Source of the DNA: Chlorobium sp.
GTDB taxonomy: Bacteria; Bacteroidota; Chlorobiia; Chlorobiales; Chlorobiaceae
Length of the DNA stretch: 64,000 nucleotides
Assembly (NCBI GenBank): GCA_005862285.1
Contig: SZXW01000003.1
Location: 1-64,000, forward strand
Direction of reading: 5' to 3'
Numbering within the stretch: position 1 is the stretch's first letter; each line of letters starts with the position of its first letter. The notes beneath the pieces are model-generated. The model was not told where the DNA came from. It was given only the letters and a program-made list of their open reading frames with translations, and made no database searches. A program made the translations under genes and the position numbers. Of the stretch, positions 1 to 64,000 are shown piece by piece.

Positions 1-18
1 AATTATTTCTTTTTTTCC

Positions 19-53
19 CAATACCCAATACCCAGTACCCAGTACCCATTTCA
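19..53. repeat. heptanucleotide repeat array (CCCAATA/CCCAGTA)
   Basis: Five tandem 7-nt units of the form CCCAATA, CCCAGTA and CCCATTT. This is the reverse complement of the GGGTAAT/GGGGAAT/GGGTACT units found in many gaps of this window. It lies just upstream of the barrel-like gene. These resemble the short tandemly repeated repetitive (STRR) heptamers described in filamentous cyanobacteria. Confidence 0.85.
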
Positions 54-76
54 ACAACTAATCAACCCCCTTGACA

Positions 77-862
77 ATGAAGATTTCTGCAAAGTACCTT
101 GCTCCAGCGGCCCTTGCCGGGTTGCTCACGCTCACGCCTCCTGATGCAAAGGGCATCGATGTTTCGACCGCGACCTATCTGCCCAATAACCACGGCAAGT
201 CACTTACGACACCTGTTGCCTGGGGCGCAGCCAACAACGTTATCTTCATGGGTGTCGGCGGCACTTCACCTGCACCTTATACGCATGATGCCGATGGCGC
301 CGCCGTGCTTGGCTTTGGCGTCGGTGATCCGAAGGAGAATCTCGGTTTACAGGTAGCACTTGTCAATCTGGATATCAGTGCGTGGGACCGCTACTCTATG
401 GCTGTTCAGTTGCATCGGCAGCTTGACAATGCGAATGCCATCGCTGTCGGTGTTGAAAATGTGATGCTGTCCAGCGGCGGTGATGCCGACAAGAGTTTTT
501 ATATCGTATACAGCCAGGGTGTGCAGGCCGATCCGTTCGTGAACGACGTGACCGGCAATTCGAAGCTCCATTTCAGTATCGGTGCCGGCACCGGCCGCTT
601 TGGTGACAAGAGCCCCGATGATATCGCACATGGAAGAGGGGAACATGGTACCTATGTCTTCGGCAATATCGCCTATGACGTTGCGGAATCGTTCAACCTT
701 ATTGCTGACTGGAACGGTCTCAATCTCAATGTCGGTGCATCAAAAACATTCAAGGCAGGAAATGTACCTTTTGCAATAACCATCGGTGCTGCCGACCTGA
801 CGCGTAACTCGGGTGACAAGGTGCGTTTTATCGGTGCCTGTGGTTTAGCGTTTAAACTGTAG
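77..862 (+). CDS. predicted exported outer-membrane beta-barrel-like protein
   Basis: An approximately 261-residue protein with a likely Sec signal peptide. A short Lys-containing N terminus is followed by a hydrophobic Ala/Leu stretch to about residue 22, and cleavage is likely near residues 24-27. The mature part is rich in Gly, Asn and alternating hydrophobic/polar residues, for example YVFGNIAYDV and LNLNVGASKTF. It ends in short beta-like segments and a C-terminal Phe-Lys-Leu, as in small outer-membrane barrels. An in-frame TTG six bases upstream is possible, but the ATG at 77 gives a cleaner signal peptide. I do not recognise a named family. It could instead be a soluble periplasmic beta protein. 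A small exported protein follows 31 bases downstream, so the two may be co-transcribed. Confidence 0.6.
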   Translation: MKISAKYLAPAALAGLLTLTPPDAKGIDVSTATYLPNNHGKSLTTPVAWGAANNVIFMGVGGTSPAPYTHDADGAAVLGFGVGDPKENLGLQVALVNLDISAWDRYSMAVQLHRQLDNANAIAVGVENVMLSSGGDADKSFYIVYSQGVQADPFVNDVTGNSKLHFSIGAGTGRFGDKSPDDIAHGRGEHGTYVFGNIAYDVAESFNLIADWNGLNLNVGASKTFKAGNVPFAITIGAADLTRNSGDKVRFIGACGLAFKL

Positions 863-893
863 ATGTCCAAATAACTTAATAAGGAGCTTTACA

Positions 894-1169
894 ATGAATA
901 GCTATAATATGCAAATTTGCGTTTTTGCAGGAGTAATTGCCAGTTTTTTTGCAACTCCTGTGCTTGCAGCAGTTGCAAATGCGTCTGATGCTGCATCACA
1001 GGCTACGGTAACCGCAACGGTTTCAACTGTATCCACAACAGTGAGCACGGGGGGGACTGGAGGAGGTATGCCCGGTCCGGAAGAAGGTAACAATCAGGGT
1101 GGTGATCAGGGTAATGGTAATGATCACCATAACAACGATAACAACAAGGACGATAACAAGAATAAGTAG
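894..1169 (+). CDS. small exported protein with Gly/Asn/Asp-rich low-complexity tail
   Basis: A 91-residue protein preceded by a good ribosome binding site (AAGGAG at about 882-887). Residues 1-25 form a signal peptide ending in a typical Ala-x-Ala (PVLAAVA). A Thr/Ser/Val/Ala-rich stretch follows, then a Gly-rich hinge. The last 40 residues are almost only Gly, Asn, Asp, Gln, His and Lys (motifs NNQGGDQGN and DHHNNDNN). The tail is probably disordered and could bind cations. No family is recognised. A rho-independent terminator follows directly, so this gene closes the first transcription unit. Confidence 0.65.
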   Translation: MNSYNMQICVFAGVIASFFATPVLAAVANASDAASQATVTATVSTVSTTVSTGGTGGGMPGPEEGNNQGGDQGNGNDHHNNDNNKDDNKNK

Positions 1170-1181
1170 TTTTTTCTCCGT

Positions 1182-1217
1182 CAAGCCAGGTCTTCTGTTT
1201 TTGAGGGCCTGGTTTTC
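1182..1217 (+). terminator. rho-independent terminator
   Basis: Inverted repeat AAGCCAGGTC / GGCCTGGTTT with two G-T wobble positions and a loop of about 15 nt, running into a T-rich end. It lies 13 bases after the stop of the small exported protein and before the dehydratase gene. Confidence 0.6.
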
Positions 1218-1261
1218 GCTCATTCGAAGACAACAGTCGAACCCCCAAATCCCCCACGATC

Positions 1262-3886
1262 GTGCCTTCACAAAAAAAAGGATATGCAACACAGCTTGAG
1301 GAAAACGGGCGTCAGTACGCTCAGGTATTTTCAATCATACATCAGAAACTGATTTCGCTACCTTTAGCTCTCAAGCGTATAATTGCGATCACCTTCGATA
1401 TCTGTTCAGCGATTGTATGCCTCTGGTTTGCATTTGCACTTCGTCTCGAATACTGGCAGTGGCCGCAGGGAATGCAGGGGATTCTGTTTTTTATAGCGCC
1501 GGCATTGGTGCTGCCGGTATTTTTTACTTCAGGTCTCTATCACACTGTCAACCGGCATAGCGGTTTCAGTACCTTTCTGAACGTTTTCCAGACCTCATTG
1601 ATATACGGGCTTCTTTTTTTTCCGATCGTTCAACTTCTTGCCCTGCCATCCGTTCCCCGATCGATCGGCATTCTTCAGCCGATCATGTTTCTGCTTGCGA
1701 CCGGCGGCAGCAGGGCATTGGTAAGGTTCCTGCATGCTTCCAATCCTGTGTTGCTGAAAAAATGTGGATCAAGGGAAAAGCTTCTCATCTATGGAGCTGG
1801 GAGTGCCGGAGTAGAAATAGCGCATGCAATAAGCAAAAATTCTAAATTCGATATTGCAGGTTTTATCGATGACGATGAAAAGCTGCAAGGGCGAACGATA
1901 AACGGTATGAAAGTTTACAGTCCAATACAGGCGGAAGGTTTGATAGCAAAAGAGAACATAGACAATATTTTGCTTGCGATGCCTTCGGTAAGCCGCAGCC
2001 GGAGAAACGAAATTGTCGAGAAATTTCAGAAGTATCCTGTCAAGCTGAGAATGCTTCCAAGTGTCGAAGAACTTGCCAACGGAAAAGTCAGCATAACGGA
2101 TATCAAGGAGATCGATATCGAGGACCTGCTTGGACGTGATCCTGTTCCGGTAGATCATAAAAAGGTTGCCGATTCGATTACCGGGAAAGTAGTCATGGTT
2201 ACTGGTGCGGGAGGCAGTATCGGCAGTGAACTGTGCCGTCAGTTGCTTCATTCTCTCCCTTCCACCATTCTGCTTGTCGACAATACCGAGTACAATCTTT
2301 TTGCAATACATGGTGATCTCGAAAACCGTGTGAAAAAGCATGATGCAGTCCGTATCCTGCCTTTTCTTTGCGATGTGACGGATGAAAACCGTGTTTCAGA
2401 GATCTGCAAAGTATTCAGGCCGGAAGTGATTTACCATGCAGCGGCATACAAGCATGTGCCGATGGTCGAGTTCAATCCAGCCGAAGGAGTAAGAAACAAC
2501 GTATTCGGTACGCAGAGTGTGGTTGAAGCTGCGATACAACATCAGGTGTCGAGGGTTGTGTTGGTGAGTACGGACAAAGCGGTGCGCCCAACCAATATCA
2601 TGGGTGCAAGCAAACGGCTTTGTGAGTTGATCGTTCAGGCAAAAGCAGCTGAAGCGGGACAAAAGACTGTTTTTTCCATGGTGAGGTTCGGCAATGTTCT
2701 TGGTTCGAGCGGATCGGTCATCCCTCATTTCAAAAGACAGATTAAAAAGGGCGGCCCGATAACGATTACCCATAAGGAGATCACCCGCTATTTCATGACG
2801 ATCCCTGAAGCTGCGCAGCTTGTGATACAGGCAGGAGCAATGGCAACCGGAGGAGATCTCTTTCTGCTCGAGATGGGTGAGCCGGTAAAAATTGTCAATC
2901 TTGCAAGGAAAATGGTGGAGTTATCAGGTCTTTCCGTTCGTGATGAACATAATCCGGATGGAGATATCGAGCTGCTTGAAACCGGACTGCGTCCAGGAGA
3001 AAAGCTGTATGAAGAACTGTTGATAGCTGCCGATGCTGCTACACCAACAGCCAATCCCCGTATTTACAAAGCGCATGAGCATTTTCTCTCATGGCGCAAA
3101 CTGCAGGAGGAACTTGCATTTCTTCTGTTTGCCATCAATCGTAACGATGTAGAGTTTCTAAAACAAAGTCTGAAGAGATTGGTCCCCGGATATCAACCGA
3201 TGGTAGCGACGACGGATCTTCTTGCCATCGAGAAAGAGAAAATAGCTGTCGAGGAAGCAGAGGAAAATATACAGGAATCATTTGCAGATATTCATGCGGT
3301 TTATCCTGATCATAAAAACGGCTATCGTGCAAGAATTCCAGTTTTGGCAGACAGCTATTTGCCTCCATCTGATCTGCAGAATGGTACACATAAGCATAAA
3401 CAGCAGAGGGCAATGGTAACGGAGTACTACTTCAAACAGCTTAATAACCATGCAGAACATACTTCTGACATAACTATTGAACCTTCATTACCGGAAAAAG
3501 GAAACAACTCTGGGTTTATACCGACATTGAATATTCTTATCGCAGAAGATGACAAGACAAGCAGTCTGATGCTCAAGTCAATTCTCAAAGGTGTCAATAT
3601 CACTATTTTTCATGCCGACAATGGTCTGGAAGCGGTAGAACTGGTTCGCCGACATCCGGAGATCAATATCGTGCTTATGGATATCAAGATGCCAGTTATG
3701 GATGGATTCGAGGCTACAAAGCTTATAAGAGAAATGAGATCAGATCTGCCTGTTATTGCTCAGTCTGCATATGATTCGAAACAATTTAAAGAAAAAGCAA
3801 AAGATGTCGGTTGTGATAGTTTTATAGCCAAGCCAATCAAAAAGGATGAACTTCTTGAGGTTATACAGGTACAGTTGAATAAGTGA
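1262..3886 (+). CDS. PglF/WbpM-type UDP-GlcNAc 4,6-dehydratase fused to a response-regulator receiver domain
   Basis: An 874-residue protein with a GTG start. About four membrane segments lie in residues 35-155, followed by a first Rossmann fold (YGAGSAGVEIA near 177). The catalytic NAD-dependent dehydratase domain follows, with VTGAGGSIGSE near 313-323 and the WbpM-type STDKAVRP and MGASKR motifs. This is the architecture of membrane UDP-GlcNAc C6-dehydratases (PglF, WbpM, CapD). It would supply the 4-keto-6-deoxy sugar for UDP-diNAcBac, consistent with the PglE-, PglD- and PglC-like genes near 28-30 kb. Unusually, after a linker of about 130 residues, residues 756-874 form a CheY-like receiver domain. 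That domain keeps the acidic pair (AEDD), the phospho-acceptor Asp807 (MDIKMPVMDG), a Ser in the Thr position and Lys in AKPI. The reading frame is continuous. No histidine kinase lies in the window. Confidence 0.9.
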   Translation: MPSQKKGYATQLEENGRQYAQVFSIIHQKLISLPLALKRIIAITFDICSAIVCLWFAFALRLEYWQWPQGMQGILFFIAPALVLPVFFTSGLYHTVNRHSGFSTFLNVFQTSLIYGLLFFPIVQLLALPSVPRSIGILQPIMFLLATGGSRALVRFLHASNPVLLKKCGSREKLLIYGAGSAGVEIAHAISKNSKFDIAGFIDDDEKLQGRTINGMKVYSPIQAEGLIAKENIDNILLAMPSVSRSRRNEIVEKFQKYPVKLRMLPSVEELANGKVSITDIKEIDIEDLLGRDPVPVDHKKVADSITGKVVMVTGAGGSIGSELCRQLLHSLPSTILLVDNTEYNLFAIHGDLENRVKKHDAVRILPFLCDVTDENRVSEICKVFRPEVIYHAAAYKHVPMVEFNPAEGVRNNVFGTQSVVEAAIQHQVSRVVLVSTDKAVRPTNIMGASKRLCELIVQAKAAEAGQKTVFSMVRFGNVLGSSGSVIPHFKRQIKKGGPITITHKEITRYFMTIPEAAQLVIQAGAMATGGDLFLLEMGEPVKIVNLARKMVELSGLSVRDEHNPDGDIELLETGLRPGEKLYEELLIAADAATPTANPRIYKAHEHFLSWRKLQEELAFLLFAINRNDVEFLKQSLKRLVPGYQPMVATTDLLAIEKEKIAVEEAEENIQESFADIHAVYPDHKNGYRARIPVLADSYLPPSDLQNGTHKHKQQRAMVTEYYFKQLNNHAEHTSDITIEPSLPEKGNNSGFIPTLNILIAEDDKTSSLMLKSILKGVNITIFHADNGLEAVELVRRHPEINIVLMDIKMPVMDGFEATKLIREMRSDLPVIAQSAYDSKQFKEKAKDVGCDSFIAKPIKKDELLEVIQVQLNK

Positions 3887-4680
<794 letters not shown>

Positions 4681-4714
4681 AATGAATTATGTAAAGAAGA
4701 ATGATTGAGTTTCA

Positions 4715-6562
4715 ATGAGTAAAAATAAATACGAGAAAATAGTCGACAAAAGCTTTTCGCAAAAACAATCGATTATTCGACTTCTTCAAAGACTTTGGCT
4801 CCACATAAACCCAAGGCGGCGCATGCAGTTAGACCTGCTGCTTGTACTTATGGTCTTAGCTTCGTTTGCAGAAATTATCAGCATCGGGGCTATACTTCCC
4901 TTTCTTGCTGTGTTGACCGCACCCGAGCGTATCTTCCAGCTTCCCGTGGCGCAGCCTGCCATAAGGCTCTTCGGAATTACAACTGCGGGTGAGCTATTGC
5001 TCCCACTAACCATTACCTTCGGTATAGCGGCAATTTTCTCTGGCGCTATCAGGTTATTTCTGCTCTGGGCAAGCACGCGTCTTTCTTATGCAACAGGAGC
5101 CGATCTCAGCATAAGTATCTATCGACGTACGCTCTATCAGCCATATTCCGTTCATGTTGCACGCAATAGTAGCGAAATCATCAGCGGCATCACATATATA
5201 ACCGCAGTGGTGATTGTTTCTCTTACGAGTGTTCTTAATTTCATCAGCTCAACCATTATTTTGCTGGCTATACTGATTACACTCATCACGGTAGATCCGG
5301 TTATTGCATTAGCTTCCTTTTGTGGTTTTGGGTTGCTATATGGTTTGATTATCCAGATGACTCGAAAAAAGCTTTCGTCTAATAGTAAACAGATATCAAT
5401 TGAGCAAACTCGGGTTATTAAATCTTTGCAAGAAGGGTTGGGCGGTATACGTGATGTTCTTATTGACGGCAGTCAAGCTATATATTGTCAGATCTATCGC
5501 AACTCTGAAGTTCCAATGCGACGAGCGCAGGGAAATAATCTTTTTGTCAGTAGTAGTCCACGTTTTGCTTTAGAATCTTTAGGAATGATGCTTATAGCTG
5601 TTTTAGCATACGTACTTGCTCGACAACCTGACGGTATAACAAATGCTATTCCAGTTCTTGGTGCATTGGCGCTTGGTGCACAGCGGATGTTGCCTGTTGT
5701 GCAGCAAATTTATGGATCATGGTCCAGTATTCAGGGTTATCAAGCATCATTAAAAGATGCCCTTGAATTGCTCGACCAGCCTCTGCCCGACTACATTGAT
5801 AAACCTGAATCAATACATTTACCATTTAGGCAAAAGATCTGTTTGAAAAACCTCTCATTTCGTTACAATTCAGAAACGCCTTGGGTTCTGAATCAACTTG
5901 ATCTGACCATTCTCAAAGGCAGTCGAATAGGTTTCATTGGAGTTACCGGAAGCGGGAAGAGTACGTTGCTCGATATTGTGATGGGTCTTTTGACTCCTAC
6001 AGGTGGAGCGATTGAGATTGACCATCAACCTATAACAAAGAATAATTACCATGACTGGCAGGCTCATATAGCGCACGTTCCTCAAGCCATCTATCTTGCC
6101 GATAGTACTATCGAAGAGAACATTGCTTTTGGAGTGCCAAAAGGAAAAATTGATCAGAGCAGGGTAAAGCAAGCAGCTTGTCAAGCACAGATTGCCGACA
6201 TCATCGAAAGTTGGCCGAAAAAATACCAGACGTACGTCGGCGAACGAGGTATCCGCCTCTCTGGAGGTCAGCGTCAGCGTATCGGCATCGCCCGAGCCCT
6301 CTACAAACAAGCCGATGTTATCATCTTCGACGAAGCCACTAGCGCTCTTGACAACGAAACCGAACAAGCCGTCATGCAATCCATCGAAGGTCTCGGTAGC
6401 GATCTCACAGTGCTGATAATAGCGCATCGTCTCTCAACCCTCAAAAACTGCACACAGATAGTAGAACTGGCAGACGGAGGTATCAAGCGAATCGGCACTT
6501 ACAATGAAATCATATCACCAGTAAGGTCGGAGTCATCCAACCCTCTATCTCTCACAATGTAA
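4715..6562 (+). CDS. ABC transporter with fused permease and ATPase, flippase-like (MsbA/PglK type)
   Basis: A 615-residue half-transporter. Residues 30-340 contain about six hydrophobic membrane segments. Residues 370-600 form the ATPase, with Walker A GVTGSGKST near 409, signature LSGGQRQRIGIARAL near 514, Walker B VIIFDEATSALD near 535 and switch His in IIAHRLSTL near 568. All catalytic motifs are intact. Family knowledge and position in a glycan locus that carries Pgl-like genes suggest it flips an undecaprenyl-diphosphate-linked oligosaccharide, as PglK does. An exporter of another lipid or peptide is possible. It is the only intact gene between two sugar-gene remnants (gmd before, rfbF after), so it may itself be a survivor of an older locus. 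No Wzx flippase is visible elsewhere in the window, which makes it the best flippase candidate. Confidence 0.85.
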   Translation: MSKNKYEKIVDKSFSQKQSIIRLLQRLWLHINPRRRMQLDLLLVLMVLASFAEIISIGAILPFLAVLTAPERIFQLPVAQPAIRLFGITTAGELLLPLTITFGIAAIFSGAIRLFLLWASTRLSYATGADLSISIYRRTLYQPYSVHVARNSSEIISGITYITAVVIVSLTSVLNFISSTIILLAILITLITVDPVIALASFCGFGLLYGLIIQMTRKKLSSNSKQISIEQTRVIKSLQEGLGGIRDVLIDGSQAIYCQIYRNSEVPMRRAQGNNLFVSSSPRFALESLGMMLIAVLAYVLARQPDGITNAIPVLGALALGAQRMLPVVQQIYGSWSSIQGYQASLKDALELLDQPLPDYIDKPESIHLPFRQKICLKNLSFRYNSETPWVLNQLDLTILKGSRIGFIGVTGSGKSTLLDIVMGLLTPTGGAIEIDHQPITKNNYHDWQAHIAHVPQAIYLADSTIEENIAFGVPKGKIDQSRVKQAACQAQIADIIESWPKKYQTYVGERGIRLSGGQRQRIGIARALYKQADVIIFDEATSALDNETEQAVMQSIEGLGSDLTVLIIAHRLSTLKNCTQIVELADGGIKRIGTYNEIISPVRSESSNPLSLTM

Positions 6563-6592
6563 GGGTGGCATCATCCCATATCTTATCACTCT

Positions 6593-7126
6593 TTGAAAGC
6601 ATTAATCTTGGTCGGAGGTTTGAGCAACCGAATATCCAAAGAGTCTCATCTCTAGCCAAATCCCATAATCAAGATCGGAGGCAAACCTATCCTCTGGCAC
6701 ATTATGAAGCTCTACTCCGCCCAAGGTGTGAACAAATTATTGGATATGTTGAGGTTACAAAGGATATGTTATCAATGAGATTACTTTGTAAACTACTTGT
6801 TGCACTAGTCAGACGTCACTTTCTACATGGCAGAGAACAGAATGGAAGTGTACAAGTGTAAAACAGAGTCTTGGTAGGTGACATTTGTTGATACCGGTGA
6901 GGATACGGCAACCAGAGGACGTCTGAAACGGTTAGCTAAATATCTCAAACCCGGTGAAACGCTCTGCTTTACCTATGTAAATGGGGTTGACGACATCAAT
7001 ATCTTAGCAGAAATTGACTTTCACAAAAAGCAGGGTAAACATGCCTCTGTTTTCGCAGTAATACTACCCGATCGTCATGGCTCTCTGATGATAAATGCTG
7101 AACCTGTCAAAAAGTCCTCCAAGTGA
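6593..7126 (+). pseudogene. rfbF: glucose-1-phosphate cytidylyltransferase remnant
   Basis: Reading from the TTG at 6593 gives a decayed RfbF N terminus (KALILVGGLSNRISKES), with a stop after HL, then KIGGKPILWHIMKLYSAQGV. A frameshifted CCGYKGYVI-like stretch follows, then SDVTFYMAENRMEV. From 6878 a long in-frame piece reads TFVDTGEDTATRGRLKRLAKYL and CFTYVNGVDDINI, then FHKKQGKHASVFAV. RfbF makes CDP-glucose for 3,6-dideoxyhexoses. Stops, at least two frameshifts and loss of the C-terminal third show it is dead. The two apparent small reading frames at 6565-6861 and 6878-7126 are products of this decay. Confidence 0.8.
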
Positions 7127-7274
7127 CTGTTCATGGGTTAATTGTGGCTTTTTGTGCTTTAGGGCATTTTAAATTTATTATTGAGTGATATATCTTTCAT
7201 CAAATCAATAAATTAGCGATCATAAAATCCATAAAAAACCGTGTTTTACAGCAGATTACATTACTCTGACTCTG

Positions 7275-8215
7275 CTGAAATGAAAAACCTCAATCCACCT
7301 AGCCTTTTTGATGAACAATTCCACTCGAACGTCATACAAAGCTCAAAGATCCGCTGGTAAAACTGGAGCAATACATTGACTGGAAAATATTTGCACCAAT
7401 TCTCGATATCGTTTTCAGCAAACTTGAGAATTACAGCACTGCTGGCAGACCTCCATTTGATCGGGTCATGATGTTTAAGGTTCTTATCCTCCAGAGCCTT
7501 TATAGCCTCTCGGATGATGCCATGGAATTTCAGATTAACTACCGACTCATTTTCAAGCGGTTTCTCGCGCTCAAATCAAGTGACCGGGTTCCGGACAGCA
7601 AGACCATCTGGAAGTTCCGTGAAACCCTTATCTAGGAAGGCTTGATTGAAGCGCTGTTTAACCGCTTCAATCAAGCCTTGGACGACCAGAGCATATTTGC
7701 AAAAACTGGGCAGATTGTTGATGTGAGCTTTGTTGAATTGCCTCTGCATCGTAACAGCAGTGATGAAAATGACCAGATCAAAACAGGCCAGACTTAGTAA
7801 TCGTGGAAAGTCGAGCCGAATAAACTGTGCTAAAAAGACCGTGATGCCTGCTGGACTAAAAAAGAACAAGATGAACTTCTGAGGCTACAAAATTCATATC
7901 AAGGTTGACCAAAGCACCAAGTTAATCAGTAGTATATAGTGACTGATGCGGCAGTCCATGACTCTCAGGAAATGGAAATACTGATTGAAAAAGATGATAC
8001 TGGATAGAAACTTTATGGCGATGTTACCTATATCGTTCATGATGGCAAAGAATAGCGATAAACCAAAGTGTTTATTCCAGAGTTGAACATGTATCTGGCT
8101 TTATGACCAACACCATGAAAGCTATGAGAATCAAAAACATTGGTTATGTGAGAGCACCCGCCAAGAAAGGGTTAATCAACCTAACCAACAATTTGATTAC
8201 GTGTGTGTAGCTGAT
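7275..8215 (+). mobile_element. degraded IS5-family transposase
   Basis: Conceptual translation across frames gives the order expected of an IS5-type transposase. LFDEQFH is first, then LVKLEQYIDWKIFAPILD, GRPPFDRVMMFKVLILQSLY, SDRVPDSKTIWKFRETL (stop after it), IVDVSFVELP and VTDAAVHDSQE. The C-terminal piece FMTNTMKAMRIKNIGYVRA ends near 8210. At least five in-frame stops, two frameshifts and a deletion near 8080 are present. No clear terminal inverted repeats were found. The adjacent sequence to 8390 is AT-rich and empty. Confidence 0.8.
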
Positions 8216-8392
8216 AAATAAAGATAATGCTGTTAACTTGGGATAACTACGCTCAGTAAAAACCATTTTGTGGCATTATTGCTTGTAATATTTCAGAAGA
8301 GATGATGAACATTAATGACAAGATTAGCTTATGCAATGCTGTAAAACTCAGCTAATATAGGTGTGCAATAATACATTTAAACAATATTCGTT

Positions 8393-8923
8393 GTGAGAAT
8401 AAATCATTATGTTAAGTCGTTATACTCATGGTTTTATTCAAGGCAAGATCCAGTAGGCTATGCTCGTATAATAGGAGTAAATATGGGTCAAGATGTTCAT
8501 ATATATGGCTCCTCTCGATGTATGTTTGGAACAGAACCATGGTGTGTAACTTTAGGAAATCATGTTCATATAACAGGAGATGTAGTCTTTATTACACATG
8601 ATGGGGGCACACTTATATACCGTCATTTAGTGCCAGACCTTGAAATTACTAAACCCATAAAAATTGGCGACTATGTTTATATTGGATATAGAAGTATTAT
8701 AATGCCAGGAGTTACTATTGGTAATAATTGTATAATAGCGGCTGGATCTGTGGTAACAAAAAATATTCCTGATAATTCCGTTGTTGGTGGAGTGCCTGCA
8801 AAATTAATAAAATCATCTTTTGATTATTTTGAAAAAATTAAACAAGAATCTTTGCGTTTAGGGCATTTGAAGGGGGTCGAGAAAGATCTTGAATTAAAAA
8901 AATATTTTTCTTATAAAGGTTAA
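8393..8923 (+). CDS. left-handed beta-helix (hexapeptide) sugar O-acetyltransferase
   Basis: A 176-residue protein with a GTG start. The middle and C-terminal part shows hexapeptide-repeat turns ([26 protein letters not shown] split over the repeats). The closing motif [23 protein letters not shown] is typical of maltose/galactoside O-acetyltransferase-like enzymes, whose usual length is 170-200. The probable catalytic His lies in the [16 protein letters not shown] segment. It probably acetylates a hydroxyl of a repeat-unit sugar in the cytoplasm, with acetyl-CoA as donor. It opens a tightly packed AT-rich set of four genes (1-bp gap to the next). Its base composition differs strongly from the housekeeping genes to the right, suggesting transfer. 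Confidence 0.85.
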
Positions 8924-8924
8924 G

Positions 8925-9845
8925 ATGTTTTATACAAAATTTCAATATAATCAGAACTGGAATATTGGATTTTCAAATGATACAGTTGAATCCTTTATCG
9001 AAAGAAAGGGATTAGGAAAGATTCAATGGATGAAACACAGATATCGAGATAGATTCTTTGCTGATCCATTTATTTTAAATATTAATAAAAACGAGATCAC
9101 TGTTTTATGCGAAGAGTTAATGTTTGCAGAGGTTAAAGGAAGAATTGTCAAGTTGACTATTGATAAATATTCTAAACAACTGTTAGATAGAGTATTAATA
9201 CTTGAATTAAGTACACATTTATCTTACCCTGCGATTCTAATAATCGATGAATCAATTTATATATATCCTGAAAATAGTGCGTCTGGTAAATTATCTCTTT
9301 ATAGATATAATGAAAATTCTAATGAAATAGAATATATTAAAATTCTCATTAATGAGCCGTTGGTGGATTCAACAATTCTTAATTACAATGGGAAGTTTTG
9401 GCTTGTCGCCACTAAGGTTCCTGGCACTCAGGAGAAAGCCTTTCTATACATATCAAATTCATTTTATGATAATTACAGGCCTTTTTGTTCTGGTCCTATA
9501 ACTCAAAACAAAAGCATTTCAAGACCTGCTGGAAATTTTATTATTTATAAAGATATAATCTATAGACCTGCTCAAAACTGTAAAAAACGCTATGGTTCGG
9601 CAATCATGATACAACAAATCGATTTTATTGCAGAGGATTTGTATGTTGAGAAAACCGCCTTTAGTATATATCCAAAATCTTTTAAGTATAATTTAGGAAT
9701 GCATACAATAAATTTTCATGCAAATATTTGCGTAGTTGATGGATGTGGTTATTTATACCCAATTATTGGTAGAATATTTAATATGATTAGTGTTCTTAAA
9801 AGAAGAATTCTGCTTTTAAAAAATAATGAAATAATAAGTTTATAG
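8925..9845 (+). CDS. five-bladed beta-propeller-like protein (GINT1 N-terminal / glycosyl hydrolase-like fold), function unknown
   Basis: A 306-residue protein without signal peptide or membrane segments. Motifs RFFADPFIL near residue 44 and SRPAGNFI near 200, with repeated short beta strands, resemble the propeller domain seen beside formyltransferases and in plant inositolphosphorylceramide glycosyltransferases. That domain is distantly related to GH43/GH32 folds. In bacterial glycan clusters such domains accompany genes that modify sugars, but their reaction is not established. It starts one base after the acetyltransferase stop and is followed by two acyltransferase-fold genes. I infer a role in decorating a repeat-unit sugar or binding the substrate. 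The family assignment is from motif memory only. Confidence 0.5.
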   Translation: MFYTKFQYNQNWNIGFSNDTVESFIERKGLGKIQWMKHRYRDRFFADPFILNINKNEITVLCEELMFAEVKGRIVKLTIDKYSKQLLDRVLILELSTHLSYPAILIIDESIYIYPENSASGKLSLYRYNENSNEIEYIKILINEPLVDSTILNYNGKFWLVATKVPGTQEKAFLYISNSFYDNYRPFCSGPITQNKSISRPAGNFIIYKDIIYRPAQNCKKRYGSAIMIQQIDFIAEDLYVEKTAFSIYPKSFKYNLGMHTINFHANICVVDGCGYLYPIIGRIFNMISVLKRRILLLKNNEIISL

Positions 9846-9891
9846 AAATAGTTTAATTCTTGATTTATCTAATAGAGTGCTTCTATCAATA

Positions 9892-10512
9892 ATGTCTTTA
9901 ATAAAGGAAATAAGAACACGGTATTTTGTGAAGTATTGGAATTATCTACAGTATAATATACTCAAAACTTATTTATTAAAATTTCATTATCTTAAATATT
10001 CAATAAACTATAGAATAGTTGTAGACAAGATTTGCGGATTTAATGCGAACGTAAAAGAGCTTACATATGCAGATTTTATGTTGGGCGATAAAACCGTTTT
10101 TAATAGGAATAAATTAGAAATCATAAAAAAACGTTTTAAAGACAATACGTATATAGCGTATGGGATTATTGAAAACGATGTATTGATTTATTCTACATGG
10201 ATTTCTTTGGTAAAACTTGGGCTACCTATTAAATCTAAATATATATTGGCTTCTAGCGAAGGTTTGCTTGAAGATTCATATTGCCATCCAAAAGCAAGAG
10301 GACGAGGCCTTCATGGGATAATGAATTATTATCGTTTGGCGAAACTATATGAACTAGGTAAAAAGGAGTGTTTGGCAATAGTATTAGATGGAAATATACC
10401 AGCCTACAACGTTCAAATAAAATCAGGATTCAATGATTTGGGATGTTTTTATGCAGGTAAGATATTAGGAATTCCATTTGTAACGCTAAACAAAAAGAAG
10501 TATGATTGTTGA
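9892..10512 (+). CDS. GNAT-family N-acyltransferase
   Basis: About 206 residues from the ATG at 9892; a GTG at 9877 would add five. The central part TYIAYGIIENDVLIYSTWISL and the acetyl-CoA pyrophosphate-binding loop HPKARGRGLHGIM fit the GNAT fold. The C-terminal VLDGNIPAYNVQIKSGFND is the usual NxxxxxxYxxxGF ending. It overlaps the next gene by 11 bases, implying translational coupling. Substrate unknown. In this place the likely target is an amino sugar, for example an N-acyl group on a 4-amino or 3-amino sugar. The gene is strongly AT-rich. Confidence 0.75.
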   Translation: MSLIKEIRTRYFVKYWNYLQYNILKTYLLKFHYLKYSINYRIVVDKICGFNANVKELTYADFMLGDKTVFNRNKLEIIKKRFKDNTYIAYGIIENDVLIYSTWISLVKLGLPIKSKYILASSEGLLEDSYCHPKARGRGLHGIMNYYRLAKLYELGKKECLAIVLDGNIPAYNVQIKSGFNDLGCFYAGKILGIPFVTLNKKKYDC

Positions 10513-11470
10513 AAGGAAGAAATTTTTTGAAGTACAAAAAATATTTCAAGATATACCATATAATCAGACTGAGGAGTGGTTGGAAAGTCTTTTATTAGAT
10601 GAAAAGAATATTATATATTTTGTTGATTCAATTGAAAAACCAAAAATATGTTATTGGGGAATTATCTTCAAGCGGCCCTTCATTAAAAGGCATGTCTTAA
10701 TTAATGGCGTTTGTGTTAAAGACATAATATCTTCACAAGATATAATGCATCATTACAGAGAGATTATATCATCTGGCTATGAACTTATAGAAATATCAGA
10801 TATTGGGTTCTATGATGCAAACTTTGAGGTTGGTTTTCGTAGGGCTGGATTTATTAGACCGCTTGGTATGTCTGAATCACCATTGACAATGATTATAAAA
10901 CTACAAGAGCCATTTGTTTTTCATCGGAATTGGCGTAGAAATGTAAAAAAAAGTATGGAGTATGATATACAATTTAAGTATATAGAAGTTCCTACAGTAA
11001 ATGATGCAGAGATATTTGTTAAATTGTTTAATGAATTAAAAGAACGAAAAAAAATTGGTTTCAACATAACGGTAAATAGTTTGATGAAATTATTTCTATA
11101 TGATCGGTTTAAGTTATTTTTTGTGCATGATAAAAAAGGAAATTATCTTGCTGGAAGGATAGGATATATTTGTAGAAATAAAGTATATGATGTATTCGCA
11201 GCCAATTCTTATGATGGGATAAAATGCGGAGCAGTTTATTATTTACAAGAGAAAATATTCTTTTACCTTAGAGATATTGGTATGGAAATATTTGATTATG
11301 GGCATATTCCTCCTGGTACAGATAGTTTAGATGATATTTATGTTTCAAAAAGTTACTCAGGTGGAATTCCAATATTATACAATGGGCAATGGCAATATTC
11401 AAATTCAAAAATATTAGAATTCGCATATTGTCTTTATAAATATTTATTGCATAAAAATAAACGCTACTAG
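10502..11470 (+). CDS. FemAB-like GNAT protein
   Basis: A 322-residue protein. The C-terminal half matches the FemAB/'GNAT within XrtA-type cluster' pattern. HRNWRRNVKKSMEYDIQ lies near 138. A helical pair follows, then LFFVHDKKGNYLAGRIGYI, and the closing part is FDYGHIPPGTDSLDDIYVSKSYSGGIP. Classic FemAB enzymes transfer aminoacyl groups from tRNA to peptidoglycan, while relatives in polysaccharide loci have unassigned acceptors. It overlaps the GNAT gene by 11 bases and ends the four-gene block. A decayed IS3 element follows. I infer transfer of an acyl or aminoacyl group to an amino sugar of the glycan; the acceptor cannot be read from sequence. Confidence 0.65.
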   Translation: MIVERKKFFEVQKIFQDIPYNQTEEWLESLLLDEKNIIYFVDSIEKPKICYWGIIFKRPFIKRHVLINGVCVKDIISSQDIMHHYREIISSGYELIEISDIGFYDANFEVGFRRAGFIRPLGMSESPLTMIIKLQEPFVFHRNWRRNVKKSMEYDIQFKYIEVPTVNDAEIFVKLFNELKERKKIGFNITVNSLMKLFLYDRFKLFFVHDKKGNYLAGRIGYICRNKVYDVFAANSYDGIKCGAVYYLQEKIFFYLRDIGMEIFDYGHIPPGTDSLDDIYVSKSYSGGIPILYNGQWQYSNSKILEFAYCLYKYLLHKNKRY

Positions 11471-11559
11471 TTTAATTTCAGCAAAAAACTGACTGATACA
11501 GCTTTATGGATATGATTATTGCATAATAAGTTATGAATCTTCAATTGATTAGAATTGCA

Positions 11560-12780
11560 AGAATAAAAAAAAGATGTCTTAAGTTGCAAAAGCTTTTGGT
11601 TGAAAAATACGAAAATACTCTGCTTGTGAAAGATATCCTAAGGATAAATCTGCTCTTATCCGGTTATAAAATAAATGGATAATAAAAAAACTCTTCTTAA
11701 GTTCATCTTGAATATGAGATATTCTTCCGTAGATACATTTATTTTGAAGATCTTGATAAATGTATCTATTACGGCATTATCATAGCATTATTCTTTTCCA
11801 CTTGTACTTTGGATCATATCTCAGTATGCTAGTTTATTACTGAAATATTTACTAGCATACTGTATACCAAGATCTGAATATCAGATTACTCCTACTTTTG
11901 GCTACCAATGCATCACAACCGTCTACAGAGCTGGATTGACTTTCTTTTCGGTTTTAAGGCTGTTACTTCAGCAAATATCCAATGATCTCTCGATTGAAGA
12001 GGTCCAAAATCACTTTTATGTACTCTATCCTTTATCAGTACGAGGATAGGTTATATCACTCTTCCAAACATCGAAAGGTGTTTCTGCTAAGAATTCTTGT
12101 TCCAAGAGGTTTTGTTTTACGGACTCTTTATGGTTCGAGTCGGTCGTGATTTTAAACATTTTGACACATTTACCCCTGGATACATAACACTCAAATCAAT
12201 CGGGCTACTCGAGAACGGCTGAAAAGAATGCTCATTTTCTGTAAAGTATCGGAAATTCCGGGACTTCCGGGTTTCGTGGATTTCTTTGTGGTTTTCCTTG
12301 ATAGCAGTCATGCACTTGACGTTCTCTTGTATTCTTTTGTTTTCTGGTCGATTTATCCATGCATAATACCAGCTGATAGAGACGCCAAACACTTTGCAAA
12401 TGGTACTGATAGAAAACATATTATTGTAAACATTTAAAAAGCTATAAATCAGTGAATTGCGCGTGTGAACATAAAAAAGGTCTTGTTAAAGATATCTTAC
12501 TATTCAGTTACTAATCGCAGTTACCGATCACGTTGACGCAACTTTTCAGGCTCGGCATCTCTTTTGGGTTACCATTTCGAGGAAAGGCCCTTTCCTTCGA
12601 TCCCATGTACTTTAGCGTTCAACCTTTAGCCTTTAACGGTAAAGTTACATCGGGGTTAATTGCGAGAGTATATGCAATTTCTTTGGTGGTTTTGTTGCCT
12701 TTAAAAGTGATCTCATCTGCATCAATTATATTATTTTTATCATGCTGGTTGCGTGGCTTTTGATTCGTCATGATTCATGC
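11560..12780 (-). mobile_element. degraded IS3-family element
   Basis: Read on the minus strand, 12750-12530 gives an orfA remnant (FKGNKTTKEIAYTLAINPDVT). The stretch 12419-12117 gives an orfB N terminus (CKVFGVSISWYYAWINRPEN). Then come ETPFDVWKSDITYPRTDKG, VILDLFNREIIGYLLK, SDLGIQYASKYFSNKLAY, IQSTSGKE and CYDNAVIDTF, and near 11620 a tail like YNRIRADLSLGYLSQAEY. This is the full IS3 order with the DDE region, but broken by many stops and frameshifts. Exact ends were not located. The remainder of 11471-13094 is AT-rich with no gene. Confidence 0.8.
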
Positions 12781-13094
12781 ATCCTATTGATTGGTACTGT
12801 ATGAATATTTTATTGTGTTTATCATAATATAGAAAGTCAAGATCAATATGTAAAAATGATAAATGTGCAAAATCCTGCATTTATTTTCAGAACGAATTAC
12901 GGTATGACTTGTTGCTAAGTGCTTAGAAGTATTAAACAGCAATATACAGATTATCAATATCTCAGTCTTTTCGTTGGCTTTGGAGCCGCGAAACTGACAG
13001 AATCAGAAACCTTTATAATTATGCTTAGATCAAAAAGGAAATCATCTAAGCGGTATTATGACTATAGTTGGTGCACAAAATATTGTAAAGAAAG

Positions 13095-14165
13095 ATGATT
13101 ATATATTATATTATATTTGCAATAATCATTATTTATAATATTATCCCAGCTTCAAATGAGAAGCGGGCAAGATATAAAATGTTAATATCATTGTTTATTG
13201 TATTTATTTACGCATCAATAAGAAGTGATTATGGCCTAGACTATTGGGAGTATATGGATTATTTTAATAATTGTCATGATTCAAATAATTATTCTAATTC
13301 TATGTATCAGGGGGGTATTGAATTAGGTTATTATTGGTTAAATAAAATACTTCCAACGCACCGTGTTCTTTTAATAATACTATCTGCTTTTACATGTTAT
13401 ACATACTACTGGCTATTTAGAAAGTTTGTTCCTTCTGATTACTATTGGTTTGGATATTTACTACTTGCAATAAGTGGAGGTTATATATTTTTCTTTCAGT
13501 TAAGTGGACTCCGGAATGCAATTGCTATCAACATAATGACGTTATCAACTCCTTTAATAAGAGATCGAAAAATAATTATATATTTATTGTATACTGTTAT
13601 TGCTTATTTTTTTCATAATAGCGCAATCTTTTTTATGCCTTTGGCTTATTTTATAGCAACACCATCAAATCTAAAAAATAAAGATATAATACTTTGGTCG
13701 ATTGGTATGGTGTTATTACTTTTATCAGCTACATCCAATCTTATTGATATTATAGCGCCTTATATTAATACATATTTTAATAAATATATGCTATATATAG
13801 AAAAGGCATCAGTATTAAATCATGAAAATACTATATACTTGTATATATTTACAATTTTAATGTTTATAATGTCATTAATTATAATGAAAAAAGTAAATTT
13901 ATCTGATATAGAAAATGTAATCTTGAAGCTTTCAAATCTGTTTTTTGTTTCATTATTATTAGGCGTTATAAATTTTAGGATGAGTCAATATTATGCGCCA
14001 TATTTATTAGTTAGTAGTATAATTATCTTGTCTAGAGTTAAAAATCCTCTTCTTAAATATTCATTCATTGGATGTGTTCTAATATTTTTTACATATTCAT
14101 TTATTGTGATATTTATGGGAAGTGAATACTATTCATATGACCAATATCACACAATATTAGATTAA
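13095..14165 (+). CDS. EpsG-family polysaccharide polymerase (Wzy-like)
   Basis: A 356-residue, very hydrophobic protein with about 10 membrane helices. The start MIIYYIIFAIIIIYNI and the periplasmic motif ASIRSDYGLDYWEYMDYF near residues 38-55 match the EpsG family, where an Arg/Asp/Tyr motif follows the second helix. LSGLRNAIAINIMTLS near 138-153 is a second conserved stretch. The likely role is joining of undecaprenyl-linked repeat units on the periplasmic face of the inner membrane. The ATG at 13095 has a purine-rich AAGAAAG upstream. It begins a new unit after the dead IS3 element. Six bases separate it from the next glycosyltransferase. Confidence 0.8.
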   Translation: MIIYYIIFAIIIIYNIIPASNEKRARYKMLISLFIVFIYASIRSDYGLDYWEYMDYFNNCHDSNNYSNSMYQGGIELGYYWLNKILPTHRVLLIILSAFTCYTYYWLFRKFVPSDYYWFGYLLLAISGGYIFFFQLSGLRNAIAINIMTLSTPLIRDRKIIIYLLYTVIAYFFHNSAIFFMPLAYFIATPSNLKNKDIILWSIGMVLLLLSATSNLIDIIAPYINTYFNKYMLYIEKASVLNHENTIYLYIFTILMFIMSLIIMKKVNLSDIENVILKLSNLFFVSLLLGVINFRMSQYYAPYLLVSSIIILSRVKNPLLKYSFIGCVLIFFTYSFIVIFMGSEYYSYDQYHTILD

Positions 14166-14171
14166 GAGTAT

Positions 14172-15338
14172 ATGAAACATATTCTTGTAATAATTACAAG
14201 TTTTAGGCATGGAGGAATATCTAAATCATTGCAAAATATAACATCGCTTATTGATAATGATAAATACAATATAGATATATTTGCTTTAGAGCACTATGGT
14301 CCATATCAAACGATGTTGTCAAATTGTAATATTTTAAAATCGAATATATTTGTTGAATCATTGATTGCTAATTGGAGAGATACAAAAGGAATAGCAAAGT
14401 TGCGTACAGGAATAATGAAAGTAACTTGCAAAATTGTCGCTTTAATTAAAATTGATTTACAAAATATTGTATTTAAGTTAGCCGCTAAGAATTTAATAAA
14501 AAAGGATTATGATCGTGTAATCGCATTCAGTGAAGGTGTCCCAACAGTTTTCGCATCCTTTTTGCCATTTTCAAATAAAATCGCATGGATACATTGCGAT
14601 TATAGTAGTTATATGAAGCTTAATAAATATCCTGACGAATTAAAAATATATAAGATTTATAAATCAATAGTCTGCGTATCTCAATATACTAATGATGAAT
14701 TTTGTAAATATTATCCTGAATTATCTAAAAAAACTTATGCATTAAAAAATATTATTGATACGGCATATGTATTAAATAAAGCAAATGATTTAATTATTGA
14801 TAGTTGCTATTCAAATAATCAGTTTAATATTATCTCAATAGGAGGGATAAATGTTGTTAAGCGATTTTCGAAGATTCCTGAAATAGTAAGAGCTTTGCTT
14901 GATAAAGGATGTGTGTTTCGATGGTATTTAATTGGATCTACAATGCAAATTCAGGAGCAAAATGTGTTAGAAAATAATATGAAAAAGTATGATGTTGAAG
15001 ATTATTTTATTTGTTTAGGTGCAAAAGATAATCCATATCCATATATCTCACAAGCAGACCTTCTTGTAAATACTTCAATTTCAGAAGCAGCCCCACATGT
15101 AATTAACGAAGCATTAATATTGCATGTTCCTGTAGTTTGTACTGATTTTGGTTCTGCAAAAGAGTTTATAGATAATGGCGTAAACGGACTAATTGTTCCT
15201 ATTGAAGAAATAGTAAAAAAAGTTGAACAGCTTATTAAAGATAAATCTGAATACAATAAATTAAAAAAAGGAGTTTCAAAATTTACATATAGAAATGATC
15301 TTATATTAAAGCAATTATATATGTTGTTGGAAAGCTGA
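14172..15338 (+). CDS. glycosyltransferase, GT4-like (GT-B fold)
   Basis: A 388-residue cytoplasmic protein. The N-terminal MKHILVIITSFRHGGISKSL resembles the donor-side start of GT4 enzymes (GG...KSL loop). The C-terminal half has IISIGGINVVKRF, FICLGAKDNPYPYISQADLLV and the nucleotide-sugar segment NTSISEAAPHVINEAL with the E-x7-E type acid pair. The closing part is VPVVCTDFGSAKEFI. Length is normal for GT4. Donor and acceptor cannot be told. It sits in an apparent operon with the polymerase upstream and a second glycosyltransferase 4 bases downstream. AT-rich. Confidence 0.85.
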   Translation: MKHILVIITSFRHGGISKSLQNITSLIDNDKYNIDIFALEHYGPYQTMLSNCNILKSNIFVESLIANWRDTKGIAKLRTGIMKVTCKIVALIKIDLQNIVFKLAAKNLIKKDYDRVIAFSEGVPTVFASFLPFSNKIAWIHCDYSSYMKLNKYPDELKIYKIYKSIVCVSQYTNDEFCKYYPELSKKTYALKNIIDTAYVLNKANDLIIDSCYSNNQFNIISIGGINVVKRFSKIPEIVRALLDKGCVFRWYLIGSTMQIQEQNVLENNMKKYDVEDYFICLGAKDNPYPYISQADLLVNTSISEAAPHVINEALILHVPVVCTDFGSAKEFIDNGVNGLIVPIEEIVKKVEQLIKDKSEYNKLKKGVSKFTYRNDLILKQLYMLLES

Positions 15339-15342
15339 TAAT

Positions 15343-16545
15343 ATGAAAAATATAATTTATACAGGTGCTTTTAGGTTTCCAGACAAGGATGCTGCTGCAC
15401 ATCGTGTCTTGGGAATTGCGAAAGCACTTAGAATTGTTAATGTGAACACTTTATTTTGCGGATGGGAAGAGCGTCCTAGACAGCAAGATATGTCGTCGAA
15501 TGGGATTTACTATTACGATAATTTTCCTTATTATTCTCAAGCTGAACTAGATAGGCATTTTAAAACAAAATTCCATAAATTATACCATTCTATATTCAAA
15601 GGTACTAGTACAATAAAGTGGATAAAGAATTACATTAATTCATCAAATGTAGATGCTATTATTGTTTACAATGCAAATAGTTACTTTATATATATGCTTT
15701 ACAGACTATGTAAAAAGTATAATATAAATTTAATTTGCGATTGTACTGAATGGTATGAGGGAAGTCATCTTCCGGGAGGTAAATATGGCATAGCTAATAT
15801 TGATAATAATATAAGAATAAGAATTCTCTATCCCTATATAAAAAATATAATTTCAATAAGCACTTATTTAGATAATTATTTTAAAAATAAAGGTTGTTAT
15901 TCAATAATTGTTCCACCATTAGTAGATAGTCAGGATCAAAAATGGAAATGTTCAATTGACAATAGCTTGCAAAAACAAGTAGACAGACCAATTAATATCA
16001 TTTATGCTGGAGATCCAGGCAAAAAAGATCAGATGACTCCAATAATTGCTGCCTTAAATGAAATTAATAAAAATGATCTTAAAATTATATTTACGATTTT
16101 GGGAGTCAACTATTCAGTTATTAAAAATAAATATTATTCTAATAGTAATGAACTTCCATCCTACATAAAGTGTATTGGTCAAATCGATCACGCACTTGTT
16201 CCTCAGTATTACATGCAATCAGATTTATCAATTATCATAAGAGAATCAAAACGATATGCCAACGCTGGTTTTCCTACAAAAATTGTGGAGAGTTTAAGTT
16301 CGGGAATACCTGTTATTTCTAACTCTACCTCAGATATCTCAAAATATATAATCAATGGTAAAACAGGCTTTTTATTAAAATCAAACTCTGTTTTGGATTT
16401 AATAAGATGTTTTGAGGATGTATTAGCATTAGATAAAAAAATAATATATGAAATGAAAATAAATGCTTATAAAAGCGCACAAATAAATTTCGATATCAGA
16501 GTGCACTCGGAAAAAATTAAAAAATATATTCATTCTATTGCCTGA
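15343..16545 (+). CDS. glycosyltransferase, GT4-like
   Basis: A 400-residue protein of GT-B type. N-terminal IIYTGAFRFPDKDAAAHRVL is followed by a Tyr/Asn-rich central part. The C-terminal donor domain has IYAGDPGKKDQMTPIIAAL near 220 and IKCIGQIDHALVPQYYMQSDLSIII. The donor-site stretch is NAGFPTKIVESLSSGIPVISN, with the conserved P-K-x-x-E-x-x-x-x-G-x-P. Length and motifs are normal. It starts 4 bases after the previous glycosyltransferase stop. The gene after it is a dead methyltransferase, so the operon has been shortened. Confidence 0.85.
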   Translation: MKNIIYTGAFRFPDKDAAAHRVLGIAKALRIVNVNTLFCGWEERPRQQDMSSNGIYYYDNFPYYSQAELDRHFKTKFHKLYHSIFKGTSTIKWIKNYINSSNVDAIIVYNANSYFIYMLYRLCKKYNINLICDCTEWYEGSHLPGGKYGIANIDNNIRIRILYPYIKNIISISTYLDNYFKNKGCYSIIVPPLVDSQDQKWKCSIDNSLQKQVDRPINIIYAGDPGKKDQMTPIIAALNEINKNDLKIIFTILGVNYSVIKNKYYSNSNELPSYIKCIGQIDHALVPQYYMQSDLSIIIRESKRYANAGFPTKIVESLSSGIPVISNSTSDISKYIINGKTGFLLKSNSVLDLIRCFEDVLALDKKIIYEMKINAYKSAQINFDIRVHSEKIKKYIHSIA

Positions 16546-16791
16546 ATTGAAAGATATGGAATAAAATACCTTTATTAATAGTCAGAAAGAGTTATCTGTT
16601 AATAAGTATATAGAAAAAGTCTTATATGCTATGAGTGGATATATAAAAAAGTTATTTATTGTGCTCCTTATGTGTCAAGTGTATCTCTAAAAAGTATCAA
16701 ACTAAGATATAAATCATTTGTTTTACTATATGAAAATGAGATGAATAAGCTATTCGCTAAGATTTTACAATAAACGCAAGATATAAAATTT

Positions 16792-17658
16792 GTGAAAAAA
16801 GTAAAACCAATTGACGTTGCACCTAAAGTGTGCTTAGAAATCGCTAAAAATATTACGATGAAAATACCGGTCGCGCGCAAATTACGAACAAAAACAGGTA
16901 GAACTTCAGACGTGCCTAGAAAAGAAAACCTTAATAGATATGTTTATGATTTAGTAGATAAAATACTATGTCATTATGGCCATATAAAAAGCAAATCAAT
17001 TCTTGAAATTTGACCAGGAGATCATTTAACAACTGGACTTGCATTTTTGGCGCTAGGCGCAGAATCGTATAGCGTACTAGATTGATTTCCAGGGGATTAC
17101 ACAGGAAAAAGATCATTTGACTGGTATCAATTACTTAAAAATAATTGGAAATATTCAACATGTCCAAATGAACTCAAAATTGAAAGCTGGCTTTCGTCAA
17201 ATCGGGTATATTTATATAATGTTAGTGTTGAAATATTTAAAACAATAAAAAAATATGATATTGTTTGTTCCTATGCGGTTGGAGAACACATTTCTGATAT
17301 CAGTAGCTTTGCAAAAATAAACAATGATTGTATAGATGAAAATGGTTTAGGTATTCACTGTATAGATTTTGGTGGTCATCAATGGGATCAGTATGGTTAC
17401 AAATTTCTTTTTTTGAAATTTCATGATTTTATATGGAATTTAATGGGATCAGAAAGAGGTGAACCAAATCGAATTAGATAAGCGCCATATTTACGGTATT
17501 TCAAAGACGCAAAATTAGATACTAAGGGATTTGATATTAAATATTTTGAATACAATAGTGACGATAAATGGGTAGCTGATAGGATGGATGAAAGTTATTC
17601 AATCAATGAAGCTACAATTGTTCTAAAACCTAACATAAAAAGCAAAAATCTACGCTAA
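16792..17658 (+). pseudogene. class I SAM-dependent methyltransferase disabled by three nonsense codons
   Basis: One reading frame of 288 codons runs from the GTG at 16792 to the TAA at 17656-17658 and is interrupted only by TGA at 17011-17013, TGA at 17083-17085 and TAA at 17479-17481. Between them it reads SILEI(stop)PGDHLTTGLAFLALGAESYSVLD(stop)FPGDYTG, the SAM-binding motif I with the expected Gly replaced by the first stop. Later stretches are KKYDIVCSYAVGEHISDIS and LGIHCIDFGGHQWDQYG. No frameshift is needed, so inactivation is recent. The same frame may extend upstream to about 16636 with one more stop (16771). A defective IS3 element begins about 10 bases after its end. It probably methylated a repeat-unit sugar. 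Confidence 0.8.
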
Positions 17659-17668
17659 GTTTGTATAT

Positions 17669-19003
17669 TGTACACGGATTTTCAGACAAAGTTTTTAGGT
17701 GGTAATTTGCCCAAAAAAGGGACAAGTTATGAGCGAAAAGCAACGCAAAAGTTTTACGGCACAATTCAAGGCCATGGTGTCGCTTGAGGCGATCAGGGGA
17801 GAGAAAACCCTAACGAGATCGGCAGGGAATCCGATGATCACCCAATCTGGTTGGGCAATGGAAGCGGGAGGTACAAGAGAGCGCTACCGCTACCGGTCTG
17901 TTCGAAGTCAAACGGGGGAAGAAGCTTCGCACTACGCTTACAGATCCAGAAAAGCTGTACGCCGAATTAGGTCGGCTCAAAGTTCAGCTGGGTTGGCTGA
18001 AAAAAAAGTCGATCCGTACCTATTAAAGCGCTTAAAAGCTGGATAAGCGACAAGGAACAGTTGTCGGTATCGACACAATGTGAACTTGCCGGGGTAACCC
18101 GGTCAGGGTACTACTGGCAAAGAAAAAGCCTCATGCCAAATACTGAAGATCTGGAAATGATGAACCTTATCGACGAGGAGTACACCCGACATCCATTTTA
18201 TGGAAGCCGGTGGATGAAGCAGTTACTGCTCGCCCAAGGGCGCAAGGTCAAGTGGAAACGAGTGTAGCGCCTGATGCGTAAATGGGGCTTGCTGGTATGG
18301 CTCCAAGGCCCAATACCAGCAAGCCCCATCCGCAGCAAAAGATCTATCCATACCTGTTGCGAGGTCTTGCCATTACCAAACCGAATCATGTTTGGTCGAC
18401 CGATGTGACCTATTGCAGGTTACCCGGCGGCTTCATGTATCTGACGGCCGTCATCGACTGGTATTCTCGCAAGATGCTGGCATGGAGGCTTTCGAATTCC
18501 TTGGATAGCAGCTTCTGTGTTGATTGTCTGGAAGAAGCTATCCGCAAATACGCAATGCAGGAAACTTTCAACCCCGATCAGGGCACCCAGTGCACCAGCG
18601 AAGCGTATACCGGTGTGCTAAAGAGCCATGGCATCCGCATCAGTATTGATGGCCGGGTCGGGGCGCTGGACAATATCTTCGTCGAAAGGCTATGGCGGAA
18701 CCTCAAGCAAGAAGAGTTATATCTGAAAGACTATGAGACGCCAGTCGAATTGATGCGGGGATTAACGGAATATTTCTGTTTTTACAATATCAAGCGGCCT
18801 CATCAGTCGCTGGGGTACAAAACCCCGGACGAGGTATACGAAAGCGCAACAGGTGGTGCTCGCATCGTTGACAAGTTCTCTCAAAAGAGTGCCTCTGCCC
18901 GAATGGTCATCGGAGACTACAAGGCAGCAAAAAGAAGCTGCATAAGCAACCGGTGGGTTACCACCTTACACGTGACCTCTTTTTGTCTGCTCAATGTGGT
19001 CCA
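17669..19003 (+). mobile_element. defective IS3-family insertion sequence
   Basis: The orfA remnant starts at 17729 (MSEKQRKSFTAQFKA). It is shifted at least twice, and its end LYAELGRLKVQLGWLKKKS is readable in another frame near 17950-18010. orfB is split: 18061-18267 (QCELAGVTRSGYYWQRKSL ... YGSRWMKQLL, ending at a TAG) and 18282-19046 (PNHVWSTDVTYCRLPGGFMY, NPDQGTQCTSEAY, then VERLWRNLKQEELYLKDY). The DDE residues survive, but one nonsense codon and one single-base deletion near 18278 separate the halves. Imperfect ends TGTACA... (17669) and ...TGGTCCA (19003) share an outer TTTGTCTG inverted repeat. It cannot transpose on its own. Confidence 0.85.
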
Positions 19004-19411
19004 CTTCACCAATCTTTTCACCCGGCGGGAATTGTTAACCGTGTAAACTAATAGATGATAAATTTACCTTACCCGCGTACCTTTTGGTTCAAGCGAGTCA
19101 GTAGTTTTCGCTTGCTGTTATTTATGGCGTTTATTGATGATTCACTTACGTTAGCCATGTCACTCTGCTCCTTGACCCTCTCTACCTGCTATTGGCAGAT
19201 TCAGCTTTCCCTCAAGGGATCGCCTACAGTTTCCTGCGGGTACGTTTCCTGGCAGTTTCACACAGGCTGATTGCTCAACCTGCATGTGCCAGTGGGGCCA
19301 ACAACGGTACAGTTGGTTTTGCAAAGAACAATTCAATTACACGACTTCACGTCGCACCATCTATATTAACACATAGGGGGGCTAATACTTGTCAACATTC
19401 GGACACCAGTG
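19004..19411. other. non-coding stretch, no gene recognised
   Basis: This stretch of 408 bp lies between the IS3 right end and the next glycosyltransferase. Several short frames are open, but none shows a family motif or a ribosome binding site. It is less AT-rich than the genes on both sides and may be part of another mobile remnant. Nothing specific can be supported. Confidence 0.4.
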
Positions 19412-20557
19412 ATGAAAATACTAGTAAACGCTAGCACATTAGTTATTGGAGGTGGAATTCAAATTGGACTATCATTTATTCAGGAATCATTGAGAATTAC
19501 CTCGGTTGATTGGATATACTTAGTTTCACCAGGTATTTATTCGAATTTAGATCACAGGCTACAATCCGATTGTCGGGTAATATTAATTAAAGATTCACCA
19601 GCAAAACTATTGAAAGGTTATGCGTCTCGTAAAAAATTATATTCTATTTGTAAGAAAATAAAGCCGTCTATTGTTTATTCAATTGGGTTTCCTTCATATA
19701 TCTTGTTTAATGAGATTGAAATTGGACGTTATACGAATCCATGGGAGATTAATTCGCCGCCCCTGCCATGGGATACAATAAAAAACCCATTAAGTAAAAT
19801 AATAACTAAGGCAGGAATAAAATATCGTTTATTATGGGCTCGTAAAGCCAATTTTATAGAAACACAAACTGAAACAGCTAAAAAAGGCATTATTAGAAAT
19901 ACTGGAATTGAGCCGGAAAGAGTTTTTGTTATTCCAAATAATCCCAATAAAGTTTTTATTGAAAATGGCTTAAAGGAAAGATTTGAGTTGTTGTACGAAA
20001 AAAAAGGAAATATTGCTTTTTGTCTATCTGCACCATATGCGCATAAAAATTTAGAATTAATTCCAGAGGTTGCATATTGGTTGTGCAATAAATTTAATAA
20101 GCGGGTTAGCTTTATTCTTACTTTACCTAAGGATTCTGAGCTATGGAGAAATATAGAAAAAGAAGCTGAGAGGCTAAATGTTAATAATTTGGTTACAAAT
20201 GTTGGTGTGTTAAAAGTAAATGAATGTATAGAATATTATAAAAAGTCAAAGATAGTATTTTTGCCAACCTTGTTAGAAGTTTTCTCTGCTACTTATCTGG
20301 AGGCAATGGCAATGAAAGTACCTATTGTTACTACTGATTTAGAATTTGCACATGATAATTGTAAAGATGCAGCTATATATTATGAGCCTAGAAATTCAAA
20401 AGATGCCGCGTTAAAAATCAGAACTCTATTGGATGATAGATATCTTTATGAAGAGAAAGTTAGAAAAGGTGTGAAAATATTGAATTCTTATCCGACTATC
20501 GAAGAAAAGTTCACATTGTTATTGCAAACATTTATTAAAATAACCGCTGATGTGTAA
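19412..20557 (+). CDS. glycosyltransferase, GT4-like (WbuW position)
   Basis: About 381 residues from the ATG at 19412; the overlapping GTG at 19409 adds one Met. N-terminal MKILVNASTLVIGGGIQIGLSFI is a GT-B acceptor-domain start. The C-terminal domain has IAFCLSAPYAHKNLELIPEV, VTNVGVLKVNECIEYYKKSKIVFLPTLLE and VFSATYLEAMAMKVPIVTTD, the E-x7-E-like donor site. Its last 8 bases overlap the wbuX-like gene. In E. coli O145 a glycosyltransferase also precedes wbuXYZ, so it probably adds a sugar of the FucNAm-containing repeat unit. Donor specificity is not visible. Confidence 0.8.
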   Translation: MKILVNASTLVIGGGIQIGLSFIQESLRITSVDWIYLVSPGIYSNLDHRLQSDCRVILIKDSPAKLLKGYASRKKLYSICKKIKPSIVYSIGFPSYILFNEIEIGRYTNPWEINSPPLPWDTIKNPLSKIITKAGIKYRLLWARKANFIETQTETAKKGIIRNTGIEPERVFVIPNNPNKVFIENGLKERFELLYEKKGNIAFCLSAPYAHKNLELIPEVAYWLCNKFNKRVSFILTLPKDSELWRNIEKEAERLNVNNLVTNVGVLKVNECIEYYKKSKIVFLPTLLEVFSATYLEAMAMKVPIVTTDLEFAHDNCKDAAIYYEPRNSKDAALKIRTLLDDRYLYEEKVRKGVKILNSYPTIEEKFTLLLQTFIKITADV

Positions 20558-21692
20558 CAAATATCAAATATGTTCAAATTGTGTGATGGATACGTCTGAC
20601 CCAATTATATCCTTCGACAAGGATGGTATATGTGACCATTGTCATGACTTCGAAAATTATGTAAAACCAAATTGGTATACTGACGAAAAAGGCAGGAATC
20701 TATTGGAGGAAATAATAGAAAATATTAAAAAAGCAGGAAATAAAAACGAATTTGATTGTCTTCTTGGATTAAGCGGCGGGGTAGATAGCTCATATATGCT
20801 CCACCAGGCAGTAAAACAGTTAGGACTGAGACCACTGGTATTCCATGTTGACGGAGGATGGAATTCAGAACTTGCAGTACATAATATTAATGTAATGATT
20901 GACAAGCTTGGACTTGACCTTTACACTGAAGTGATCAATTGGGAGGAAATGAGAGATTTTCAACTTGCTTTCTTTAAGTCAGGAGTTCCGCATATTGACA
21001 TTCCTCAGGATCATGCATTTATTGCTACTCTCTATCAATTTGCAGAAAAATACAAGATTAAATATATCTTGAATGGCGGTAACTTTTCTACTGAATGTGT
21101 GCAGTATCCTATGAAATATTATTATTATGGCACGGATATGACTCAGATCAATGATATCAGAAAACGTTTTGGTACAATGGAAATGGAATCGTATCCATTT
21201 AGTTCTATTTATCGTCATAAAATATATTTAAAATACCTGAAGGGTGTTCGTGTTGTAAAGCCACTCAACTACATGCCTTTTATAAAACAGGAAGCTCTTG
21301 AGTTTCTAGAAAAGGAATATGATTGGAAGCCTTATCCCCAAAAACATTTTGAATCGCGTTTCACCCGTTTTTTTGAAAGTTATTGGCTGCCTGAGAGATT
21401 TGGTTTTGATCCTCGCAGAGTTCAGTATTCCAGTTTAATTCTAACTGGGCAAATGACTCGCGAAGATGCTCTTGAAAAGATGAAAAGCCCCGCATATATC
21501 CCTCAAACGATTGAAGAAGACTTCAACTATATTGCAACTAAAATGAGAATATCGCGTGAGGAATTGAAAGGATATTTTACAATGCCAAAAAAATATTATT
21601 GGTACTATAAAAACCAGCAAAATATTTTCAGGGTAGGAGCTAATATCTTGAATTTGATTGGCGTAGAGAAAGTAAAAAAACGTAATAAATGA
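20550..21692 (+). CDS. wbuX: N-acetyl sugar amidotransferase (WbuX/LfnA/WbpG family)
   Basis: A 380-residue protein. Two Cys pairs (C8/C11 in ICSNCVMD and C28/C31 in CDHC) make a zinc site. The ATP-pyrophosphatase P-loop LSGGVDSSYM lies near residues 74-83. GGNFSTECVQYP and the long basic C-terminal half are typical of the family. The enzyme activates the acetamido carbonyl of a sugar with ATP. Ammonia from the HisH/HisF-like pair then gives an acetamidino group. It overlaps the upstream glycosyltransferase by 8 bases and the next gene by 4. The order wbuX-wbuY-wbuZ-fnlA-fnlB-fnlC-wbuB matches the E. coli O145 arrangement as I recall it, so the likely product is L-FucNAm. The relation to P. 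aeruginosa LfnA and WbpG is from family knowledge. Confidence 0.88.
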   Translation: MCNKYQICSNCVMDTSDPIISFDKDGICDHCHDFENYVKPNWYTDEKGRNLLEEIIENIKKAGNKNEFDCLLGLSGGVDSSYMLHQAVKQLGLRPLVFHVDGGWNSELAVHNINVMIDKLGLDLYTEVINWEEMRDFQLAFFKSGVPHIDIPQDHAFIATLYQFAEKYKIKYILNGGNFSTECVQYPMKYYYYGTDMTQINDIRKRFGTMEMESYPFSSIYRHKIYLKYLKGVRVVKPLNYMPFIKQEALEFLEKEYDWKPYPQKHFESRFTRFFESYWLPERFGFDPRRVQYSSLILTGQMTREDALEKMKSPAYIPQTIEEDFNYIATKMRISREELKGYFTMPKKYYWYYKNQQNIFRVGANILNLIGVEKVKKRNK

Positions 21693-22303
21693 TTACAATA
21701 ATAGATTACGGTTTGGGCAATATCAGAGCCTTTGTAAATGTCTATGAACGACTTAACATAAAAATCAATATTGCTCATAATAGATCAGATATTATAAATG
21801 CAACAAAACTAATTTTGCCCGGAGTTGGATCTTTTGATTATGCAATGTCTCAATTAAATAACTCGGGCATGAGAGAGGTTCTTGAAGAGCAAGTTATAAG
21901 TCATAATGTTCCTGTAATTGGGATTTGTGTTGGTATGCAGATGATGGCAAAATCGAGCGATGAAGGTAAAATGTCAGGATTGGGATGGTTAGATGCAGAA
22001 GTAAAACTTTTTGATACTTCGCAAATACCATACAAAACACGTTTGCCACATATGGGCTGGAATACGATTAACATTACGAGGCAAAACATACTACTTGACC
22101 AACTAAACGACGTATCAAGGTTTTATTTTCTTCATTCATATTACTTTAGTTGCAATAAACAAGAAGATATTATAGCTAAAACAGAGTATGGCGCAGAATA
22201 TGCAAGCGCAATAAATAAAGGCAATATTTACGGTATTCAGTTTCATCCAGAAAAAAGCCATAAAAACGGTATTCAATTGTTACACAATTTTGCAAAACTC
22301 TGA
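21689..22303 (+). CDS. wbuY: HisH-like glutaminase for sugar amidation
   Basis: A 204-residue class I glutamine amidotransferase. The nucleophile is Cys80 in GICVGMQMM. The oxyanion/early motif is ILPGVGSFDYAM, and the His/Glu pair lies in YGIQFHPEKSH near 184-188, so the catalytic triad is complete. It hydrolyses glutamine to ammonia and should pair with the HisF-like protein 3 bases downstream. Although it is annotated as imidazole glycerol phosphate synthase subunit in many genomes, its place between an N-acetyl sugar amidotransferase and FucNAc genes argues for ammonia supply to WbuX rather than histidine synthesis. It overlaps the wbuX stop by 4 bases. Confidence 0.88.
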   Translation: MITIIDYGLGNIRAFVNVYERLNIKINIAHNRSDIINATKLILPGVGSFDYAMSQLNNSGMREVLEEQVISHNVPVIGICVGMQMMAKSSDEGKMSGLGWLDAEVKLFDTSQIPYKTRLPHMGWNTINITRQNILLDQLNDVSRFYFLHSYYFSCNKQEDIIAKTEYGAEYASAINKGNIYGIQFHPEKSHKNGIQLLHNFAKL

Positions 22304-22305
22304 AT

Positions 22306-23118
22306 ATGTTATACCCACGTATTATACCATGCCTGCTTCTCCATAAAAAAGGGCTGGTTAAGACAACAAAATTTAATGATCCAAAATATGTAGGAGATCC
22401 TATAAATGCAGTTAAAATATTTAATGAAAAAGAAGTTGATGAAATAATTGTAGTAGATATAGATGCTTCGCGTCATGGACATGAGCCAGACTATCAATTA
22501 ATTGAAAAGCTTGCTGTTGAGTGTCGCATGCCACTTTGTTATGGTGGCGGTATCAAAACGATTGAGCAGGCACAGCGAATATTTAGCCTCGGAGTAGAAA
22601 AAATAGCTATAAGTTCGGCGGCAATCAGCAAACCGGCTTTGATTACAGAAATAGCAGAAAGAGTTGGCAATCAGAGCGTTGTTGTCGTTCTTGATGTTAA
22701 GAAACGCATGATAGGAAGTAAATACGAAATTTACATCCATAATGGCACTCAGGCCACAGGAATAGATCCTGTTGTTTTTGCGAAACAGGCAGAAGAGCTT
22801 GGCACTGGAGAGATAGTGATTAACTCTATCGATCAGGATGGAGTGATGAAAGGCTATGATCAATCGCTTATCAATAAAATCAGGGAAGTTATTTCAATTC
22901 CGTTAACAGTATTAGGAGGAGCAAGCTCACTTGAAGATATTGGACAAATAATTCAGCAACATGGTATCATAGGTGTAGCCGCCGGGAGCCTTTTTGTATT
23001 TAAAGGAAAATTCAGAGCTGTTTTGATCAACTATCCAGTTCATGAGGAAAAGCAGAACCTTATAAGTAACTATTTTATAAATAAGTGGGAATGCAAGAAT
23101 AAAATAAAATATGTTTAA
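22306..23118 (+). CDS. wbuZ: HisF-like ammonia-channel subunit for sugar amidation
   Basis: A 270-residue TIM-barrel protein. RIIPCLLLHKKGLVKTTKF replaces the usual HisF IIPCLDVKDGRVVKG start, so the first catalytic Asp (Asp11 in HisF) is Leu. The second Asp, in VVVLDVKKRM, is kept. Other barrel motifs are VVDIDASRHG, CYGGGIKTIEQA and PLTVLGGASSLED. Loss of Asp11 fits a paralogue that channels ammonia to WbuX and does not close the imidazole ring. It is somewhat longer at the C terminus than usual HisF (about 255). It overlaps fnlA by 8 bases, tying the amidation trio to the FucNAc genes. Confidence 0.88.
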   Translation: MLYPRIIPCLLLHKKGLVKTTKFNDPKYVGDPINAVKIFNEKEVDEIIVVDIDASRHGHEPDYQLIEKLAVECRMPLCYGGGIKTIEQAQRIFSLGVEKIAISSAAISKPALITEIAERVGNQSVVVVLDVKKRMIGSKYEIYIHNGTQATGIDPVVFAKQAEELGTGEIVINSIDQDGVMKGYDQSLINKIREVISIPLTVLGGASSLEDIGQIIQQHGIIGVAAGSLFVFKGKFRAVLINYPVHEEKQNLISNYFINKWECKNKIKYV

Positions 23119-24133
23119 AAATAAAATATTATTAATTACCGGAGGAACCGGGACATTCGGTAATGCCGTATTACGGCGTTTTCTAAAGACAGATATCGCT
23201 GAAATCCGCGTATTCAGTCGCGATGAGAAGAAGCAGGACGATATGCGTAAGGAATATGCAAATTCAAAGCTGAAATTTTATATCGGAGATGTTCGCAATG
23301 CCGATAGCGTCCGAGATGCTATGGAGGGAGTTGATTTCATTTTTCATGCTGCCGCGTTGAAACAGGTTCCTTCATGCGAATTTTTTCCGGTAGAAGCTCT
23401 CCGAACCAATGCAATGGGAACGCATAATGTCTTAACACAGGCGACTGCAGCAGGCGTCAAGAAAGTAGTTGTGCTGAGTACAGACAAGGCTGTTTATCCG
23501 ATCAATGCCATGGGTATTTCAAAGGCCATGATGGAGAAGATCGCTGTAGCTCAGTCACGCGTTTCTGGCAGCCGGACGGTAATCAATGTAACCCGCTACG
23601 GAAACGTTATGGCAAGCCGTGGTTCGGTGATTCCACTTTTTATCAAGAATATACAGGAGGAAAAACCACTCACGGTTACCGACCCGAATATGACCCGGTT
23701 CATGATGAGTATCGATGATGCTGTGGATCTTGTACTTTATGCGTTTACTCATGGGCAGCCTGGGGATACTTTTGTGCAAAAGGCACCTTCCGCAACAATT
23801 GAAACACTGGCTCTGGCACTGAAAAAATTGCTCAAAACCGATGTTCCGGTCACCATCATTGGTACCAGACATGGTGAAAAACTCTACGAATCGCTTCTGA
23901 CCCGCGAAGAACTTGCAGTTGCTGATGACCTTGGTGGATACTACAGAGTCCCCGCCGATAACCGTGATTTGAATTATGCGGCATTTTTCAGCGAAGGACG
24001 CGAAGAGGTTTCGTTGAAGGAAGATTATAACTCACACAATACGCATCAAGTCGATGTGGATGGTATGTGTGACTTACTCATGAATCTTGAATGTGTTAAT
24101 GCCGCGATGAGAGGAGAGCGGATTGAAGTTTAA
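23111..24133 (+). CDS. fnlA: UDP-GlcNAc 4,6-dehydratase/5-epimerase (FnlA/WbjB/CapE)
   Basis: A 340-residue short-chain dehydrogenase fold. The NADP site ITGGTGTFGNAVLRR lies near residues 9-23. FHAAALKQVPSCEFFP and STDKAVYPINAMGISKAMMEK carry the catalytic Met/Lys arrangement of this inverting subclass. VTRYGNVMASRGSVIPLF and GTRHGEKLYESLL are further family motifs. It makes UDP-2-acetamido-2,6-dideoxy-beta-L-arabino-4-hexulose, the first step to UDP-L-FucNAc. It differs from the membrane dehydratase at 1262, which keeps the D-configuration. It overlaps wbuZ by 8 bases. GC content rises from here on compared with the preceding 15 kb. Confidence 0.93.
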   Translation: MFKNKILLITGGTGTFGNAVLRRFLKTDIAEIRVFSRDEKKQDDMRKEYANSKLKFYIGDVRNADSVRDAMEGVDFIFHAAALKQVPSCEFFPVEALRTNAMGTHNVLTQATAAGVKKVVVLSTDKAVYPINAMGISKAMMEKIAVAQSRVSGSRTVINVTRYGNVMASRGSVIPLFIKNIQEEKPLTVTDPNMTRFMMSIDDAVDLVLYAFTHGQPGDTFVQKAPSATIETLALALKKLLKTDVPVTIIGTRHGEKLYESLLTREELAVADDLGGYYRVPADNRDLNYAAFFSEGREEVSLKEDYNSHNTHQVDVDGMCDLLMNLECVNAAMRGERIEV

Positions 24134-24426
24134 GGATATTGTTGTTTAAGGATATTGTTATGTCCACGAATTCCACGAATTGACTCGAAGGAATCCGGTT
24201 TTGTTTTCCCGTTTGACGTCACATGATTAAAGCCCTCAAAGTTCTCCATAAGAAAAACTTGCATTTACATTTTACTGTTATACCGGTGATTGGGCTGTAA
24301 CCTCAAGGATTGATGTTTGACATTAAGCTGTTCCTGTTTGCACAAATTCTTCAATTCCACATTTAATTTGCTCATATTCTTGCGATTAGTAAATAAATCT
24401 CATCTGGTAATTCAGAAATCAAAAAT
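24134..24426. other. intergenic region with decayed sequence
   Basis: 293 bp between fnlA and fnlB, unusual because these genes normally abut. It contains a CACGAATTCCACGAATTGACTCGAAGG stretch (key unit CACGAATT), related to short stretches near 37146 and 38470. On the minus strand are small pieces reminiscent of a GxxExxY-type protein tail, too short to call. A new promoter could lie in its AT-rich 3' half. Confidence 0.35.
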
Positions 24427-25545
24427 ATGCTTGTTTTAGTTACTGGTTCGAATGGGTTTGTCGGTAGTAATCTTTGTACTGTTTTGCGGACAAAGGAAAA
24501 TGTTAAGGTTCTTGAGTTTGATTGTGATAATTCGTATGAAGAGCTGGAATGCATGCTCGGTGAGGCGGAGGTTGTTTTTCATCTTGCCGGAGTAAACCGG
24601 CCAAAAAATGAAGAAGAGTTCAGGACCGGAAATACCGGTTTTACAGAGGAAATCTGCAGTACGCTTCTGCGATTGAAACGCACTCCAAAGATCATTCTTG
24701 CATCATCTATTCAGGCAGAATTTGACAACCCATATGGAAGCAGCAAGCGTCAGGCTGAGACTGCGTTGCATGAATTTTCGGAAAAAACCGGTGCACACAC
24801 GGTGGTATACCGCTTCAAGAACCTTTTCGGAAAATGGTGCCGCCCGAACTATAATTCGGTGACAGCGACGTTCTGCCATAACACTGCCCATAATCTTCCA
24901 CTCACGATTTCCGATCCCGCTCGATCTATAGAACTGACCTATATCGACGATGTCGTCTCAGCCCTGATTGGCGAACTTCCTTTTGATGACGGCAATCGGG
25001 AGTCCGGGTTTGCATTTGCTCCTGAACTTGCAGCATACCTCATTACTCTCGGTCAACTTGCAGAGCTCATAACCTCATTTCGTGAATCAAGAGACACTCT
25101 GGTCCTGCCCGGATTTGACGATCGTTTTGTACGATCGCTCTACGCGACATACCTCTCATATCTTGAAGGCGACGATTTCGCTTACCAGCTTCAGATAAAA
25201 ACCGACGATAGAGGTACACTTGCGGAAATGATGAAAAGCAGTTCGTTCGGCCAGATTTTCGTTTCAAGGACAAAGCCAGGGATTACAAGGGGTAACCACT
25301 ATCATCACACCAAAACCGAGAAGTTTATGGTTGTTGAAGGTAGGGCGGTTATCCGTTTTCGCAAGATCGATGGGACTGAGGTTATCGAACATCATGTTTC
25401 AGGTGATGAGTTCAAGGTTGTCGATATTCCTCCCGGTTATACCCACCATATCACAAATATCGGAGAAAAAGAACTTGTCACTCTTTTTTGGGCATCCGAA
25501 ATCTTCAATCCGGATAAACCCGATACATATTTCATGAAAGTTTAA
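24427..25545 (+). CDS. fnlB: UDP-2-acetamido-2,6-dideoxy-hexulose reductase with C-terminal cupin (FnlB/WbjC/CapF)
   Basis: A 372-residue bifunctional protein. The N-terminal NAD(P) Rossmann domain starts LVLVTGSNGFVGSNL. VVFHLAGVNRPKNEEEF and the catalytic NPYGSSKRQAE (Tyr-x-x-x-Lys) follow, to about residue 245. The C-terminal 120 residues are a cupin with GITRGNHYHHTKTEKFMVVEG near 285 and YTHHITNIGEKELVTLFW, which hold the His metal ligands. It carries out the C3 epimerisation and C4 reduction giving UDP-L-PneNAc before the last epimerase step. Length equals CapF/WbjC. The ATG at 24427 begins right at the Rossmann strand. Separated from fnlC by a heptamer-repeat gap. Confidence 0.92.
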   Translation: MLVLVTGSNGFVGSNLCTVLRTKENVKVLEFDCDNSYEELECMLGEAEVVFHLAGVNRPKNEEEFRTGNTGFTEEICSTLLRLKRTPKIILASSIQAEFDNPYGSSKRQAETALHEFSEKTGAHTVVYRFKNLFGKWCRPNYNSVTATFCHNTAHNLPLTISDPARSIELTYIDDVVSALIGELPFDDGNRESGFAFAPELAAYLITLGQLAELITSFRESRDTLVLPGFDDRFVRSLYATYLSYLEGDDFAYQLQIKTDDRGTLAEMMKSSSFGQIFVSRTKPGITRGNHYHHTKTEKFMVVEGRAVIRFRKIDGTEVIEHHVSGDEFKVVDIPPGYTHHITNIGEKELVTLFWASEIFNPDKPDTYFMKV

Positions 25546-25713
25546 GTTGAAGAGATTATGAATTTTGAATTCTTGATTTTGGATTGGTTGAAGAGATTCT
25601 TGACTTTAGATTTTGAATTCTTTTTCAACGCATTACCTCTGTCTTTAATCCGGAATCCATAATTTCTTTATCGCTCTGTCTTTAATCCAAAATTCATAAT
25701 CCAGAGTTTAAAA
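25546..25713. repeat. third heptanucleotide family, arranged as an inverted pair
   Basis: The left half has 7-nt units ATGAATT, TTGAATT, CTTGATT and TTGGATT. The right half carries their reverse complements (AATCCAA, AATTCAT, AATCCAG), so the two halves can pair. It fills the gap between fnlB and fnlC and is distinct in sequence from the GGACTGA and GGGTAAT families but has the same 7-nt period. Confidence 0.65.
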
Positions 25714-26844
25714 TTGACGAAGTTAAAAGTAATGACCATCGTGGGTACCCGTCCGGAGATTATCCGGCTTTCAAGGGTGCTGGCAAAGCTCGATGCTTAT
25801 ACTGACCACATTCTCGTCCATACAGGACAGAACTACGATTACGAGCTGAACGAGATATTTTTTGAAGATCTCGGAATCAGAAAACCCGACCATTTTCTTG
25901 AAGCGGCAGGAGCGACAGCAGCTGAAACCGTCGGTCAGATATTTTCAAAAGCCGACTGTGTCATGGAACAAGAAAAGCCCGAAGCTATTCTTATTCTTGG
26001 GGACACCAATTCCTGTCTTGCAGCATATCCCGCGAAAAGACGAAAAATACCTGTTTTCCATATGGAGGCGGGAAACCGGTGTTTCGATCAGCGCGTACCT
26101 GAAGAGACAAATCGCAAGATTGTCGATCATATAGCGGACATAAACCTCACTTACAGTGATATAGCACGAGAATACCTTCTGCGTGAAGGCCTTGCAGCTG
26201 ACCGAATCATAAAGACCGGCAGCCCCATGTTCGAAGTGTTGACCTATTACAAGGAAAAAATTGATCGGTCGGATGTACTTGAACGTCTGAAGCTTGTAGC
26301 GGGTGATTATTTTGTAGTGAGTGCGCATCGCGAAGAGAATATCGAATCGGAAAGGAATTTTTACAATCTCGTTGAAATTCTCAATACCCTTGTAACCGAA
26401 TACGGTAAAAGGGTCATTGTTTCCACTCATCCAAGAACACGCAAACGAATTGAAGCGAGCGGCATTGTCTTCAATGAAAAGGTCGAGTTGTTGAAACCTC
26501 TTGGTTTTACTGATTACAACCACTTACAGCTTCATGCACGGGCGGTGCTTTCCGACAGCGGCACCATTACTGAAGAGTCTTCCATTCTCAATTTTCCAGC
26601 ACTCAATATTCGCGAGGCGCATGAGCGTCCGGAAGGAATGGAGGAGGCATCGGTGATGATGGTTGGTCTTGATGTGAACCGTGTTATGCAGGCGCTTGCG
26701 ATTCTCGACACTCAGACTCGGGGGGAACAGAGGACCTTGAGGCAGGTTGCTGATTATTCCATGCCCAATGTTTCGGAAAAGGTGGTCAGGATAATTCACA
26801 GTTATACCGATTATGTGAATCGGGTTGTGTGGAAAAAATATTAA
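25714..26844 (+). CDS. fnlC: UDP-N-acetyl sugar 2-epimerase forming UDP-L-FucNAc (FnlC/WbjD/CapG)
   Basis: A 376-residue protein of the non-hydrolysing WecB-like 2-epimerase family, GT-B-like fold. Motifs are [16 protein letters not shown] at the N terminus, [48 protein letters not shown] and [14 protein letters not shown]. It converts UDP-L-PneNAc to UDP-L-FucNAc. The start is TTG at 25714 because the usual N terminus (two to four residues before KVMTIVGTR) needs it; the ATG at 25732 would cut into the first strand. The repeat-filled gap upstream may separate it from the fnlB promoter. It overlaps wbuB by about 20 bases. Confidence 0.92.
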
Positions 26845-28069
26845 AAAGTCTCCTTTGCGCGTTTTATTACTGACGCAGTGGTTCGATCCTGAGCCTACAT
26901 TCAAAGGTTTAGTTTTTGCCCGTGAGCTGGTAAAACAGGGCTTTGATGTCGAGGTTTTGTCAGGCTTTCCGAATTATCCGGGGGGTAAGCTTTATCCCGG
27001 CTTCAAGATCAAGCTGATTCAGCGTGAACTGATTGAAGGTGTCAATGTAACTCGTGTTCCGCTGTATCCAAGTCATGGCCAGAGCGCCTTCGGTCGGGTG
27101 ATGAACTATATCAGCTTTGCGGCAAGTTCGTTTGTCTATGGAGTGTTGATGGCAAAGAGGCCTGATGTTATATATGCCTATCATCCCCCTCTTACTGTAG
27201 GACTTGCAGCAGTTATTATCCGGATGTTCAGGCGTGTTCCGGTTGTCTACGACATTCAGGATATGTGGCCCGATACGCTTCGGGCAACAGGAATGATTGA
27301 AAATGCCGGAATACTTTCTGCTGTTGCAAAGGTATGTGATATCGTTTACCGGTATGTTGATCACATAGTGGTCCTTTCCCCGGGGTTTAAAAAGCTGCTT
27401 ATAGAACGAGGGGTGCCAGCCAGGAAGCTGGATATCATTTATAACTGGTGCGATGAAGCATCAATGCTGAACCCGACAGGTGATGCCCCAAATGATTTTG
27501 CTGGTCCGGAGACGTTTACCATTATGTTTGCCGGTAATATGGGGAAAGCGCAGGCGCTGGATGCCGTGCTCGAAGCAGCAGAAATAGTTAGGAAAAAAAC
27601 AGCAGGAATACGCTTTGTATTTATCGGCGGCGGAGTCGAGGTTGATCGACTGAAAGTTACGGCAACAGAAAAGAAATTAACAAATGTGCTTTTTCTTCAA
27701 GCCGTGTCGATGGCATCAATAGGCGGTATACTCGGTAAAGCGGATGCTCTCCTTGTACACCTCAGAAAAGACCCTTTGTTTACCATAACGATTCCCTCAA
27801 AAACACAAGCATATATGGCTGCAGGAAAACCGCTGTTAATGGCGGTAGATGGAGATGCAGCTGATCTTGTAAATGCTGCGGGATGCGGTGTTATTGCTGA
27901 ATCGGAGAATTCATCGGCAATTGCTGATGCGGCATTTAAACTATATGCTTTGAGCGTTTCAGAAAGAAATACGATGGCTGTAAAAAGCAGGGAATACTAT
28001 CAATCACATTTATCGTTGAAAGTCGGGGTTAGTCGATTTGGTGAAATATTTAAAAAGCTTGTTAAATAA
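26825..28069 (+). CDS. wbuB: L-FucNAc/FucNAm glycosyltransferase (WbuB-like, GT4)
   Basis: A 414-residue GT-B enzyme. N-terminal [24 protein letters not shown] is followed by [17 protein letters not shown] and [17 protein letters not shown], the signature of WbuB/WcaI-type transferases. The donor domain has [20 protein letters not shown] and [12 protein letters not shown], then [26 protein letters not shown]. Starts are uncertain: TTG at 26825 overlaps fnlC by 20 bases, and TTG at 26855 would begin exactly at the first strand; neither has a clear ribosome binding site. It closes the wbuXYZ-fnlABC-wbuB set, so it should transfer the FucNAc/FucNAm residue to the lipid-linked acceptor. Confidence 0.88.
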
Positions 28070-28096
28070 GAGCGGCTTCTTCGATAGCCTTATATC

Positions 28097-28705
28097 ATGA
28101 AACGATTATTTGATCTTGTTCTTACTATCCCGGGAATTCTTTTTGTTCTGCCATTATTACTGATTCTTGGAATCATGGTTAGGTTATTCCATGGCAGCCC
28201 GATATTTTTTTCGCAAATAAGGCCGGGTCAGAAAGGGCAGCCTTTCCGGATGTTCAAATTCAGAACGATGACGAATGCACGGGATGCTGCCGGTAATCTT
28301 TTACCTGACAAAGACCGTCTGACAACTTTTGGGAGATTTCTCAGAGCAACCAGTCTCGATGAGTTTCCGGAACTCATCAATGTTCTTAAAGGTGAAATGA
28401 GCCTTGTTGGTCCGCGACCGTTGTTAATGGAATACCTGCCGCTTTATTCATCTGAACAGAACCGCCGCCACGAGGTTAAGCCTGGAATGACAGGTTGGGC
28501 ACAGGTGAACGGACGGAATGCCATCAGTTGGGAAGAAAAATTCAAACTGGATGTCTGGTATGTTGATAATCAATCATTGTGGCTGGATATCAGAATACTT
28601 GCCATTACTATGCGTAATGTTTTGTTACGTAAAGGAATAAATCATAACGCAACTGAAACGATGCCTTTTTTTACAGGTACAGGCCCGCTTGATGTTCATG
28701 GTTAG
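28097..28705 (+). CDS. PglC-like initiating phosphoglycosyltransferase
   Basis: A 202-residue small monotopic sugar transferase. One N-terminal re-entrant hydrophobic helix (residues 4-28) is followed by the catalytic core. Core motifs are KGQPFRMFKFRTMTNA, then TSLDEFPELINVLKGEMSLVGPRPLL with the catalytic Asp-Glu pair (SLDEFPE), and PGMTGWAQVNGRNAISWEEKF. It transfers a sugar phosphate to undecaprenyl phosphate to begin the repeat unit. With PglD- and PglE-like genes next to it, the likely donor is UDP-diNAcBac. QuiNAc or FucNAc donors are alternatives. It is separated from the acetyltransferase gene by 6 bases. Confidence 0.9.
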   Translation: MKRLFDLVLTIPGILFVLPLLLILGIMVRLFHGSPIFFSQIRPGQKGQPFRMFKFRTMTNARDAAGNLLPDKDRLTTFGRFLRATSLDEFPELINVLKGEMSLVGPRPLLMEYLPLYSSEQNRRHEVKPGMTGWAQVNGRNAISWEEKFKLDVWYVDNQSLWLDIRILAITMRNVLLRKGINHNATETMPFFTGTGPLDVHG

Positions 28706-28711
28706 AGAATT

Positions 28712-29353
28712 ATGGCGATAGAAAAACTTGCTATTATTGGTGCAAGCGGACATGGGAAGGTTGTTGCCGATGCAGCATTGTGCTCAGGTTGGGATGAAGT
28801 GATTTTTTTTGATGATGCATGGCCGGAGTTATCAAAAGTAGGAATATGGAAGGTTATTGGCAATACCCGGAAGCTTTTGGAACAGGGTGAAAATATTGGA
28901 AAAGTGGTTGTTGCTATTGGTAATAATGCAATACGACTGGAAAAGCAGCAATCATTACAAATAGCAAATATTCCACTTGCAACGATCATTCATCCTTCGG
29001 CAATAATAAGCCCTTTTTCTGAAATCGGTTCAGGGAGTGTTGTATTTGCCGGTGCGGTAATAAACCCATTTGCGCAAATTGGTTCCGGATGCATTATAAA
29101 TACAGGTTCTTCAATCGATCATGATTGTTGGATTGCTGACGGAGTTCATATAAGTCCAGGGGCTCATTTAGGAGGTAATGTTCATGTGGGCAGGGCTACA
29201 TGGTTAGGTATAGGCACCTCAGTTAAACATGGGATTCATATAGGTGAAAATGTCATTGTGGGAGCAGGAGCAGCCGTAGTCAATGATATTGCATCGGGTT
29301 TGACAGTGGTCGGTGTACCTGCACGAGAAATAACTATTAAAATACATGCTTAA
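28712..29353 (+). CDS. PglD-like sugar N-acetyltransferase
   Basis: A 213-residue two-domain protein. The N-terminal Rossmann-like UDP-sugar-binding domain reads KLAIIGASGHGKVVADAA. The C-terminal left-handed beta-helix contains NTGSSIDHDCWIADGVHISP with the catalytic His, and GAAVVNDIASGLTVVGVPAREI. This is the PglD/NeuD family. It would acetylate the 4-amino group of UDP-4-amino-4,6-dideoxy-GlcNAc made by the neighbouring aminotransferase, giving UDP-diNAcBac. It overlaps the aminotransferase gene by 8 bases. Confidence 0.9.
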   Translation: MAIEKLAIIGASGHGKVVADAALCSGWDEVIFFDDAWPELSKVGIWKVIGNTRKLLEQGENIGKVVVAIGNNAIRLEKQQSLQIANIPLATIIHPSAIISPFSEIGSGSVVFAGAVINPFAQIGSGCIINTGSSIDHDCWIADGVHISPGAHLGGNVHVGRATWLGIGTSVKHGIHIGENVIVGAGAAVVNDIASGLTVVGVPAREITIKIHA

Positions 29354-30524
29354 TACCTCATTTCCCCCTTGGCCATCTTATACCAAAGAAGAAGCAGATA
29401 CCGTTTCTCATACAATCCTTTCAAATAAAGTCAATTACTGGACTGGTCAGGAATGCAGGGAATTTGAAACAGAGTTTGCCGCTTGGTCGGAGTGTGAGTA
29501 TGCAATAGCACTTGCAAATGGAACTCTGGCGCTGGAAGTTGCACTGAGGGTTCTGGGGATTGGCGATGGTGACGAAGTTGTCATGACTCCTCGTACATTC
29601 ATTGCATCAGCATCCTGTATTGTGGCAATGGGCGCTGTGCCGGTTTTTGCTGACGTCGATCGCGATACGCAGAATATTACTGCTGCAACCATTTCAGAGG
29701 TTATTACTCCACGAACGAAAGCAGTTATCTGCGTTCATCTCGCCGGAATGCCATGCGATATGGATCCTATAATGCAAATTGCTGCAGATAAGAGTTTGTT
29801 CGTCATTGAGGATTGTGCTCAGGCTCATGGTGCGAAATATAAAGGAAAATCGGTCGGTTCGATTGGTCATATCGGTGCATGGTCATTCTGCCAGGATAAG
29901 ATCATGACTACTGGCGGTGAAGGTGGTATGGTGACGACTAATGATCGTGAGTTATGGTCGAGAATGTGGTCATACAAGGATCACGGGAAATCATGGGATG
30001 CTGTCTATACAAAAGAGCATCCTCCGGGGTTTCGCTGGTTGCATGAATCGTTTGGATCGAATTACCGGATGCTTGAAATACAGGCAGCAATCGGCAGGAT
30101 TCAGCTCAAAAAGATGGCGGAATGGACGAAAATACGACAATCACATGCCCATCGCATTTGGGAAACCGTTCGTCAAATTTCCGGTTTACGAGCACCTGAA
30201 ATTCCTGATTGGGCTGAACACGCAGCTTATAAATGCTATGTGTTTGTTGAGCCTGATCTGCTGAAAGAAGGCTGGAATCGTGATCAGATCATGGCTGAAA
30301 TTAATAAAAAAGGTGTGCCCTGTTACTCTGGTTCATGTTCAGAGATATACCTTGAAAAGGCATTTGAAGGAACCGGATGGCGACCTGAAAAGCGGTTGCC
30401 AGTTGCAAAAGAACTTGGTGAGACAAGTCTGATGTTTCTTGTCCATCCTACGCTCCAGGAAGAACACATTGAAAAAACTTGCAGTGTCCTTTCTGATGTT
30501 ATGAAAGAAGCCATGATTGAGTGA
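29346..30524 (+). CDS. PglE-like DegT/DnrJ/EryC1/StrS aminotransferase
   Basis: A 392-residue PLP-dependent sugar aminotransferase. ALANGTLALEVALRVLGIG is the cofactor phosphate region. VIEDCAQAHGAKYKGKSVGSIG carries the Asp contacting the pyridine. The Schiff-base Lys185 is in SFCQDKIMTTGGEGGM. SNYRMLEIQAAIGRIQL is the usual later motif. It converts the 4-keto sugar from the membrane dehydratase at 1262 into the 4-amino sugar, with glutamate as donor. It is the last gene of the polysaccharide block, and the heptamer arrays and toxin-antitoxin island start immediately after it. Confidence 0.9.
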   Translation: MLNTSFPPWPSYTKEEADTVSHTILSNKVNYWTGQECREFETEFAAWSECEYAIALANGTLALEVALRVLGIGDGDEVVMTPRTFIASASCIVAMGAVPVFADVDRDTQNITAATISEVITPRTKAVICVHLAGMPCDMDPIMQIAADKSLFVIEDCAQAHGAKYKGKSVGSIGHIGAWSFCQDKIMTTGGEGGMVTTNDRELWSRMWSYKDHGKSWDAVYTKEHPPGFRWLHESFGSNYRMLEIQAAIGRIQLKKMAEWTKIRQSHAHRIWETVRQISGLRAPEIPDWAEHAAYKCYVFVEPDLLKEGWNRDQIMAEINKKGVPCYSGSCSEIYLEKAFEGTGWRPEKRLPVAKELGETSLMFLVHPTLQEEHIEKTCSVLSDVMKEAMIE

Positions 30525-30526
30525 TG

Positions 30527-30610
30527 GGATGTTGGAGGTTGGAGGGAAGAAGGACTGAGTGGGTACTGGGTAGTGGGGAATTCAGGACTGAGGGTAATTC
30601 GGTTCAAAGG
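30527..30610. repeat. heptamer repeat array
   Basis: Units GGACTGA, GTGGGTACTGGGTAGTGGGG and a GAATTCAGGACTGAGGG run fill the gap between the aminotransferase and the convergent AbiEii gene. No gene. Confidence 0.7.
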
Positions 30611-30619
30611 ATAACAGCT

Positions 30620-31480
30620 TCATGATATCTTAATCCTTGTTATCAAGGTTGCGAGCTTTTCTGCGAAGAATTGACGGCTCCACAACCTGAGGCTTTGCCG
30701 GAAGGCAGGTGGGAGGAAGGGGGCCACATCCTCTGCGGCTTTCTTCCAGTCGATGGAACCGATTTTGTCGCTCAATGCAGCATTCAGCCAATCATGGTCG
30801 ATGTTCAGGAATTCATCTGACCAGGGGCCGTATTGGTGTAGTGCATTTTCAAGCAGCGGAATGTTTGGAATAACGCCCTGGGATATGTACCAGCCGAAAT
30901 CGAACCAGTCCCGGCCCTTGATGTATGGTCGACATAGCAGCGCATGAATCTTGAGTGAGAAGTTGCTCGACAGCGTCTGGGTGCAGAGCTCGAAGTCGAG
31001 AGGAAAATCAAGATAATGGTACTCAAATTCAGAGCCTTCCGGCGGATCTGTGTCGATTTCGAGTTTGACCTTCAATTTCCGTCTGTTCCGGCTGCCGAAA
31101 AAAGAAAGGTTGAGCTGACTGGCAAAGGAATCATCTTTCAATAAAGCCTGACGGACAGCACGATCCATATTGCCCCGGTCAGCAAGTTCGCAGCGGATGC
31201 CGAATTCAGCCATAACTGCTTCAAGTGTTTCGAAATACGGATTCCACCGTAACTCTTTGTCAGGTATACGCAGAATGAAATCAAGGTCTTCTGAAAATCG
31301 AGGCAATCCGTGAAGGATACGCAGGCAAGTGCCTCCCTGAAAGACCGCGACTTCAAAAAAATCGGCACGCCATAATCCGTAAAGCGCAACTTCCTGCAGG
31401 ATTTCCTTGAGGGCTTGCTCTTCCTGTCCTGCATCAGGGGCGGAATAACTCTCCAGTCGTTTACGCAGAATATCGATCAT
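30620..31480 (-). CDS. AbiEii/AbiGii-type nucleotidyltransferase toxin
   Basis: A 286-residue protein of the type IV AbiE toxin family. The nucleotidyltransferase signature is AVFQGGTCLRILHGLPRFSEDLDFIL (Gly-Gly-Thr followed by Asp-x-Asp). A second acidic region KLKVKLEIDTDPP follows, and then the C-terminal IKGRDWFDFGWYISQG family motif. AbiEii toxins modify target RNA or tRNA by nucleotide transfer and are held in check by AbiEi. The gene overlaps its antitoxin by 4 bases on the minus strand. All active-site residues are visible, so it is probably functional. Confidence 0.9.
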   Translation of the reverse strand: MIDILRKRLESYSAPDAGQEEQALKEILQEVALYGLWRADFFEVAVFQGGTCLRILHGLPRFSEDLDFILRIPDKELRWNPYFETLEAVMAEFGIRCELADRGNMDRAVRQALLKDDSFASQLNLSFFGSRNRRKLKVKLEIDTDPPEGSEFEYHYLDFPLDFELCTQTLSSNFSLKIHALLCRPYIKGRDWFDFGWYISQGVIPNIPLLENALHQYGPWSDEFLNIDHDWLNAALSDKIGSIDWKKAAEDVAPFLPPAFRQSLRLWSRQFFAEKLATLITRIKIS

Positions 31481-32127
31481 CGGGTCAGTTCCTCCTGTAT
31501 GGCCGATATGTTTGTTTCCATGCGTTTATGCTGATAGACCGGGCGTAATCGTTCAAGATCGTTTTTGTCAATGGAGGCGAATTCGTCCTTGTCGATGCGC
31601 ATCCCTTCGATCAGGCTTCCGAGGCCCTGATAATCAAGCTTTCGAAGGCAGAAAATGTCAAGTAACGCCCTTAATGGTTGCGCTATCAGACAACTCTGTC
31701 CGGAATGAGTATTTCGATCGACGCCCTCAAGAAACCAGCCGGTGTTCAACGCTAACGGGTAATAAAGGAATTGACCGAATTTCGGAATGTCGAGAATCCG
31801 TTGTCGCCGATCCGGTGTGACAGACATCGTGACTGGTGTCGATTCCGGAATCCATCCATGATAGCTGAGCGCTGTTTCGAAAGAGATGTATGATCCGGGC
31901 AACAGTGCCTGTGCAAGCACAAAGGGATGTACATTGCCTTGCTTCACCGTCGATGTGAGCAGGTAACGGCCGCGTCGCAGGCGTATCAGGTCTCCTCGAT
32001 GCAAAGCACGGTTTACCAGGTTATAACGGCGTTGCGGAGTGCCGTTGAGCAGGCGGGACAATTGCGCTTCTGTGATAACGCGCTCACCCAACCCGGCGTT
32101 GGTAATATGTTTCGTCAATGTTCCCAT
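31477..32127 (-). CDS. AbiEi-type antitoxin/transcriptional repressor
   Basis: About 216 residues from the ATG at 32127; the frame is open to an ATG at 32166. The N-terminal winged helix-turn-helix reads ITEAQLSRLLNGTPQRRYNLVNRALHRGDLIRLRRGRYLL. The core YISFETALSYHGWIPES is the typical AbiEi stretch. The protein should repress its own promoter and neutralise the AbiEii toxin. An inverted repeat ACTTTC/GAAAGT sits at 32139-32157. If that is the operator, the start is more likely 32127 than 32166. Upstream is a long heptamer array. Confidence 0.88.
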   Translation of the reverse strand: MGTLTKHITNAGLGERVITEAQLSRLLNGTPQRRYNLVNRALHRGDLIRLRRGRYLLTSTVKQGNVHPFVLAQALLPGSYISFETALSYHGWIPESTPVTMSVTPDRRQRILDIPKFGQFLYYPLALNTGWFLEGVDRNTHSGQSCLIAQPLRALLDIFCLRKLDYQGLGSLIEGMRIDKDEFASIDKNDLERLRPVYQHKRMETNISAIQEELTR

Positions 32128-32138
32128 TAATGTAAGAT

Positions 32139-32157
32139 ACTTTCGATATATGAAAGT
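32139..32157 (-). promoter_or_regulatory. candidate AbiEi operator
   Basis: Inverted repeat with 6-bp arms ACTTTC and GAAAGT around GATATAT, just upstream of the preferred abiEi start. AbiEi proteins are known to bind inverted repeats in their promoter; binding here is inferred. Confidence 0.4.
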
Positions 32158-32166
32158 AACAAACAT

Positions 32167-32435
32167 TTGTTGGTTGGGAATGGGGAAGCTGGACTGAGTG
32201 CTGAGGACTGGGGAGTGGGTAATGGGTAATGGGGAGTGGGGAATTCAGGACTGAGTGCTGAGGACTGAGGACTGAGGACTGAGGAATGGGGAGTGGGGAA
32301 TTCAGGACTGAGGACTGAGGGAAGAGTGGGAATTGGGATGTTGGAAGCGTTAGGTGCTATGTGTTAGGTGGTAAACTCTGCATTTTCCTTTTTCCCAAAT
32401 TCCACGTTCCAACCCTGGAACAGCACCGTAACTGA
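32167..32435. repeat. heptamer repeat array
   Basis: A long run of GGACTGA, GTGCTGA, GGGTAAT and GGGGAGT units, with GGGGAATTCAGGACTGAG repeated three times. It separates the AbiE module from mqsA. No gene is seen. Confidence 0.85.
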
Positions 32436-32846
32436 TTACATTTGTTGTATTTCTTTTAAAAGATCAGGGTGCCGGTCAATGAGTTTCAGTAATTTAAGCA
32501 CAGGTGCAGGTGGTTTGGATTCTCCGCGCTCATATCTGGAAAACGCGATTTTTCCGATACCGAACGATAATGCGAGCTGTGCCTGAGTGAGGTTCAGTTT
32601 TCTTCGGATGCGCCGGATGTCTGCTGAAGCGTCTCCCTTGATAGCTCTTACCAGTCCTTCCTGAGCTTCCGTATAGCGACGGTAGCTTACTTCATCCCAT
32701 ATTCCTTCACCGCACTCCGGGCAGAATTTGCCGTGCATGTCATGCAAGGTCATGGATTTGCCGCCATACGTGAGTGTTTCCTCCTGAACCTTGTCGATCA
32801 AGCCGTTATGACCGCAGGAAGGACATTTATCTGTATTTGTGATCAT
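32436..32846 (-). CDS. mqsA: MqsA-like antitoxin (zinc finger plus helix-turn-helix)
   Basis: A 136-residue protein. The N-terminal zinc site is formed by two Cys pairs: CPSCG near residue 8 and FCPECGEG near residue 41. The C-terminal Xre-like HTH reads KLNLTQAQLALSFGIGKIAFSRYERGESKPP. This two-domain plan is that of MqsA (YgiT). It lies downstream of mqsR on the same strand. The 108-bp gap between toxin and antitoxin contains a strong hairpin. It should repress the operon and inhibit MqsR. Confidence 0.9.
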   Translation of the reverse strand: MITNTDKCPSCGHNGLIDKVQEETLTYGGKSMTLHDMHGKFCPECGEGIWDEVSYRRYTEAQEGLVRAIKGDASADIRRIRRKLNLTQAQLALSFGIGKIAFSRYERGESKPPAPVLKLLKLIDRHPDLLKEIQQM

Positions 32847-32915
32847 AGTTCTATGAAAAATTGAATCAAAGAAAACCGGTTATCTGATCAGCCTTAGATT
32901 CTATTATGAGAGAAC

Positions 32916-32955
32916 AGACGATCTTCAGGTATTGCTCTGTACCTGAAGATCGTCT
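32916..32955 (-). promoter_or_regulatory. perfect 16-bp hairpin between mqsR and mqsA
   Basis: Arms AGACGATCTTCAGGTA (32916-32931) and its exact reverse complement (32940-32955), with an 8-base loop. It overlaps the first base of the mqsR stop codon. In the transcript there is no U-run after it, so it is not a standard terminator. It could be a processing or stabilising structure, or limit read-through into the antitoxin gene. Confidence 0.75.
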
Positions 32956-33263
32956 CATTTTGCTTTGAACTGTATTACGAGTGGTCTTGCATCGTTGAAA
33001 TCTGTTATCTTAATATAAACGGGAATGTTATCCGGTGTTTTGCCTTGATAAACGTCTTGCCAGAGTCTATGGTCAGAATGAGTGGTCATTGATTTGTAAA
33101 AATCATCTCTTGTCAGTTTCAGAACCACTTCCCGCATCAGGGGTTCGGTTAACCCTAATTCCAAACCGCCTCTTAATGCCGTCATAGTGAACGGTCGTGA
33201 ATTATTGTCCGCAACTGTTTTTTTAATTTTTTCAAGTTTGTAATGCGGGGTTCTTTTTTCCAT
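32955..33263 (-). CDS. mqsR: MqsR-like mRNA interferase toxin
   Basis: A 102-residue protein. The N terminus EKRTPHYKLEKIKKTV and the block LTRDDFYKSMTTHSDHRLWQDVY match MqsR of E. coli almost residue for residue, including the catalytic Lys/Gln region. VYIKITDFNDARPLVIQFK closes the fold. MqsR cleaves mRNA, mainly at GC-containing sites. The toxin precedes the antitoxin, as in E. coli. A 12-bp perfect inverted repeat lies 6 bases upstream of its start. Confidence 0.92.
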   Translation of the reverse strand: MEKRTPHYKLEKIKKTVADNNSRPFTMTALRGGLELGLTEPLMREVVLKLTRDDFYKSMTTHSDHRLWQDVYQGKTPDNIPVYIKITDFNDARPLVIQFKAK

Positions 33264-33268
33264 GAATT

Positions 33269-33309
33269 AATTTTATCATTTTGTTGAATTTAATCATAAT
33301 GATAAAATT
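33269..33309 (-). promoter_or_regulatory. candidate operator/promoter of mqsRA
   Basis: Perfect inverted repeat, arms AATTTTATCATT (33269-33280) and AATGATAAAATT (33298-33309), ending 6 bases from the mqsR start codon. The position suits autoregulation by MqsA. The arms are not the AACCT/AGGTT type known from E. coli, so the binding protein is inferred. Confidence 0.5.
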
Positions 33310-33336
33310 ATTTAAATTGATTTTTTGCTATTCTAT

Positions 33337-33824
33337 TGGGTACTGGGGTCTGGAAAGTGGGGAATTCAGGACTGAGGACTGAGGACTGAGTGGGAAATGG
33401 GGAATTCAGGACTGAGTGCTGAGGACTGGGGACTGGGTAGTGGGGAATTCAGGACTGAGTGCTGAGGACTAAGGACTAAGTGGATACTGGGGAATGGGGA
33501 TTGGGGATTGGGAAGAGCCCCGGAGGGGCGGAAGATTGGTAGCGCGGGGTGAAACCCCGGGTAGGGAATCCCCAAATATCTGGGTTTAGCTCCGGAGGAG
33601 CGACATATCGTTATAAAGGTAAGAGGTGGGAGGGAAGAAGGTCTGGGAGGAATTCTGGGGGATGTCCGTAAATAAGTAAAATAAGAGAATAGGTCCCGGG
33701 TCGTTGGTAATGGGAAGCGGGATGCCGCTCATACGAAGCTAACCCATTATTTTTATAGTCGGGGTTTTACTCTTGGCTACCTATATACCGCCCCTGACGG
33801 GGTTAAAATCAAGTACTACAACAC
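33337..33824. repeat. heptamer arrays plus two copies of the ~100-bp palindromic repeat
   Basis: Heptamers (GGACTGA, GTGCTGA, GGGGATT) run from 33337 to 33512. One full palindromic repeat lies at about 33513-33620 (GAGCCCCGGAGGGGCGG ... CTCCGGAGGAGCG). A divergent copy lies at about 33718-33812 (TAGTCGGGGTTTTACTCT ... CCGCCCCTGACGGGG). From about 33483 this block is repeated almost exactly at 35704. No gene. Confidence 0.85.
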
Positions 33825-34030
33825 TTATAAAATGGGGAGATCATCTTTATTTGATTTAACCATTTGAATGACAAGTTTCATTCCGCAAGCTTTCGCATAC
33901 CTTCGTAGTGTATCAAGCGATGGTGAGTGATTCTTTTTTCCGAGGCTCGATTCGATACGTGCCAGAACCGGCTGCGAAACTCCCATTCGTTTCGCGACCT
34001 CTGTTTGAGTTAGTCCTGCAGCGGTTCGGG
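33483..34030. repeat. 550-bp direct repeat, copy 1
   Basis: Almost identical to 35704-36249. It includes heptamers, two palindromic repeats and the 3' part of the Xre antitoxin gene. The copies are in the same orientation, 2.2 kb apart, and flank one AAA ATPase gene. Confidence 0.9.
33825..34030 (-). pseudogene. truncated Xre antitoxin (duplicate of the HigA-like gene)
   Basis: Only the C-terminal part is present: TAAGLTQTEVAKRMGVSQPV, the rest of the HTH and the end MKLVIQMVKSNKDDLPIL. It equals the intact protein at 36046-36393 except for one Thr/Lys change. At 34030 homology stops, and the open frame continues into repeat sequence up to 34166, giving a meaningless N terminus. No toxin partner accompanies it. 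It is the end of a 550-bp direct duplication. Confidence 0.85.
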
Positions 34031-34094
34031 AAAGAATCTGAGGGACGCACATAAATAAATCAAAAAATAGGTTCTGGGGTACTGGGAAGTGGGA

Positions 34095-34165
34095 AGTGTT
34101 CAGCTCCGTAGGAGCGGCATGTCGGTAGCGCGGAGTGTCAGCCCCGGTGAGTGTGATCCCTGTCA
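34095..34165. repeat. palindromic repeat, short copy
   Basis: GCTCCGTAGGAGCGGCATGTCGG followed by GCGGAGTGTCAGCCCCGG. A member of the same family as the copies at 33513 and 44812 but shortened. Confidence 0.6.
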
Positions 34166-34235
34166 TGAGCGGTTTTTAGCAGGTTGTCCGATGTATGGGA
34201 TATGTCGTTGGTGTCGGGTCACAGGTTCCGGCGTG

Positions 34236-35450
34236 TCAGTAAAGAAAGCCGAAAAGCCAGAGAGGGATGGTGTTTCGGTAACCGATTTCCAGGTCGTCCA
34301 CAACGAGGAAACTCTTTTCGATGCCGCTGATCTGCCGGTATCCCTTGCTTTTACCACCGATCTCAAACGTGTACATGTTGTTGACGAAAAAATCGCCTTT
34401 GGCTGAAACTTCGATCGATGTATCGACAAGGCTTGGGTGCAGGGTGCAGGTGTTACGGATCTGGTTTACAAAAAACAGTTCCCGCAGCGTTCCGGTATTG
34501 ATGTTCTCTGTAATGGCATACATCAGGTTGCTGTTTTCAAGAAATATCTTTTCAGGTTTGCTCATCACTTCATAGCCTCTTCCGTGTGAGCGGACAAGAT
34601 TCAGCAGCCTCGCATTCTGAAGGTTTTCAAGGTACTCGTAGAGGCGAGACCTGGAAATTTCCGTAACTTCTGCCAGTTTGGTGATATTGGGAGTGAACGG
34701 AACAGAAGTTGCAAGCAGGAATAACAGTTTTTTAAGCTTTGAAAGCTGTCGCGTTTCTATGCGGTTTACATAAGGGAGATCGACTTCAAGAATGTGATTG
34801 ATGACCTCGCGTAATCGGAATGGATATGTCCCGCTGCTTTCGAGAAAGAAGGGGTAGTAGCCGTTAATCAGGTAATCACGCAACGACTTGCGTACCGTTA
34901 TCTCCATGCTGATGGTTTCGGCAATCTGCCGGTGGTTTTCGAGAATCGTTTCGAGCGTACAGGCGGGAAAGGCGGTTTCATGGACGAAGTTAATGTACTC
35001 GCGAAGCGAGAGTCCGTGAAGATTGAAGATAATCGCCCTTCTGCTAAGGTCGGCTTTCTGTCTGGAAATCTGCAGAAGACTGGAGCCTGAAAAAACAATA
35101 CGCAGCTTCGGCAGCGAGTCATACATAGATTTGATGTGGAGTGACCAGTCCGGATATTTATGGATTTCATCGAGCAGCAGGAGTTCGCCACCAAGCTCGT
35201 GAAATTCTTTTGCAAGATCAAAAAGGTTGTGCGCAAGAAAGTACGGGCTGTCGACCGAAATATAAAGGGCATTATCCGAATTGCCGTATCGTTCCCGGAC
35301 ATGCTGCAGCATCATGGTGGTTTTGCCGGTACCCCTCGCCCCAAGGATTCCGATGCAGCGTTCATTCCAGTCGATCAGGTCGTAGAGGTACCGTTTTTTC
35401 GTGCTTACTGATGCGATCAGTTTCAACTGCTCTTGCTGAAATCGCTCCAT
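34236..35450 (-). CDS. AAA ATPase with DUF4143-type C terminus
   Basis: A 404-residue protein. Walker A is ILGARGTGKTTMM near residue 34-46. Walker B is ELLLLDEIHKYPDW near 91-104. Sensor LRIVFSGSSLLQI follows. A middle winged-helix part (TKLAEVTEISRSRLYEYLENLQNARLL) and a C-terminal nuclease-like region (FFVNNMYTFEIGGKSKGY) match the AAA_14/DUF4143 family. Function in vivo is not established. Such genes are common in variable regions of bacterial genomes. It is a single gene flanked by the two copies of the 550-bp repeat. The ATG at 35450 fits the family start. Confidence 0.85.
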   Translation of the reverse strand: MERFQQEQLKLIASVSTKKRYLYDLIDWNERCIGILGARGTGKTTMMLQHVRERYGNSDNALYISVDSPYFLAHNLFDLAKEFHELGGELLLLDEIHKYPDWSLHIKSMYDSLPKLRIVFSGSSLLQISRQKADLSRRAIIFNLHGLSLREYINFVHETAFPACTLETILENHRQIAETISMEITVRKSLRDYLINGYYPFFLESSGTYPFRLREVINHILEVDLPYVNRIETRQLSKLKKLLFLLATSVPFTPNITKLAEVTEISRSRLYEYLENLQNARLLNLVRSHGRGYEVMSKPEKIFLENSNLMYAITENINTGTLRELFFVNQIRNTCTLHPSLVDTSIEVSAKGDFFVNNMYTFEIGGKSKGYRQISGIEKSFLVVDDLEIGYRNTIPLWLFGFLY

Positions 35451-36045
35451 GTTTTTTTAACGTAATTTATCTCAGCATTGTAAAGTGTGTTATACAATAA
35501 TAGTAAAATATTGTAATATCTGCGATGCGTTGTTATTATTCGATGTCTATTTTCTAGAATTCTGTAGGTCTACTGGTAGACGTCCGGAAATAAGTAAAAT
35601 AGGAGAATAGGTACTGGGGAATGGGGAATTCAGGACTGAGTGCTGAGGACTGAGTGGGTACTGGGGAGTGGGGAACTCAGGACTGAGTGCTGAGGACTAA
35701 GTGGGTACTGGGGAATGGGGATTGGGGATTGGGAAGAGCCCCGGAGGGGCGGAAGATTGGTAGCGCGGGGTGAAACCCCGGGTAGGGAATCCCCAAATAT
35801 CTGGGTTTAGCTCCGGAGGAGCGACATATCGTTATAAAGGTAAGAGGTGGGAGGGAAGAAGGTCTGGGAGGAATTCTGGGGGATGTCCGTAAATAAGTAA
35901 AATAAGAGAATAGGTCCCGGGTCGTTGGTAATGGGAAGCGGGATGCCGCTCATACGAAGCTAACCCATTATTTTTATAGTCGGGGTTTTACTCTTGGCTA
36001 CCTATATACCGCCCCTGACGGGGTTAAAATCAAGTACTACAACAC
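35451..36045. repeat. AT-rich leader, heptamer array and palindromic repeats
   Basis: 35451-35560 is AT-rich and may hold the promoter of the ATPase gene. Heptamers follow at 35613-35732. Palindromic repeats lie at about 35733-35840 and 35935-36030. Everything from 35704 duplicates 33483-34030. No gene. Confidence 0.8.
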
Positions 36046-36249
36046 TTATAAAATGGGGAGATCATCTTTATTTGATTTAACCATTTGAATGACAAGTTTC
36101 ATTCCGCAAGCTTTCGCATACCTTCGTAGTGTATCAAGCGATGGTGAGTGATTCTTTTTTCCGAGGCTCGATTCGATACGTGCCAGAACCGGCTGCGAAA
36201 CTCCCATTCGTTTCGCGACCTCTTTTTGAGTTAGTCCTGCAGCGGTTCG
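35704..36249. repeat. 550-bp direct repeat, copy 2
   Basis: Same orientation and nearly identical sequence as 33483-34030. Here the antitoxin gene continues intact past 36249, so this is probably the source copy. Confidence 0.9.
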
Positions 36250-36393
36250 TGCTTCCAGCAACGCTGCCAGTGCCACGAATTCGTCTTCGAGAGCATCATA
36301 CACAATCTTGAACTCCCGGTCTGCCGCACATTTTTCAGCGGCTATAGCTCGCGGATTGAAAGGAACCGGATTGTATTGCATCTCTTCATTCAT
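36046..36393 (-). CDS. HigA-like Xre-family antitoxin
   Basis: A 115-residue protein. A helical N-terminal part (AEKCAADREFKIVYDALEDEF, split by the HTH linker) precedes the helix-turn-helix LTQKEVAKRMGVSQPVLARIES near 50-72. The C-terminal end LRRYAKACGMKLVIQM is typical of HigA antitoxins paired with RelE/HigB toxins of the Gp49 type. The toxin gene ends 49 bases upstream on the same strand (toxin first). The last 200 bases are duplicated at 33825-34030. Confidence 0.85.
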   Translation of the reverse strand: MNEEMQYNPVPFNPRAIAAEKCAADREFKIVYDALEDEFVALAALLEARTAAGLTQKEVAKRMGVSQPVLARIESSLGKKNHSPSLDTLRRYAKACGMKLVIQMVKSNKDDLPIL

Positions 36394-36441
36394 GGCTTGA
36401 TTTCCTTAATGACACCTCAATTTATTTGTTACGAAGCCTGA

Positions 36442-36855
36442 TTACTTTGTTGGGCGGTGCTCAAAATCCTCATGTACTATGTGTACACTCCGGTTTCTCC
36501 GCTCCGGCCGCCTTGTACTCAGACCTCTCACGACAATAAATATAGAGGTGCCAAGAATTTTGGCAATCCGTAACTCTTTATCCGGCGTTTTCTGTGTTTT
36601 CTTGATGAATCCATGCAGGATGAGGACCCGATGCTCAATAACGCAACAAAAAAAAGCGCGGCCGATACCTTCAGGGCCTCTGGCACGGATTTCAAACAAT
36701 CCATTTCCGAAAGAGCGGGTATATGGTAAACCCAGGTTCGGGCCAGATACCTCGATACGTTCAGTAATTCGAAGAAAATTGGCGAAGACTCCTTTTGGCC
36801 AACTTTGAATCTCTTCCTGAACCGATTCATTGAAAAAGAATATGCGATATCTCAT
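36442..36855 (-). CDS. HigB/RelE-like toxin (phage Gp49-like family)
   Basis: 137 residues from the ATG at 36855; the frame is open 11 codons further. VQEEIQSWPKGVFANFLRITER and GPNLGLPYTRSFGNGLFEIRARG, then FFCCVIEHRVLILHGFIKKTQKTP, are the core of the HigB-like RNase fold. The core ends at RIAK near residue 100. The remaining residues (GLSTRRPERRNRSVHIVHED and tail) are Arg-rich and not family-like, so the 3' end may be derived from an inserted or fused element. The first 100 residues look intact. Paired with the HigA-like antitoxin downstream. Confidence 0.8.
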   Translation of the reverse strand: MRYRIFFFNESVQEEIQSWPKGVFANFLRITERIEVSGPNLGLPYTRSFGNGLFEIRARGPEGIGRAFFCCVIEHRVLILHGFIKKTQKTPDKELRIAKILGTSIFIVVRGLSTRRPERRNRSVHIVHEDFEHRPTK

Positions 36856-36944
36856 CTCTAAAATAGCATATATGGTATAATAGTTCAATTAAAAAACGAT
36901 AATTTGCCGTGAAACATTATAATACGTATAATATACTTGATTTT

Positions 36945-37195
36945 GCAGTGTGGATGTTTGAGGTTGGAGGGAATTCAGGACTGAGTGCTGAGGACTGAGG
37001 ACTAAGTGGGTAATGGGTAATGGGTACTGGGGAATGGATACTGGAAAGTGGGAGGTTAGAGGGAAGAAGTGCTGAGGACTGAGTGCTGAGGACTGAGGAC
37101 TGAGAGGGTAATGGGTAGTGGGGAATGGGAACGGGATCGGGGAAGTTGTTCACGAATTGCAAGAATTTTCACGAAGGGGAACGGGAACAGGGGGG
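36945..37195. repeat. heptamer repeat array
   Basis: GGACTGA, GTGCTGA, GGGTAAT and GGGTACT units from 36965 to 37135. A short CACGAATTGCAAGAATTTTCACGAAGG stretch follows (unit CACGAATT; related pieces at 24162 and 38470). No gene. Confidence 0.8.
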
Positions 37196-37198
37196 TGA

Positions 37199-38389
37199 TC
37201 AGTCGAATAGATCGATAGGGTTTATTTCCAGAAATTCCTGCCAGGGAATTCCTGAATTGCCGACAAGGATAACCTTGTCAGGGTTGAAATGAAGGGTGAA
37301 GGCCTCCATTCCTGAGGCACGTTGTGTATGGCCGCTTTTGATTTCAAGACCGATAACTTTTCCGGAATGTACGAGAACAAAATCCACTTCATGATTTCCC
37401 TGCCGCCAGTAATAGAGGTTCAGAGCGCCGGTTCGGGTATGATTGAGGAGGTGGGCGCCGATTGCCGATTCAACCCATCGACCCCATTTTGACGGGATTG
37501 ATGAGATCTCCTGAAATGTCTCCTGCTGCTGCGCGCTGATCAATGCGGTGTTATGGACCTGAAATTTCGGACTGGACGCTCTCAGTCTGATTGTTTCAGG
37601 GCTGTATTTTTCCAGTCCTCCCAATAAACCTGCCGTATCGAGGAGGCGAAGGTAATGTGCAAGGGTTGTGGTATTGCCTGCATCCTGGAGCTGGCCCAGG
37701 ATTTTGGTATAGGAAAGAATCTGCCCTGAATAGCTGCATCCGAGTTCGAACAGCCTTTTCATCAGGGCAGGTTTGTCTACACGGGTCAGCATGAGAATAT
37801 CTTTTGAAATGCTTGTTTCGATAAGAGAATCTGCAATGTACCGTGCCCATCGCGATTCATCGTTTATCAGCGTCGCAGCACCCGGATATCCGCCGAACCA
37901 GACGTATTGTTCAGGCGTGAAGTCGAACGCTTTTTTCATTTCAAGGTAGCTCCAGTGACCGAGGAAGATGGTTTCAAACCTGCCGGCAAGTGATTCGGTA
38001 AGTCCCTGCTGAAGCAGAAGCCTCGATGATCCCAGAAGAATCACTTTGAGTGACCGACGGGCAGCTGAGTCAGCATCCCATTCCTTTTTTACCGTTTCAC
38101 TCCAGTTGGCGATTTTCTGTATTTCATCAATGATCAGTACCGCGTCTTGTCGTTCAGACCCGCGGAGCTTGATCCTTGCCGTTTCCCATTGCTGACTGAT
38201 CCAGCTTGACTGTCCTGAGGAAACCTGGTCGGCGGAGGCGAAATGTACAGGCAGGGCAGTCGTTTGCATAAACTGCAGTGCAATGGTCGTTTTACCGACT
38301 TGTCGTGGTCCGTAGAGGACTTGAATGAATCGCCGCAGTTCCGTTTCAATCCGCTTTGTCAGCAGCGATTTTTGAGATCGTTCTATCAT
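37199..38389 (-). CDS. AAA ATPase/DUF4143 protein
   Basis: A 396-residue protein. Walker A is VLYGPRQVGKTTIA near residue 24-37. Walker B is DAVLIIDEIQKIANW near 83-97. The sensor strand LKVILLGSSRLLLQQG and arginine region SLAGRFETI follow. The middle holds a winged-helix segment, and the C-terminal DUF4143 part contains LYYWRQGNHEVDFVLVHSGKVIGLEIKSG with nuclease-like Glu/Asp-x-Lys spacing. Biochemical role is unknown; the family is widespread in mobile and variable regions. It is only distantly similar to the ATPase at 34236. A perfect 22-bp palindrome lies about 20 bases upstream of its start. Confidence 0.88.
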   Translation of the reverse strand: MIERSQKSLLTKRIETELRRFIQVLYGPRQVGKTTIALQFMQTTALPVHFASADQVSSGQSSWISQQWETARIKLRGSERQDAVLIIDEIQKIANWSETVKKEWDADSAARRSLKVILLGSSRLLLQQGLTESLAGRFETIFLGHWSYLEMKKAFDFTPEQYVWFGGYPGAATLINDESRWARYIADSLIETSISKDILMLTRVDKPALMKRLFELGCSYSGQILSYTKILGQLQDAGNTTTLAHYLRLLDTAGLLGGLEKYSPETIRLRASSPKFQVHNTALISAQQQETFQEISSIPSKWGRWVESAIGAHLLNHTRTGALNLYYWRQGNHEVDFVLVHSGKVIGLEIKSGHTQRASGMEAFTLHFNPDKVILVGNSGIPWQEFLEINPIDLFD

Positions 38390-38407
38390 TTTGTAAGTTA
38401 CTCACCT

Positions 38408-38429
38408 TATTGAGTAAATTTACTCAATA
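38408..38429 (-). promoter_or_regulatory. perfect 22-bp palindrome upstream of the DUF4143 ATPase
   Basis: TATTGAGTAAA followed directly by its exact reverse complement TTTACTCAATA. A third half-site (GTTACTCACC) is adjacent at about 38397-38405. Its position just before the ATPase start codon suggests an operator. The regulator is unknown. Confidence 0.6.
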
Positions 38430-38750
38430 TATAAAACAATTTCTTCAGGGTAAAACCATGGGAGATGTTGTCCACGAATTGCAGGAATTTACACGAAGGG
38501 GAGGAGGACTGAGGACTGAGTGGGTACTTGGGAATGGGGATTGGGAAGTGATAGCGGGACTGGGAAATAGGGAATTCTCCGGGATTTTGATCAGTATTCT
38601 AAGAAATTGTATCGCAGACAAACTACGATGGCTGCTTCATGATATAATCAACGTACCCATTTATGGGTTTTTTTGAGCTTCTGTGAATATATTTATATTT
38701 GGATTTGAATAGAGATTTGAATTCAGGTCAGAATATAACATGGAAATATC
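38430..38750. repeat. short repeats and empty AT-rich leader
   Basis: A CACGAATTGCAGGAATTTACACGAAGG piece (38475-38501) is followed by heptamers (GGACTGA, GGGTACTTGGGAATGGGG) to about 38575. The rest to 38750 is a leader of the YefM/ParE operon. An open frame at 38356-38676 has no family features and is discarded. Confidence 0.6.
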
Positions 38751-39041
38751 ATGAAAAGCATTTGTATATCAAGCGACATCATACCACTCGGTGAGTTCAA
38801 GACGGGTATTTCTACCTGTTTTAAAAAGGTACAGGCAACAGGTCACCCGCTGATTATTACACAGAACGGTAGACCTGCCGGCGTTCTGCTTTCGCCTGTC
38901 GAGTATGATAACCTCGTATACCGCAAGCAATTTACTGAATCGGTGGAGCAAGGCCTGACGGAAGCCGCAGCAGGAAGCGTGCATAGTACAGAGGAGGTGA
39001 GAACGAGGTTTGCAGAAAAAAGAGCGTCAAGAAAACCATGA
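38751..39041 (+). CDS. YefM/Phd-family antitoxin
   Basis: A 96-residue protein. The N-terminal DNA-binding part reads SDIIPLGEFKTGISTCFKKV. PLIITQNGRPAGVLLSPVEYDNLVY is the conserved Phd/YefM core with its N-G-x-P-x-x-V-L. The C-terminal acidic/basic tail (residues 60-96) should bind the toxin. It overlaps the ParE-like toxin by 4 bases. Plus strand, opposite to the neighbouring modules. Confidence 0.9.
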   Translation: MKSICISSDIIPLGEFKTGISTCFKKVQATGHPLIITQNGRPAGVLLSPVEYDNLVYRKQFTESVEQGLTEAAAGSVHSTEEVRTRFAEKRASRKP

Positions 39042-39334
39042 ACGTTGTCTGGACAACCGAAGCGCTCAGAATGCTCGATGAAATCGAGCAGTTTATCGCT
39101 CAGGATAATCCTCAACGGGCTTCCGATTTTATTGATCGACTGCTTGAAAAAGGTGATTCCATTGCCTCATTTCCTGAAATGGGAAGAGTTGTTCCAGAGA
39201 TTGCTCAACCAGGGATCCGGGAGATTCTGGTCGGAACCTACCGGATAGTGTACAAGGAGACTCCTGATCATATAGTCATTCTAACGGTGTTTGAAGGTCA
39301 TCGTTCAATGCGTTATGAAGAACTTGACCCATGA
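39038..39334 (+). CDS. ParE/RelE-family toxin
   Basis: A 98-residue protein. VVWTTEALRMLDEIEQFIAQDNPQRASDFI is the N-terminal helical pair of ParE. FPEMGRVVPEI and ILVGTYRIVYKETPDHIVILTVFEGHRSM form the beta sheet, with the usual Arg/Tyr pair. ParE toxins act on DNA gyrase, while RelE relatives cleave mRNA; sequence alone does not decide, but the FEGHR ending favours ParE. Confidence 0.9.
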   Translation: MNVVWTTEALRMLDEIEQFIAQDNPQRASDFIDRLLEKGDSIASFPEMGRVVPEIAQPGIREILVGTYRIVYKETPDHIVILTVFEGHRSMRYEELDP

Positions 39335-39881
39335 ATGGGTCTCATCGTATGAAGGGACATCGTTACTAAGTATACTTATCACCCTGAAGGTGACTGATTC
39401 CATTTCTTTAAGGGGTTTCAGTGATGCCTCAGGACTATTTACCAGCGTTGCCGGATAACCGATATGCCGCTGCGGAGCTAAATACAAAAAATAGAAGGGA
39501 TATAACCCGGGGGTTCACCACTGGGCTACCGGTATATCATCCCTACGGGATTTGAAGATGAGGAGTGGGAGGGAATTTAGGACTGAGTGCTGAGGACTGA
39601 GGACTGAGTGGGGAATGGGTAATGGGTAATGGGGACTGGGGAAGAGCTCCGGAGGGGCGGGAGATTGGTAGCGGGGGGTGTAAACCCCGGGTAGGGAATC
39701 CCCAAATATCTGGGTTTAGCTCCGGAGGAGCGACATATCGTTATAAAGGTAAGAGGTGGGAGGGAAGAAGTGCTGAGGACTGAGTGCTGAGGACTGAGTG
39801 CTGAGTGCTGAGGACTGAGTGCTGAGTGCTGAATGCTGAATGCTGAGGACTGAGAATGTGCGGAAAGGGGGCTGGCCTGGA
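39335..39881. repeat. heptamer arrays around a palindromic repeat
   Basis: After 200 bases without features, heptamers begin near 39567. A palindromic repeat copy lies at about 39643-39750 (GAGCTCCGGAGGGGCGGGAG ... CTCCGGAGGAGCG). Then comes the purest GGACTGA/GTGCTGA/ATGCTGA run of the window (39770-39858). The open frames on the minus strand here only translate the repeats. No gene. Confidence 0.85.
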
Positions 39882-40292
39882 TCAATGCAATCTGACAACG
39901 GCTCGGGCGAATGTTTCGAAATCCTGTAACCGGTGCATGGCGATCGAATGAACGATATCCCAGTTCACCGTATCGTAATTGTGTACTGCAAGGTTTCGGA
40001 AGCCTACCGCTTTTTTCATGCGCAGCGCGAGATCGGCATCGATGATCCCGGCCTCATGCAGCAGGTCGAACGTTTTACCCATCGTGTCCGGAGCGGGAGT
40101 ATCCTTTTCGGCAATGATGTGCGCCCCGATATCGACACAAAGCTGAACAGCTCTTGTCAGGTTCAGGGTAAGAATATCCTGGGCATCGTAATCTCTTGAG
40201 AGACTTTCGGCATCGAGGGGACATTTATCCCTGACACGTGCAAGGGCACGGCGAAGCGATTCAAGTTTCTGTTCGATCAGCGGCCAATCCAT
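39882..40292 (-). CDS. hepT: HepT-like HEPN toxin (DUF86)
   Basis: A 136-residue all-helical protein. The RNase motif R-x4-H-x-Y is present as RNLAVHNYD near residue 98-106, and the upstream helix LTRAVQLCVDIGAHII is typical. HepT is an RNase toxin inactivated by AMPylation of its Tyr by MntA. It overlaps the mntA-like gene by 16 bases on the minus strand. All motif residues are present, so it is likely functional. Confidence 0.9.
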   Translation of the reverse strand: MDWPLIEQKLESLRRALARVRDKCPLDAESLSRDYDAQDILTLNLTRAVQLCVDIGAHIIAEKDTPAPDTMGKTFDLLHEAGIIDADLALRMKKAVGFRNLAVHNYDTVNWDIVHSIAMHRLQDFETFARAVVRLH

Positions 40293-40690
40293 GCCGTCCT
40301 CCTTTCATCGAGAATTCGCTTTCGATAAGGCATGAAATCCGCCTGGTCCAGCAGGTGGCGGGTTATGTAGAAAGCATGTCTGGATGGGTCCCCGGTTATT
40401 CTTCGGCCCTTCCGGAGGATCTCTCCTGTCAGGGGTTCACCTGCCGACCGGAGATCGACGAGATCGACCGGGCGCCCGGTTGCTGCAGCGAGATCTTCGA
40501 TAAGCTGCATTTTGGAGGCTGAATCGAGAGGAGCATCTGCAGAGACGGCAAGGTCGAGATCGCTCTCCGCCCTTGCCTCGTTGTGAGCCAATGAACCGAA
40601 CAGAATCGAAAGGCGGATATCTGGGTGTTTTTCCATGACCTTTCTGATCAATATATCGATGGTGTTCTGTTCTTCCTGATGAACGCTCAT
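40277..40690 (-). CDS. mntA: MntA-like nucleotidyltransferase antitoxin
   Basis: A 137-residue minimal nucleotidyltransferase. The signature G-S-x10-D-x-D is exact (FGSLAHNEARAESDLDLAV, key GS and DLD), with the third acidic strand in RPVDLVDLRSAGEPL. It would AMPylate the HepT Tyr. An inverted repeat TACTC/GAGTA lies at 40714-40728, 24 bases upstream of the start, as a possible operator. Confidence 0.9.
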   Translation of the reverse strand: MSVHQEEQNTIDILIRKVMEKHPDIRLSILFGSLAHNEARAESDLDLAVSADAPLDSASKMQLIEDLAAATGRPVDLVDLRSAGEPLTGEILRKGRRITGDPSRHAFYITRHLLDQADFMPYRKRILDERRTAWIGR

Positions 40691-40713
40691 ATGGTTTCCT
40701 GATGCAGATTATG

Positions 40714-40728
40714 TACTCCTGTAGAGTA
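40714..40728 (-). promoter_or_regulatory. small inverted repeat upstream of mntA
   Basis: TACTC-CTGTA-GAGTA. It may be an operator or part of the promoter of the mntA-hepT pair. Evidence is positional only. Confidence 0.3.
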
Positions 40729-40754
40729 TAACCATATCGTACTTCCCGCGCAAG

Positions 40755-41010
40755 TTGGGGAGTTGAAGTACTGAGGACTGAGTGCTGAGTGCTGAGGACT
40801 AAGTGGGTACTGGGGAATGGGTAATGGGAAGGATGTGAAGTGCTGAGGACTGAGGACTGAGTGGGTACTGGGGAATGGGGATTGGGAATTGGGAAGGATG
40901 GGAAGCTCCGGAGGGGCGGAAGATTGGTAGCCGGTTGCGCAGGCGCCGGGAAAGATCAGCGGCACCACCCCATTTATTTTTCAGCTCCTCTGGAGCTTTT
41001 TTTATTGCAG
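40755..41010. repeat. heptamer array, palindromic repeat and terminator-like end
   Basis: Heptamers (GTACTGA, GGACTGA, GTGCTGA, GGGTAAT) run at 40766-40905. A palindromic repeat copy follows from 40909 with GCTCCGGAGGGGCGG. AGCTCC-TCT-GGAGCT and a run of T at about 40983-41002 look like a plus-strand terminator. No gene to 41111. Confidence 0.75.
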
Positions 41011-41111
41011 AATGAAGAGCATTATTTCAATTTGAAATGCTTGTCGCTATGGCGAACGCAAGTCTGTTTGAATGGGCATCCCAAAGTTTTAAAAAATCAA
41101 ATGGTTAATCT

Positions 41112-42521
41112 ATGAAACCTGCAGATTTGTCATCGGTGAAGTTCGGGACGAGCGGAGTGAGGGGATTGGTCGCAGATCTGACGGACAAGGTCTGTTATAT
41201 TTTTACCAGGGCATTTATCGAAAGCCTTGCCTCAGATGCCGAAACAGTTGTCATCGGTCATGACCTGCGGCCGAGCAGCCCTGCTATAACCAGTGCATGT
41301 ATCGCTGCGATCGAAGATTCGGTCTGCAGGGTCATCTATGCGGGAGCTCTTCCTACACCTGCAATCGCCTGTTATGCAATAGACAACCAACGGCCGGCCG
41401 TTGTCGTAACCGGCAGCCATATCCCCTATGACCGGAACGGCATCAAGTTCTACCGCCCGGATGGAGAGATTACGAAAGCAGACGAGGATGCCATTACATC
41501 CGCGGATGTAACCGTACCGGAGGCCATCGATATTAATCCTCTGCCCGCCATCGAACAGAACGTTCACGATGCCTATATCCGACGATATGTAGAATTTTTC
41601 GGCGCCGGGTCCCTTTCGGGTATGCGGGTTGCCGTGTACCAGCATTCGAGTGTTGCGAGGGATATCATAAAAATTGTTCTCGAAAGCCTTGGTGCCGATG
41701 TGATCCCGCTCGGGCGGACCGATTTGTTCGTGCCTGTCGATACGGAAGCGGTCAGGGAGGAGGATGTGCTGCAGGCGGAACAGTGGGCGCGAGAGTATAC
41801 CTTCGATGCTCTTGTCACAACGGATGGTGACGCCGACCGGCCGATGATCGCTGACGAGAACGGACAATGGCTTCGCGGGGATATCGTCGGGATACTCACG
41901 GCGATGTACGCTTGTGTCGGCGTTGTCGTGACTCCTGTCAGTTCCAATACGGCGCTCGAAAAGAGCGGGTTTTTTGACACCACTGTCCGGACAAGGATAG
42001 GTTCCCCTTACGTTATCGACGGGATGCAGCAGGCTGATCAGCATAAAACCGTCGTAGGGTTCGAAGCCAACGGAGGGTTCCTGCTTGGCAGCGATCTTTT
42101 ACGCGATGGCAGGAAGTTGTCGGCCCTGCCGACACGCGATGCGCTCCTGCCGATCCTCGCCCTGCTTTCGATGGCAAGGGAACGGAAGTGCAGGGTTTCG
42201 GAACTTCCATCGCTATTGCCGCAACGCTATACGGCCAGTGACAGAATCAAGGATTTTCCTGTTGAAAAAAGCCGATCTGTCATCGCAGCGCTGACCGAAT
42301 CACGGCAAGCTGCCGGGCGCCTGCTCGCTCCGGATTGCGGAGCTATAGTGGATGTCGATACCACAGACGGGTTCAGGGCAACCTTCGAATCGGGCGATAT
42401 CGTACACCTTCGTCCTTCGGGGAACGCACCGGAACTGCGGTGCTATACCGAATCGGACTCACCCGGGCGCGCCCGCAGATTATGCGAAGAGTGCCTTTTA
42501 AGAGTGATGGGGATTGGGTAA
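41112..42521 (+). CDS. phosphohexomutase (phosphomannomutase/phosphoglucomutase family)
   Basis: A 469-residue four-domain alpha-D-phosphohexomutase. SSVKFGTSGVRGLV is the start. The phosphoserine site is Ser102 in VVTGSHIPYDRNGIKFY, where most relatives have TASHNP. The metal loop DGDADRP lies near 238. GFEANGGF and the C-terminal phosphate-binding LRPSGNAPELRCYTES follow. It interconverts hexose 1- and 6-phosphates, most likely mannose or glucosamine. It is next to glmS and not far from gmd and fcl, so it feeds either UDP-GlcNAc or GDP-mannose. Substrate choice cannot be read from sequence. Confidence 0.85.
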   Translation: MKPADLSSVKFGTSGVRGLVADLTDKVCYIFTRAFIESLASDAETVVIGHDLRPSSPAITSACIAAIEDSVCRVIYAGALPTPAIACYAIDNQRPAVVVTGSHIPYDRNGIKFYRPDGEITKADEDAITSADVTVPEAIDINPLPAIEQNVHDAYIRRYVEFFGAGSLSGMRVAVYQHSSVARDIIKIVLESLGADVIPLGRTDLFVPVDTEAVREEDVLQAEQWAREYTFDALVTTDGDADRPMIADENGQWLRGDIVGILTAMYACVGVVVTPVSSNTALEKSGFFDTTVRTRIGSPYVIDGMQQADQHKTVVGFEANGGFLLGSDLLRDGRKLSALPTRDALLPILALLSMARERKCRVSELPSLLPQRYTASDRIKDFPVEKSRSVIAALTESRQAAGRLLAPDCGAIVDVDTTDGFRATFESGDIVHLRPSGNAPELRCYTESDSPGRARRLCEECLLRVMGIG

Positions 42522-42880
42522 TGGGTAATGGGTAATGGGTATTGGGTAATGGGTAATGGGAGGTTAGAGGGAAGAAGGACTGAGTGCTGAGGACTGAGGA
42601 CTGAGGGAAGAGTGGGGGAATGGGGATTCGGAAATGGCTGTTTTGAGCCCCGACATATCAGGGGCGAAATATTTGTAGCCGGGGTTTGCATCCCGCGCTA
42701 CCGATATACCGCCCCTGACGGGGCTATCCCATTCCTCATTTCCCATTACCCATTCCCCAGTACCCCACTCAGTCCTCAGCACTTCAACTCCCTCCCACTC
42801 CCCATTTCCCATTACCTAACAACCAACTCTTTTCGTATATTACCTCCGTTGAAACACCCCCAAATTCAATTTATTACATC
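42522..42880. repeat. heptamer arrays in both orientations around a palindromic repeat
   Basis: GGGTAAT tandem units begin at 42514 inside the end of the mutase gene and run to 42560, followed by GGACTGA units. A palindromic repeat lies at about 42645-42730. Reverse-oriented heptamers (TCCCATTACCCATTCCCCAGTACCCC, unit CCCATTA) lie at 42728-42825. The last 50 bases are the glmS leader. No ribozyme-like structure is seen. Confidence 0.8.
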
Positions 42881-44725
42881 ATGTGTGGAATCGTTGGTTA
42901 TATCGGCGGCCGGGAGGCTGCGCCATTGCTTTTGCATGGTCTTAAACGTCTCGAGTATCGCGGATATGATTCTGCCGGTATTGCCGTTCTGAATGGCAAG
43001 CTATCAGTTTTGAAGCAGAAAGGCAGCGTGGCCCTGCTCGAGAAACTTGTTGAGGAAGGTAAAAACACAACTGCCGATTCCACGGTCGGCATCGGGCATA
43101 CCCGGTGGGCGACACACGGCGACCCGAGCGACCGCAATGCGCATCCTCACTTGAACGCATCCGGCGATATCGCCCTCATCCACAACGGCATCATCGAAAA
43201 CCATGCAGCGCTGCGCACTGAACTGACGAAGCATGGGTACGTGTTCAAAAGCGACACCGATTCAGAGGTGCTTGTTCACCTGATCGATCATCTCTGGAAA
43301 AACATTCCCTTCATCAATTTCGAATGTGCCGTACGGCACTCTCTCTCCCTTGTCGAAGGGACATACGGTCTCTGCGTGATTTCACAACGCGAGCCAGATA
43401 ACCTGATCGCTGCGCGAAAGGGCAGTCCGCTCGTCATAGGTGTTGGAGAGCAAGAGTACTTTATCGCATCCGATGCAGCTCCGCTGATCGAGTATACCCG
43501 AAAGGTGGTTTACCTTGCGGACGGCGAGATGGCGGTTGTCAGAAGGGATGGCTTCAGGGTCATGACGGTAGATAACGTCGAGCATGAAGCTGTTGTGACC
43601 GAACTCGATTTCGAGCTCGAGGAGATCGAGAAGGGCGGATACGAGCATTTCATGCTGAAAGAGATCTTCGAACAGCAGGAGGTTATGCGGGACGTGATGC
43701 GCGGCCGTATCAAGCTCGATGAAAACAGGGTCCATCTCGGCGGTATTCAGGACTATTCCGATAAGCTCCGCAATGCGGACAGAATACTCATCCTTGCCTG
43801 CGGCACGAGCTGGCATGCCGGGCTGATCGGCGAGTACCTCATCGAGGAGTTTGCCCGCATACCGGTCGAGGTCGATTACGCTTCGGAGTTCAGGTACCGG
43901 AACCCTATTGTCGGTCAGAACGATGTCGTGATCGTCATCTCACAGTCGGGTGAGACGGCCGATACGCTTGCCGCGATGCGGATCGCCAGGGAAAGAGGCG
44001 CCTGTGTCATGGGGATCTGCAATGTCGTTGGTTCCACTATTGCCCGGGAAGCTCATTTCGGTATGTATACCCATGCCGGACCGGAAATCGGCGTGGCTTC
44101 GACCAAAGCGTTCACGGCGCAGGTGATCGCTCTTGTCATGCTTGCCCTGGAACTGAGCAGGGAGCGTACCTTGAGCAATGCCGAAATGACACTCTACCTC
44201 AGGGAGCTGCTCGCCGTTCCACAGAAAGCGGAGGAGATTTTCCGGCTCAATGACGAGATCGTCTCGATAGCCGAACGGTTCAAGGATGCGCGGCATTTCC
44301 TCTATCTCGGCAGGGGATACAACTTTCCTGTCGCGCTCGAAGGGGCGCTGAAGCTCAAGGAGATCTCCTACATCCATGCCGAAGGATACCCAGCAGCTGA
44401 AATGAAACATGGCCCGATCGCTCTCATCGACGAGAACATGCCGGTGATCGTGATCGCCACCCATGACAGCACTTACAAGAAGATGCTGAGCAATATCGAG
44501 GAAGTCCGTGCAAGGGGAGGGAAGGTGATCGCCATTGCCAATGAAGGCGATGATGAAATCAACAAACTTGCCCATCATGTCATCACCATTCCGGAAACCC
44601 TCGGGGCGCTCAGTCCGCTTCTTACGGTCCTGCCGCTGCAGCTGCTTGCCTACCACATCGCAACGCTCCGCGGATGCAACGTGGATCGTCCGAGGAACCT
44701 CGCGAAATCGGTTACGGTGGAATAG
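42881..44725 (+). CDS. glmS: glutamine-fructose-6-phosphate aminotransferase (isomerizing)
   Basis: A 614-residue protein of normal length. The N-terminal glutaminase starts Met-Cys-Gly-Ile-Val (nucleophile Cys after Met removal). LEYRGYDSAG, GIGHTRWATHG and GDIALIHNGIIEN follow. Two SIS domains follow: ILACGTSWHAGLIGEYL near 305, VISQSGETADTLAA near 349, and FLYLGRGYNFPVALEGALKLKE near 470. The C-terminal end is DRPRNLAKSVTVE, with the fructose-6-phosphate-binding Lys. It makes glucosamine-6-phosphate for UDP-GlcNAc, the precursor of peptidoglycan and of most sugars in this locus. Confidence 0.97.
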   Translation: MCGIVGYIGGREAAPLLLHGLKRLEYRGYDSAGIAVLNGKLSVLKQKGSVALLEKLVEEGKNTTADSTVGIGHTRWATHGDPSDRNAHPHLNASGDIALIHNGIIENHAALRTELTKHGYVFKSDTDSEVLVHLIDHLWKNIPFINFECAVRHSLSLVEGTYGLCVISQREPDNLIAARKGSPLVIGVGEQEYFIASDAAPLIEYTRKVVYLADGEMAVVRRDGFRVMTVDNVEHEAVVTELDFELEEIEKGGYEHFMLKEIFEQQEVMRDVMRGRIKLDENRVHLGGIQDYSDKLRNADRILILACGTSWHAGLIGEYLIEEFARIPVEVDYASEFRYRNPIVGQNDVVIVISQSGETADTLAAMRIARERGACVMGICNVVGSTIAREAHFGMYTHAGPEIGVASTKAFTAQVIALVMLALELSRERTLSNAEMTLYLRELLAVPQKAEEIFRLNDEIVSIAERFKDARHFLYLGRGYNFPVALEGALKLKEISYIHAEGYPAAEMKHGPIALIDENMPVIVIATHDSTYKKMLSNIEEVRARGGKVIAIANEGDDEINKLAHHVITIPETLGALSPLLTVLPLQLLAYHIATLRGCNVDRPRNLAKSVTVE

Positions 44726-44734
44726 GGAATAGGG

Positions 44735-44937
44735 TTTTTAGTGCTGAGTGCTGAGGACTAAGGACTGAGGGAGGAGTGGGTAGTGGGGATTGGGAGTTGG
44801 GAAGGATGGGAAGCTCCGGAGGAGCGACATATCGGTAGCGCGGGGTGTAAACCCCGGGTATGGAATCCCAAAATATCTGGGTTGAGTCCCGACATGTCGG
44901 GAGCGGGATATGGGTAGCCGGTTGCGCATGCGTCTGG
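44735..44937. repeat. heptamer array and full palindromic repeat
   Basis: GTGCTGA/GGACTAA units at 44740-44775. The repeat at about 44812-44937 is among the most complete: GCTCCGGAGGAGCGACATATCGG, GCGGGGTGTAAACCCCGGG, AATCTGGG-like core and TCCCGACATGTCGGGAGCG. Confidence 0.85.
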
Positions 44938-44947
44938 ATGTGCCAGA

Positions 44948-45166
44948 TCAGGCAGATAATTTCTGGGAGTCAAGAGGCAGCTTGTTCAGTACCAGTTCCT
45001 TGAGATTGATTTTTTTTCCTGCGTTGTCTATATCCATTCCGACCAGTATACCGTTTTGGTCGTAATCAAGTACAACACCTTCCGAGATTTCAATGCTTTC
45101 CGCGCTCTTATTGTCAGAGAATTCGATATATAAAGAATCTGTATCAGGGTAATAATTAATTTTCAT
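44948..45166 (-). CDS. DUF2283 family protein
   Basis: A 72-residue protein. MKINYYPDTDSLYIEFSDN, VVLDYDQNGILVGMDIDNA and a C-terminal Leu-rich tail are the DUF2283 pattern (D-x-D-x-L-Y-I, then D-x-x-G-x-x-V-G-I-E/D). It overlaps the upstream DUF4258-like gene by 11 bases. Such pairs look like toxin-antitoxin modules, with DUF2283 as candidate antitoxin, but this has not been shown as far as I know. Confidence 0.85.
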   Translation of the reverse strand: MKINYYPDTDSLYIEFSDNKSAESIEISEGVVLDYDQNGILVGMDIDNAGKKINLKELVLNKLPLDSQKLSA

Positions 45167-45407
45167 CTTTGAATCTCCGGTCAGGAAATGCGTTATGTAT
45201 CGTTATTTTGTCTTCGAGTGTGATGACCCTTAAAATTTTTCCTTCAAGTTCCTCGATTCTGCCCCAAAACCGATAACGGTTAAGTTCCTGCTGTTCAATC
45301 TTGAGAGGGTTTTCCAACACACGAATGCACCATTCTTTCCTGATATAAGGGCGTTTTCTTATAACTTCATTTTCAAAATATGGGGTGAACGAATAAACGG
45401 ATGACAT
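45156..45407 (-). CDS. DUF4258-like small protein, putative partner of DUF2283
   Basis: An 83-residue protein. The motif RPYIRKEWCIRVLENPLKIEQQ and then RYRFWGRIEELEGKILRVITLEDKITIHNAFPDRRF fits small proteins found next to DUF2283 (BrnT/RelE-like beta sheet ending in a 'hNAFPDR' stretch). It could be an RNase toxin. Coupled by overlap with the DUF2283 gene. Confidence 0.7.
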   Translation of the reverse strand: MSSVYSFTPYFENEVIRKRPYIRKEWCIRVLENPLKIEQQELNRYRFWGRIEELEGKILRVITLEDKITIHNAFPDRRFKDEN

Positions 45408-45809
45408 GATGATGTTTCAATGTTCTGAAGCGTTTATTGTTTCCTTTTTAAAATTAGCAAAAACAGGGTATTTATCCAATTTTGGGATTGGGTAATGGGG
45501 AATAGGGAATGGGAAGGATGGGAAGCGCCGGGTTTTCTCCTGTCATCCTGAACGAAGCATCGCGTAGTGAAGGATCCATCTTCCTGTAAAACGAAAACAT
45601 CTGGATTCTTCACTGCGTTCAGAATGACAAAAAAAAGAGTTTATTCTGAAAGAAAGTTGATACTCTTAATCGCCGGAGTAATAATATATTTACCCATTAC
45701 CCATTACCCAGTAAACCGGAGTGGGGACTTCATTGCGGAATAACAGACCAATTGCATGGATTTCCTTGCGACTTATTGTTGCCGGAGCAATAACAGATAG
45801 ATCAATAAC
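45408..45809. other. intergenic region with a MITE-like palindrome and heptamers
   Basis: A short heptamer run (GGGTAATGGGGAATAGGGAATGG) lies at 45488-45512. A palindromic element follows at 45542-45628. Reverse heptamers (ACCCATTACCCATTACCCAG) lie at 45693-45712. No gene. The YdcF-like gene starts at its end. Confidence 0.7.
45542..45628. repeat. GTCATCCTGAACG...CGTTCAGAATGAC palindromic element
   Basis: An 87-bp element. Outer ends GTCATCCTGAACG and CGTTCAGAATGAC are inverted copies with one mismatch. Inner GAAGGATCC and GGATTCTTC also pair. This is a known dispersed element type in Bacteroidetes/Chlorobi and other bacteria, without coding capacity; spread by a transposase in trans is inferred. 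Confidence 0.75.
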
Positions 45810-46598
45810 GTGCTTCCCATGGTATTCTTCAATAAATTGGCGGCTGCTCTTCTCCTGCCTTTCGGGTTGGCTCTGTTGTGCATTCTTGGAGGACTTGCAT
45901 TTAAAAGGAGGCTGCTGGTCTGGGCGGGTTTTTTCGTGCTCCTGCTCTTCAGCATGCCGGTCACCAGCGATATGCTGATGCGTTCGGTCGAAGGGGATGC
46001 CGGACGAGCTTCCGCCGTGTCTGTGCAGAATGCCGATGCAATCGTGGTGCTGAGCGGTATGCTCAATCAGGTTAAAGGGGCACCGTTGGGAGAATGGGGA
46101 GATGGCGCCGACCGGTATGAAGGGGGGATCGAGCTTTTCAAGGCAGGAAAAGCTCCGGTCATTGTATTTACCAAGGGTCTGTGGCCCTGGCGCACGAATG
46201 CTACTCCGGAAGGGGAACTGCTTGCGGCAAGGGCCGTGAGATCGGGTATTCCTCCTTCCGCCATTTTTTTGACCGGAAACGCCGGTAATACTGCCGAAGA
46301 AGCGAAAGCTGTCCGGAAATTGCTGGGATCAGGTGTGAATGGCCGCACAAAGACTATCATTCTCGTAACCAGTGCCTACCATATGCGCCGATCGATGCTT
46401 CTTTTCGAAAACAGCGGTTTTCATGTTATTCCGTTCCGAGTGGATTATCAGGTTGGCTATGTCAATCCCCTGACACTGCTGGACTTTTTACCCGATGCAA
46501 ATTCACTTGAACAGTCGGAAAAAGCGATTCGGGAAGTTTACGGCTGTATATTTTACAAAATAATGACAAATATTTCTGCTATTTTTCAGCATTCCTGA
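45810..46598 (+). CDS. YdcF/ElyC-like DUF218 membrane protein
   Basis: A 262-residue protein. Two N-terminal hydrophobic helices (residues 8-50) precede a DUF218 domain with ADAIVVLSGMLNQV near 76, ADRYEGGIELFKAGKAPVIVFTKG near 99 and AEEAKAVRKLLG near 161. ILVTSAYHMRRSMLLFENSGFHVIPF is the diagnostic motif. ElyC/SanA relatives in E. coli influence envelope integrity. The GTG at 45810 is chosen by the open frame; the ATG at 45819 (MVFFNKL) is equally likely. Probably anchored in the inner membrane with its domain in the periplasm. Confidence 0.85.
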   Translation: MLPMVFFNKLAAALLLPFGLALLCILGGLAFKRRLLVWAGFFVLLLFSMPVTSDMLMRSVEGDAGRASAVSVQNADAIVVLSGMLNQVKGAPLGEWGDGADRYEGGIELFKAGKAPVIVFTKGLWPWRTNATPEGELLAARAVRSGIPPSAIFLTGNAGNTAEEAKAVRKLLGSGVNGRTKTIILVTSAYHMRRSMLLFENSGFHVIPFRVDYQVGYVNPLTLLDFLPDANSLEQSEKAIREVYGCIFYKIMTNISAIFQHS

Positions 46599-46804
46599 CG
46601 TTCGTTCTCTGCAAGTAAGTTTCTTTTTTTCAAAACGATACATGCAGTTCCTGCCTTGCGGCCCATGATTGTCCGGTATAGATAATCGATATGAGGAGGT
46701 TTGGTAAAATATGGCATGGTTGTTACCTTGTTTCCCGATACGATGATGATCGGAAGTGCATTGGTATATGCGTCATTAGCTTTTGAGTAATCAAATTTTT
46801 CGGT

Positions 46805-47326
46805 ATGGCAGTTGTCGGTGATCCAAGGTGGTATGCGGTTTATGTACGCTCGCGACACGAAAAAAAGGTGCATCAGACCTTTCATGAAATGCACTTGAAC
46901 AGTTTTCTGCCGCTTCTCGAGACCTGGCGCCAGTGGAGCGACAGGAAAAAGAAGGTGAGCGAACCATTGTTCAGAGGGTATGTATTCATCAATATCGATC
47001 TTCACAAAGACCGTATTGCCGTACTCGATACAGAGGGTGTTGTCAAATTCATCGGAATAGGCAGAAATCCATCAGAAATAGGCCAGAAAGATATCGACTG
47101 GCTTCGGCGTCTGGTCAGGGAACCTGAAGCTATAGGACGAACGGTTTCCTCCCTTCCTGCAGGTCAGAAGGTAAAGGTAATTGCCGGGCCGTTCAAGGAT
47201 TTCGAAGGTGTTGTGGTAAAACAGGGACGGGACACCAGACTGGTTGTATTTTTCGACAGTATCATGCAGGGAGTCGAAATAAGCATTTATCCTCATCTGC
47301 TGATGCCGATTCCCGGTAATCAATAG
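46805..47326 (+). CDS. UpxY-like/NusG-family transcription antiterminator
   Basis: A 173-residue protein. The NGN domain reads RWYAVYVRSRHEKKVHQTF and SEPLFRGYVFINIDLHKDRIAVLDTEGVVKFI. The C-terminal KOW domain reads AGQKVKVIAGPFKDFEGVVVKQGRDTRLVVFFDS. Length and the LPLLETWRQWSDRKKK linker resemble UpxY/RfaH-like specialised NusG paralogues that let polymerase read through long polysaccharide operons. It is followed 57 bases later by an MFS gene, not by a polysaccharide operon, so it may act in trans. Its 206-base leader holds no gene. Confidence 0.9.
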   Translation: MAVVGDPRWYAVYVRSRHEKKVHQTFHEMHLNSFLPLLETWRQWSDRKKKVSEPLFRGYVFINIDLHKDRIAVLDTEGVVKFIGIGRNPSEIGQKDIDWLRRLVREPEAIGRTVSSLPAGQKVKVIAGPFKDFEGVVVKQGRDTRLVVFFDSIMQGVEISIYPHLLMPIPGNQ

Positions 47327-47383
47327 CCTGGAGAGCTGTCTCCCGGTAATATCATCAAAGGTTCAAAGCAATCTGCAGGCTCT

Positions 47384-48649
47384 ATGTCCTGGAGGCGTAT
47401 GGGAGGTTTTGTGGAAAACAAGCAGCATTCTTCGATTCTCGAGATTTTCAGTTTCCCGGTCATTGTTGCCGCTCTCGGCTATTTTGTCGATATCTATGAC
47501 CTGATCCTGTTCAGCATTGTCAGGGTACCGAGTCTGAAGTCACTGGGATTGTCAGGCCGTCAACTTATCGATGACGGGGTCTTCCTGCTCAACATGCAGA
47601 TGATCGGCATGCTGCTCGGAGGCATCCTCTGGGGCTGGCTCGGTGATAAAAAAGGGCGGCTGCAGATCATGTTCGGCTCCATCCTGCTCTATTCAATTGC
47701 CAATTTCGCCAACGGTTTCGTTACTACACTTCCGGCCTATGCGGCTCTTCGTTTTATCGCAGGAGTTGGACTTGCAGGAGAGCTCGGGGCGGGGATCACC
47801 CTTGTTGCAGAGCTGCTCAATACCCGAATTCGCGGCTACGGCACCATGCTGGTTGCTTCGATCGGCATATGCGGGGCCATTCTTGCCAATACCGTTGCTA
47901 CTACCTACGAGTGGCGTACCGCTTTCTTCATAGGTGGTGGTCTTGGCCTTCTGCTGCTTGCAGCACGGCTGAAAGTCGCCGAATCCGGAATGTTCAAGGC
48001 GATGGAGGCAAAATCAGGTGTCAGCAGAGGGAACATGCTTGGGCTTTTTACCAATCGGAACCGTTTTTTCCGCTATCTCAATTCCATACTCATCGGGGTA
48101 CCGATCTGGTTTGTTGTAGGTATTCTCATAACGTTTTCGCCCGAATTCGCTTCCTCCATGCACATCACGGGACCGGTATCAGCCGGAAATGCTGTTATGT
48201 TCTGCTATCTCGGTCTTGTATTCGGAGATATTTCCAGCGGTCTTCTCAGCCAGTTCCTGCAGAGCAGGAAAAAAGTGATCATTCTTTTTCTGCTTCTGAC
48301 TGTCGGTTCAGTGCTATTTTATTTCCAGCAGGAAAGCCGGACGCCCGAATTTTTTTATGCGGTATGTGCGCTTCTTGGTTTCTCGAGCGGATACTGGGCG
48401 ATTTTCGTTACGGTTGCCGCCGAACAGTTCGGTACAAACCTGCGGGCAACGGTTGCCACCACGGTACCGAATTTTGTTCGCGGAATGGTGGTGCCCATCA
48501 CGATACTGTTCCAGTTCAGCCGTGCCCATCTCGGGCTTGAATATGGCGCCCTGACTGTCGGGGCTCTTTGCATGGTTCTGGCCCTGGTGTCACTCTGGGC
48601 CCTCGAGGAAACGTTCCACAAGGACCTCGATTACTACGAGGAGTTTTGA
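47384..48649 (+). CDS. major facilitator superfamily transporter
   Basis: A 421-residue protein with 12 predicted helices. The loop 2-3 signature is GILWGWLGDKKGRLQIMFGS near 84-103. The motif AGVGLAGELGAGITLVAELL lies near 127-146 and matches metabolite:H+ symporters. FFSSGYWAIF-like and FGTNLRATVATTVPNFVRG stretches lie in the C-terminal half. Substrate unknown; the GELGAG...E pattern suggests an organic anion or sugar. Two alternative starts lie at 47384 and 47399. Heptamer arrays follow directly. Confidence 0.85.
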   Translation: MSWRRMGGFVENKQHSSILEIFSFPVIVAALGYFVDIYDLILFSIVRVPSLKSLGLSGRQLIDDGVFLLNMQMIGMLLGGILWGWLGDKKGRLQIMFGSILLYSIANFANGFVTTLPAYAALRFIAGVGLAGELGAGITLVAELLNTRIRGYGTMLVASIGICGAILANTVATTYEWRTAFFIGGGLGLLLLAARLKVAESGMFKAMEAKSGVSRGNMLGLFTNRNRFFRYLNSILIGVPIWFVVGILITFSPEFASSMHITGPVSAGNAVMFCYLGLVFGDISSGLLSQFLQSRKKVIILFLLLTVGSVLFYFQQESRTPEFFYAVCALLGFSSGYWAIFVTVAAEQFGTNLRATVATTVPNFVRGMVVPITILFQFSRAHLGLEYGALTVGALCMVLALVSLWALEETFHKDLDYYEEF

Positions 48650-48990
48650 GGAGGGGTAGTAAGTAAGGGGTACTGGGTAATGGGTGCGTGGGAGGGAAGA
48701 AGTACTGAGGACTAAGGACTGAGGACTGAGTGGGTACTGGGAAGTGGGGAATGGGGAATGGGTGTTTTGAGTCCCGACATGTCGGGAGCGGAATGATGGT
48801 AGCCGGTTGCGTGAGCGCCGGGATAATCGGTAATAGGTAGTGGGAGGCGGGTGTGCCCTTTAGGGCTCTCAAAACATAACACCTATTTCTCTCTCCCCAC
48901 TTCCCAGTACCCAGTCCCCAATAGTTATGTCCTTGATCATTTATTGCTTAAATTAAAAAACGTTTAACTGTCACCGGATACTCTACACTC
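48650..48990. repeat. heptamer arrays and a palindromic repeat
   Basis: GGGTACTGGGTAATGGG and GGACTGA units lie at 48665-48765. A shortened palindromic repeat follows at about 48768-48830 (TCCCGACATGTCGGGAGCGG). Reverse heptamers (CCCCACTTCCCAGTACCCAG) lie at 48893-48920. The 70 AT-rich bases before fcl may hold its promoter. Confidence 0.8.
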
Positions 48991-49008
48991 CCCATCGTGG
49001 ACAAACCA

Positions 49009-50010
49009 ATGAAGATTTATGTTGCAGGCCATCGCGGAATGGTCGGGTCTGCCATTGTTCGTCATCTCCTCGGAACCGGTTCCTCTTCCATGAGTCCTGA
49101 GTCCTCAGTCCTCAGTTCTCACCACCTTATTTTACGCACGCATGCGGAACTCGATCTTACCGAGCAGTCGGCGGTACGGGCTTTTTTTGAAGCTGAAAAG
49201 CCTGATCAGGTTTACCTTGCGGCGGCGAAAGTAGGAGGAATCCATGCCAACAACACCTACCCTGCAGAGTTCATCTACCGGAACCTGATGATGGAAGGGA
49301 ACGTGATCCATGAAGCGTGGAGGGCCGACGTCAAGAAACTGCTCTTTCTCGGATCGAGCTGTATCTACCCGAAAATGGCCCCGCAGCCTATTGTCGAGGG
49401 TTCTCTGCTTACCGGTCCGCTGGAGCCGACCAACGAACCTTATGCCATAGCGAAGATCGCCGGCATCAAGCTGTGTGAAAGCTACAACCGGCAGTACGGA
49501 ACCGACTACCGCAGCATCATGCCTACGAACCTCTACGGTCCAGGAGATAATTATCATCCCGAGAACAGCCATGTCATTCCCGCGCTGATCCGCCGTTTCC
49601 ATGAAGCCAAACTCGCCATGGAATCACACTCAGTCCTGAGTCCTCAGTCCTCAGTCCTTATCTGGGGCACAGGTACTCCCCGACGCGAGTTTCTCTATGT
49701 CGACGATATGGCCTCAGCATCCGTTTTTCTCATGAACCTCGACAGAGAAACCTACGATGCTCATACCACACCCATGCTGAGTCATATCAATGCTGGGTGC
49801 GGCGAGGATGTCACCATCAGGGAGCTGGCGGAGACGATAGCGAAGGTTGTAGGGTATCAGGGAAGCATCGGGTTCGATTCTTCGAAACCTGACGGCACCC
49901 CCCGGAAACTCATGAGCAGCAGCCTCCTGAAATCCCTCGGCTGGAAACCGGAAGTCGGGTTGGAGGAAGGGCTCAGGATGGCGTATGAAGATTTTAAAAA
50001 AAGTGCTTAG
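49009..50010 (+). CDS. fcl: GDP-L-fucose synthase with in-frame heptamer-repeat insertions
   Basis: 333 residues from the ATG at 49009; a GTG at 48997 would add four. [20 protein letters not shown] is the NADP site. [12 protein letters not shown] and [25 protein letters not shown] are further conserved blocks. The catalytic Tyr-x-x-x-Lys is [11 protein letters not shown], and [17 protein letters not shown] follows. It converts GDP-4-keto-6-deoxymannose to GDP-L-fucose. Two places carry extra residues read from 7-nt repeats: about residues 26-38 ([13 protein letters not shown], nt 49090-49122) and 206-217 ([11 protein letters not shown], nt 49626-49658). Both lie between secondary-structure elements, and no catalytic motif is broken. 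Partner gene gmd follows. Confidence 0.95.
49090..49122 (+). repeat. intragenic heptamer repeat in fcl (site 1)
   Basis: TGAGTCCTGAGTCCTCAG-type units inside the coding frame; encoded as SPESSVLSS. Typical Fcl proteins have a direct short loop here. Confidence 0.85.
49626..49658 (+). repeat. intragenic heptamer repeat in fcl (site 2)
   Basis: Units CACTCAG, TCCTGAG, TCCTCAG, TCCTCAG; encoded as [11 protein letters not shown] just before the conserved [11 protein letters not shown]. Confidence 0.85.
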
Positions 50011-50334
50011 TGCTGAGTGCTGAGGAAGATGTAATGGGTAGTGGGTAATGGGATGTTTTGAGCCCTGAAAGTGCGGTATATAGGTAGCGCGGGGTGTAAA
50101 CCCCGGGTATGGAATCCCCCAATATCTGGGTTCAGCTCCGGAGGAGCGGGGGGTGCTGAGTTGAAAGAAGTGGGAGGTTGGATCTGTAAAACCCTGAAAG
50201 GGTGATATATTGGCTGTAAGATGTAAAAATCCGTATTTATGGAAATGACCAGTAAGGAGTGAGGATTATTTTTCCGGACTGCGATTCATAATTGTCTGTA
50301 ATACTCAGAACTTAAGACCGTTAACAAAACACAA
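50011..50334. repeat. heptamers, palindromic repeat and gmd leader
   Basis: GTGCTGAGTGCTGAGG and GGGTAGTGGGTAATGGG lie at 50009-50052. A palindromic repeat follows at about 50058-50152. The remainder to 50334 is AT-richer with a repeat fragment (ACCCTGAAAGGGTGATATATTGG near 50191; units ACCCTGAAAGGGT palindromic) and probably the gmd promoter. Confidence 0.75.
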
Positions 50335-50370
50335 TTGGATATCCCCCAGAAATCAGAAGTTAAATCAGAT

Positions 50371-51600
50371 ATGTCTTCACTCAGCACTCAGCACTCAGCA
50401 CTCAGCACTTCGTCGCAACCAAAAGTTGCTCTGATCACAGGCATTACGGGCCAGGACGGATCGTACCTTGCGGAACTGCTTCTTGAAAAGGGCTACGAAG
50501 TGCATGGCATCAAACGCCGTGCCAGTTCGTTCAATACCCAGCGCATCGACCACCTGTACCGCGATCCACACGATCTCATTGATAAATCTTCACTCAGTCC
50601 TCAGTTCTCAGCACTCAGTCCTAAGGAAAAGCCCGGCAGGCTTTTCCTCCATTACGGTGACCTGACGGACAGCAGCAATCTGACCCGTATCATCGAGCAG
50701 GTAAAGCCGGACGAGGTATACAATCTTGCCGCGCAGAGCCATGTGGCGGTCAGCTTCGAATCGCCCGAATACACGGCGGATGTCGATGCCATTGGGACCT
50801 TGCGACTGCTCGAGGCGATCCGTTTTCTCGGTCTCGAGAAGAAAACCCGTTTCTACCAGGCTTCAACGTCGGAGCTTTACGGCCTTGTGCAGGAGATCCC
50901 GCAGCGGGAAACCACGCCATTCTACCCCCGCAGTCCGTATGCCGTTGCGAAGCTCTATGCATACTGGATCACGGTGAACTACCGGGAAGCATACGGCATG
51001 TATGCCTGCAACGGGATCCTGTTCAACCACGAGTCGCCGCGCAGGGGCGAGACGTTCGTGACCCGCAAGATCACGCGTGCTCTCGCGAACATCTCGCAGG
51101 GCCTCGAGGAGTGCCTCTATATTGGCAACATGAACGCTCTGCGCGACTGGGGCCATGCAAAGGATTACGTTCGAATGCAGTGGATGATGCTGCAGCAGGA
51201 TGAGCCGAAGGACTTTGTGATCGCGACGGGCGTCCAGTACAGCGTCAGGGAATTCATCGAGAAAGCAGCAGCGAAACTCGGCATTACGCTCCGCTGGGAA
51301 GGTGCCGGCAAAGAGGAAGTCGGCATCATCGAGACCCTTGACTCATCACTCGTTGCTCACGCTGCATCACTGAACACTGGCGATATCATCGTCCGTATCG
51401 ATCCGAGATATTTCAGACCGGCGGAAGTCGAGACATTGCTTGGCGATCCGTCGAAAGCTAAAGAAGAACTTGGCTGGGTACCGCAGATTACGCTCGATCA
51501 GATGATCGGGGAGATGATGGCTTGCGATCTGGAACTTGCCAGGCGGAACGCCCTCCTGAAAGCCAGCGGCTATGATATTCCGATATGCAGGGAGCATTGA
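50371..51600 (+). CDS. gmd: GDP-mannose 4,6-dehydratase with in-frame heptamer-repeat insertions
   Basis: 409 residues from the ATG at 50371; the frame is open to a TTG at 50335. [20 protein letters not shown] is the NADP site. [37 protein letters not shown] and [18 protein letters not shown] follow. Catalytic residues are in [10 protein letters not shown] and [12 protein letters not shown], and [20 protein letters not shown] is intact. It makes GDP-4-keto-6-deoxymannose, the substrate of fcl next door. Residues 2-15 ([14 protein letters not shown]) and about 75-86 ([12 protein letters not shown], nt 50589-50623) are translated heptamer repeats. Normal Gmd is about 340-375 residues. The C terminus after [16 protein letters not shown] is also normal. 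An older truncated copy lies at 4245-4680. Confidence 0.95.
50377..50410 (+). repeat. intragenic heptamer repeat at gmd N terminus
   Basis: CACTCAG and CACTCAG-type units (ACTCAGC x4) directly after the preferred start codon, encoding [10 protein letters not shown]. Confidence 0.85.
50589..50623 (+). repeat. intragenic heptamer repeat in gmd
   Basis: TCACTCAGTCCTCAGTTCTC and CACTCAGTCC units, encoding [11 protein letters not shown] between HLYRDPH and the conserved LHYGDLTDS, where other Gmd proteins have only a few residues. Confidence 0.85.
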
Positions 51601-51850
51601 TGGGGGCTGGGGAGTGGGGAGTGGGGAGTGGGGAGTGGGGAATGGGTAATGGGAAGTTGGGGTTTTTAGTGCTGAGGACTGAGGACTAAGGACTGAGTTA
51701 AGTCCCGACATGTCGGGACTCAACCCGGATATTTGGGGATGCCATCCCCGGGGTTTGCACCCCGCGCTACCGATATGTCGCTCCTCCGGAGCTCTTCCCC
51801 AATACCCAATACCCATTCCCCACTCAGTCCTTAGTCCTCAGTCCTGAGCA
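51601..51850. repeat. heptamers in both orientations around a palindromic repeat
   Basis: GGGGAGT x5 tandem and GGGTAAT lie at 51605-51655, followed by GGACTGA/GGACTAA units. A palindromic repeat lies at about 51698-51796. Reverse heptamers (CCCCAATACCCAATACCCAT and CACTCAGTCCTTAGTCCTCA) lie at 51797-51850, ending just outside uvrA. The inverted halves could form a large hairpin between the convergent gmd and uvrA genes. Confidence 0.85.
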
Positions 51851-51854
51851 CTTT

Positions 51855-54704
51855 CTACCTCCCCCGCATCATCTCCAGTTCCTTCCGCAGAAACCTGCCG
51901 GTATGGGAGTGTTCCATGCGTGCGATCTCAGATGGGGTTCCTTCGGCTATGATCATGCCTCCTTCGTTTCCGCCTTCCGGGCCGAGGTCGATGATCCAGT
52001 CGCTGTTTTTGACGATATCGAGGTTATGCTCGATGATGATGACGGTATTTCCCTTATCGACGAGCTTGCGCAGGACCTCCAGCAGATGCTGGATATCCTG
52101 GAAATGCAGTCCGGTGGTCGGTTCATCGAGGATATAGAGTGTCTTACCGGTCTGAATTTTGGCGAGTTCCGCGGACAGCTTGATGCGCTGCGCCTCTCCG
52201 CCTGAAAGCATGGGTGATGGCTGGCCGAGCTTGAGGTAGCCGAGCCCGACGCTTTTCATGGTGTTGAGGATGCGCATTATCCTTGGAAAATCGGCGAAAA
52301 ACTCGGCAGCTTCCTCTATCGTCATTTCGAGCACGTCGGCAATCGATTTTCCCCGGTATTTCACCAGCAGGGTTTCACGATTGTACCGCTTGCCTTTACA
52401 GTTTTCGCACTCGACATAGACATCGGGAAGAAAGTTCATCTCGATTTTCCTGGTCCCGGCTCCCTGGCACACTTCGCATCTGCCACCTTTGACGTTGAAG
52501 CTGAACCTTCCAGCCTTGTATCCCCTGATCTGGGCTTCCGGCAGGTGGGTGAAAAAGTCACGGATAAAGGTAAACGCTCCCGTATAGGTAGCGGGGTTTG
52601 AGCGGGGTGTCCGGCCGATCGGTGACTGATCGACGTTGACAACCTTGTCGATGTTCCTGATCCCCTCGATACTGTGATAGGGATAGGTAAGCAGTTTCGA
52701 ACGGTAGAAATGTCGTGACAGGATCGGAAACAGCGTTTCGTTGATCAGTGTCGATTTACCCGAACCGCTGACGCCGGTGATGCCGACAAGCGAACCGAGC
52801 GGAATCGTGAGATCGATGTTTTTCAGGTTGTTTCCCCTGCATCCTTTCAGGCGCAGATATTGCGGTTCGGTTTTTTCCAAGTTTTTTTCCCCTTCGAAAA
52901 AAACATGGCGTGTTCCGTTGAGAAACTCGGCGGTAGGGGATTTTCTGTCGAGAGATGCCGCAGGCCCCTGGGCGACAACGGTTCCTCCGTATTCTCCAGC
53001 TCCCGGCCCGAGATCGATGATTTCATCGGCTTCGAGCATGGTGTCACGGTCATGTTCGACGACCAGCACGGTGTTGCCAAGGTCCCTGAGGTGTTTCAGG
53101 GAATCGATGAGCTTGTGGTTATCGCGCTGATGAAGCCCTATGCTCGGTTCATCAAGGACGTAAAGCACGCCGCTCAGCTGCGATCCGAGCTGCGAGGCGA
53201 GCCGTATCCGCTGGGCTTCGCCGCCTGACAGTGTCTGGGCGCTTCTGTCAAGGGAGAGATAACCGAGGCCGACATTGAGGAGAAATTCAAGCCGCTTCCG
53301 GATTTCATACAGCACCGGTGTTGCAACGAGTCTTTCTTTCACAGTGAGCTTTTCAGGCATTGAGCTGAAAAAAGCATGTGCCTCGGGAAGAGGAAGCGAT
53401 TCGGCTTCGGCGATATTGAGATTGTCGATTTTCACCAGCAGGCTTTCCCTGCGCAGTCTGGCGCCGCCGCATGAAGGGCATGGCAGGCGGACCATGTAGC
53501 TTTCCGCCCATTCCCGCACTTTGGATGTGGAAGCGTTTTTCAGGATATCGGCGACATAGGGAAGCGCACCCGGGAAAATCTGCGGATAGTGTGTTTCCCG
53601 TCCGGAATAGGTATAACTGACGTCGAAAGTCCGGCTGCCAGATCCATTGATCAGAATATTCATGGCTTCTGCCGGAATGCTCTCGATCGGAGTGTCGAGA
53701 GTGAAGTCGAACGTCTTCGCGATCGCTCTGATGATCTGCCAGAGATTGCGTTTGCCGGGCTTGCCGAATGGATCGATCCCGCCTTCGCCGAGCGATAACG
53801 AGCGGTCGGGAACCATAAGTTCCGGAGAAAACTGCATGAGCTCACCAAGTCCGTTACATTCCGGGCATGCACCATAAGGCGAGTTGAAACTGAAATGGTT
53901 CGGGGCGAGCGTATCGACCGGTACGGAGCCGTCCGAATAAGCATAACGTGTACTGAACACCAGTTCCTTCAGATCGTTGCCTGCCGGGTCGCAGATCACC
54001 GAAGATTTGTGCTCCGACATGCCGACGGCAAGCTTGACAGCTTCTTTCAGCCTCTCCCTGCAGTCAGGGCTGATGACAAGCCGGTCGACGACAAGTTCTA
54101 TGGAGTGGCTTTTGTAACGCTCGATCTGCATGTTTTTTTCCATCTCACGGTATGTTCCGTCTATTCGTACGCGGAGGAAACCCTTTGCGAGCAGGCGTTC
54201 GAACAGCTCCCGGTAATGGCCTTTCCTTCCGGTCACCAGCGGGGAGAGTATCTGGACTTTCGTGTTTTCAGGTAATGCAAGAATGGCTTCTATGATGCTT
54301 TCTTCGTTCTGTTTCTGCAGCATCCTGCCGGTAACGGGGTCGTACCTTCTGCCAGCTTTAGCATAGAGCAGACGGACGAAATCATGTATTTCGGTTATCG
54401 TTCCTACCGTTGAGCGGGGTGAACGGCTGGTGCCTTTCTGGTCGATGGAAATGACCGGCGAGAGCCCCTCGATGAAATCGACATCGGGCCGTTCGATGTT
54501 GCCGATATACTGGCGTGCATAAGGCGAAAGGGTTTCCATGAAACGGCGCTGTCCTTCAGCATAGATGGTATCGAACGCAAGGCTCGATTTACCTGATCCG
54601 GAGAGTCCTGTAATGACGATAAATCTGTTGCGCGGTATGTCAAGCGAGATATTTTTGAGGTTGTGGACTCTTGCTCCCCTGATTGATATGTGGCTGAATT
54701 CCAT
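51855..54704 (-). CDS. uvrA: excinuclease ABC subunit A
   Basis: A 949-residue protein of normal length. Two ABC modules are present: Walker [14 protein letters not shown] near 32 and [12 protein letters not shown] near 645. Signatures are [17 protein letters not shown] near 495 and [15 protein letters not shown] near 838. Zinc fingers use [18 protein letters not shown] and [21 protein letters not shown]. It recognises bulky DNA lesions with UvrB in nucleotide excision repair. A single minus-strand gene, convergent with gmd. Confidence 0.98.
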
Positions 54705-54844
54705 GGATCGTTAATGCCCTTTCTCTCTGATAAAAAAATCCTCGCCTTTCATCCGGCGCTTTCCGTGCAGGATGTCAGAACCAACAGCAATCTTAAGGAT
54801 AATGGTTTCTTTTTTGGAAAAAAACTTTGATGAAAAGGATTCAC

Positions 54845-54890
54845 CTATAAATGGGTACTGGGGAGTGGGTAATGGGTAATGGGGAATGGG
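54845..54890. repeat. heptamer array abutting an IS end
   Basis: GGGTACTGGGGAGTGGGTAA and following units end exactly where the IS3 element begins, so the array may have been its target. Confidence 0.8.
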
Positions 54891-56155
54891 TGACCCGTCC
54901 TGAAATAGGTTGACACAAAAAAAGAGGAGTTAACCTATGAAGGAAAAGAAACTTTACAGCGAGGCCTTCAAACTGAAAGTAGTTTCAGAAATCGAAAGCG
55001 GAAAATTCAGTAAAGGCGAGATTCGAAGAGTTTATGAAATCACAGGATCGAATACGATCTACCGATGGTTATGCAGATATGGAAAGGCATCCTTGATACA
55101 AAAAACGGTAATAGTGAAAACAAAGAACGAATCGGACAAGATTAAGCAACTGGAAAAGGAAAAGCGAGAACTGGAGTCGGCGTTGGCCAAAACGCAGTTC
55201 AAACTGCTGGCAATGGAAACGCTGGTTGAGGTAGCAGAAGCCCACTACAAGATAGATAAAAAAAAACTGTGGTGTGCAGCAGCAAGCCAAACCAGGGAAA
55301 AGCTGAGGCAGATGCAAAAGGTGTCGTATATGGAAGAAATCGCCAATGCGTATGGTTACAGCCGACAGGGTTACTATAAACGGTTGCGTTATGAGGTCAG
55401 GCGCCAGAAAGAAGAAGCGGGAGTCCTTGAAGCGGTAAGAAAGGAACGGGAGCAGCTACCTCGAACAGGAGGGAGGAAGTTACAGCATAACTTGCAGGGT
55501 AAGGGTATAGTGGTTGGGCGGGATCGGTTATTGAGCCTGCTCAGGCAGAACGATTTGTTGATTACGCGGAAGAAAAACTACCGGAAAACAACCAACAGTA
55601 ATCATGGGTTTCAAATGTACCGGAATCTGGTAAAAGACAAAGAACTGACAGCGCCGAATCAGGTTCTGGTAAGCGATATTACCTATATTCATACACTCGA
55701 AAGGTATTGTTATCTGACCTTGCTGATGGACTTGTTTTCACGTAAAGTGATGGGGTATCATTTGAGCCGGAGTCTGTCGGTTGAAGGAAGTCTTCGAGCG
55801 CTGCACATAGCCATAAGGTCGCTGAAACACACGAAAGGGGTGATCCACCATTCTGATCGTGGGGTACAGTACTGCTGTAAGGACTACACGAAGCTGCTGA
55901 AACGCAGAAAGATGCAGATCAGTATGACCGAAAAGGATCATGTGTACAAAAATGCCAATGCAGAAAGGCTCAACGGGATTTTGAAGCAGGAACTGATGCT
56001 GGGAGGAACATTACCGTCGCTATCGGTAGCTAAGGCAGTGGTTCGTAATGCAATTGATTTGTATAATAACAAGAGGCTTCATACGGCATTGAATTTTCGA
56101 ACACCGGCTGAAGTCCATGCAGCCTGAAAACTGTCAACTATTTCTGGACAAGACA
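54891..56155 (+). mobile_element. IS3-family insertion sequence, intact-looking
   Basis: The left end TGACCCGTCCTGAAATAGG and right end ...CTATTTCTGGACAAGACA form imperfect inverted repeats (common core GTCC-GAAATA-GTTGACA). One transposase gene lies inside. Size about 1.27 kb is normal for IS3. No clear target duplication was found by eye. It lies between a heptamer array and the tspO leader. Confidence 0.8.
54937..56127 (+). CDS. IS3-family transposase, single fused reading frame
   Basis: 396 residues. The N-terminal helix-turn-helix reads YSEAFKLKVVSEIESGKFSKGEI. A Leu/Lys/Glu coiled coil follows (residues 60-95), then orfB-like HTH_21. The DDE core has Asp in VLVSDITYIHT, Asp in VIHHSDRGVQYCC and Glu in KNANAERLNGILKQEL. 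In most IS3 elements orfA and orfB are joined by a -1 frameshift; here both are in one frame. The gene has AAAAGAGGAG upstream of the ATG and no stop, so the element may be active. Confidence 0.92.
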   Translation: MKEKKLYSEAFKLKVVSEIESGKFSKGEIRRVYEITGSNTIYRWLCRYGKASLIQKTVIVKTKNESDKIKQLEKEKRELESALAKTQFKLLAMETLVEVAEAHYKIDKKKLWCAAASQTREKLRQMQKVSYMEEIANAYGYSRQGYYKRLRYEVRRQKEEAGVLEAVRKEREQLPRTGGRKLQHNLQGKGIVVGRDRLLSLLRQNDLLITRKKNYRKTTNSNHGFQMYRNLVKDKELTAPNQVLVSDITYIHTLERYCYLTLLMDLFSRKVMGYHLSRSLSVEGSLRALHIAIRSLKHTKGVIHHSDRGVQYCCKDYTKLLKRRKMQISMTEKDHVYKNANAERLNGILKQELMLGGTLPSLSVAKAVVRNAIDLYNNKRLHTALNFRTPAEVHAA

Positions 56156-56199
56156 AACTAAAGACTGATTAATAAATAAAGGCTGAAAATATTTTACTT

Positions 56200-56667
56200 A
56201 TGAAAATCAATTATCTGAAGCTTTTTCTCTGTATCGGAATCTGTTTTCTATTCGCGTTTGCAGGAAGCACATTCACTCCTGTACCTGGATCGGACTGGTA
56301 CTATCATATTCTTAAAAAACCTTCATGGAACCCGCCCGACTGGCTTTTTCCTCCCGCCTGGACACTCTTGTTTCTGCTGATGGGTACAGCGCTGTATCTG
56401 GTTTCGGAAAAGCCGGGAAACAAGATGACGGCCTATGCCGTTTTCGGCGTTCAGCTCGTGCTCAACTTAAGCTGGTCGGCAACGTTTTTCGGGCTTCACT
56501 CCCCGGCAGCGGCTCTTCTCGTCATCGTCCTGCTCTGGCTTGCGATTCTGCTCTGTATCCTGAAGTTCAGGGAAGTGACACCTGCCGCAGCTTATCTGCT
56601 GGTACCGTACATCCTCTGGGTAAGCTTCGCGTCATATCTGAACTTCACGATCTGGCGCCTGAACTGA
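56200..56667 (+). CDS. tspO: TspO/MBR family membrane protein
   Basis: A 155-residue protein with five helices. GSTFTPVPGSDWYYHILKKPSWNPPDWLFPPAWTLLF holds the conserved W-Y-x(4)-K-P-x-W-x-P-P motif, and NLSWSATFFGLHSPAAALL near 91-109 is the second family block. TspO binds tetrapyrroles in bacteria and is stress- or oxygen-related. In a phototroph this fits bacteriochlorophyll or haem metabolism. It is convergent with a small exported gene, with a shared hairpin at 56658-56679. Confidence 0.92.
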   Translation: MKINYLKLFLCIGICFLFAFAGSTFTPVPGSDWYYHILKKPSWNPPDWLFPPAWTLLFLLMGTALYLVSEKPGNKMTAYAVFGVQLVLNLSWSATFFGLHSPAAALLVIVLLWLAILLCILKFREVTPAAAYLLVPYILWVSFASYLNFTIWRLN

Positions 56668-56679
56668 CCTGAGTTCAGG
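56658..56679. terminator. hairpin between convergent genes
   Basis: CCTGAACT-GACCTG-AGTTCAGG, perfect 8-bp arms spanning the tspO stop and the end of the opposing small gene. No T-run, so termination is only likely by position. Confidence 0.4.
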
Positions 56680-56929
56680 TTGCCATTGTGCGGCCGGGAA
56701 GGGCGAAATCCGCTGAAACGGTAGAAAGAATGAAATCGAGCGATGTTCCGGCAGGAGATAACCCTTTTTGATTTTCCCTGCTTCCGGATAGAAGGTTACC
56801 TGAAAGAAACGTATCGGAAGTTATCGGGTTTGAAGTCCGGGCATTTCCGCTCCGTGTCGTCATCAGGCCGGTGCCGAGGACAATGGCGCTGCCGAGCAGC
56901 GCCATCGCAATCGTTCTGTTTTTCATCAT
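56675..56929 (-). CDS. small exported protein, unknown
   Basis: About 84 residues from the ATG at 56929 (Met-Met-Lys-Asn-Arg). A signal-like hydrophobic stretch TIAMALLGSAIVLGTGLM is followed by a Ser/Thr/Gly-rich tail. The open frame continues upstream into the DUF4405 gene, but that part has no features. No family is recognised. It starts 4 bases after the DUF4405 stop, so the two are co-transcribed and the protein probably acts in the envelope with it. Confidence 0.5.
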   Translation of the reverse strand: MMKNRTIAMALLGSAIVLGTGLMTTRSGNARTSNPITSDTFLSGNLLSGSRENQKGLSPAGTSLDFILSTVSADFALPGRTMAT

Positions 56930-56933
56930 GGTC

Positions 56934-57422
56934 TCACTGGAATATGGCGGCAAGAACTGCCATCTCGTTTTTCCTGTTCGCATCTGCTATCTCGTGGATT
57001 GTCATGTTTTCGTCCCTGACAGTAATACCTCTTTGACTTAGTTTCGATACAATATCCGTGCTGTTGCTGCCGGCTACTTCCGCTACGGTTTCAAGCTTCG
57101 AGGACATGATCGCTTTCGTCATTTTCATACGGGGGTTCTGATCCGGTTTTGCAGGTGCAAACACGGAGAAAAGTGTCGCCACCATTCCAATGCCTATAAT
57201 CGCGAGGGCTGGCTTTTTCGAGAAATAAAGGGTGAACGATTTCCAGTTCGCAATGGTGTGAAGCACCACTCCTGCCACCATTGCCCAGCTCAGCCATTCA
57301 TGGAAAGGTTTGATCAGGCCTGTTTCGATTTTGAAAAACATCAGGATGCCGGTAATGGCAAGGATGATGAATGATGAAATTGCAAGCGGTGTTGCCCAGG
57401 ATTTCAAAGACGCCTTGTTCAT
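56934..57422 (-). CDS. DUF4405 domain membrane protein
   Basis: A 162-residue protein. Three to four helices are visible (residues 9-28, 38-60, 72-90). The motif GLIKPFHEWLSWAMVAGVVLHTIANWKSF contains two His that in DUF4405 proteins resemble haem-b-type ligands. The C-terminal 60 residues are soluble (LETVAEVAGSNSTDIVSKLSQRGITV and IHEIADANRKNE), similar to short helix-turn-helix-like repeats. Role unknown, perhaps electron transfer or sensing. Confidence 0.8.
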   Translation of the reverse strand: MNKASLKSWATPLAISSFIILAITGILMFFKIETGLIKPFHEWLSWAMVAGVVLHTIANWKSFTLYFSKKPALAIIGIGMVATLFSVFAPAKPDQNPRMKMTKAIMSSKLETVAEVAGSNSTDIVSKLSQRGITVRDENMTIHEIADANRKNEMAVLAAIFQ

Positions 57423-57564
57423 GTCAATTACAATGCTTTAGTCGTTACTGCTGTTTTCAACTTGTTCTCACAGCGTTAGTTATCTGTACAACTGTTTTGA
57501 CGTCATCTGCATTTGGATCTTTCGCAGGAAAAAGCGGGGGACGGAAAAAAGGGGAGAGAGGCTT

Positions 57565-57600
57565 GAAAAAAGCAAAGCGCAGGGTGAACTGCGCTTTGCG
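57565..57600 (-). terminator. rho-independent terminator of acs
   Basis: On the minus strand GCAAAGCGCAG-TTCACC-CTGCGCTTTGC followed by six T. Perfect 11-bp stem, 32 bases after the acs stop. Confidence 0.9.
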
Positions 57601-57631
57601 ATGATGATATGTCGTTCCCTGGAAACAGGGA

Positions 57632-59620
57632 TCAGTCGTCTTCCTGGTCGCGGAGGTTTTCAAGCACGCCGAAATCCTCGAGGGTCGTGACGTCGCCCTT
57701 GACCTCGTTGCTGGTGGCCAGCTCGCGGAGCAGGCGGCGCATGATCTTGCCGCTGCGGGTTTTCGGAAGGCCTTTCGCCCATCTGATTTCATCCGGTTTG
57801 GCAATCGGGCCGATTTCCTTGGCAACGTGATTGCGCAGAGCTTCACGGAGGTTCATGTCACCGACATACTCATCCTTGAGCGTGACGAACGCGACAAGAG
57901 CATTACCCTTGATATCGTCAGGACGGCTGACGACAGCGGCTTCAGCGACAGCTTCATAGGAAACGAGTGCGCTTTCGACCTCGCTGGTGCCGAGACGGTG
58001 GCCTGAAACGTTCACGACGTCGTCGACACGGCCCATGATCCAGATATAACCGTCTTCATCCTTGCGGGCGCCGTCACCGGTGAAATACATGTCCTTGAAT
58101 TCCGACCAGTAGGTTTTTTCGTACCGCGCGTTATCGCCGTAGATGGTGCGGAGCATGGAAGGCCAGGGCTTCTTGATGACGAGGTAACCGCCTTCATTCG
58201 CTTCGCAGGGATCGCCGTTCTTGCGGACCACGTCCACCATGATGCCGGGGAGCGGACGGGTTGCCGTGCCGGGTTTTGTCGGTGTCGCGCCCGGAAGCGG
58301 GGAAACCATGATGCCGCCGGTTTCGGTCTGCCACCATGTATCGACGATCGGACAACGTTCCTGTCCGACGATGCGGTGGTACCACATCCATGCCTCGGGG
58401 TTGATCGGTTCACCGACAGTGCCGAGGAGGCGGAGCGAATCGAGATTGTGCTTGGTGACCCACTCGTTTCCGGCACGTATGAAGGCGCGGATCGCGGTTG
58501 GTGCGGTATAGAGGATGGTGACCTTGTGGCGGTTGATGATATCCCAGAACCTGTCCCACTGCGGGTAGTTGGGAGCACCCTCGTACATGAGGATTGTCGC
58601 GCCGTTGAGCAGCGGTCCGTATGCCATGTAGCTGTGTCCTGTGATCCAGCCTACGTCTGCCGTACAGAAGTAAATGTCTTCGTCCTTGATGTCGAAGACG
58701 TATTTGAAGGAGTTTGCCGCATGTACCATGTAGCCTGCGGTGGTGTGCAGGATTCCTTTGGGTTTTCCGGTAGAGCCGCTGGTATAGAGTACGAAGAGCG
58801 GATGTTCCGCATCGACTTCCGCCGGTTCGCACTCATCCATGGCAAGACCCATGAGGTCGTGCCACCAGTGGTCCATGCCGTCATGCATATGGACTTTCTC
58901 GCCTGTGACTTTGAGCACGATCACACTGCGGACGGAAGGTGTATTGACGATAGCCTCATCAACAATATTCTTCAGATTGATGCTGCCGCCGCGGCGCCTT
59001 GTGCCGTCAGCGCAGATAACCATCTTGGCGCGGGAGTCGTTGACGCGCTCACTGATTGCATGGGCGGAGAAGCCGGCAAATATGACATTGTGGACAGCCC
59101 CGACGCGTGCGCATGCAAGAACCGCGATGATAAGTTCCGGCACCATGCCCATATAGATCGCAACCCTGTCACCCGGTCTGATGCCTGCGATTTTCAGAAC
59201 GTTCGCGAATTTGCTGACCTGGCGGTGAAGTTCGCCGTAGGTGAGGACTCGCTGGGGGCCTTCCTCGCCTTCCCAGATGATGGCAGCCTTGTTTTTTCTC
59301 CAGCTTTTTGCATGGACATCAACGGCGTTGTAGCAGATATTGGTCTTGCCGCCCGAGAACCATTTTGCATAAGGAGGGGCCCAGTCGAGAACGGAATCCC
59401 ACTTTTTGAACCAATGGAACTTTTCGGCCAGGTCTCCCCAGTATTTGTCGGGGTCAGCAGCAGCGGCCGCATAGAGTTTTTCATATTCCTCCATCGAGGT
59501 GATATGGGCGTTTTTCGAAAACTCGGCCGAGGGCGGGAATTTCCGTTTTTCAGACAGAACTGAACTGATCGATCCGGTTTGCTCTTTGCTGGTTGTTTCG
59601 TCGGTAGCCATTGATACCAT
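57632..59620 (-). CDS. acs: acetyl-CoA synthetase (AMP-forming)
   Basis: A 662-residue protein of normal length. AMP-binding motif [11 protein letters not shown] lies near 278. [37 protein letters not shown] and [38 protein letters not shown] are characteristic. The acetylatable Lys lies in [16 protein letters not shown] near 620-630. It activates acetate to acetyl-CoA in the cytoplasm, in line with acetate assimilation. The start may be Met1 or Met4. Terminator downstream. Confidence 0.97.
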
Positions 59621-59806
59621 GTTTTATGTGTTATAAAAAAACAGAAAAATATTCACCCCGTGACGGGTTAAGGAGAATGTTGCAAAAACCGGTAAAACAG
59701 GAGTTGATCATTCCTGAACGGCGGGTTTATAATTTTCTAAACTGGATTTTACATAAAAAAATCTTCTTATCAATAATTGTTGATCTATCTGTGCCGAATT
59801 GCTTTT

Positions 59807-62245
59807 TCAACCCCCGTTTTCCCTGACGGCGAAGTTGACAAGCTTGCCTTCTATGGCGATTTCTCGCACGATGGACACCCCTTCGAGGAACTTCACGACC
59901 GACTCGACCTTCTTTGCCTCGGCAATCATTTCCTCTTTCGAGGTACCTGCCGGAGTGGTGAATGTGCCGCGGAGTTTTCCATTCACCTGTACGGCAATCG
60001 TCACAACACTGTTTTCGACAAGTTCAGGCCTGAACTCCGGGAACGGATGAGCGCTTATCGATGACGTATGACCAGTTGCTTCCCAGAGTTCTTCGGTAAT
60101 ATGCGGCGCGTAAGGCGCGAGAAGCAAGAGCAGTGTTTCGATAGCTGAACGGTTCCTGCATCCGGTTTTCTGCAGTTCGTTGACAAAAATCATCATCTCG
60201 GAAATTGCAGTGTTGAACTTCAGGTTTTCCGTATCCTCGCCGACTTTTCTGATTGTCTTGTGCATACGGCGCAACAGCTCTTCCGGCAGTTCATCATCAT
60301 TAAGTGCAAGGGGCTTGTCATCGGTTGCCATTCCTTCGGGCCAGACCAGTTTCCATACTTTCGAGAGGAAGCGGCTGACACCCTCGATACCGTTGGTATT
60401 CCACGGCTTGACCTGTTCGAGGGGGCCGAGGAACATTTCGTAAAGACGGACAGCATCGGCACCGTAGCGACCGAGCACATGGTCGGCCGGAATGACATTG
60501 CCTCGGGACTTGGACATCTTCTCGTTATCCTCGCCAAGGATCATACCCTGGTTGAACAGTTTCCTGAACGGCTCCTTCGTACTGACGACGCCGAGGTCAT
60601 AAAGCACCTTGTGCCAGAAGCGTGAGTAAAGCAGATGCAGTACGGCGTGTTCGGCGCCGCCGATATAGAGATCCACGTTCATCCAGTAGCGCTCTTTTTC
60701 GGGTTCGATCAGCTGCTCGCCGTTCCGGGGATCGATGAACCGGAGATAGTACCAGCAGCTGCCGGCCCACTGGGGCATGGTATTGGTTTCCCTTCTGAAT
60801 GCGCCATGTTCATCACATCCGTTGAGCCACTCGGGTATGTTGGCAAGCGGCGATTCGCCCGTTTCGGATGGATGGTAGGCTTCGACTTCGGGGAGCATCA
60901 GCGGAAGGCCGGTTTCAGGCCGGAGCGATCCGTCGGCATAATGTTTGATGGGGATAGGTTCGCCCCAGTAACGCTGGCGGCTGAAGATCCAGTCCCTGAG
61001 CTTGTAATTGACTTTGCGTGTGCCGATCTTTTTTGTTTCGAGCCAGGTTGCCATTCGATCGAACGCCTCTTCGAAACCAAGGCCGTCAAGCGATATTTCT
61101 TCGTTCGACGAGTTTACCGAGACGCTGTTCTTCTCTTCAAAAACCTCTTCCTGCACGTCATGCGGACTTTTGATGACTTCGATGATCGGCAGGTTGAACT
61201 TCTTTGCAAATTCCCAGTCCCTGCTGTCATGTGCAGGCACCGACATGATGGCTCCGGTGCCGTAACTGGTAAGGACGAAATCCGATATCCATACCGGCAG
61301 AGGTTCGCGGTTGGCCGGGTTTATGGCGCAGGAGCCGGTGAGTACGCCTGTTTTCTCTTTCTGCAGCCCTGTCCGCTCGAGCTCGGTTTTCAGTTTTGCC
61401 AGCCTGATATAATTTTTTACCTCCGCAAGCTGGCTTGCCGTGGCAAGTTTTTCTGCAAGGGGATGCTCCGGTGAGATAACCACATAGGTCGCGCCGAAAA
61501 GAGTATCGGGCCGGGTCGTGTATACTTTCAATGCCGTACCGTGGCAGCGGAGTTCGAAATCGATCTCAACGCCTTCGGATCGTCCGATCCAGTTGCGCTG
61601 CATGAGCTTGACGTTTTCCGGCCAGTCGACTTCGTCGAGATCGGCGAGCAGCCGTTCGGCATATGCCGTGATTTTCAGCACCCACTGCCTGAGAGGTCTG
61701 CGGACCACCGTATGACCTTCAGCGATTTTCTCCTCTACCTCTTCGTTGGCCAGCACAGTCTTGAGCTCTTCGCACCAGTTCACATCAACCTCGGACATAT
61801 AGGCCAGGCCCATTTCGTACAGTTTCAGGAAAATCCACTGTGTCCATTTGAAATAGTCCGGATCGGTTGTATTGATCTCACGCGACCAGTCGTAGGAAAA
61901 GCCCATGGCATGGAGGGTTTCCTTGAAGCTCAGTACATTGTTTGCCGTGGTGATCCTGGGATGGGTTCCAGTTCTTATGGCAAACTGTTCCGCCGGAAGG
62001 CCGAAAGCGTCCCAGCCCATTGGGTGCAGCACGTTGAATCCCCGGCTTCTTTTGTACCGGGCGATGATGTCCGATGCCGTATATCCTTCGAGGTGTCCGA
62101 CATGAAGCCCTGATCCGCTGGGATAGGGAAACATGTCGAGCACATAGTATTTAGGTTTTTCCCTGTTTTCGGAGGATTTGAACGTTTCGTTTTTTTCCCA
62201 GTAAGCCTGCCATTTCTTTTCTATGGCTGAAAAATCGTACTTCAT
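59807..62245 (-). CDS. leuS: leucyl-tRNA synthetase
   Basis: An 812-residue class I synthetase. The HIGH-type motif is YPSGSGLHVGHLEGY near 38-52. Editing-domain TTRPDTLFGATYVVISPEHP lies near 239-258. FSRQRYWGEPIPI and the KMSKS motif EKMSKSRGNVIPADHVL near 571-587 follow. The C-terminal domain ends in IVREIAIEGKLVNFAV. All catalytic parts are present. Length fits Bacteroidetes/Chlorobi LeuS. The 186-bp gap to acs has no gene. Confidence 0.98.
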   Translation of the reverse strand: MKYDFSAIEKKWQAYWEKNETFKSSENREKPKYYVLDMFPYPSGSGLHVGHLEGYTASDIIARYKRSRGFNVLHPMGWDAFGLPAEQFAIRTGTHPRITTANNVLSFKETLHAMGFSYDWSREINTTDPDYFKWTQWIFLKLYEMGLAYMSEVDVNWCEELKTVLANEEVEEKIAEGHTVVRRPLRQWVLKITAYAERLLADLDEVDWPENVKLMQRNWIGRSEGVEIDFELRCHGTALKVYTTRPDTLFGATYVVISPEHPLAEKLATASQLAEVKNYIRLAKLKTELERTGLQKEKTGVLTGSCAINPANREPLPVWISDFVLTSYGTGAIMSVPAHDSRDWEFAKKFNLPIIEVIKSPHDVQEEVFEEKNSVSVNSSNEEISLDGLGFEEAFDRMATWLETKKIGTRKVNYKLRDWIFSRQRYWGEPIPIKHYADGSLRPETGLPLMLPEVEAYHPSETGESPLANIPEWLNGCDEHGAFRRETNTMPQWAGSCWYYLRFIDPRNGEQLIEPEKERYWMNVDLYIGGAEHAVLHLLYSRFWHKVLYDLGVVSTKEPFRKLFNQGMILGEDNEKMSKSRGNVIPADHVLGRYGADAVRLYEMFLGPLEQVKPWNTNGIEGVSRFLSKVWKLVWPEGMATDDKPLALNDDELPEELLRRMHKTIRKVGEDTENLKFNTAISEMMIFVNELQKTGCRNRSAIETLLLLLAPYAPHITEELWEATGHTSSISAHPFPEFRPELVENSVVTIAVQVNGKLRGTFTTPAGTSKEEMIAEAKKVESVVKFLEGVSIVREIAIEGKLVNFAVRENGG

Positions 62246-62334
62246 GATGATAGTTTCACTTGCATGTTACATTGCCCGTCATAAAAAATTACAGGCAATT
62301 CAGCGATACTTACGGTACGCTTTCTGATACCAAT

Positions 62335-62369
62335 AAAAAAGCAGCGCATGATTTACAGCACTGCTTTTT
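62335..62369 (-). terminator. rho-independent terminator of pnp
   Basis: On the minus strand AAAAAGCAGTGC-TGTAAATCAT-GCGCTGCTTTTTT: a 12-bp stem with one wobble pair and a T-run, 16 bases after the pnp stop. Confidence 0.9.
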
Positions 62370-62384
62370 GTTGGCCTTTTCCGT

Positions 62385-64000
62385 TTATAGTGTTTCGGTT
62401 CCCGGCACAGCTGGGGCCGATGCTTCCTGTTCGTTTTCCACCGCTTTCATGGACAGTGCGAAACGGGTTTTTCCGGTTCTCGGGTCCTTGCGGACATCGA
62501 CCAGCTTGACCATGACCCTGTCGCCGATCTTGAGTTTGTCGCTGACTTTTGCAACGCGCTCTTTCGATATTTCCGAAATATGCACAAGTCCGTCGGTTTT
62601 TGGCAGGAACTCGACAAATGCGCCGAGCTCGTCGCGGATATCGCGCACCTTGCCGAGGTAGGTAGTACCGACTTCAGGCTTTGCAAGGAGTGTCTTGATG
62701 GTGTTCAGTGCGGCATGTGTGCCTTCGCAGTTCGAACAGGCGATGGTGACGGTACCGTCATCTTCGATATTGATTTCAGCACCGGTTTCCTCGGTGATGC
62801 TTCGTATGGTTTCTCCACCCTTTCCGATGATGAGCCCGATGGCATCGACCGGGATCTGGATGGTCGTCATACGCGGAGCGAAACGGGCAAGCTCTTCGCG
62901 GGTTTCAGGTATGGCTTCCTGCATCTTGTCGAGGATGTGGAGGCGTCCTCTGCGGGCCTGCTCGAGAGCGGTTTCAAGAATATGGTAGTCGAGGCCGTCG
63001 ATCTTGATGTCCATCTGGCAGGCCGTGATGCCGTCCCGTGTGCCGGTGACCTTGAAATCCATATCACCGAGATGATCCTCATTGCCGAGGATGTCGGAGA
63101 GGACTGCATAGGAGGAGCCTTCCTTGATGAGGCCCATGGCTATGCCGGAAACAGGCTTGCGGATAGGTACGCCGCCGTCCATGAGCGCGAGGGTGCCGCC
63201 GCAAACCGACGCCATCGACGACGAGCCGTTCGACTCGAGGATGTCGGAGACGATACGGATCGTGTACGGGAATTCCTGATCGGAAGGCGCGACCATCCTG
63301 ATGGCGCGTTCAGCAAGGTTGCCGTGCCCGATTTCCCGGCGTCCGGTGCTGCCGATCCTGCCGGTTTCGCCTACGGAAAAAGGCGGGAAGTTGTAATGAA
63401 GCATGAACCGCTTGTCGGCATTGTTCGTCAGGGTATCTACTGACTGCGCGTCTTTTTTTGTGCCGAGGGTTATGGTGACCAGTGCCTGGGTTTCACCTCT
63501 GGTAAAGAGTGCCGAGCCATGAGCCCTCGGGATAACGCCGAGCTCGATGGTAATGGGCCTGACCTCTTCAAGTTTTCTGCCGTCGAGCCTTTTCGCATCA
63601 TCAAGGATCATGTGGCGCATGACTTTCTTTTCGATGGCGTGGGTCTGCTCTTCGATGATATGTTCGTTCAGGAAAAGCGCTTTTGACTGATCGGCGGCGA
63701 TGTCGTCGCTGGAAATCTTCGCCTTGAAGTGCCCGATGACCGACTGGACGGTTTCATTGTAGATTGCGGCAGTCCCTTCCGCACGTTCCTCTTTTTTAAG
63801 CGGTGTATAGGCGAGCTCTTTCAGTCGCGCTTCGCAAGCCTGCCGGATGGTTTCAACAAGTTCCGACGGAATCTGCAGAGGATTGAACGGACGTGCGGGT
63901 TTGCCGGCCTCGGCCGCAAGTTCGCCCTGCAGTGCGCAGAGCCTGCGGATGGCATCATGGCCGAACCTGATGGCATCAACCATTTCGGCTTCGGAAATTT
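62385..64000 (-). CDS. pnp: polyribonucleotide nucleotidyltransferase (5' part cut by window end)
   Basis: The C-terminal part of PNPase. The reading frame stays open to the window edge ([18 protein letters not shown] precedes the first Met near 63983), so the true start lies outside. The second RNase PH domain has [22 protein letters not shown] and [15 protein letters not shown]. The KH domain is [20 protein letters not shown], and S1 is [21 protein letters not shown]. The visible length is 538 codons of an expected 700-740. It degrades RNA 3' to 5' with phosphate. Confidence 0.97.

Follow-up and report, generated by a model that had tools for sequence, protein, structure and literature searches.

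A response-regulator receiver domain fused to a PglF-type UDP-GlcNAc 4,6-dehydratase in Chlorobium and its possible role in diNAcBac synthesis

Transcription, c-di-GMP and tyrosine kinases are the usual explanations of how surface glycans are controlled. At the beginning of contig C9 of a Chlorobium genome, where the 64-kb stretch of DNA analysed here (the window) also starts, an open reading frame raises the question of whether a two-component system can act on such a pathway at the enzyme itself. If so, the receiver on the dehydratase that opens the pathway would couple the precursor flux directly to an environmental sensor, with no need for transcription.

The first-pass annotation described this gene as a membrane PglF-type dehydratase with a complete receiver domain on its C terminus, which proved correct: PF02719 and PF00072 lie with all their key residues in one uninterrupted frame on the forward strand, without a stop or frame change at the junction. 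The features of the gene are as follows.

1262..3886, + strand: fused gene, PglF-type dehydratase plus receiver (874 aa, GTG start)
1364..1762, + strand: N-terminal membrane helices, residues 35-167 (AlphaFold2 helices 35-62, 70-90, 102-126 and 134-167)
1775..2059, + strand: N-terminal nucleotide-binding domain, PglD_N / CoA_binding_3-like, residues 172-266 (Pfam PF17836 and PF13727)
2192..3076, + strand: catalytic SDR domain PF02719, residues 311-605 (TGAGGSIG cofactor motif, T437-D438-K439, M447xxxK451)
3311..3517, + strand: linker, residues 684-752 (predicted disordered, pLDDT < 50; not conserved)
3533..3865, + strand: receiver domain PF00072, residues 758-868 (Pfam, AlphaFold2)
3680..3682, + strand: codon of the predicted phospho-acceptor D807 (sequence, alignment)

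The enzyme half shows the Polysacc_synt_2 domain (E 2.6e-121), with the TGxxGxxG motif and the catalytic T-D-K and MxxxK residues retained, in addition to the membrane helices and a second nucleotide-binding domain, for which PDB 3nkl is a match over residues 170-295. The closest solved structure is PglF of Campylobacter jejuni (WlaL, 5bju), matched over residues 282-613 (E 1.9e-90). Moreover, the fused gene encodes the only full-length PglF-type enzyme found in the genome, the other match being a short FnlA-like enzyme at 23111. Thus, domains, motifs and the cluster partners listed below give good support to the prediction that the product is a membrane-anchored PglF-type UDP-GlcNAc 4,6-dehydratase. 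In the AlphaFold2 model, for which 80 sequences were aligned, confidence is high for the membrane helices, for the two Rossmann-type domains and for the receiver (mostly above 90 in the last), and the 69 residues of the linker fall below a pLDDT of 50, as expected of a disordered tether.

Further genes of the pathway are found in the same cluster, and a small gene precedes the dehydratase.

894-1169: small secreted Gly/Asn/Asp/His-rich protein
28097..28705, + strand: PglC-like monotopic phosphoglycosyltransferase (best PDB match N,N'-diacetylbacillosaminyl-1-phosphate transferase, 8g1n, E 3e-59)
28712..29353, + strand: PglD/NeuD-like N-acetyltransferase (TIGR03570 above cut-off; best PDB match Neisseria pilin glycosylation protein, 4m98)
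29346..30524, + strand: PglE-like DegT/DnrJ aminotransferase (domain and structure matches)

The presence of the aminotransferase, the acetyltransferase and the PglC-like transferase in the cluster of the fused dehydratase makes the assignment to diNAcBac well supported, as the first-pass annotation had anticipated, with UDP-diNAcBac as the predicted product. This PglF-E-D-C set is the same as the EpsC-N-M-L set of Bacillus subtilis (PMC10653937). Other genes of the region concern the rest of the glycan. A WbuX/HisH/WbuZ-type amidation set lies beside FnlA/FnlB-like genes and a UDP-GlcNAc 2-epimerase-family gene (20550-25545 and 25714-26844), which suggests that this glycan also includes an N-acetyl-fucosamine-type sugar in amidated form. 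Read by eye, positions 4286-4575 hold a remnant of a GDP-mannose 4,6-dehydratase gene, in which N-terminal and C-terminal-like pieces are present and the middle is missing, and the cluster also contains an integrase-core (rve) transposase ORF (18282-19046) and an apparent transposase fragment (12117-12419, minus strand). The small secreted protein is encoded directly upstream of the dehydratase in three genomes (L178, 4836-5177, minus strand, and L179, 5701-6045, besides the window), next to an outer-membrane-type protein; the order of outer-membrane protein, small secreted protein and dehydratase is common to the window, G046 and G013.

The same pair of domains, which it had been proposed to look for in other genomes, was found in two other Chlorobiaceae, G046 (L110, 817 aa) and G067 (L028/L139, 856 aa). 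A homologue of the dehydratase (E <= 1e-100) is present in 33 of the 86 genomes of the family and carries the receiver in 3 of the 33, about 30 other family homologues being without it; the receiver is therefore absent from most orthologues but not from all, whereas absence from all would have told against the original reading. Outside the family the fusion was not seen. No further receiver fusion appeared among the 119 homologue-bearing genomes (27 Chlorobiaceae and 92 outside the family) of a sample of 297 Bacteroidota, nor among the 146 of 299 Pseudomonadota with a homologue, absence in both samples being assessed from the lengths of the open frames and from inspection of the long ones. Long ORFs in G193 and in the Pseudomonadota G547, G536, G406, G599 and G408 were discarded, as their extra length is N-terminal and holds no receiver. 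A separate contig scan gave at least 80 homologue loci, with one fusion (L028) among those listed; all these counts describe samples and not all genomes. As a separate observation, the unfused dehydratase of G013 (L109, 761 aa; L179 8431-10465, contig C24) has a tail of approximately 80 residues, closely followed by transposase-like ORFs at the edge of the contig. A truncation by a mobile element with loss of the receiver is possible there, although this linker is unlike that of the window, no detached receiver was found and the presumed transposon end is single-copy.

The receiver itself is complete (E 1.5e-24). It shows the acidic pair E762/D763, the phospho-acceptor D807, whose numbering in the first-pass annotation agrees with the codon listed above, S835, K857 and the aromatic switch residue F854. 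Hence, the protein has a receiver fold with the acidic pair, phospho-Asp, S/T and Lys of a response regulator, covalently joined to an enzyme domain; the PF13641 glycosyltransferase output domain known from REC-BcsA-like fusions was absent from it in the Pfam search. In the alignment of the three fused receivers, which are pairwise 54-62% identical, the acidic pair, phospho-Asp, S/T, aromatic switch position and Lys are kept in 3/3, with S835/F854, T/Y and T/F as the respective S/T and aromatic pairs. The synonymous differences are saturated (pS 0.76-0.92) and the nonsynonymous ones low (pN 0.20-0.31), which, together with the retention of all phosphorylation residues, indicates from these alignments that the receiver is maintained by purifying selection. 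The linkers, meanwhile, range from about 20 to 90 residues and resemble each other no better than shuffled sequence. The sparse yet repeated occurrence of the fusion and its conserved switch residues support a function in phosphorylation.

Regarding its origin, the window receiver groups in one clade (support 100/99) with the terminal receivers of Chlorobium PAS-hybrid histidine kinases, to which it is 52-63% identical; judging from these trees, the fused receivers are derived from this hybrid-kinase clade. The three fused copies are adjacent in two larger trees, of 37 and of 101 receivers, and lie outside the main kinase-receiver clade (88 rows in the tree of 101, where they are its neighbours). 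They form one clade in the smaller tree (97/78), and this grouping is not rejected in the larger one (p-AU 0.36), trees of 120 columns in which a single origin is consistent but not proven. The dehydratase halves, however, reject a single clade, both for all three (p-AU 4e-10) and for the window and G046 (2.9e-6), and the enzyme closest to that of G046, L029 (71% identical), lacks a receiver. As the receivers group together and the dehydratase halves do not, the module appears to represent a single old lineage, with either many losses or movement between alleles of the glycan locus. Simple vertical descent without loss is rejected by the dehydratase tree, and independent capture from the kinases of each genome is not favoured, as in both receiver trees the fused copies are adjacent to each other and never placed with kinases of their own genome.

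This ancestry directs attention to the kinases. The genome has three kinases of the relevant PAS-hybrid subfamily, with cores 59-68% identical, two of which are hybrids that carry a receiver of their own. L184 (G000:C1:757.5-760 kb; also L233), the third, of 770 aa, has the arrangement PAS-PAS-HisKA-HATPase and ends right after the ATPase domain, where an in-frame TAG is followed by approximately 23 residues of a receiver start (TTILIAEDDETSSFLLNKNLKGE) and then by unrelated sequence. Since its own receiver is broken off, and all receivers of this class in the genome except the fused one sit on kinases, L184 is the best candidate for the orphan kinase that the first-pass annotation had suggested seeking, as yet an unproven candidate for acting on D807. 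The subfamily is present in 3/3 genomes with the fusion and in 26/86 of the family (hypergeometric p about 0.025, calculated by hand and uncorrected for relatedness). Genomes that lack the fusion have receiver-less members too, and the matches listed for G046 and G067 included none, so co-occurrence across species does not support a receiver-less kinase as the partner in those two genomes, where hybrid kinases may serve instead. The genome also encodes HPt domains, one of them in a 177-aa ORF, which leaves a phosphorelay route open. Apart from this, the subfamily has undergone a strong and patchy expansion, with copy numbers per genome between 0 and 22 in a single genus (G045, for example, has 22 matches), some of them without a receiver.

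Considering these data, we favour, with somewhat better than even confidence, the proposal that the fused protein is a response regulator with an enzymatic output, in which a kinase of the PAS-hybrid subfamily would control the amount of active dehydratase through phosphorylation of D807. The dehydratase half would start the synthesis of UDP-diNAcBac for the surface glycan of the cluster, a Chlorobium histidine kinase of this subfamily, with L184 as the best candidate, would phosphorylate D807, and the tethered receiver would then change the amount of active enzyme. The linker is long, disordered and variable, making a rigid allosteric coupling unlikely; phosphorylation-dependent self-association or docking on the enzyme would be the most likely route, and recruitment is another. 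The phosphorylation, the partner kinase and the sign and mechanism of the effect are what we infer from features read in the DNA: the fusion, the intact receiver residues, purifying selection, recurrence in three genomes, the pathway partners and a receiver-less kinase of the same subfamily. On this basis, a sensor probably controls the dehydratase directly; against the proposal stand the absence of the fusion from nearly all homologues and the descent of the receiver from those of hybrid kinases, among which at least one that has been studied, CckA, undergoes no allosteric change when activated (PMC9981736). The wider picture, in which a two-component system of green sulfur bacteria gates the committed diNAcBac enzyme directly, with a switch that stems from the receiver of a sensor kinase and has persisted as a module of this glycan locus in several species, is plausible but falls short of an even bet. 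The natural pairs of enzymes with and without the fusion, together with a kinase with a broken-off receiver, make the idea of control directly testable.

The main rival supposes that the receiver is a relay or a sink, taking phosphate from hybrid kinases or passing it on to HPt proteins, with the dehydratase serving as a membrane anchor of uncontrolled activity. Its standing comes from the ancestry of the fused receiver among the terminal receivers of hybrid kinases, a class to which CckA belongs, whose receiver undergoes no allosteric change on activation (PMC9981736), and the flexible linker and the HPt domains of the genome would also suit it. A sink, however, needs no enzyme, and the receiver is tied to the same pathway-entry enzyme in three genomes, with its S/T and aromatic switch pair kept, so this reading is considered unlikely. 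The long flexible tether would equally agree with a receiver by which the dehydratase is recruited, localised or targeted for proteolysis, so that phosphorylation sets its amount or place and not its specific activity. Receiver adaptors of this kind are known, such as CpdR (described in PMC9981736); nevertheless, no adaptor motif or partner was found for the fused protein, and such a role appears rather improbable.

The patchy distribution and the absence of the fusion from the closest relatives could also be read as a near-neutral accident, or the receiver could be released by internal translation initiation, given that the window has an ATG at residue 718 preceded by AGAGGG, a plausible ribosome-binding site. 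An accident agrees poorly with purifying selection and with the retention of all residues in three genomes at saturated synonymous divergence, and in the G067 copy the 110 codons before the receiver contain no internal start codon; we regard both variants as very improbable. As for an assembly or sequencing artefact, such as the frameshift near the junction that had been named as a possible objection, the independent occurrences in three genomes, two of them other members of the family, with different linkers reduce its probability to a negligible level, and on sequence grounds it is rejected.

Compared to known systems, the window protein shares the membrane helices, the two Rossmann-type domains and the T-D-K and MxxxK residues with the long PF02719 dehydratases bound to the membrane, namely C. 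jejuni PglF, B. subtilis EpsC and Staphylococcus aureus CapD, and so too the PglC/D/E-type partners in its cluster (PMC10653937). Unlike it, the PglF/EpsC/CapD-type homologues examined outside Chlorobiaceae have no C-terminal receiver, and the related receivers of Chlorobium PAS-hybrid kinases are located on the kinase, whereas that of the window is on a dehydratase. The first-pass annotation treated such a fusion as not known to be described, and this stands for the domain pair itself, since the open-licence literature searched gave no account of a PglF-type dehydratase with a receiver. It does not extend to the principle, as metabolic enzymes with a receiver are already known as a rare class, of narrow distribution in archaea (PMC5847659); what may be new is a PglF-type dehydratase as the output of a receiver. 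An example of that class is MTH_548 of Methanobacteriaceae, where REC is joined to a BcsA-like glycosyltransferase, similarly on a polysaccharide enzyme and with a narrow phyletic spread (PMC5847659). The window fusion differs from MTH_548 in being bacterial, in the family and fold of its enzyme, in having REC C-terminal on a membrane dehydratase and in acting at precursor synthesis. By function, the closest documented analogue is the CapAB system of S. aureus, where phosphorylation controls the early capsule enzymes CapE, a dehydratase, and CapM, a transferase (PMC6441080); there, however, a BY-kinase phosphorylates tyrosines, and it is not the PglF-like CapD that receives the phosphate (PMC6441080).

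Follow-up and report, generated by a model that had tools for sequence, protein, structure and literature searches.

The stretch of DNA analysed here, referred to as the window, comprises 64,000 nt of a 2.61-Mb Chlorobium genome that is divided among 15 contigs and rated 100% complete with 0.05 contamination. The genome has a strong match to Pfam BChl_A (E 3.1e-229), which we take to be the green sulfur bacterial Fenna-Matthews-Olson protein. The window carries a toxin gene, mqsR, followed by its antitoxin gene, mqsA (Table 1). The predicted MqsR aligns over its full length with MqsR of PDB 3hi2 (E 1.5e-19), and both catalytic residues (Lys56 and Tyr81 in E. coli numbering; roles described in PMC9636575, available text) are retained; the NCBIfam search returned no family for MqsR itself. 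The predicted MqsA additionally matches Pfam HTH_3, so that the CxxC zinc part and the HTH part of an MqsRA antitoxin are both present, and mqsA lies downstream of mqsR as this class requires, though at an unusual remove. Judged by these matches, both genes are intact members of the MqsR and MqsA families. The preliminary description of this DNA had placed a 108-bp gap between them, and the gene coordinates indeed give 108 nt (32847-32954).

Table 1. Features of the mqsR-mqsA locus, in the order in which the minus strand is read
Feature	Position	Strand	Match
Operator-like palindrome TTTATCA-N3-TGATTAAA upstream of mqsR, within inverted repeat 33265-33313	33289..33306	-	Perfect match
mqsR toxin gene, 102 aa, intact, without GCU	32955..33263	-	Pfam MqsR_toxin E 1.4e-32
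Perfect 16-bp hairpin, 8-nt loop CAGAGCAA, its outermost base being the third base of the mqsR stop codon	32916..32955	-	
Remainder of the inserted or replaced spacer, without significant match in relatives; holds the sole GCU of the gap (32892-32890)	32858..32915	-	
11 nt ahead of mqsA, still alignable to sister locus L103	32847..32857	-	
mqsA antitoxin gene, 136 aa, intact, with eight GCU	32436..32846	-	Pfam MqsA_antitoxin E 2.2e-44; TIGR03830 E 7.3e-40

The hairpin in this gap has the geometry that had been described. Its two arms of 16 nt each (32916-32931 and 32940-32955) are 100% complementary, its overlap with the mqsR stop codon amounts to one base (32955, the A of TGA), and on the mqsR strand it lacks a U-run, there being four T among the 8 bases past the stem (GTTCTCTC). 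Folded alone as RNA, the 40-mer reaches -25.5 kcal/mol. The 161-nt region around it gave -40.3, compared with an average of -26.67 for its shuffles (z -3.69), and 0 of 200 shuffles did as well. Ten mononucleotide shuffles of the window contained no perfect stem of at least 12 bp with a loop of 3-15; these stem counts are by position, so that one hairpin may score more than once. The hairpin is far beyond chance. Among 376 ORF ends surveyed (mechanical ORFs, 45-nt stretches folded), the mqsR end ranked third in stability; 12 ends reached -20 kcal/mol, and none of the 88 ends with a same-strand gene within 30 nt did so. Across 464 kb of the same genome (the window and 20 further stretches) there are 17 perfect stems of at least 12 bp, of which three exceed 16 bp; 13 of the 17 lie outside the window, and eight of these 13 sit 5-34 nt past the end of a mechanical ORF. 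The window itself holds two more perfect hairpins, at 7637-7679 and 18282-18329, each with a 17-bp stem; the ORFs in which they lie look transposase-like by eye.

To place this arrangement in context, we compared it with other mqsR-mqsA pairs. MqsR was detected in 17 of the 61 genomes searched as relatives and, by the family model, in 25 of the 394 phylum genomes, which belong without exception to two genera of one family. All 21 other family pairs that were parsed have a gap of 11-43 nt (11-13 nt in 15, 19-43 nt in five and 43 nt in locus L008). The mqsA start was taken as the ATG closest to the zinc motif; some relatives have another ATG 3-6 nt earlier, with which their gaps would be shorter still. 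The value for L008 was counted from the aligned stop and read off its sequence; the automatic parse gave 77 because its mqsR is frameshifted. Eleven loci were fetched from other bacteria, and the gap was 0-7 nt in each of the 10 parsed, with one left unparsed. The expectation that toxin and antitoxin genes are normally tightly coupled is thus borne out by all 31 other parsed pairs, whose gaps are 0-43 nt; the splitting of the pair by an inserted hairpin is accordingly genuine, and it is unusual. In this count repeated loci entered once, and L016-L020, L031, L104-L107 and L110 were excluded as non-simple pairs, several of them being the same genomes twice. Within the 31 other gaps, each taken with the preceding 20 nt, the longest perfect stem is 5 bp; a 108-nt gap with a 16-bp stem belongs to this locus alone among the parsed pairs. 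This comparative result, namely the absence of the hairpin and long gap from the other parsed sequences, is what is new here. A conserved regulatory RNA was rejected as an explanation, as the hairpin occurs in 0 of the 21 other parsed family pairs and Rfam offered no credible match: the only hit at the hairpin is a sub-threshold one to a microRNA family (E 0.24), judged to be chance, and the sole match in the window that reaches gathering score is a group II intron away from this locus (D1-D4-7, 19174-19316 on the minus strand, 79.3 bits). Some of the related loci are themselves altered, mqsR being frameshifted, interrupted or shortened in L008, L016, L017 and L018, while the mqsA start is still recognisable in L008, L017 and L018. 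In the sister-clade loci L008, L103, L089, L091, L097 and L101 mqsA reads ATGAATAC, and at the present locus it reads ACAAATAC; the mqsA ATG here stands six bases upstream of ACAAATAC, where L008 and L103 share an ATG.

Since the gaps of the 31 other pairs are short and free of perfect stems above 5 bp, the hairpin and about 58 further bases are a lineage-specific insertion or replacement that is peculiar to this genome, not a conserved element. On this comparison, about 97 nt of unrelated DNA has replaced the short mqsR-mqsA spacer, and its first part is the perfect hairpin. The new DNA spans from the mqsR stop to about 11 nt before mqsA, where alignability resumes: the 11 nt together with the first mqsA codons align with L103 over 25 nt, a result equalled by 5 of 1000 shuffles. 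We also tried three other accounts of the spacer, and none was supported. First, retention of the ancestral spacer right after the hairpin was matched equally well by 302 of 500 and 445 of 1000 shuffles. Second, a tandem duplication of the spacer and the mqsA start gave a self-alignment score that 244 of 2000 shuffles reached. Third, a dispersed or mobile palindrome of the REP or MITE type should recur, and no second copy was found in the genomes, viral contigs, plasmids or phages. The hairpin is single-copy in its own genome, its two-arm pattern occurs in one of 296 phylum genomes (its own, and 0 of the 295 others), and the viral contigs, plasmids and phages searched gave no match to the hairpin region. 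For the 123-nt region searched against 64 other genomes of the genus, the best match was no better than E 0.022. With up to one mismatch allowed, a single arm turned up at scattered places in 13 other genomes of the genus, and in two of these the match was exact. Inspection by eye showed no flanking duplication.

Such a change may be without consequence. A small fold-back insertion or replacement between the genes could be a harmless scar with no function, which would suit its presence in one genome, the failure to find a source in the collections searched, and surroundings made up of repeats, toxin-antitoxin genes and helix-turn-helix genes. However, both arms are still perfect across 16 bp, and the change falls exactly at the stop codon with neither gene damaged. 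We regard a neutral scar as possible, if somewhat doubtful; because nothing shows selection, it is nearly as likely as the RNA-level role discussed below. Amplified libraries can yield inverted repeats, and the fold-back might accordingly have been made during amplification or assembly. The completeness, contamination and contig figures of the genome (100%, 0.05 and 15) speak against such an artefact, as does the fact that the new DNA includes about 58 nt beyond the palindrome, and we consider it the least credible of all the explanations.

If the hairpin does have a function, transcription termination is an obvious candidate. One hallmark of an intrinsic terminator, a stable hairpin at the end of the gene, is present, but the other, a U-run directly past the stem, is absent on the mqsR strand, and the terminator scanner did not call the hairpin on the minus strand. 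On the plus strand the scanner called it terminator-like, but the T-run in question is where the mqsR coding sequence ends; in total the scanner found three sites in the window, no more than in its shuffles (mean 3.5). In E. coli, a terminator dropped from about 90% efficiency to below 10% when the stop codon ahead of it was brought from a distance of 28 bp to one of 5 bp, and this effect was abolished without translation (PMC4824070, available text). The corresponding distance at this mqsR is zero. Because of the missing U-run and a stop codon this near, which represses terminators in E. coli, a classical intrinsic terminator is unlikely, and partial termination is also less likely given the missing U-run and the start of the hairpin at the stop codon. 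A more elaborate version would be a partial terminator gated by the ribosome, in which a translating ribosome melts the hairpin and polymerase enters mqsA, with transcription otherwise stopping before mqsA. The position of the hairpin at the stop codon would fit the coupling reported in E. coli (PMC4824070, available text), and the eight of 13 other perfect stems located shortly past ORF ends would also agree with such gating. Nevertheless, it suffers from the same lack of a U-run, and several of the other long stems hold an internal A/T run whereas the mqsR hairpin stem has none, so that we think a gated terminator unlikely.

With termination disfavoured by the lack of a U-run and by the stop-codon repression seen in E. 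coli, we therefore favour, tentatively and at a little short of even confidence, a barrier acting at the RNA level: instead of terminating transcription in the classical intrinsic way, the hairpin would serve as a 3'-end barrier or a processing barrier on the mRNA, through which toxin and antitoxin become uncoupled. If the hairpin acts at all, this is its most likely role. The points in its favour are the gap of 108 nt compared with 11-43 nt in the family, the rarity of the stem, the stability of the gene end and the missing U-run. The hairpin would reform once the ribosome has left mqsR and would then close off and protect the mqsR message at its 3' end and block exonucleases, perhaps also marking a processing site. 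It would further block ribosome re-initiation and translational coupling to mqsA. Expression of toxin and antitoxin would thereby be uncoupled, and production of mqsA would depend on read-through RNA or on a promoter of its own. Counting against the proposal, the hairpin is kept in no relative, so that there is neither covariation nor any sign of selection, and a neutral scar would account equally for these observations. In addition, the 108-nt gap yielded no convincing mqsA promoter: the scan found -10-like hexamers at two points, 52 and 57 nt ahead of mqsA, with poor -35 matches (2 and 3 of 6), and inside mqsR no minus-strand promoter scored above the scanner cut-off. We also considered a loss of the mqsA Shine-Dalgarno sequence, which scores 0.2 kcal/mol here and -3.3 to -3.9 in 14 of 21 relatives. 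This was set aside as uninformative because 270 ORFs of the same genome (mechanical ORFs, median -1.7) do not outscore random 20-mers (median -2.5).

Several known systems bear on the barrier proposal. In E. coli mqsRA the toxin gene also comes first and the antitoxin gene second, the proteins are homologous, and mqsA is expressed partly apart from mqsR (PMC6918082, available text). It is driven there by two promoters located within mqsR, whereas the present locus has an inserted hairpin and spacer; the E. coli promoters imply that uncoupling need not be lethal. A second precedent is the cip-cel operon of Ruminiclostridium cellulolyticum, in which stable stem-loops between the genes of one operon serve as cleavage signals and end protectors and so set stoichiometry through RNA cleavage and stabilisation (PMC10311766, available text). 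That is a different operon in a different organism, and according to the same text the cleavage was measured there, whereas cleavage at the present hairpin is hypothetical. The axe-txe locus of Enterococcus faecium is likewise a toxin-antitoxin locus with a hairpin near the toxin gene, which acts as a terminator or attenuator in vitro with a suspected effect on mRNA stability (PMC3760812, available text); however, it lies about 20 bp after txe and beyond both genes, not between toxin and antitoxin. Among the literature matches listed, no title or abstract opening mentions an mqsR-mqsA intergenic hairpin, and such a paper may exist elsewhere.

The hairpin might instead act as DNA, in the form of a cruciform or a protein-binding palindrome. 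Its perfect symmetry would suit this, and nothing else does. The operator-like palindrome of the locus sits upstream of mqsR instead, and the gap contains no copy of it even with 3 mismatches allowed; a DNA element is thus very improbable. The upstream palindrome itself is a likely MqsA operator, and a similar palindrome block was seen by eye upstream of mqsR in 10 other loci.

The distribution of GCU in the two genes gives a weak lead of another kind. E. coli MqsR has the core site G^CU (PMC8546651, available text) and cuts single-stranded GCU, a GCU in a stem-loop substrate being cut about 20-fold less (PMC4905990, available text). The site of the present MqsR may differ. There is no GCU between 33320 and the hairpin, and the first, at 32892, lies just past it; what counts as the first GCU of the transcript depends on the actual transcript start. 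Only some of the eight GCU in mqsA are predicted to be unpaired. Conceivably, then, MqsR would destroy the antitoxin half of the message and spare the GCU-free, hairpin-capped mqsR mRNA, which would amount to positive feedback encoded in the transcript. The absence of GCU from mqsR has P ~0.01 under synonymous recoding with the codon usage of the genome; in this post hoc analysis of mechanical ORFs, mqsR is the one of 69 short ORFs in the sample without GCU, P <=0.01 was obtained for two of the 69, and two of 930 coding windows of mqsR length lack GCU. On the other hand, GCC is depleted more than GCU in mqsR (0 seen, 4.1 expected), and the gene may simply be AT-rich. Pooling 29 loci, including the present one (0 GCU compared with 3.6 expected), gave 107 GCU seen and 107.2 expected, and hence no avoidance, with the codon usage of this genome applied to all loci. 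The pool covers 29 of the 30 loci (L097 was not parsed), and several of its mqsR stretches are partial. Any avoidance would therefore be peculiar to this locus, and we consider a self-sparing toxin message quite improbable.

Toxin-antitoxin operons with the reversed gene order pose the question of how enough antitoxin gets made. The locus described here is a natural rearrangement that has exchanged tight coupling for an RNA hairpin and a long spacer, and because related genomes offer uninterrupted control loci, an uncoupling effect would be directly measurable; otherwise, as a single unconserved element, its significance is modest. The neighbourhood of the locus shows further peculiarities. 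The sequence GAATTCAGGACTGAG has 8 copies in the 2.61-Mb genome, all on the plus strand within 30578-36985 and in the gaps between the larger genes, and resembles a local repeat that sets small gene cassettes apart. The sequence GGACTGAGGACTGAG is found at 20 places in the whole genome, of which 12 fall within 32262-49657. Finally, two helix-turn-helix ORFs, at 33825-34166 and 36046-36393, are nearly identical over their C-terminal ~67 residues and differ before that point.
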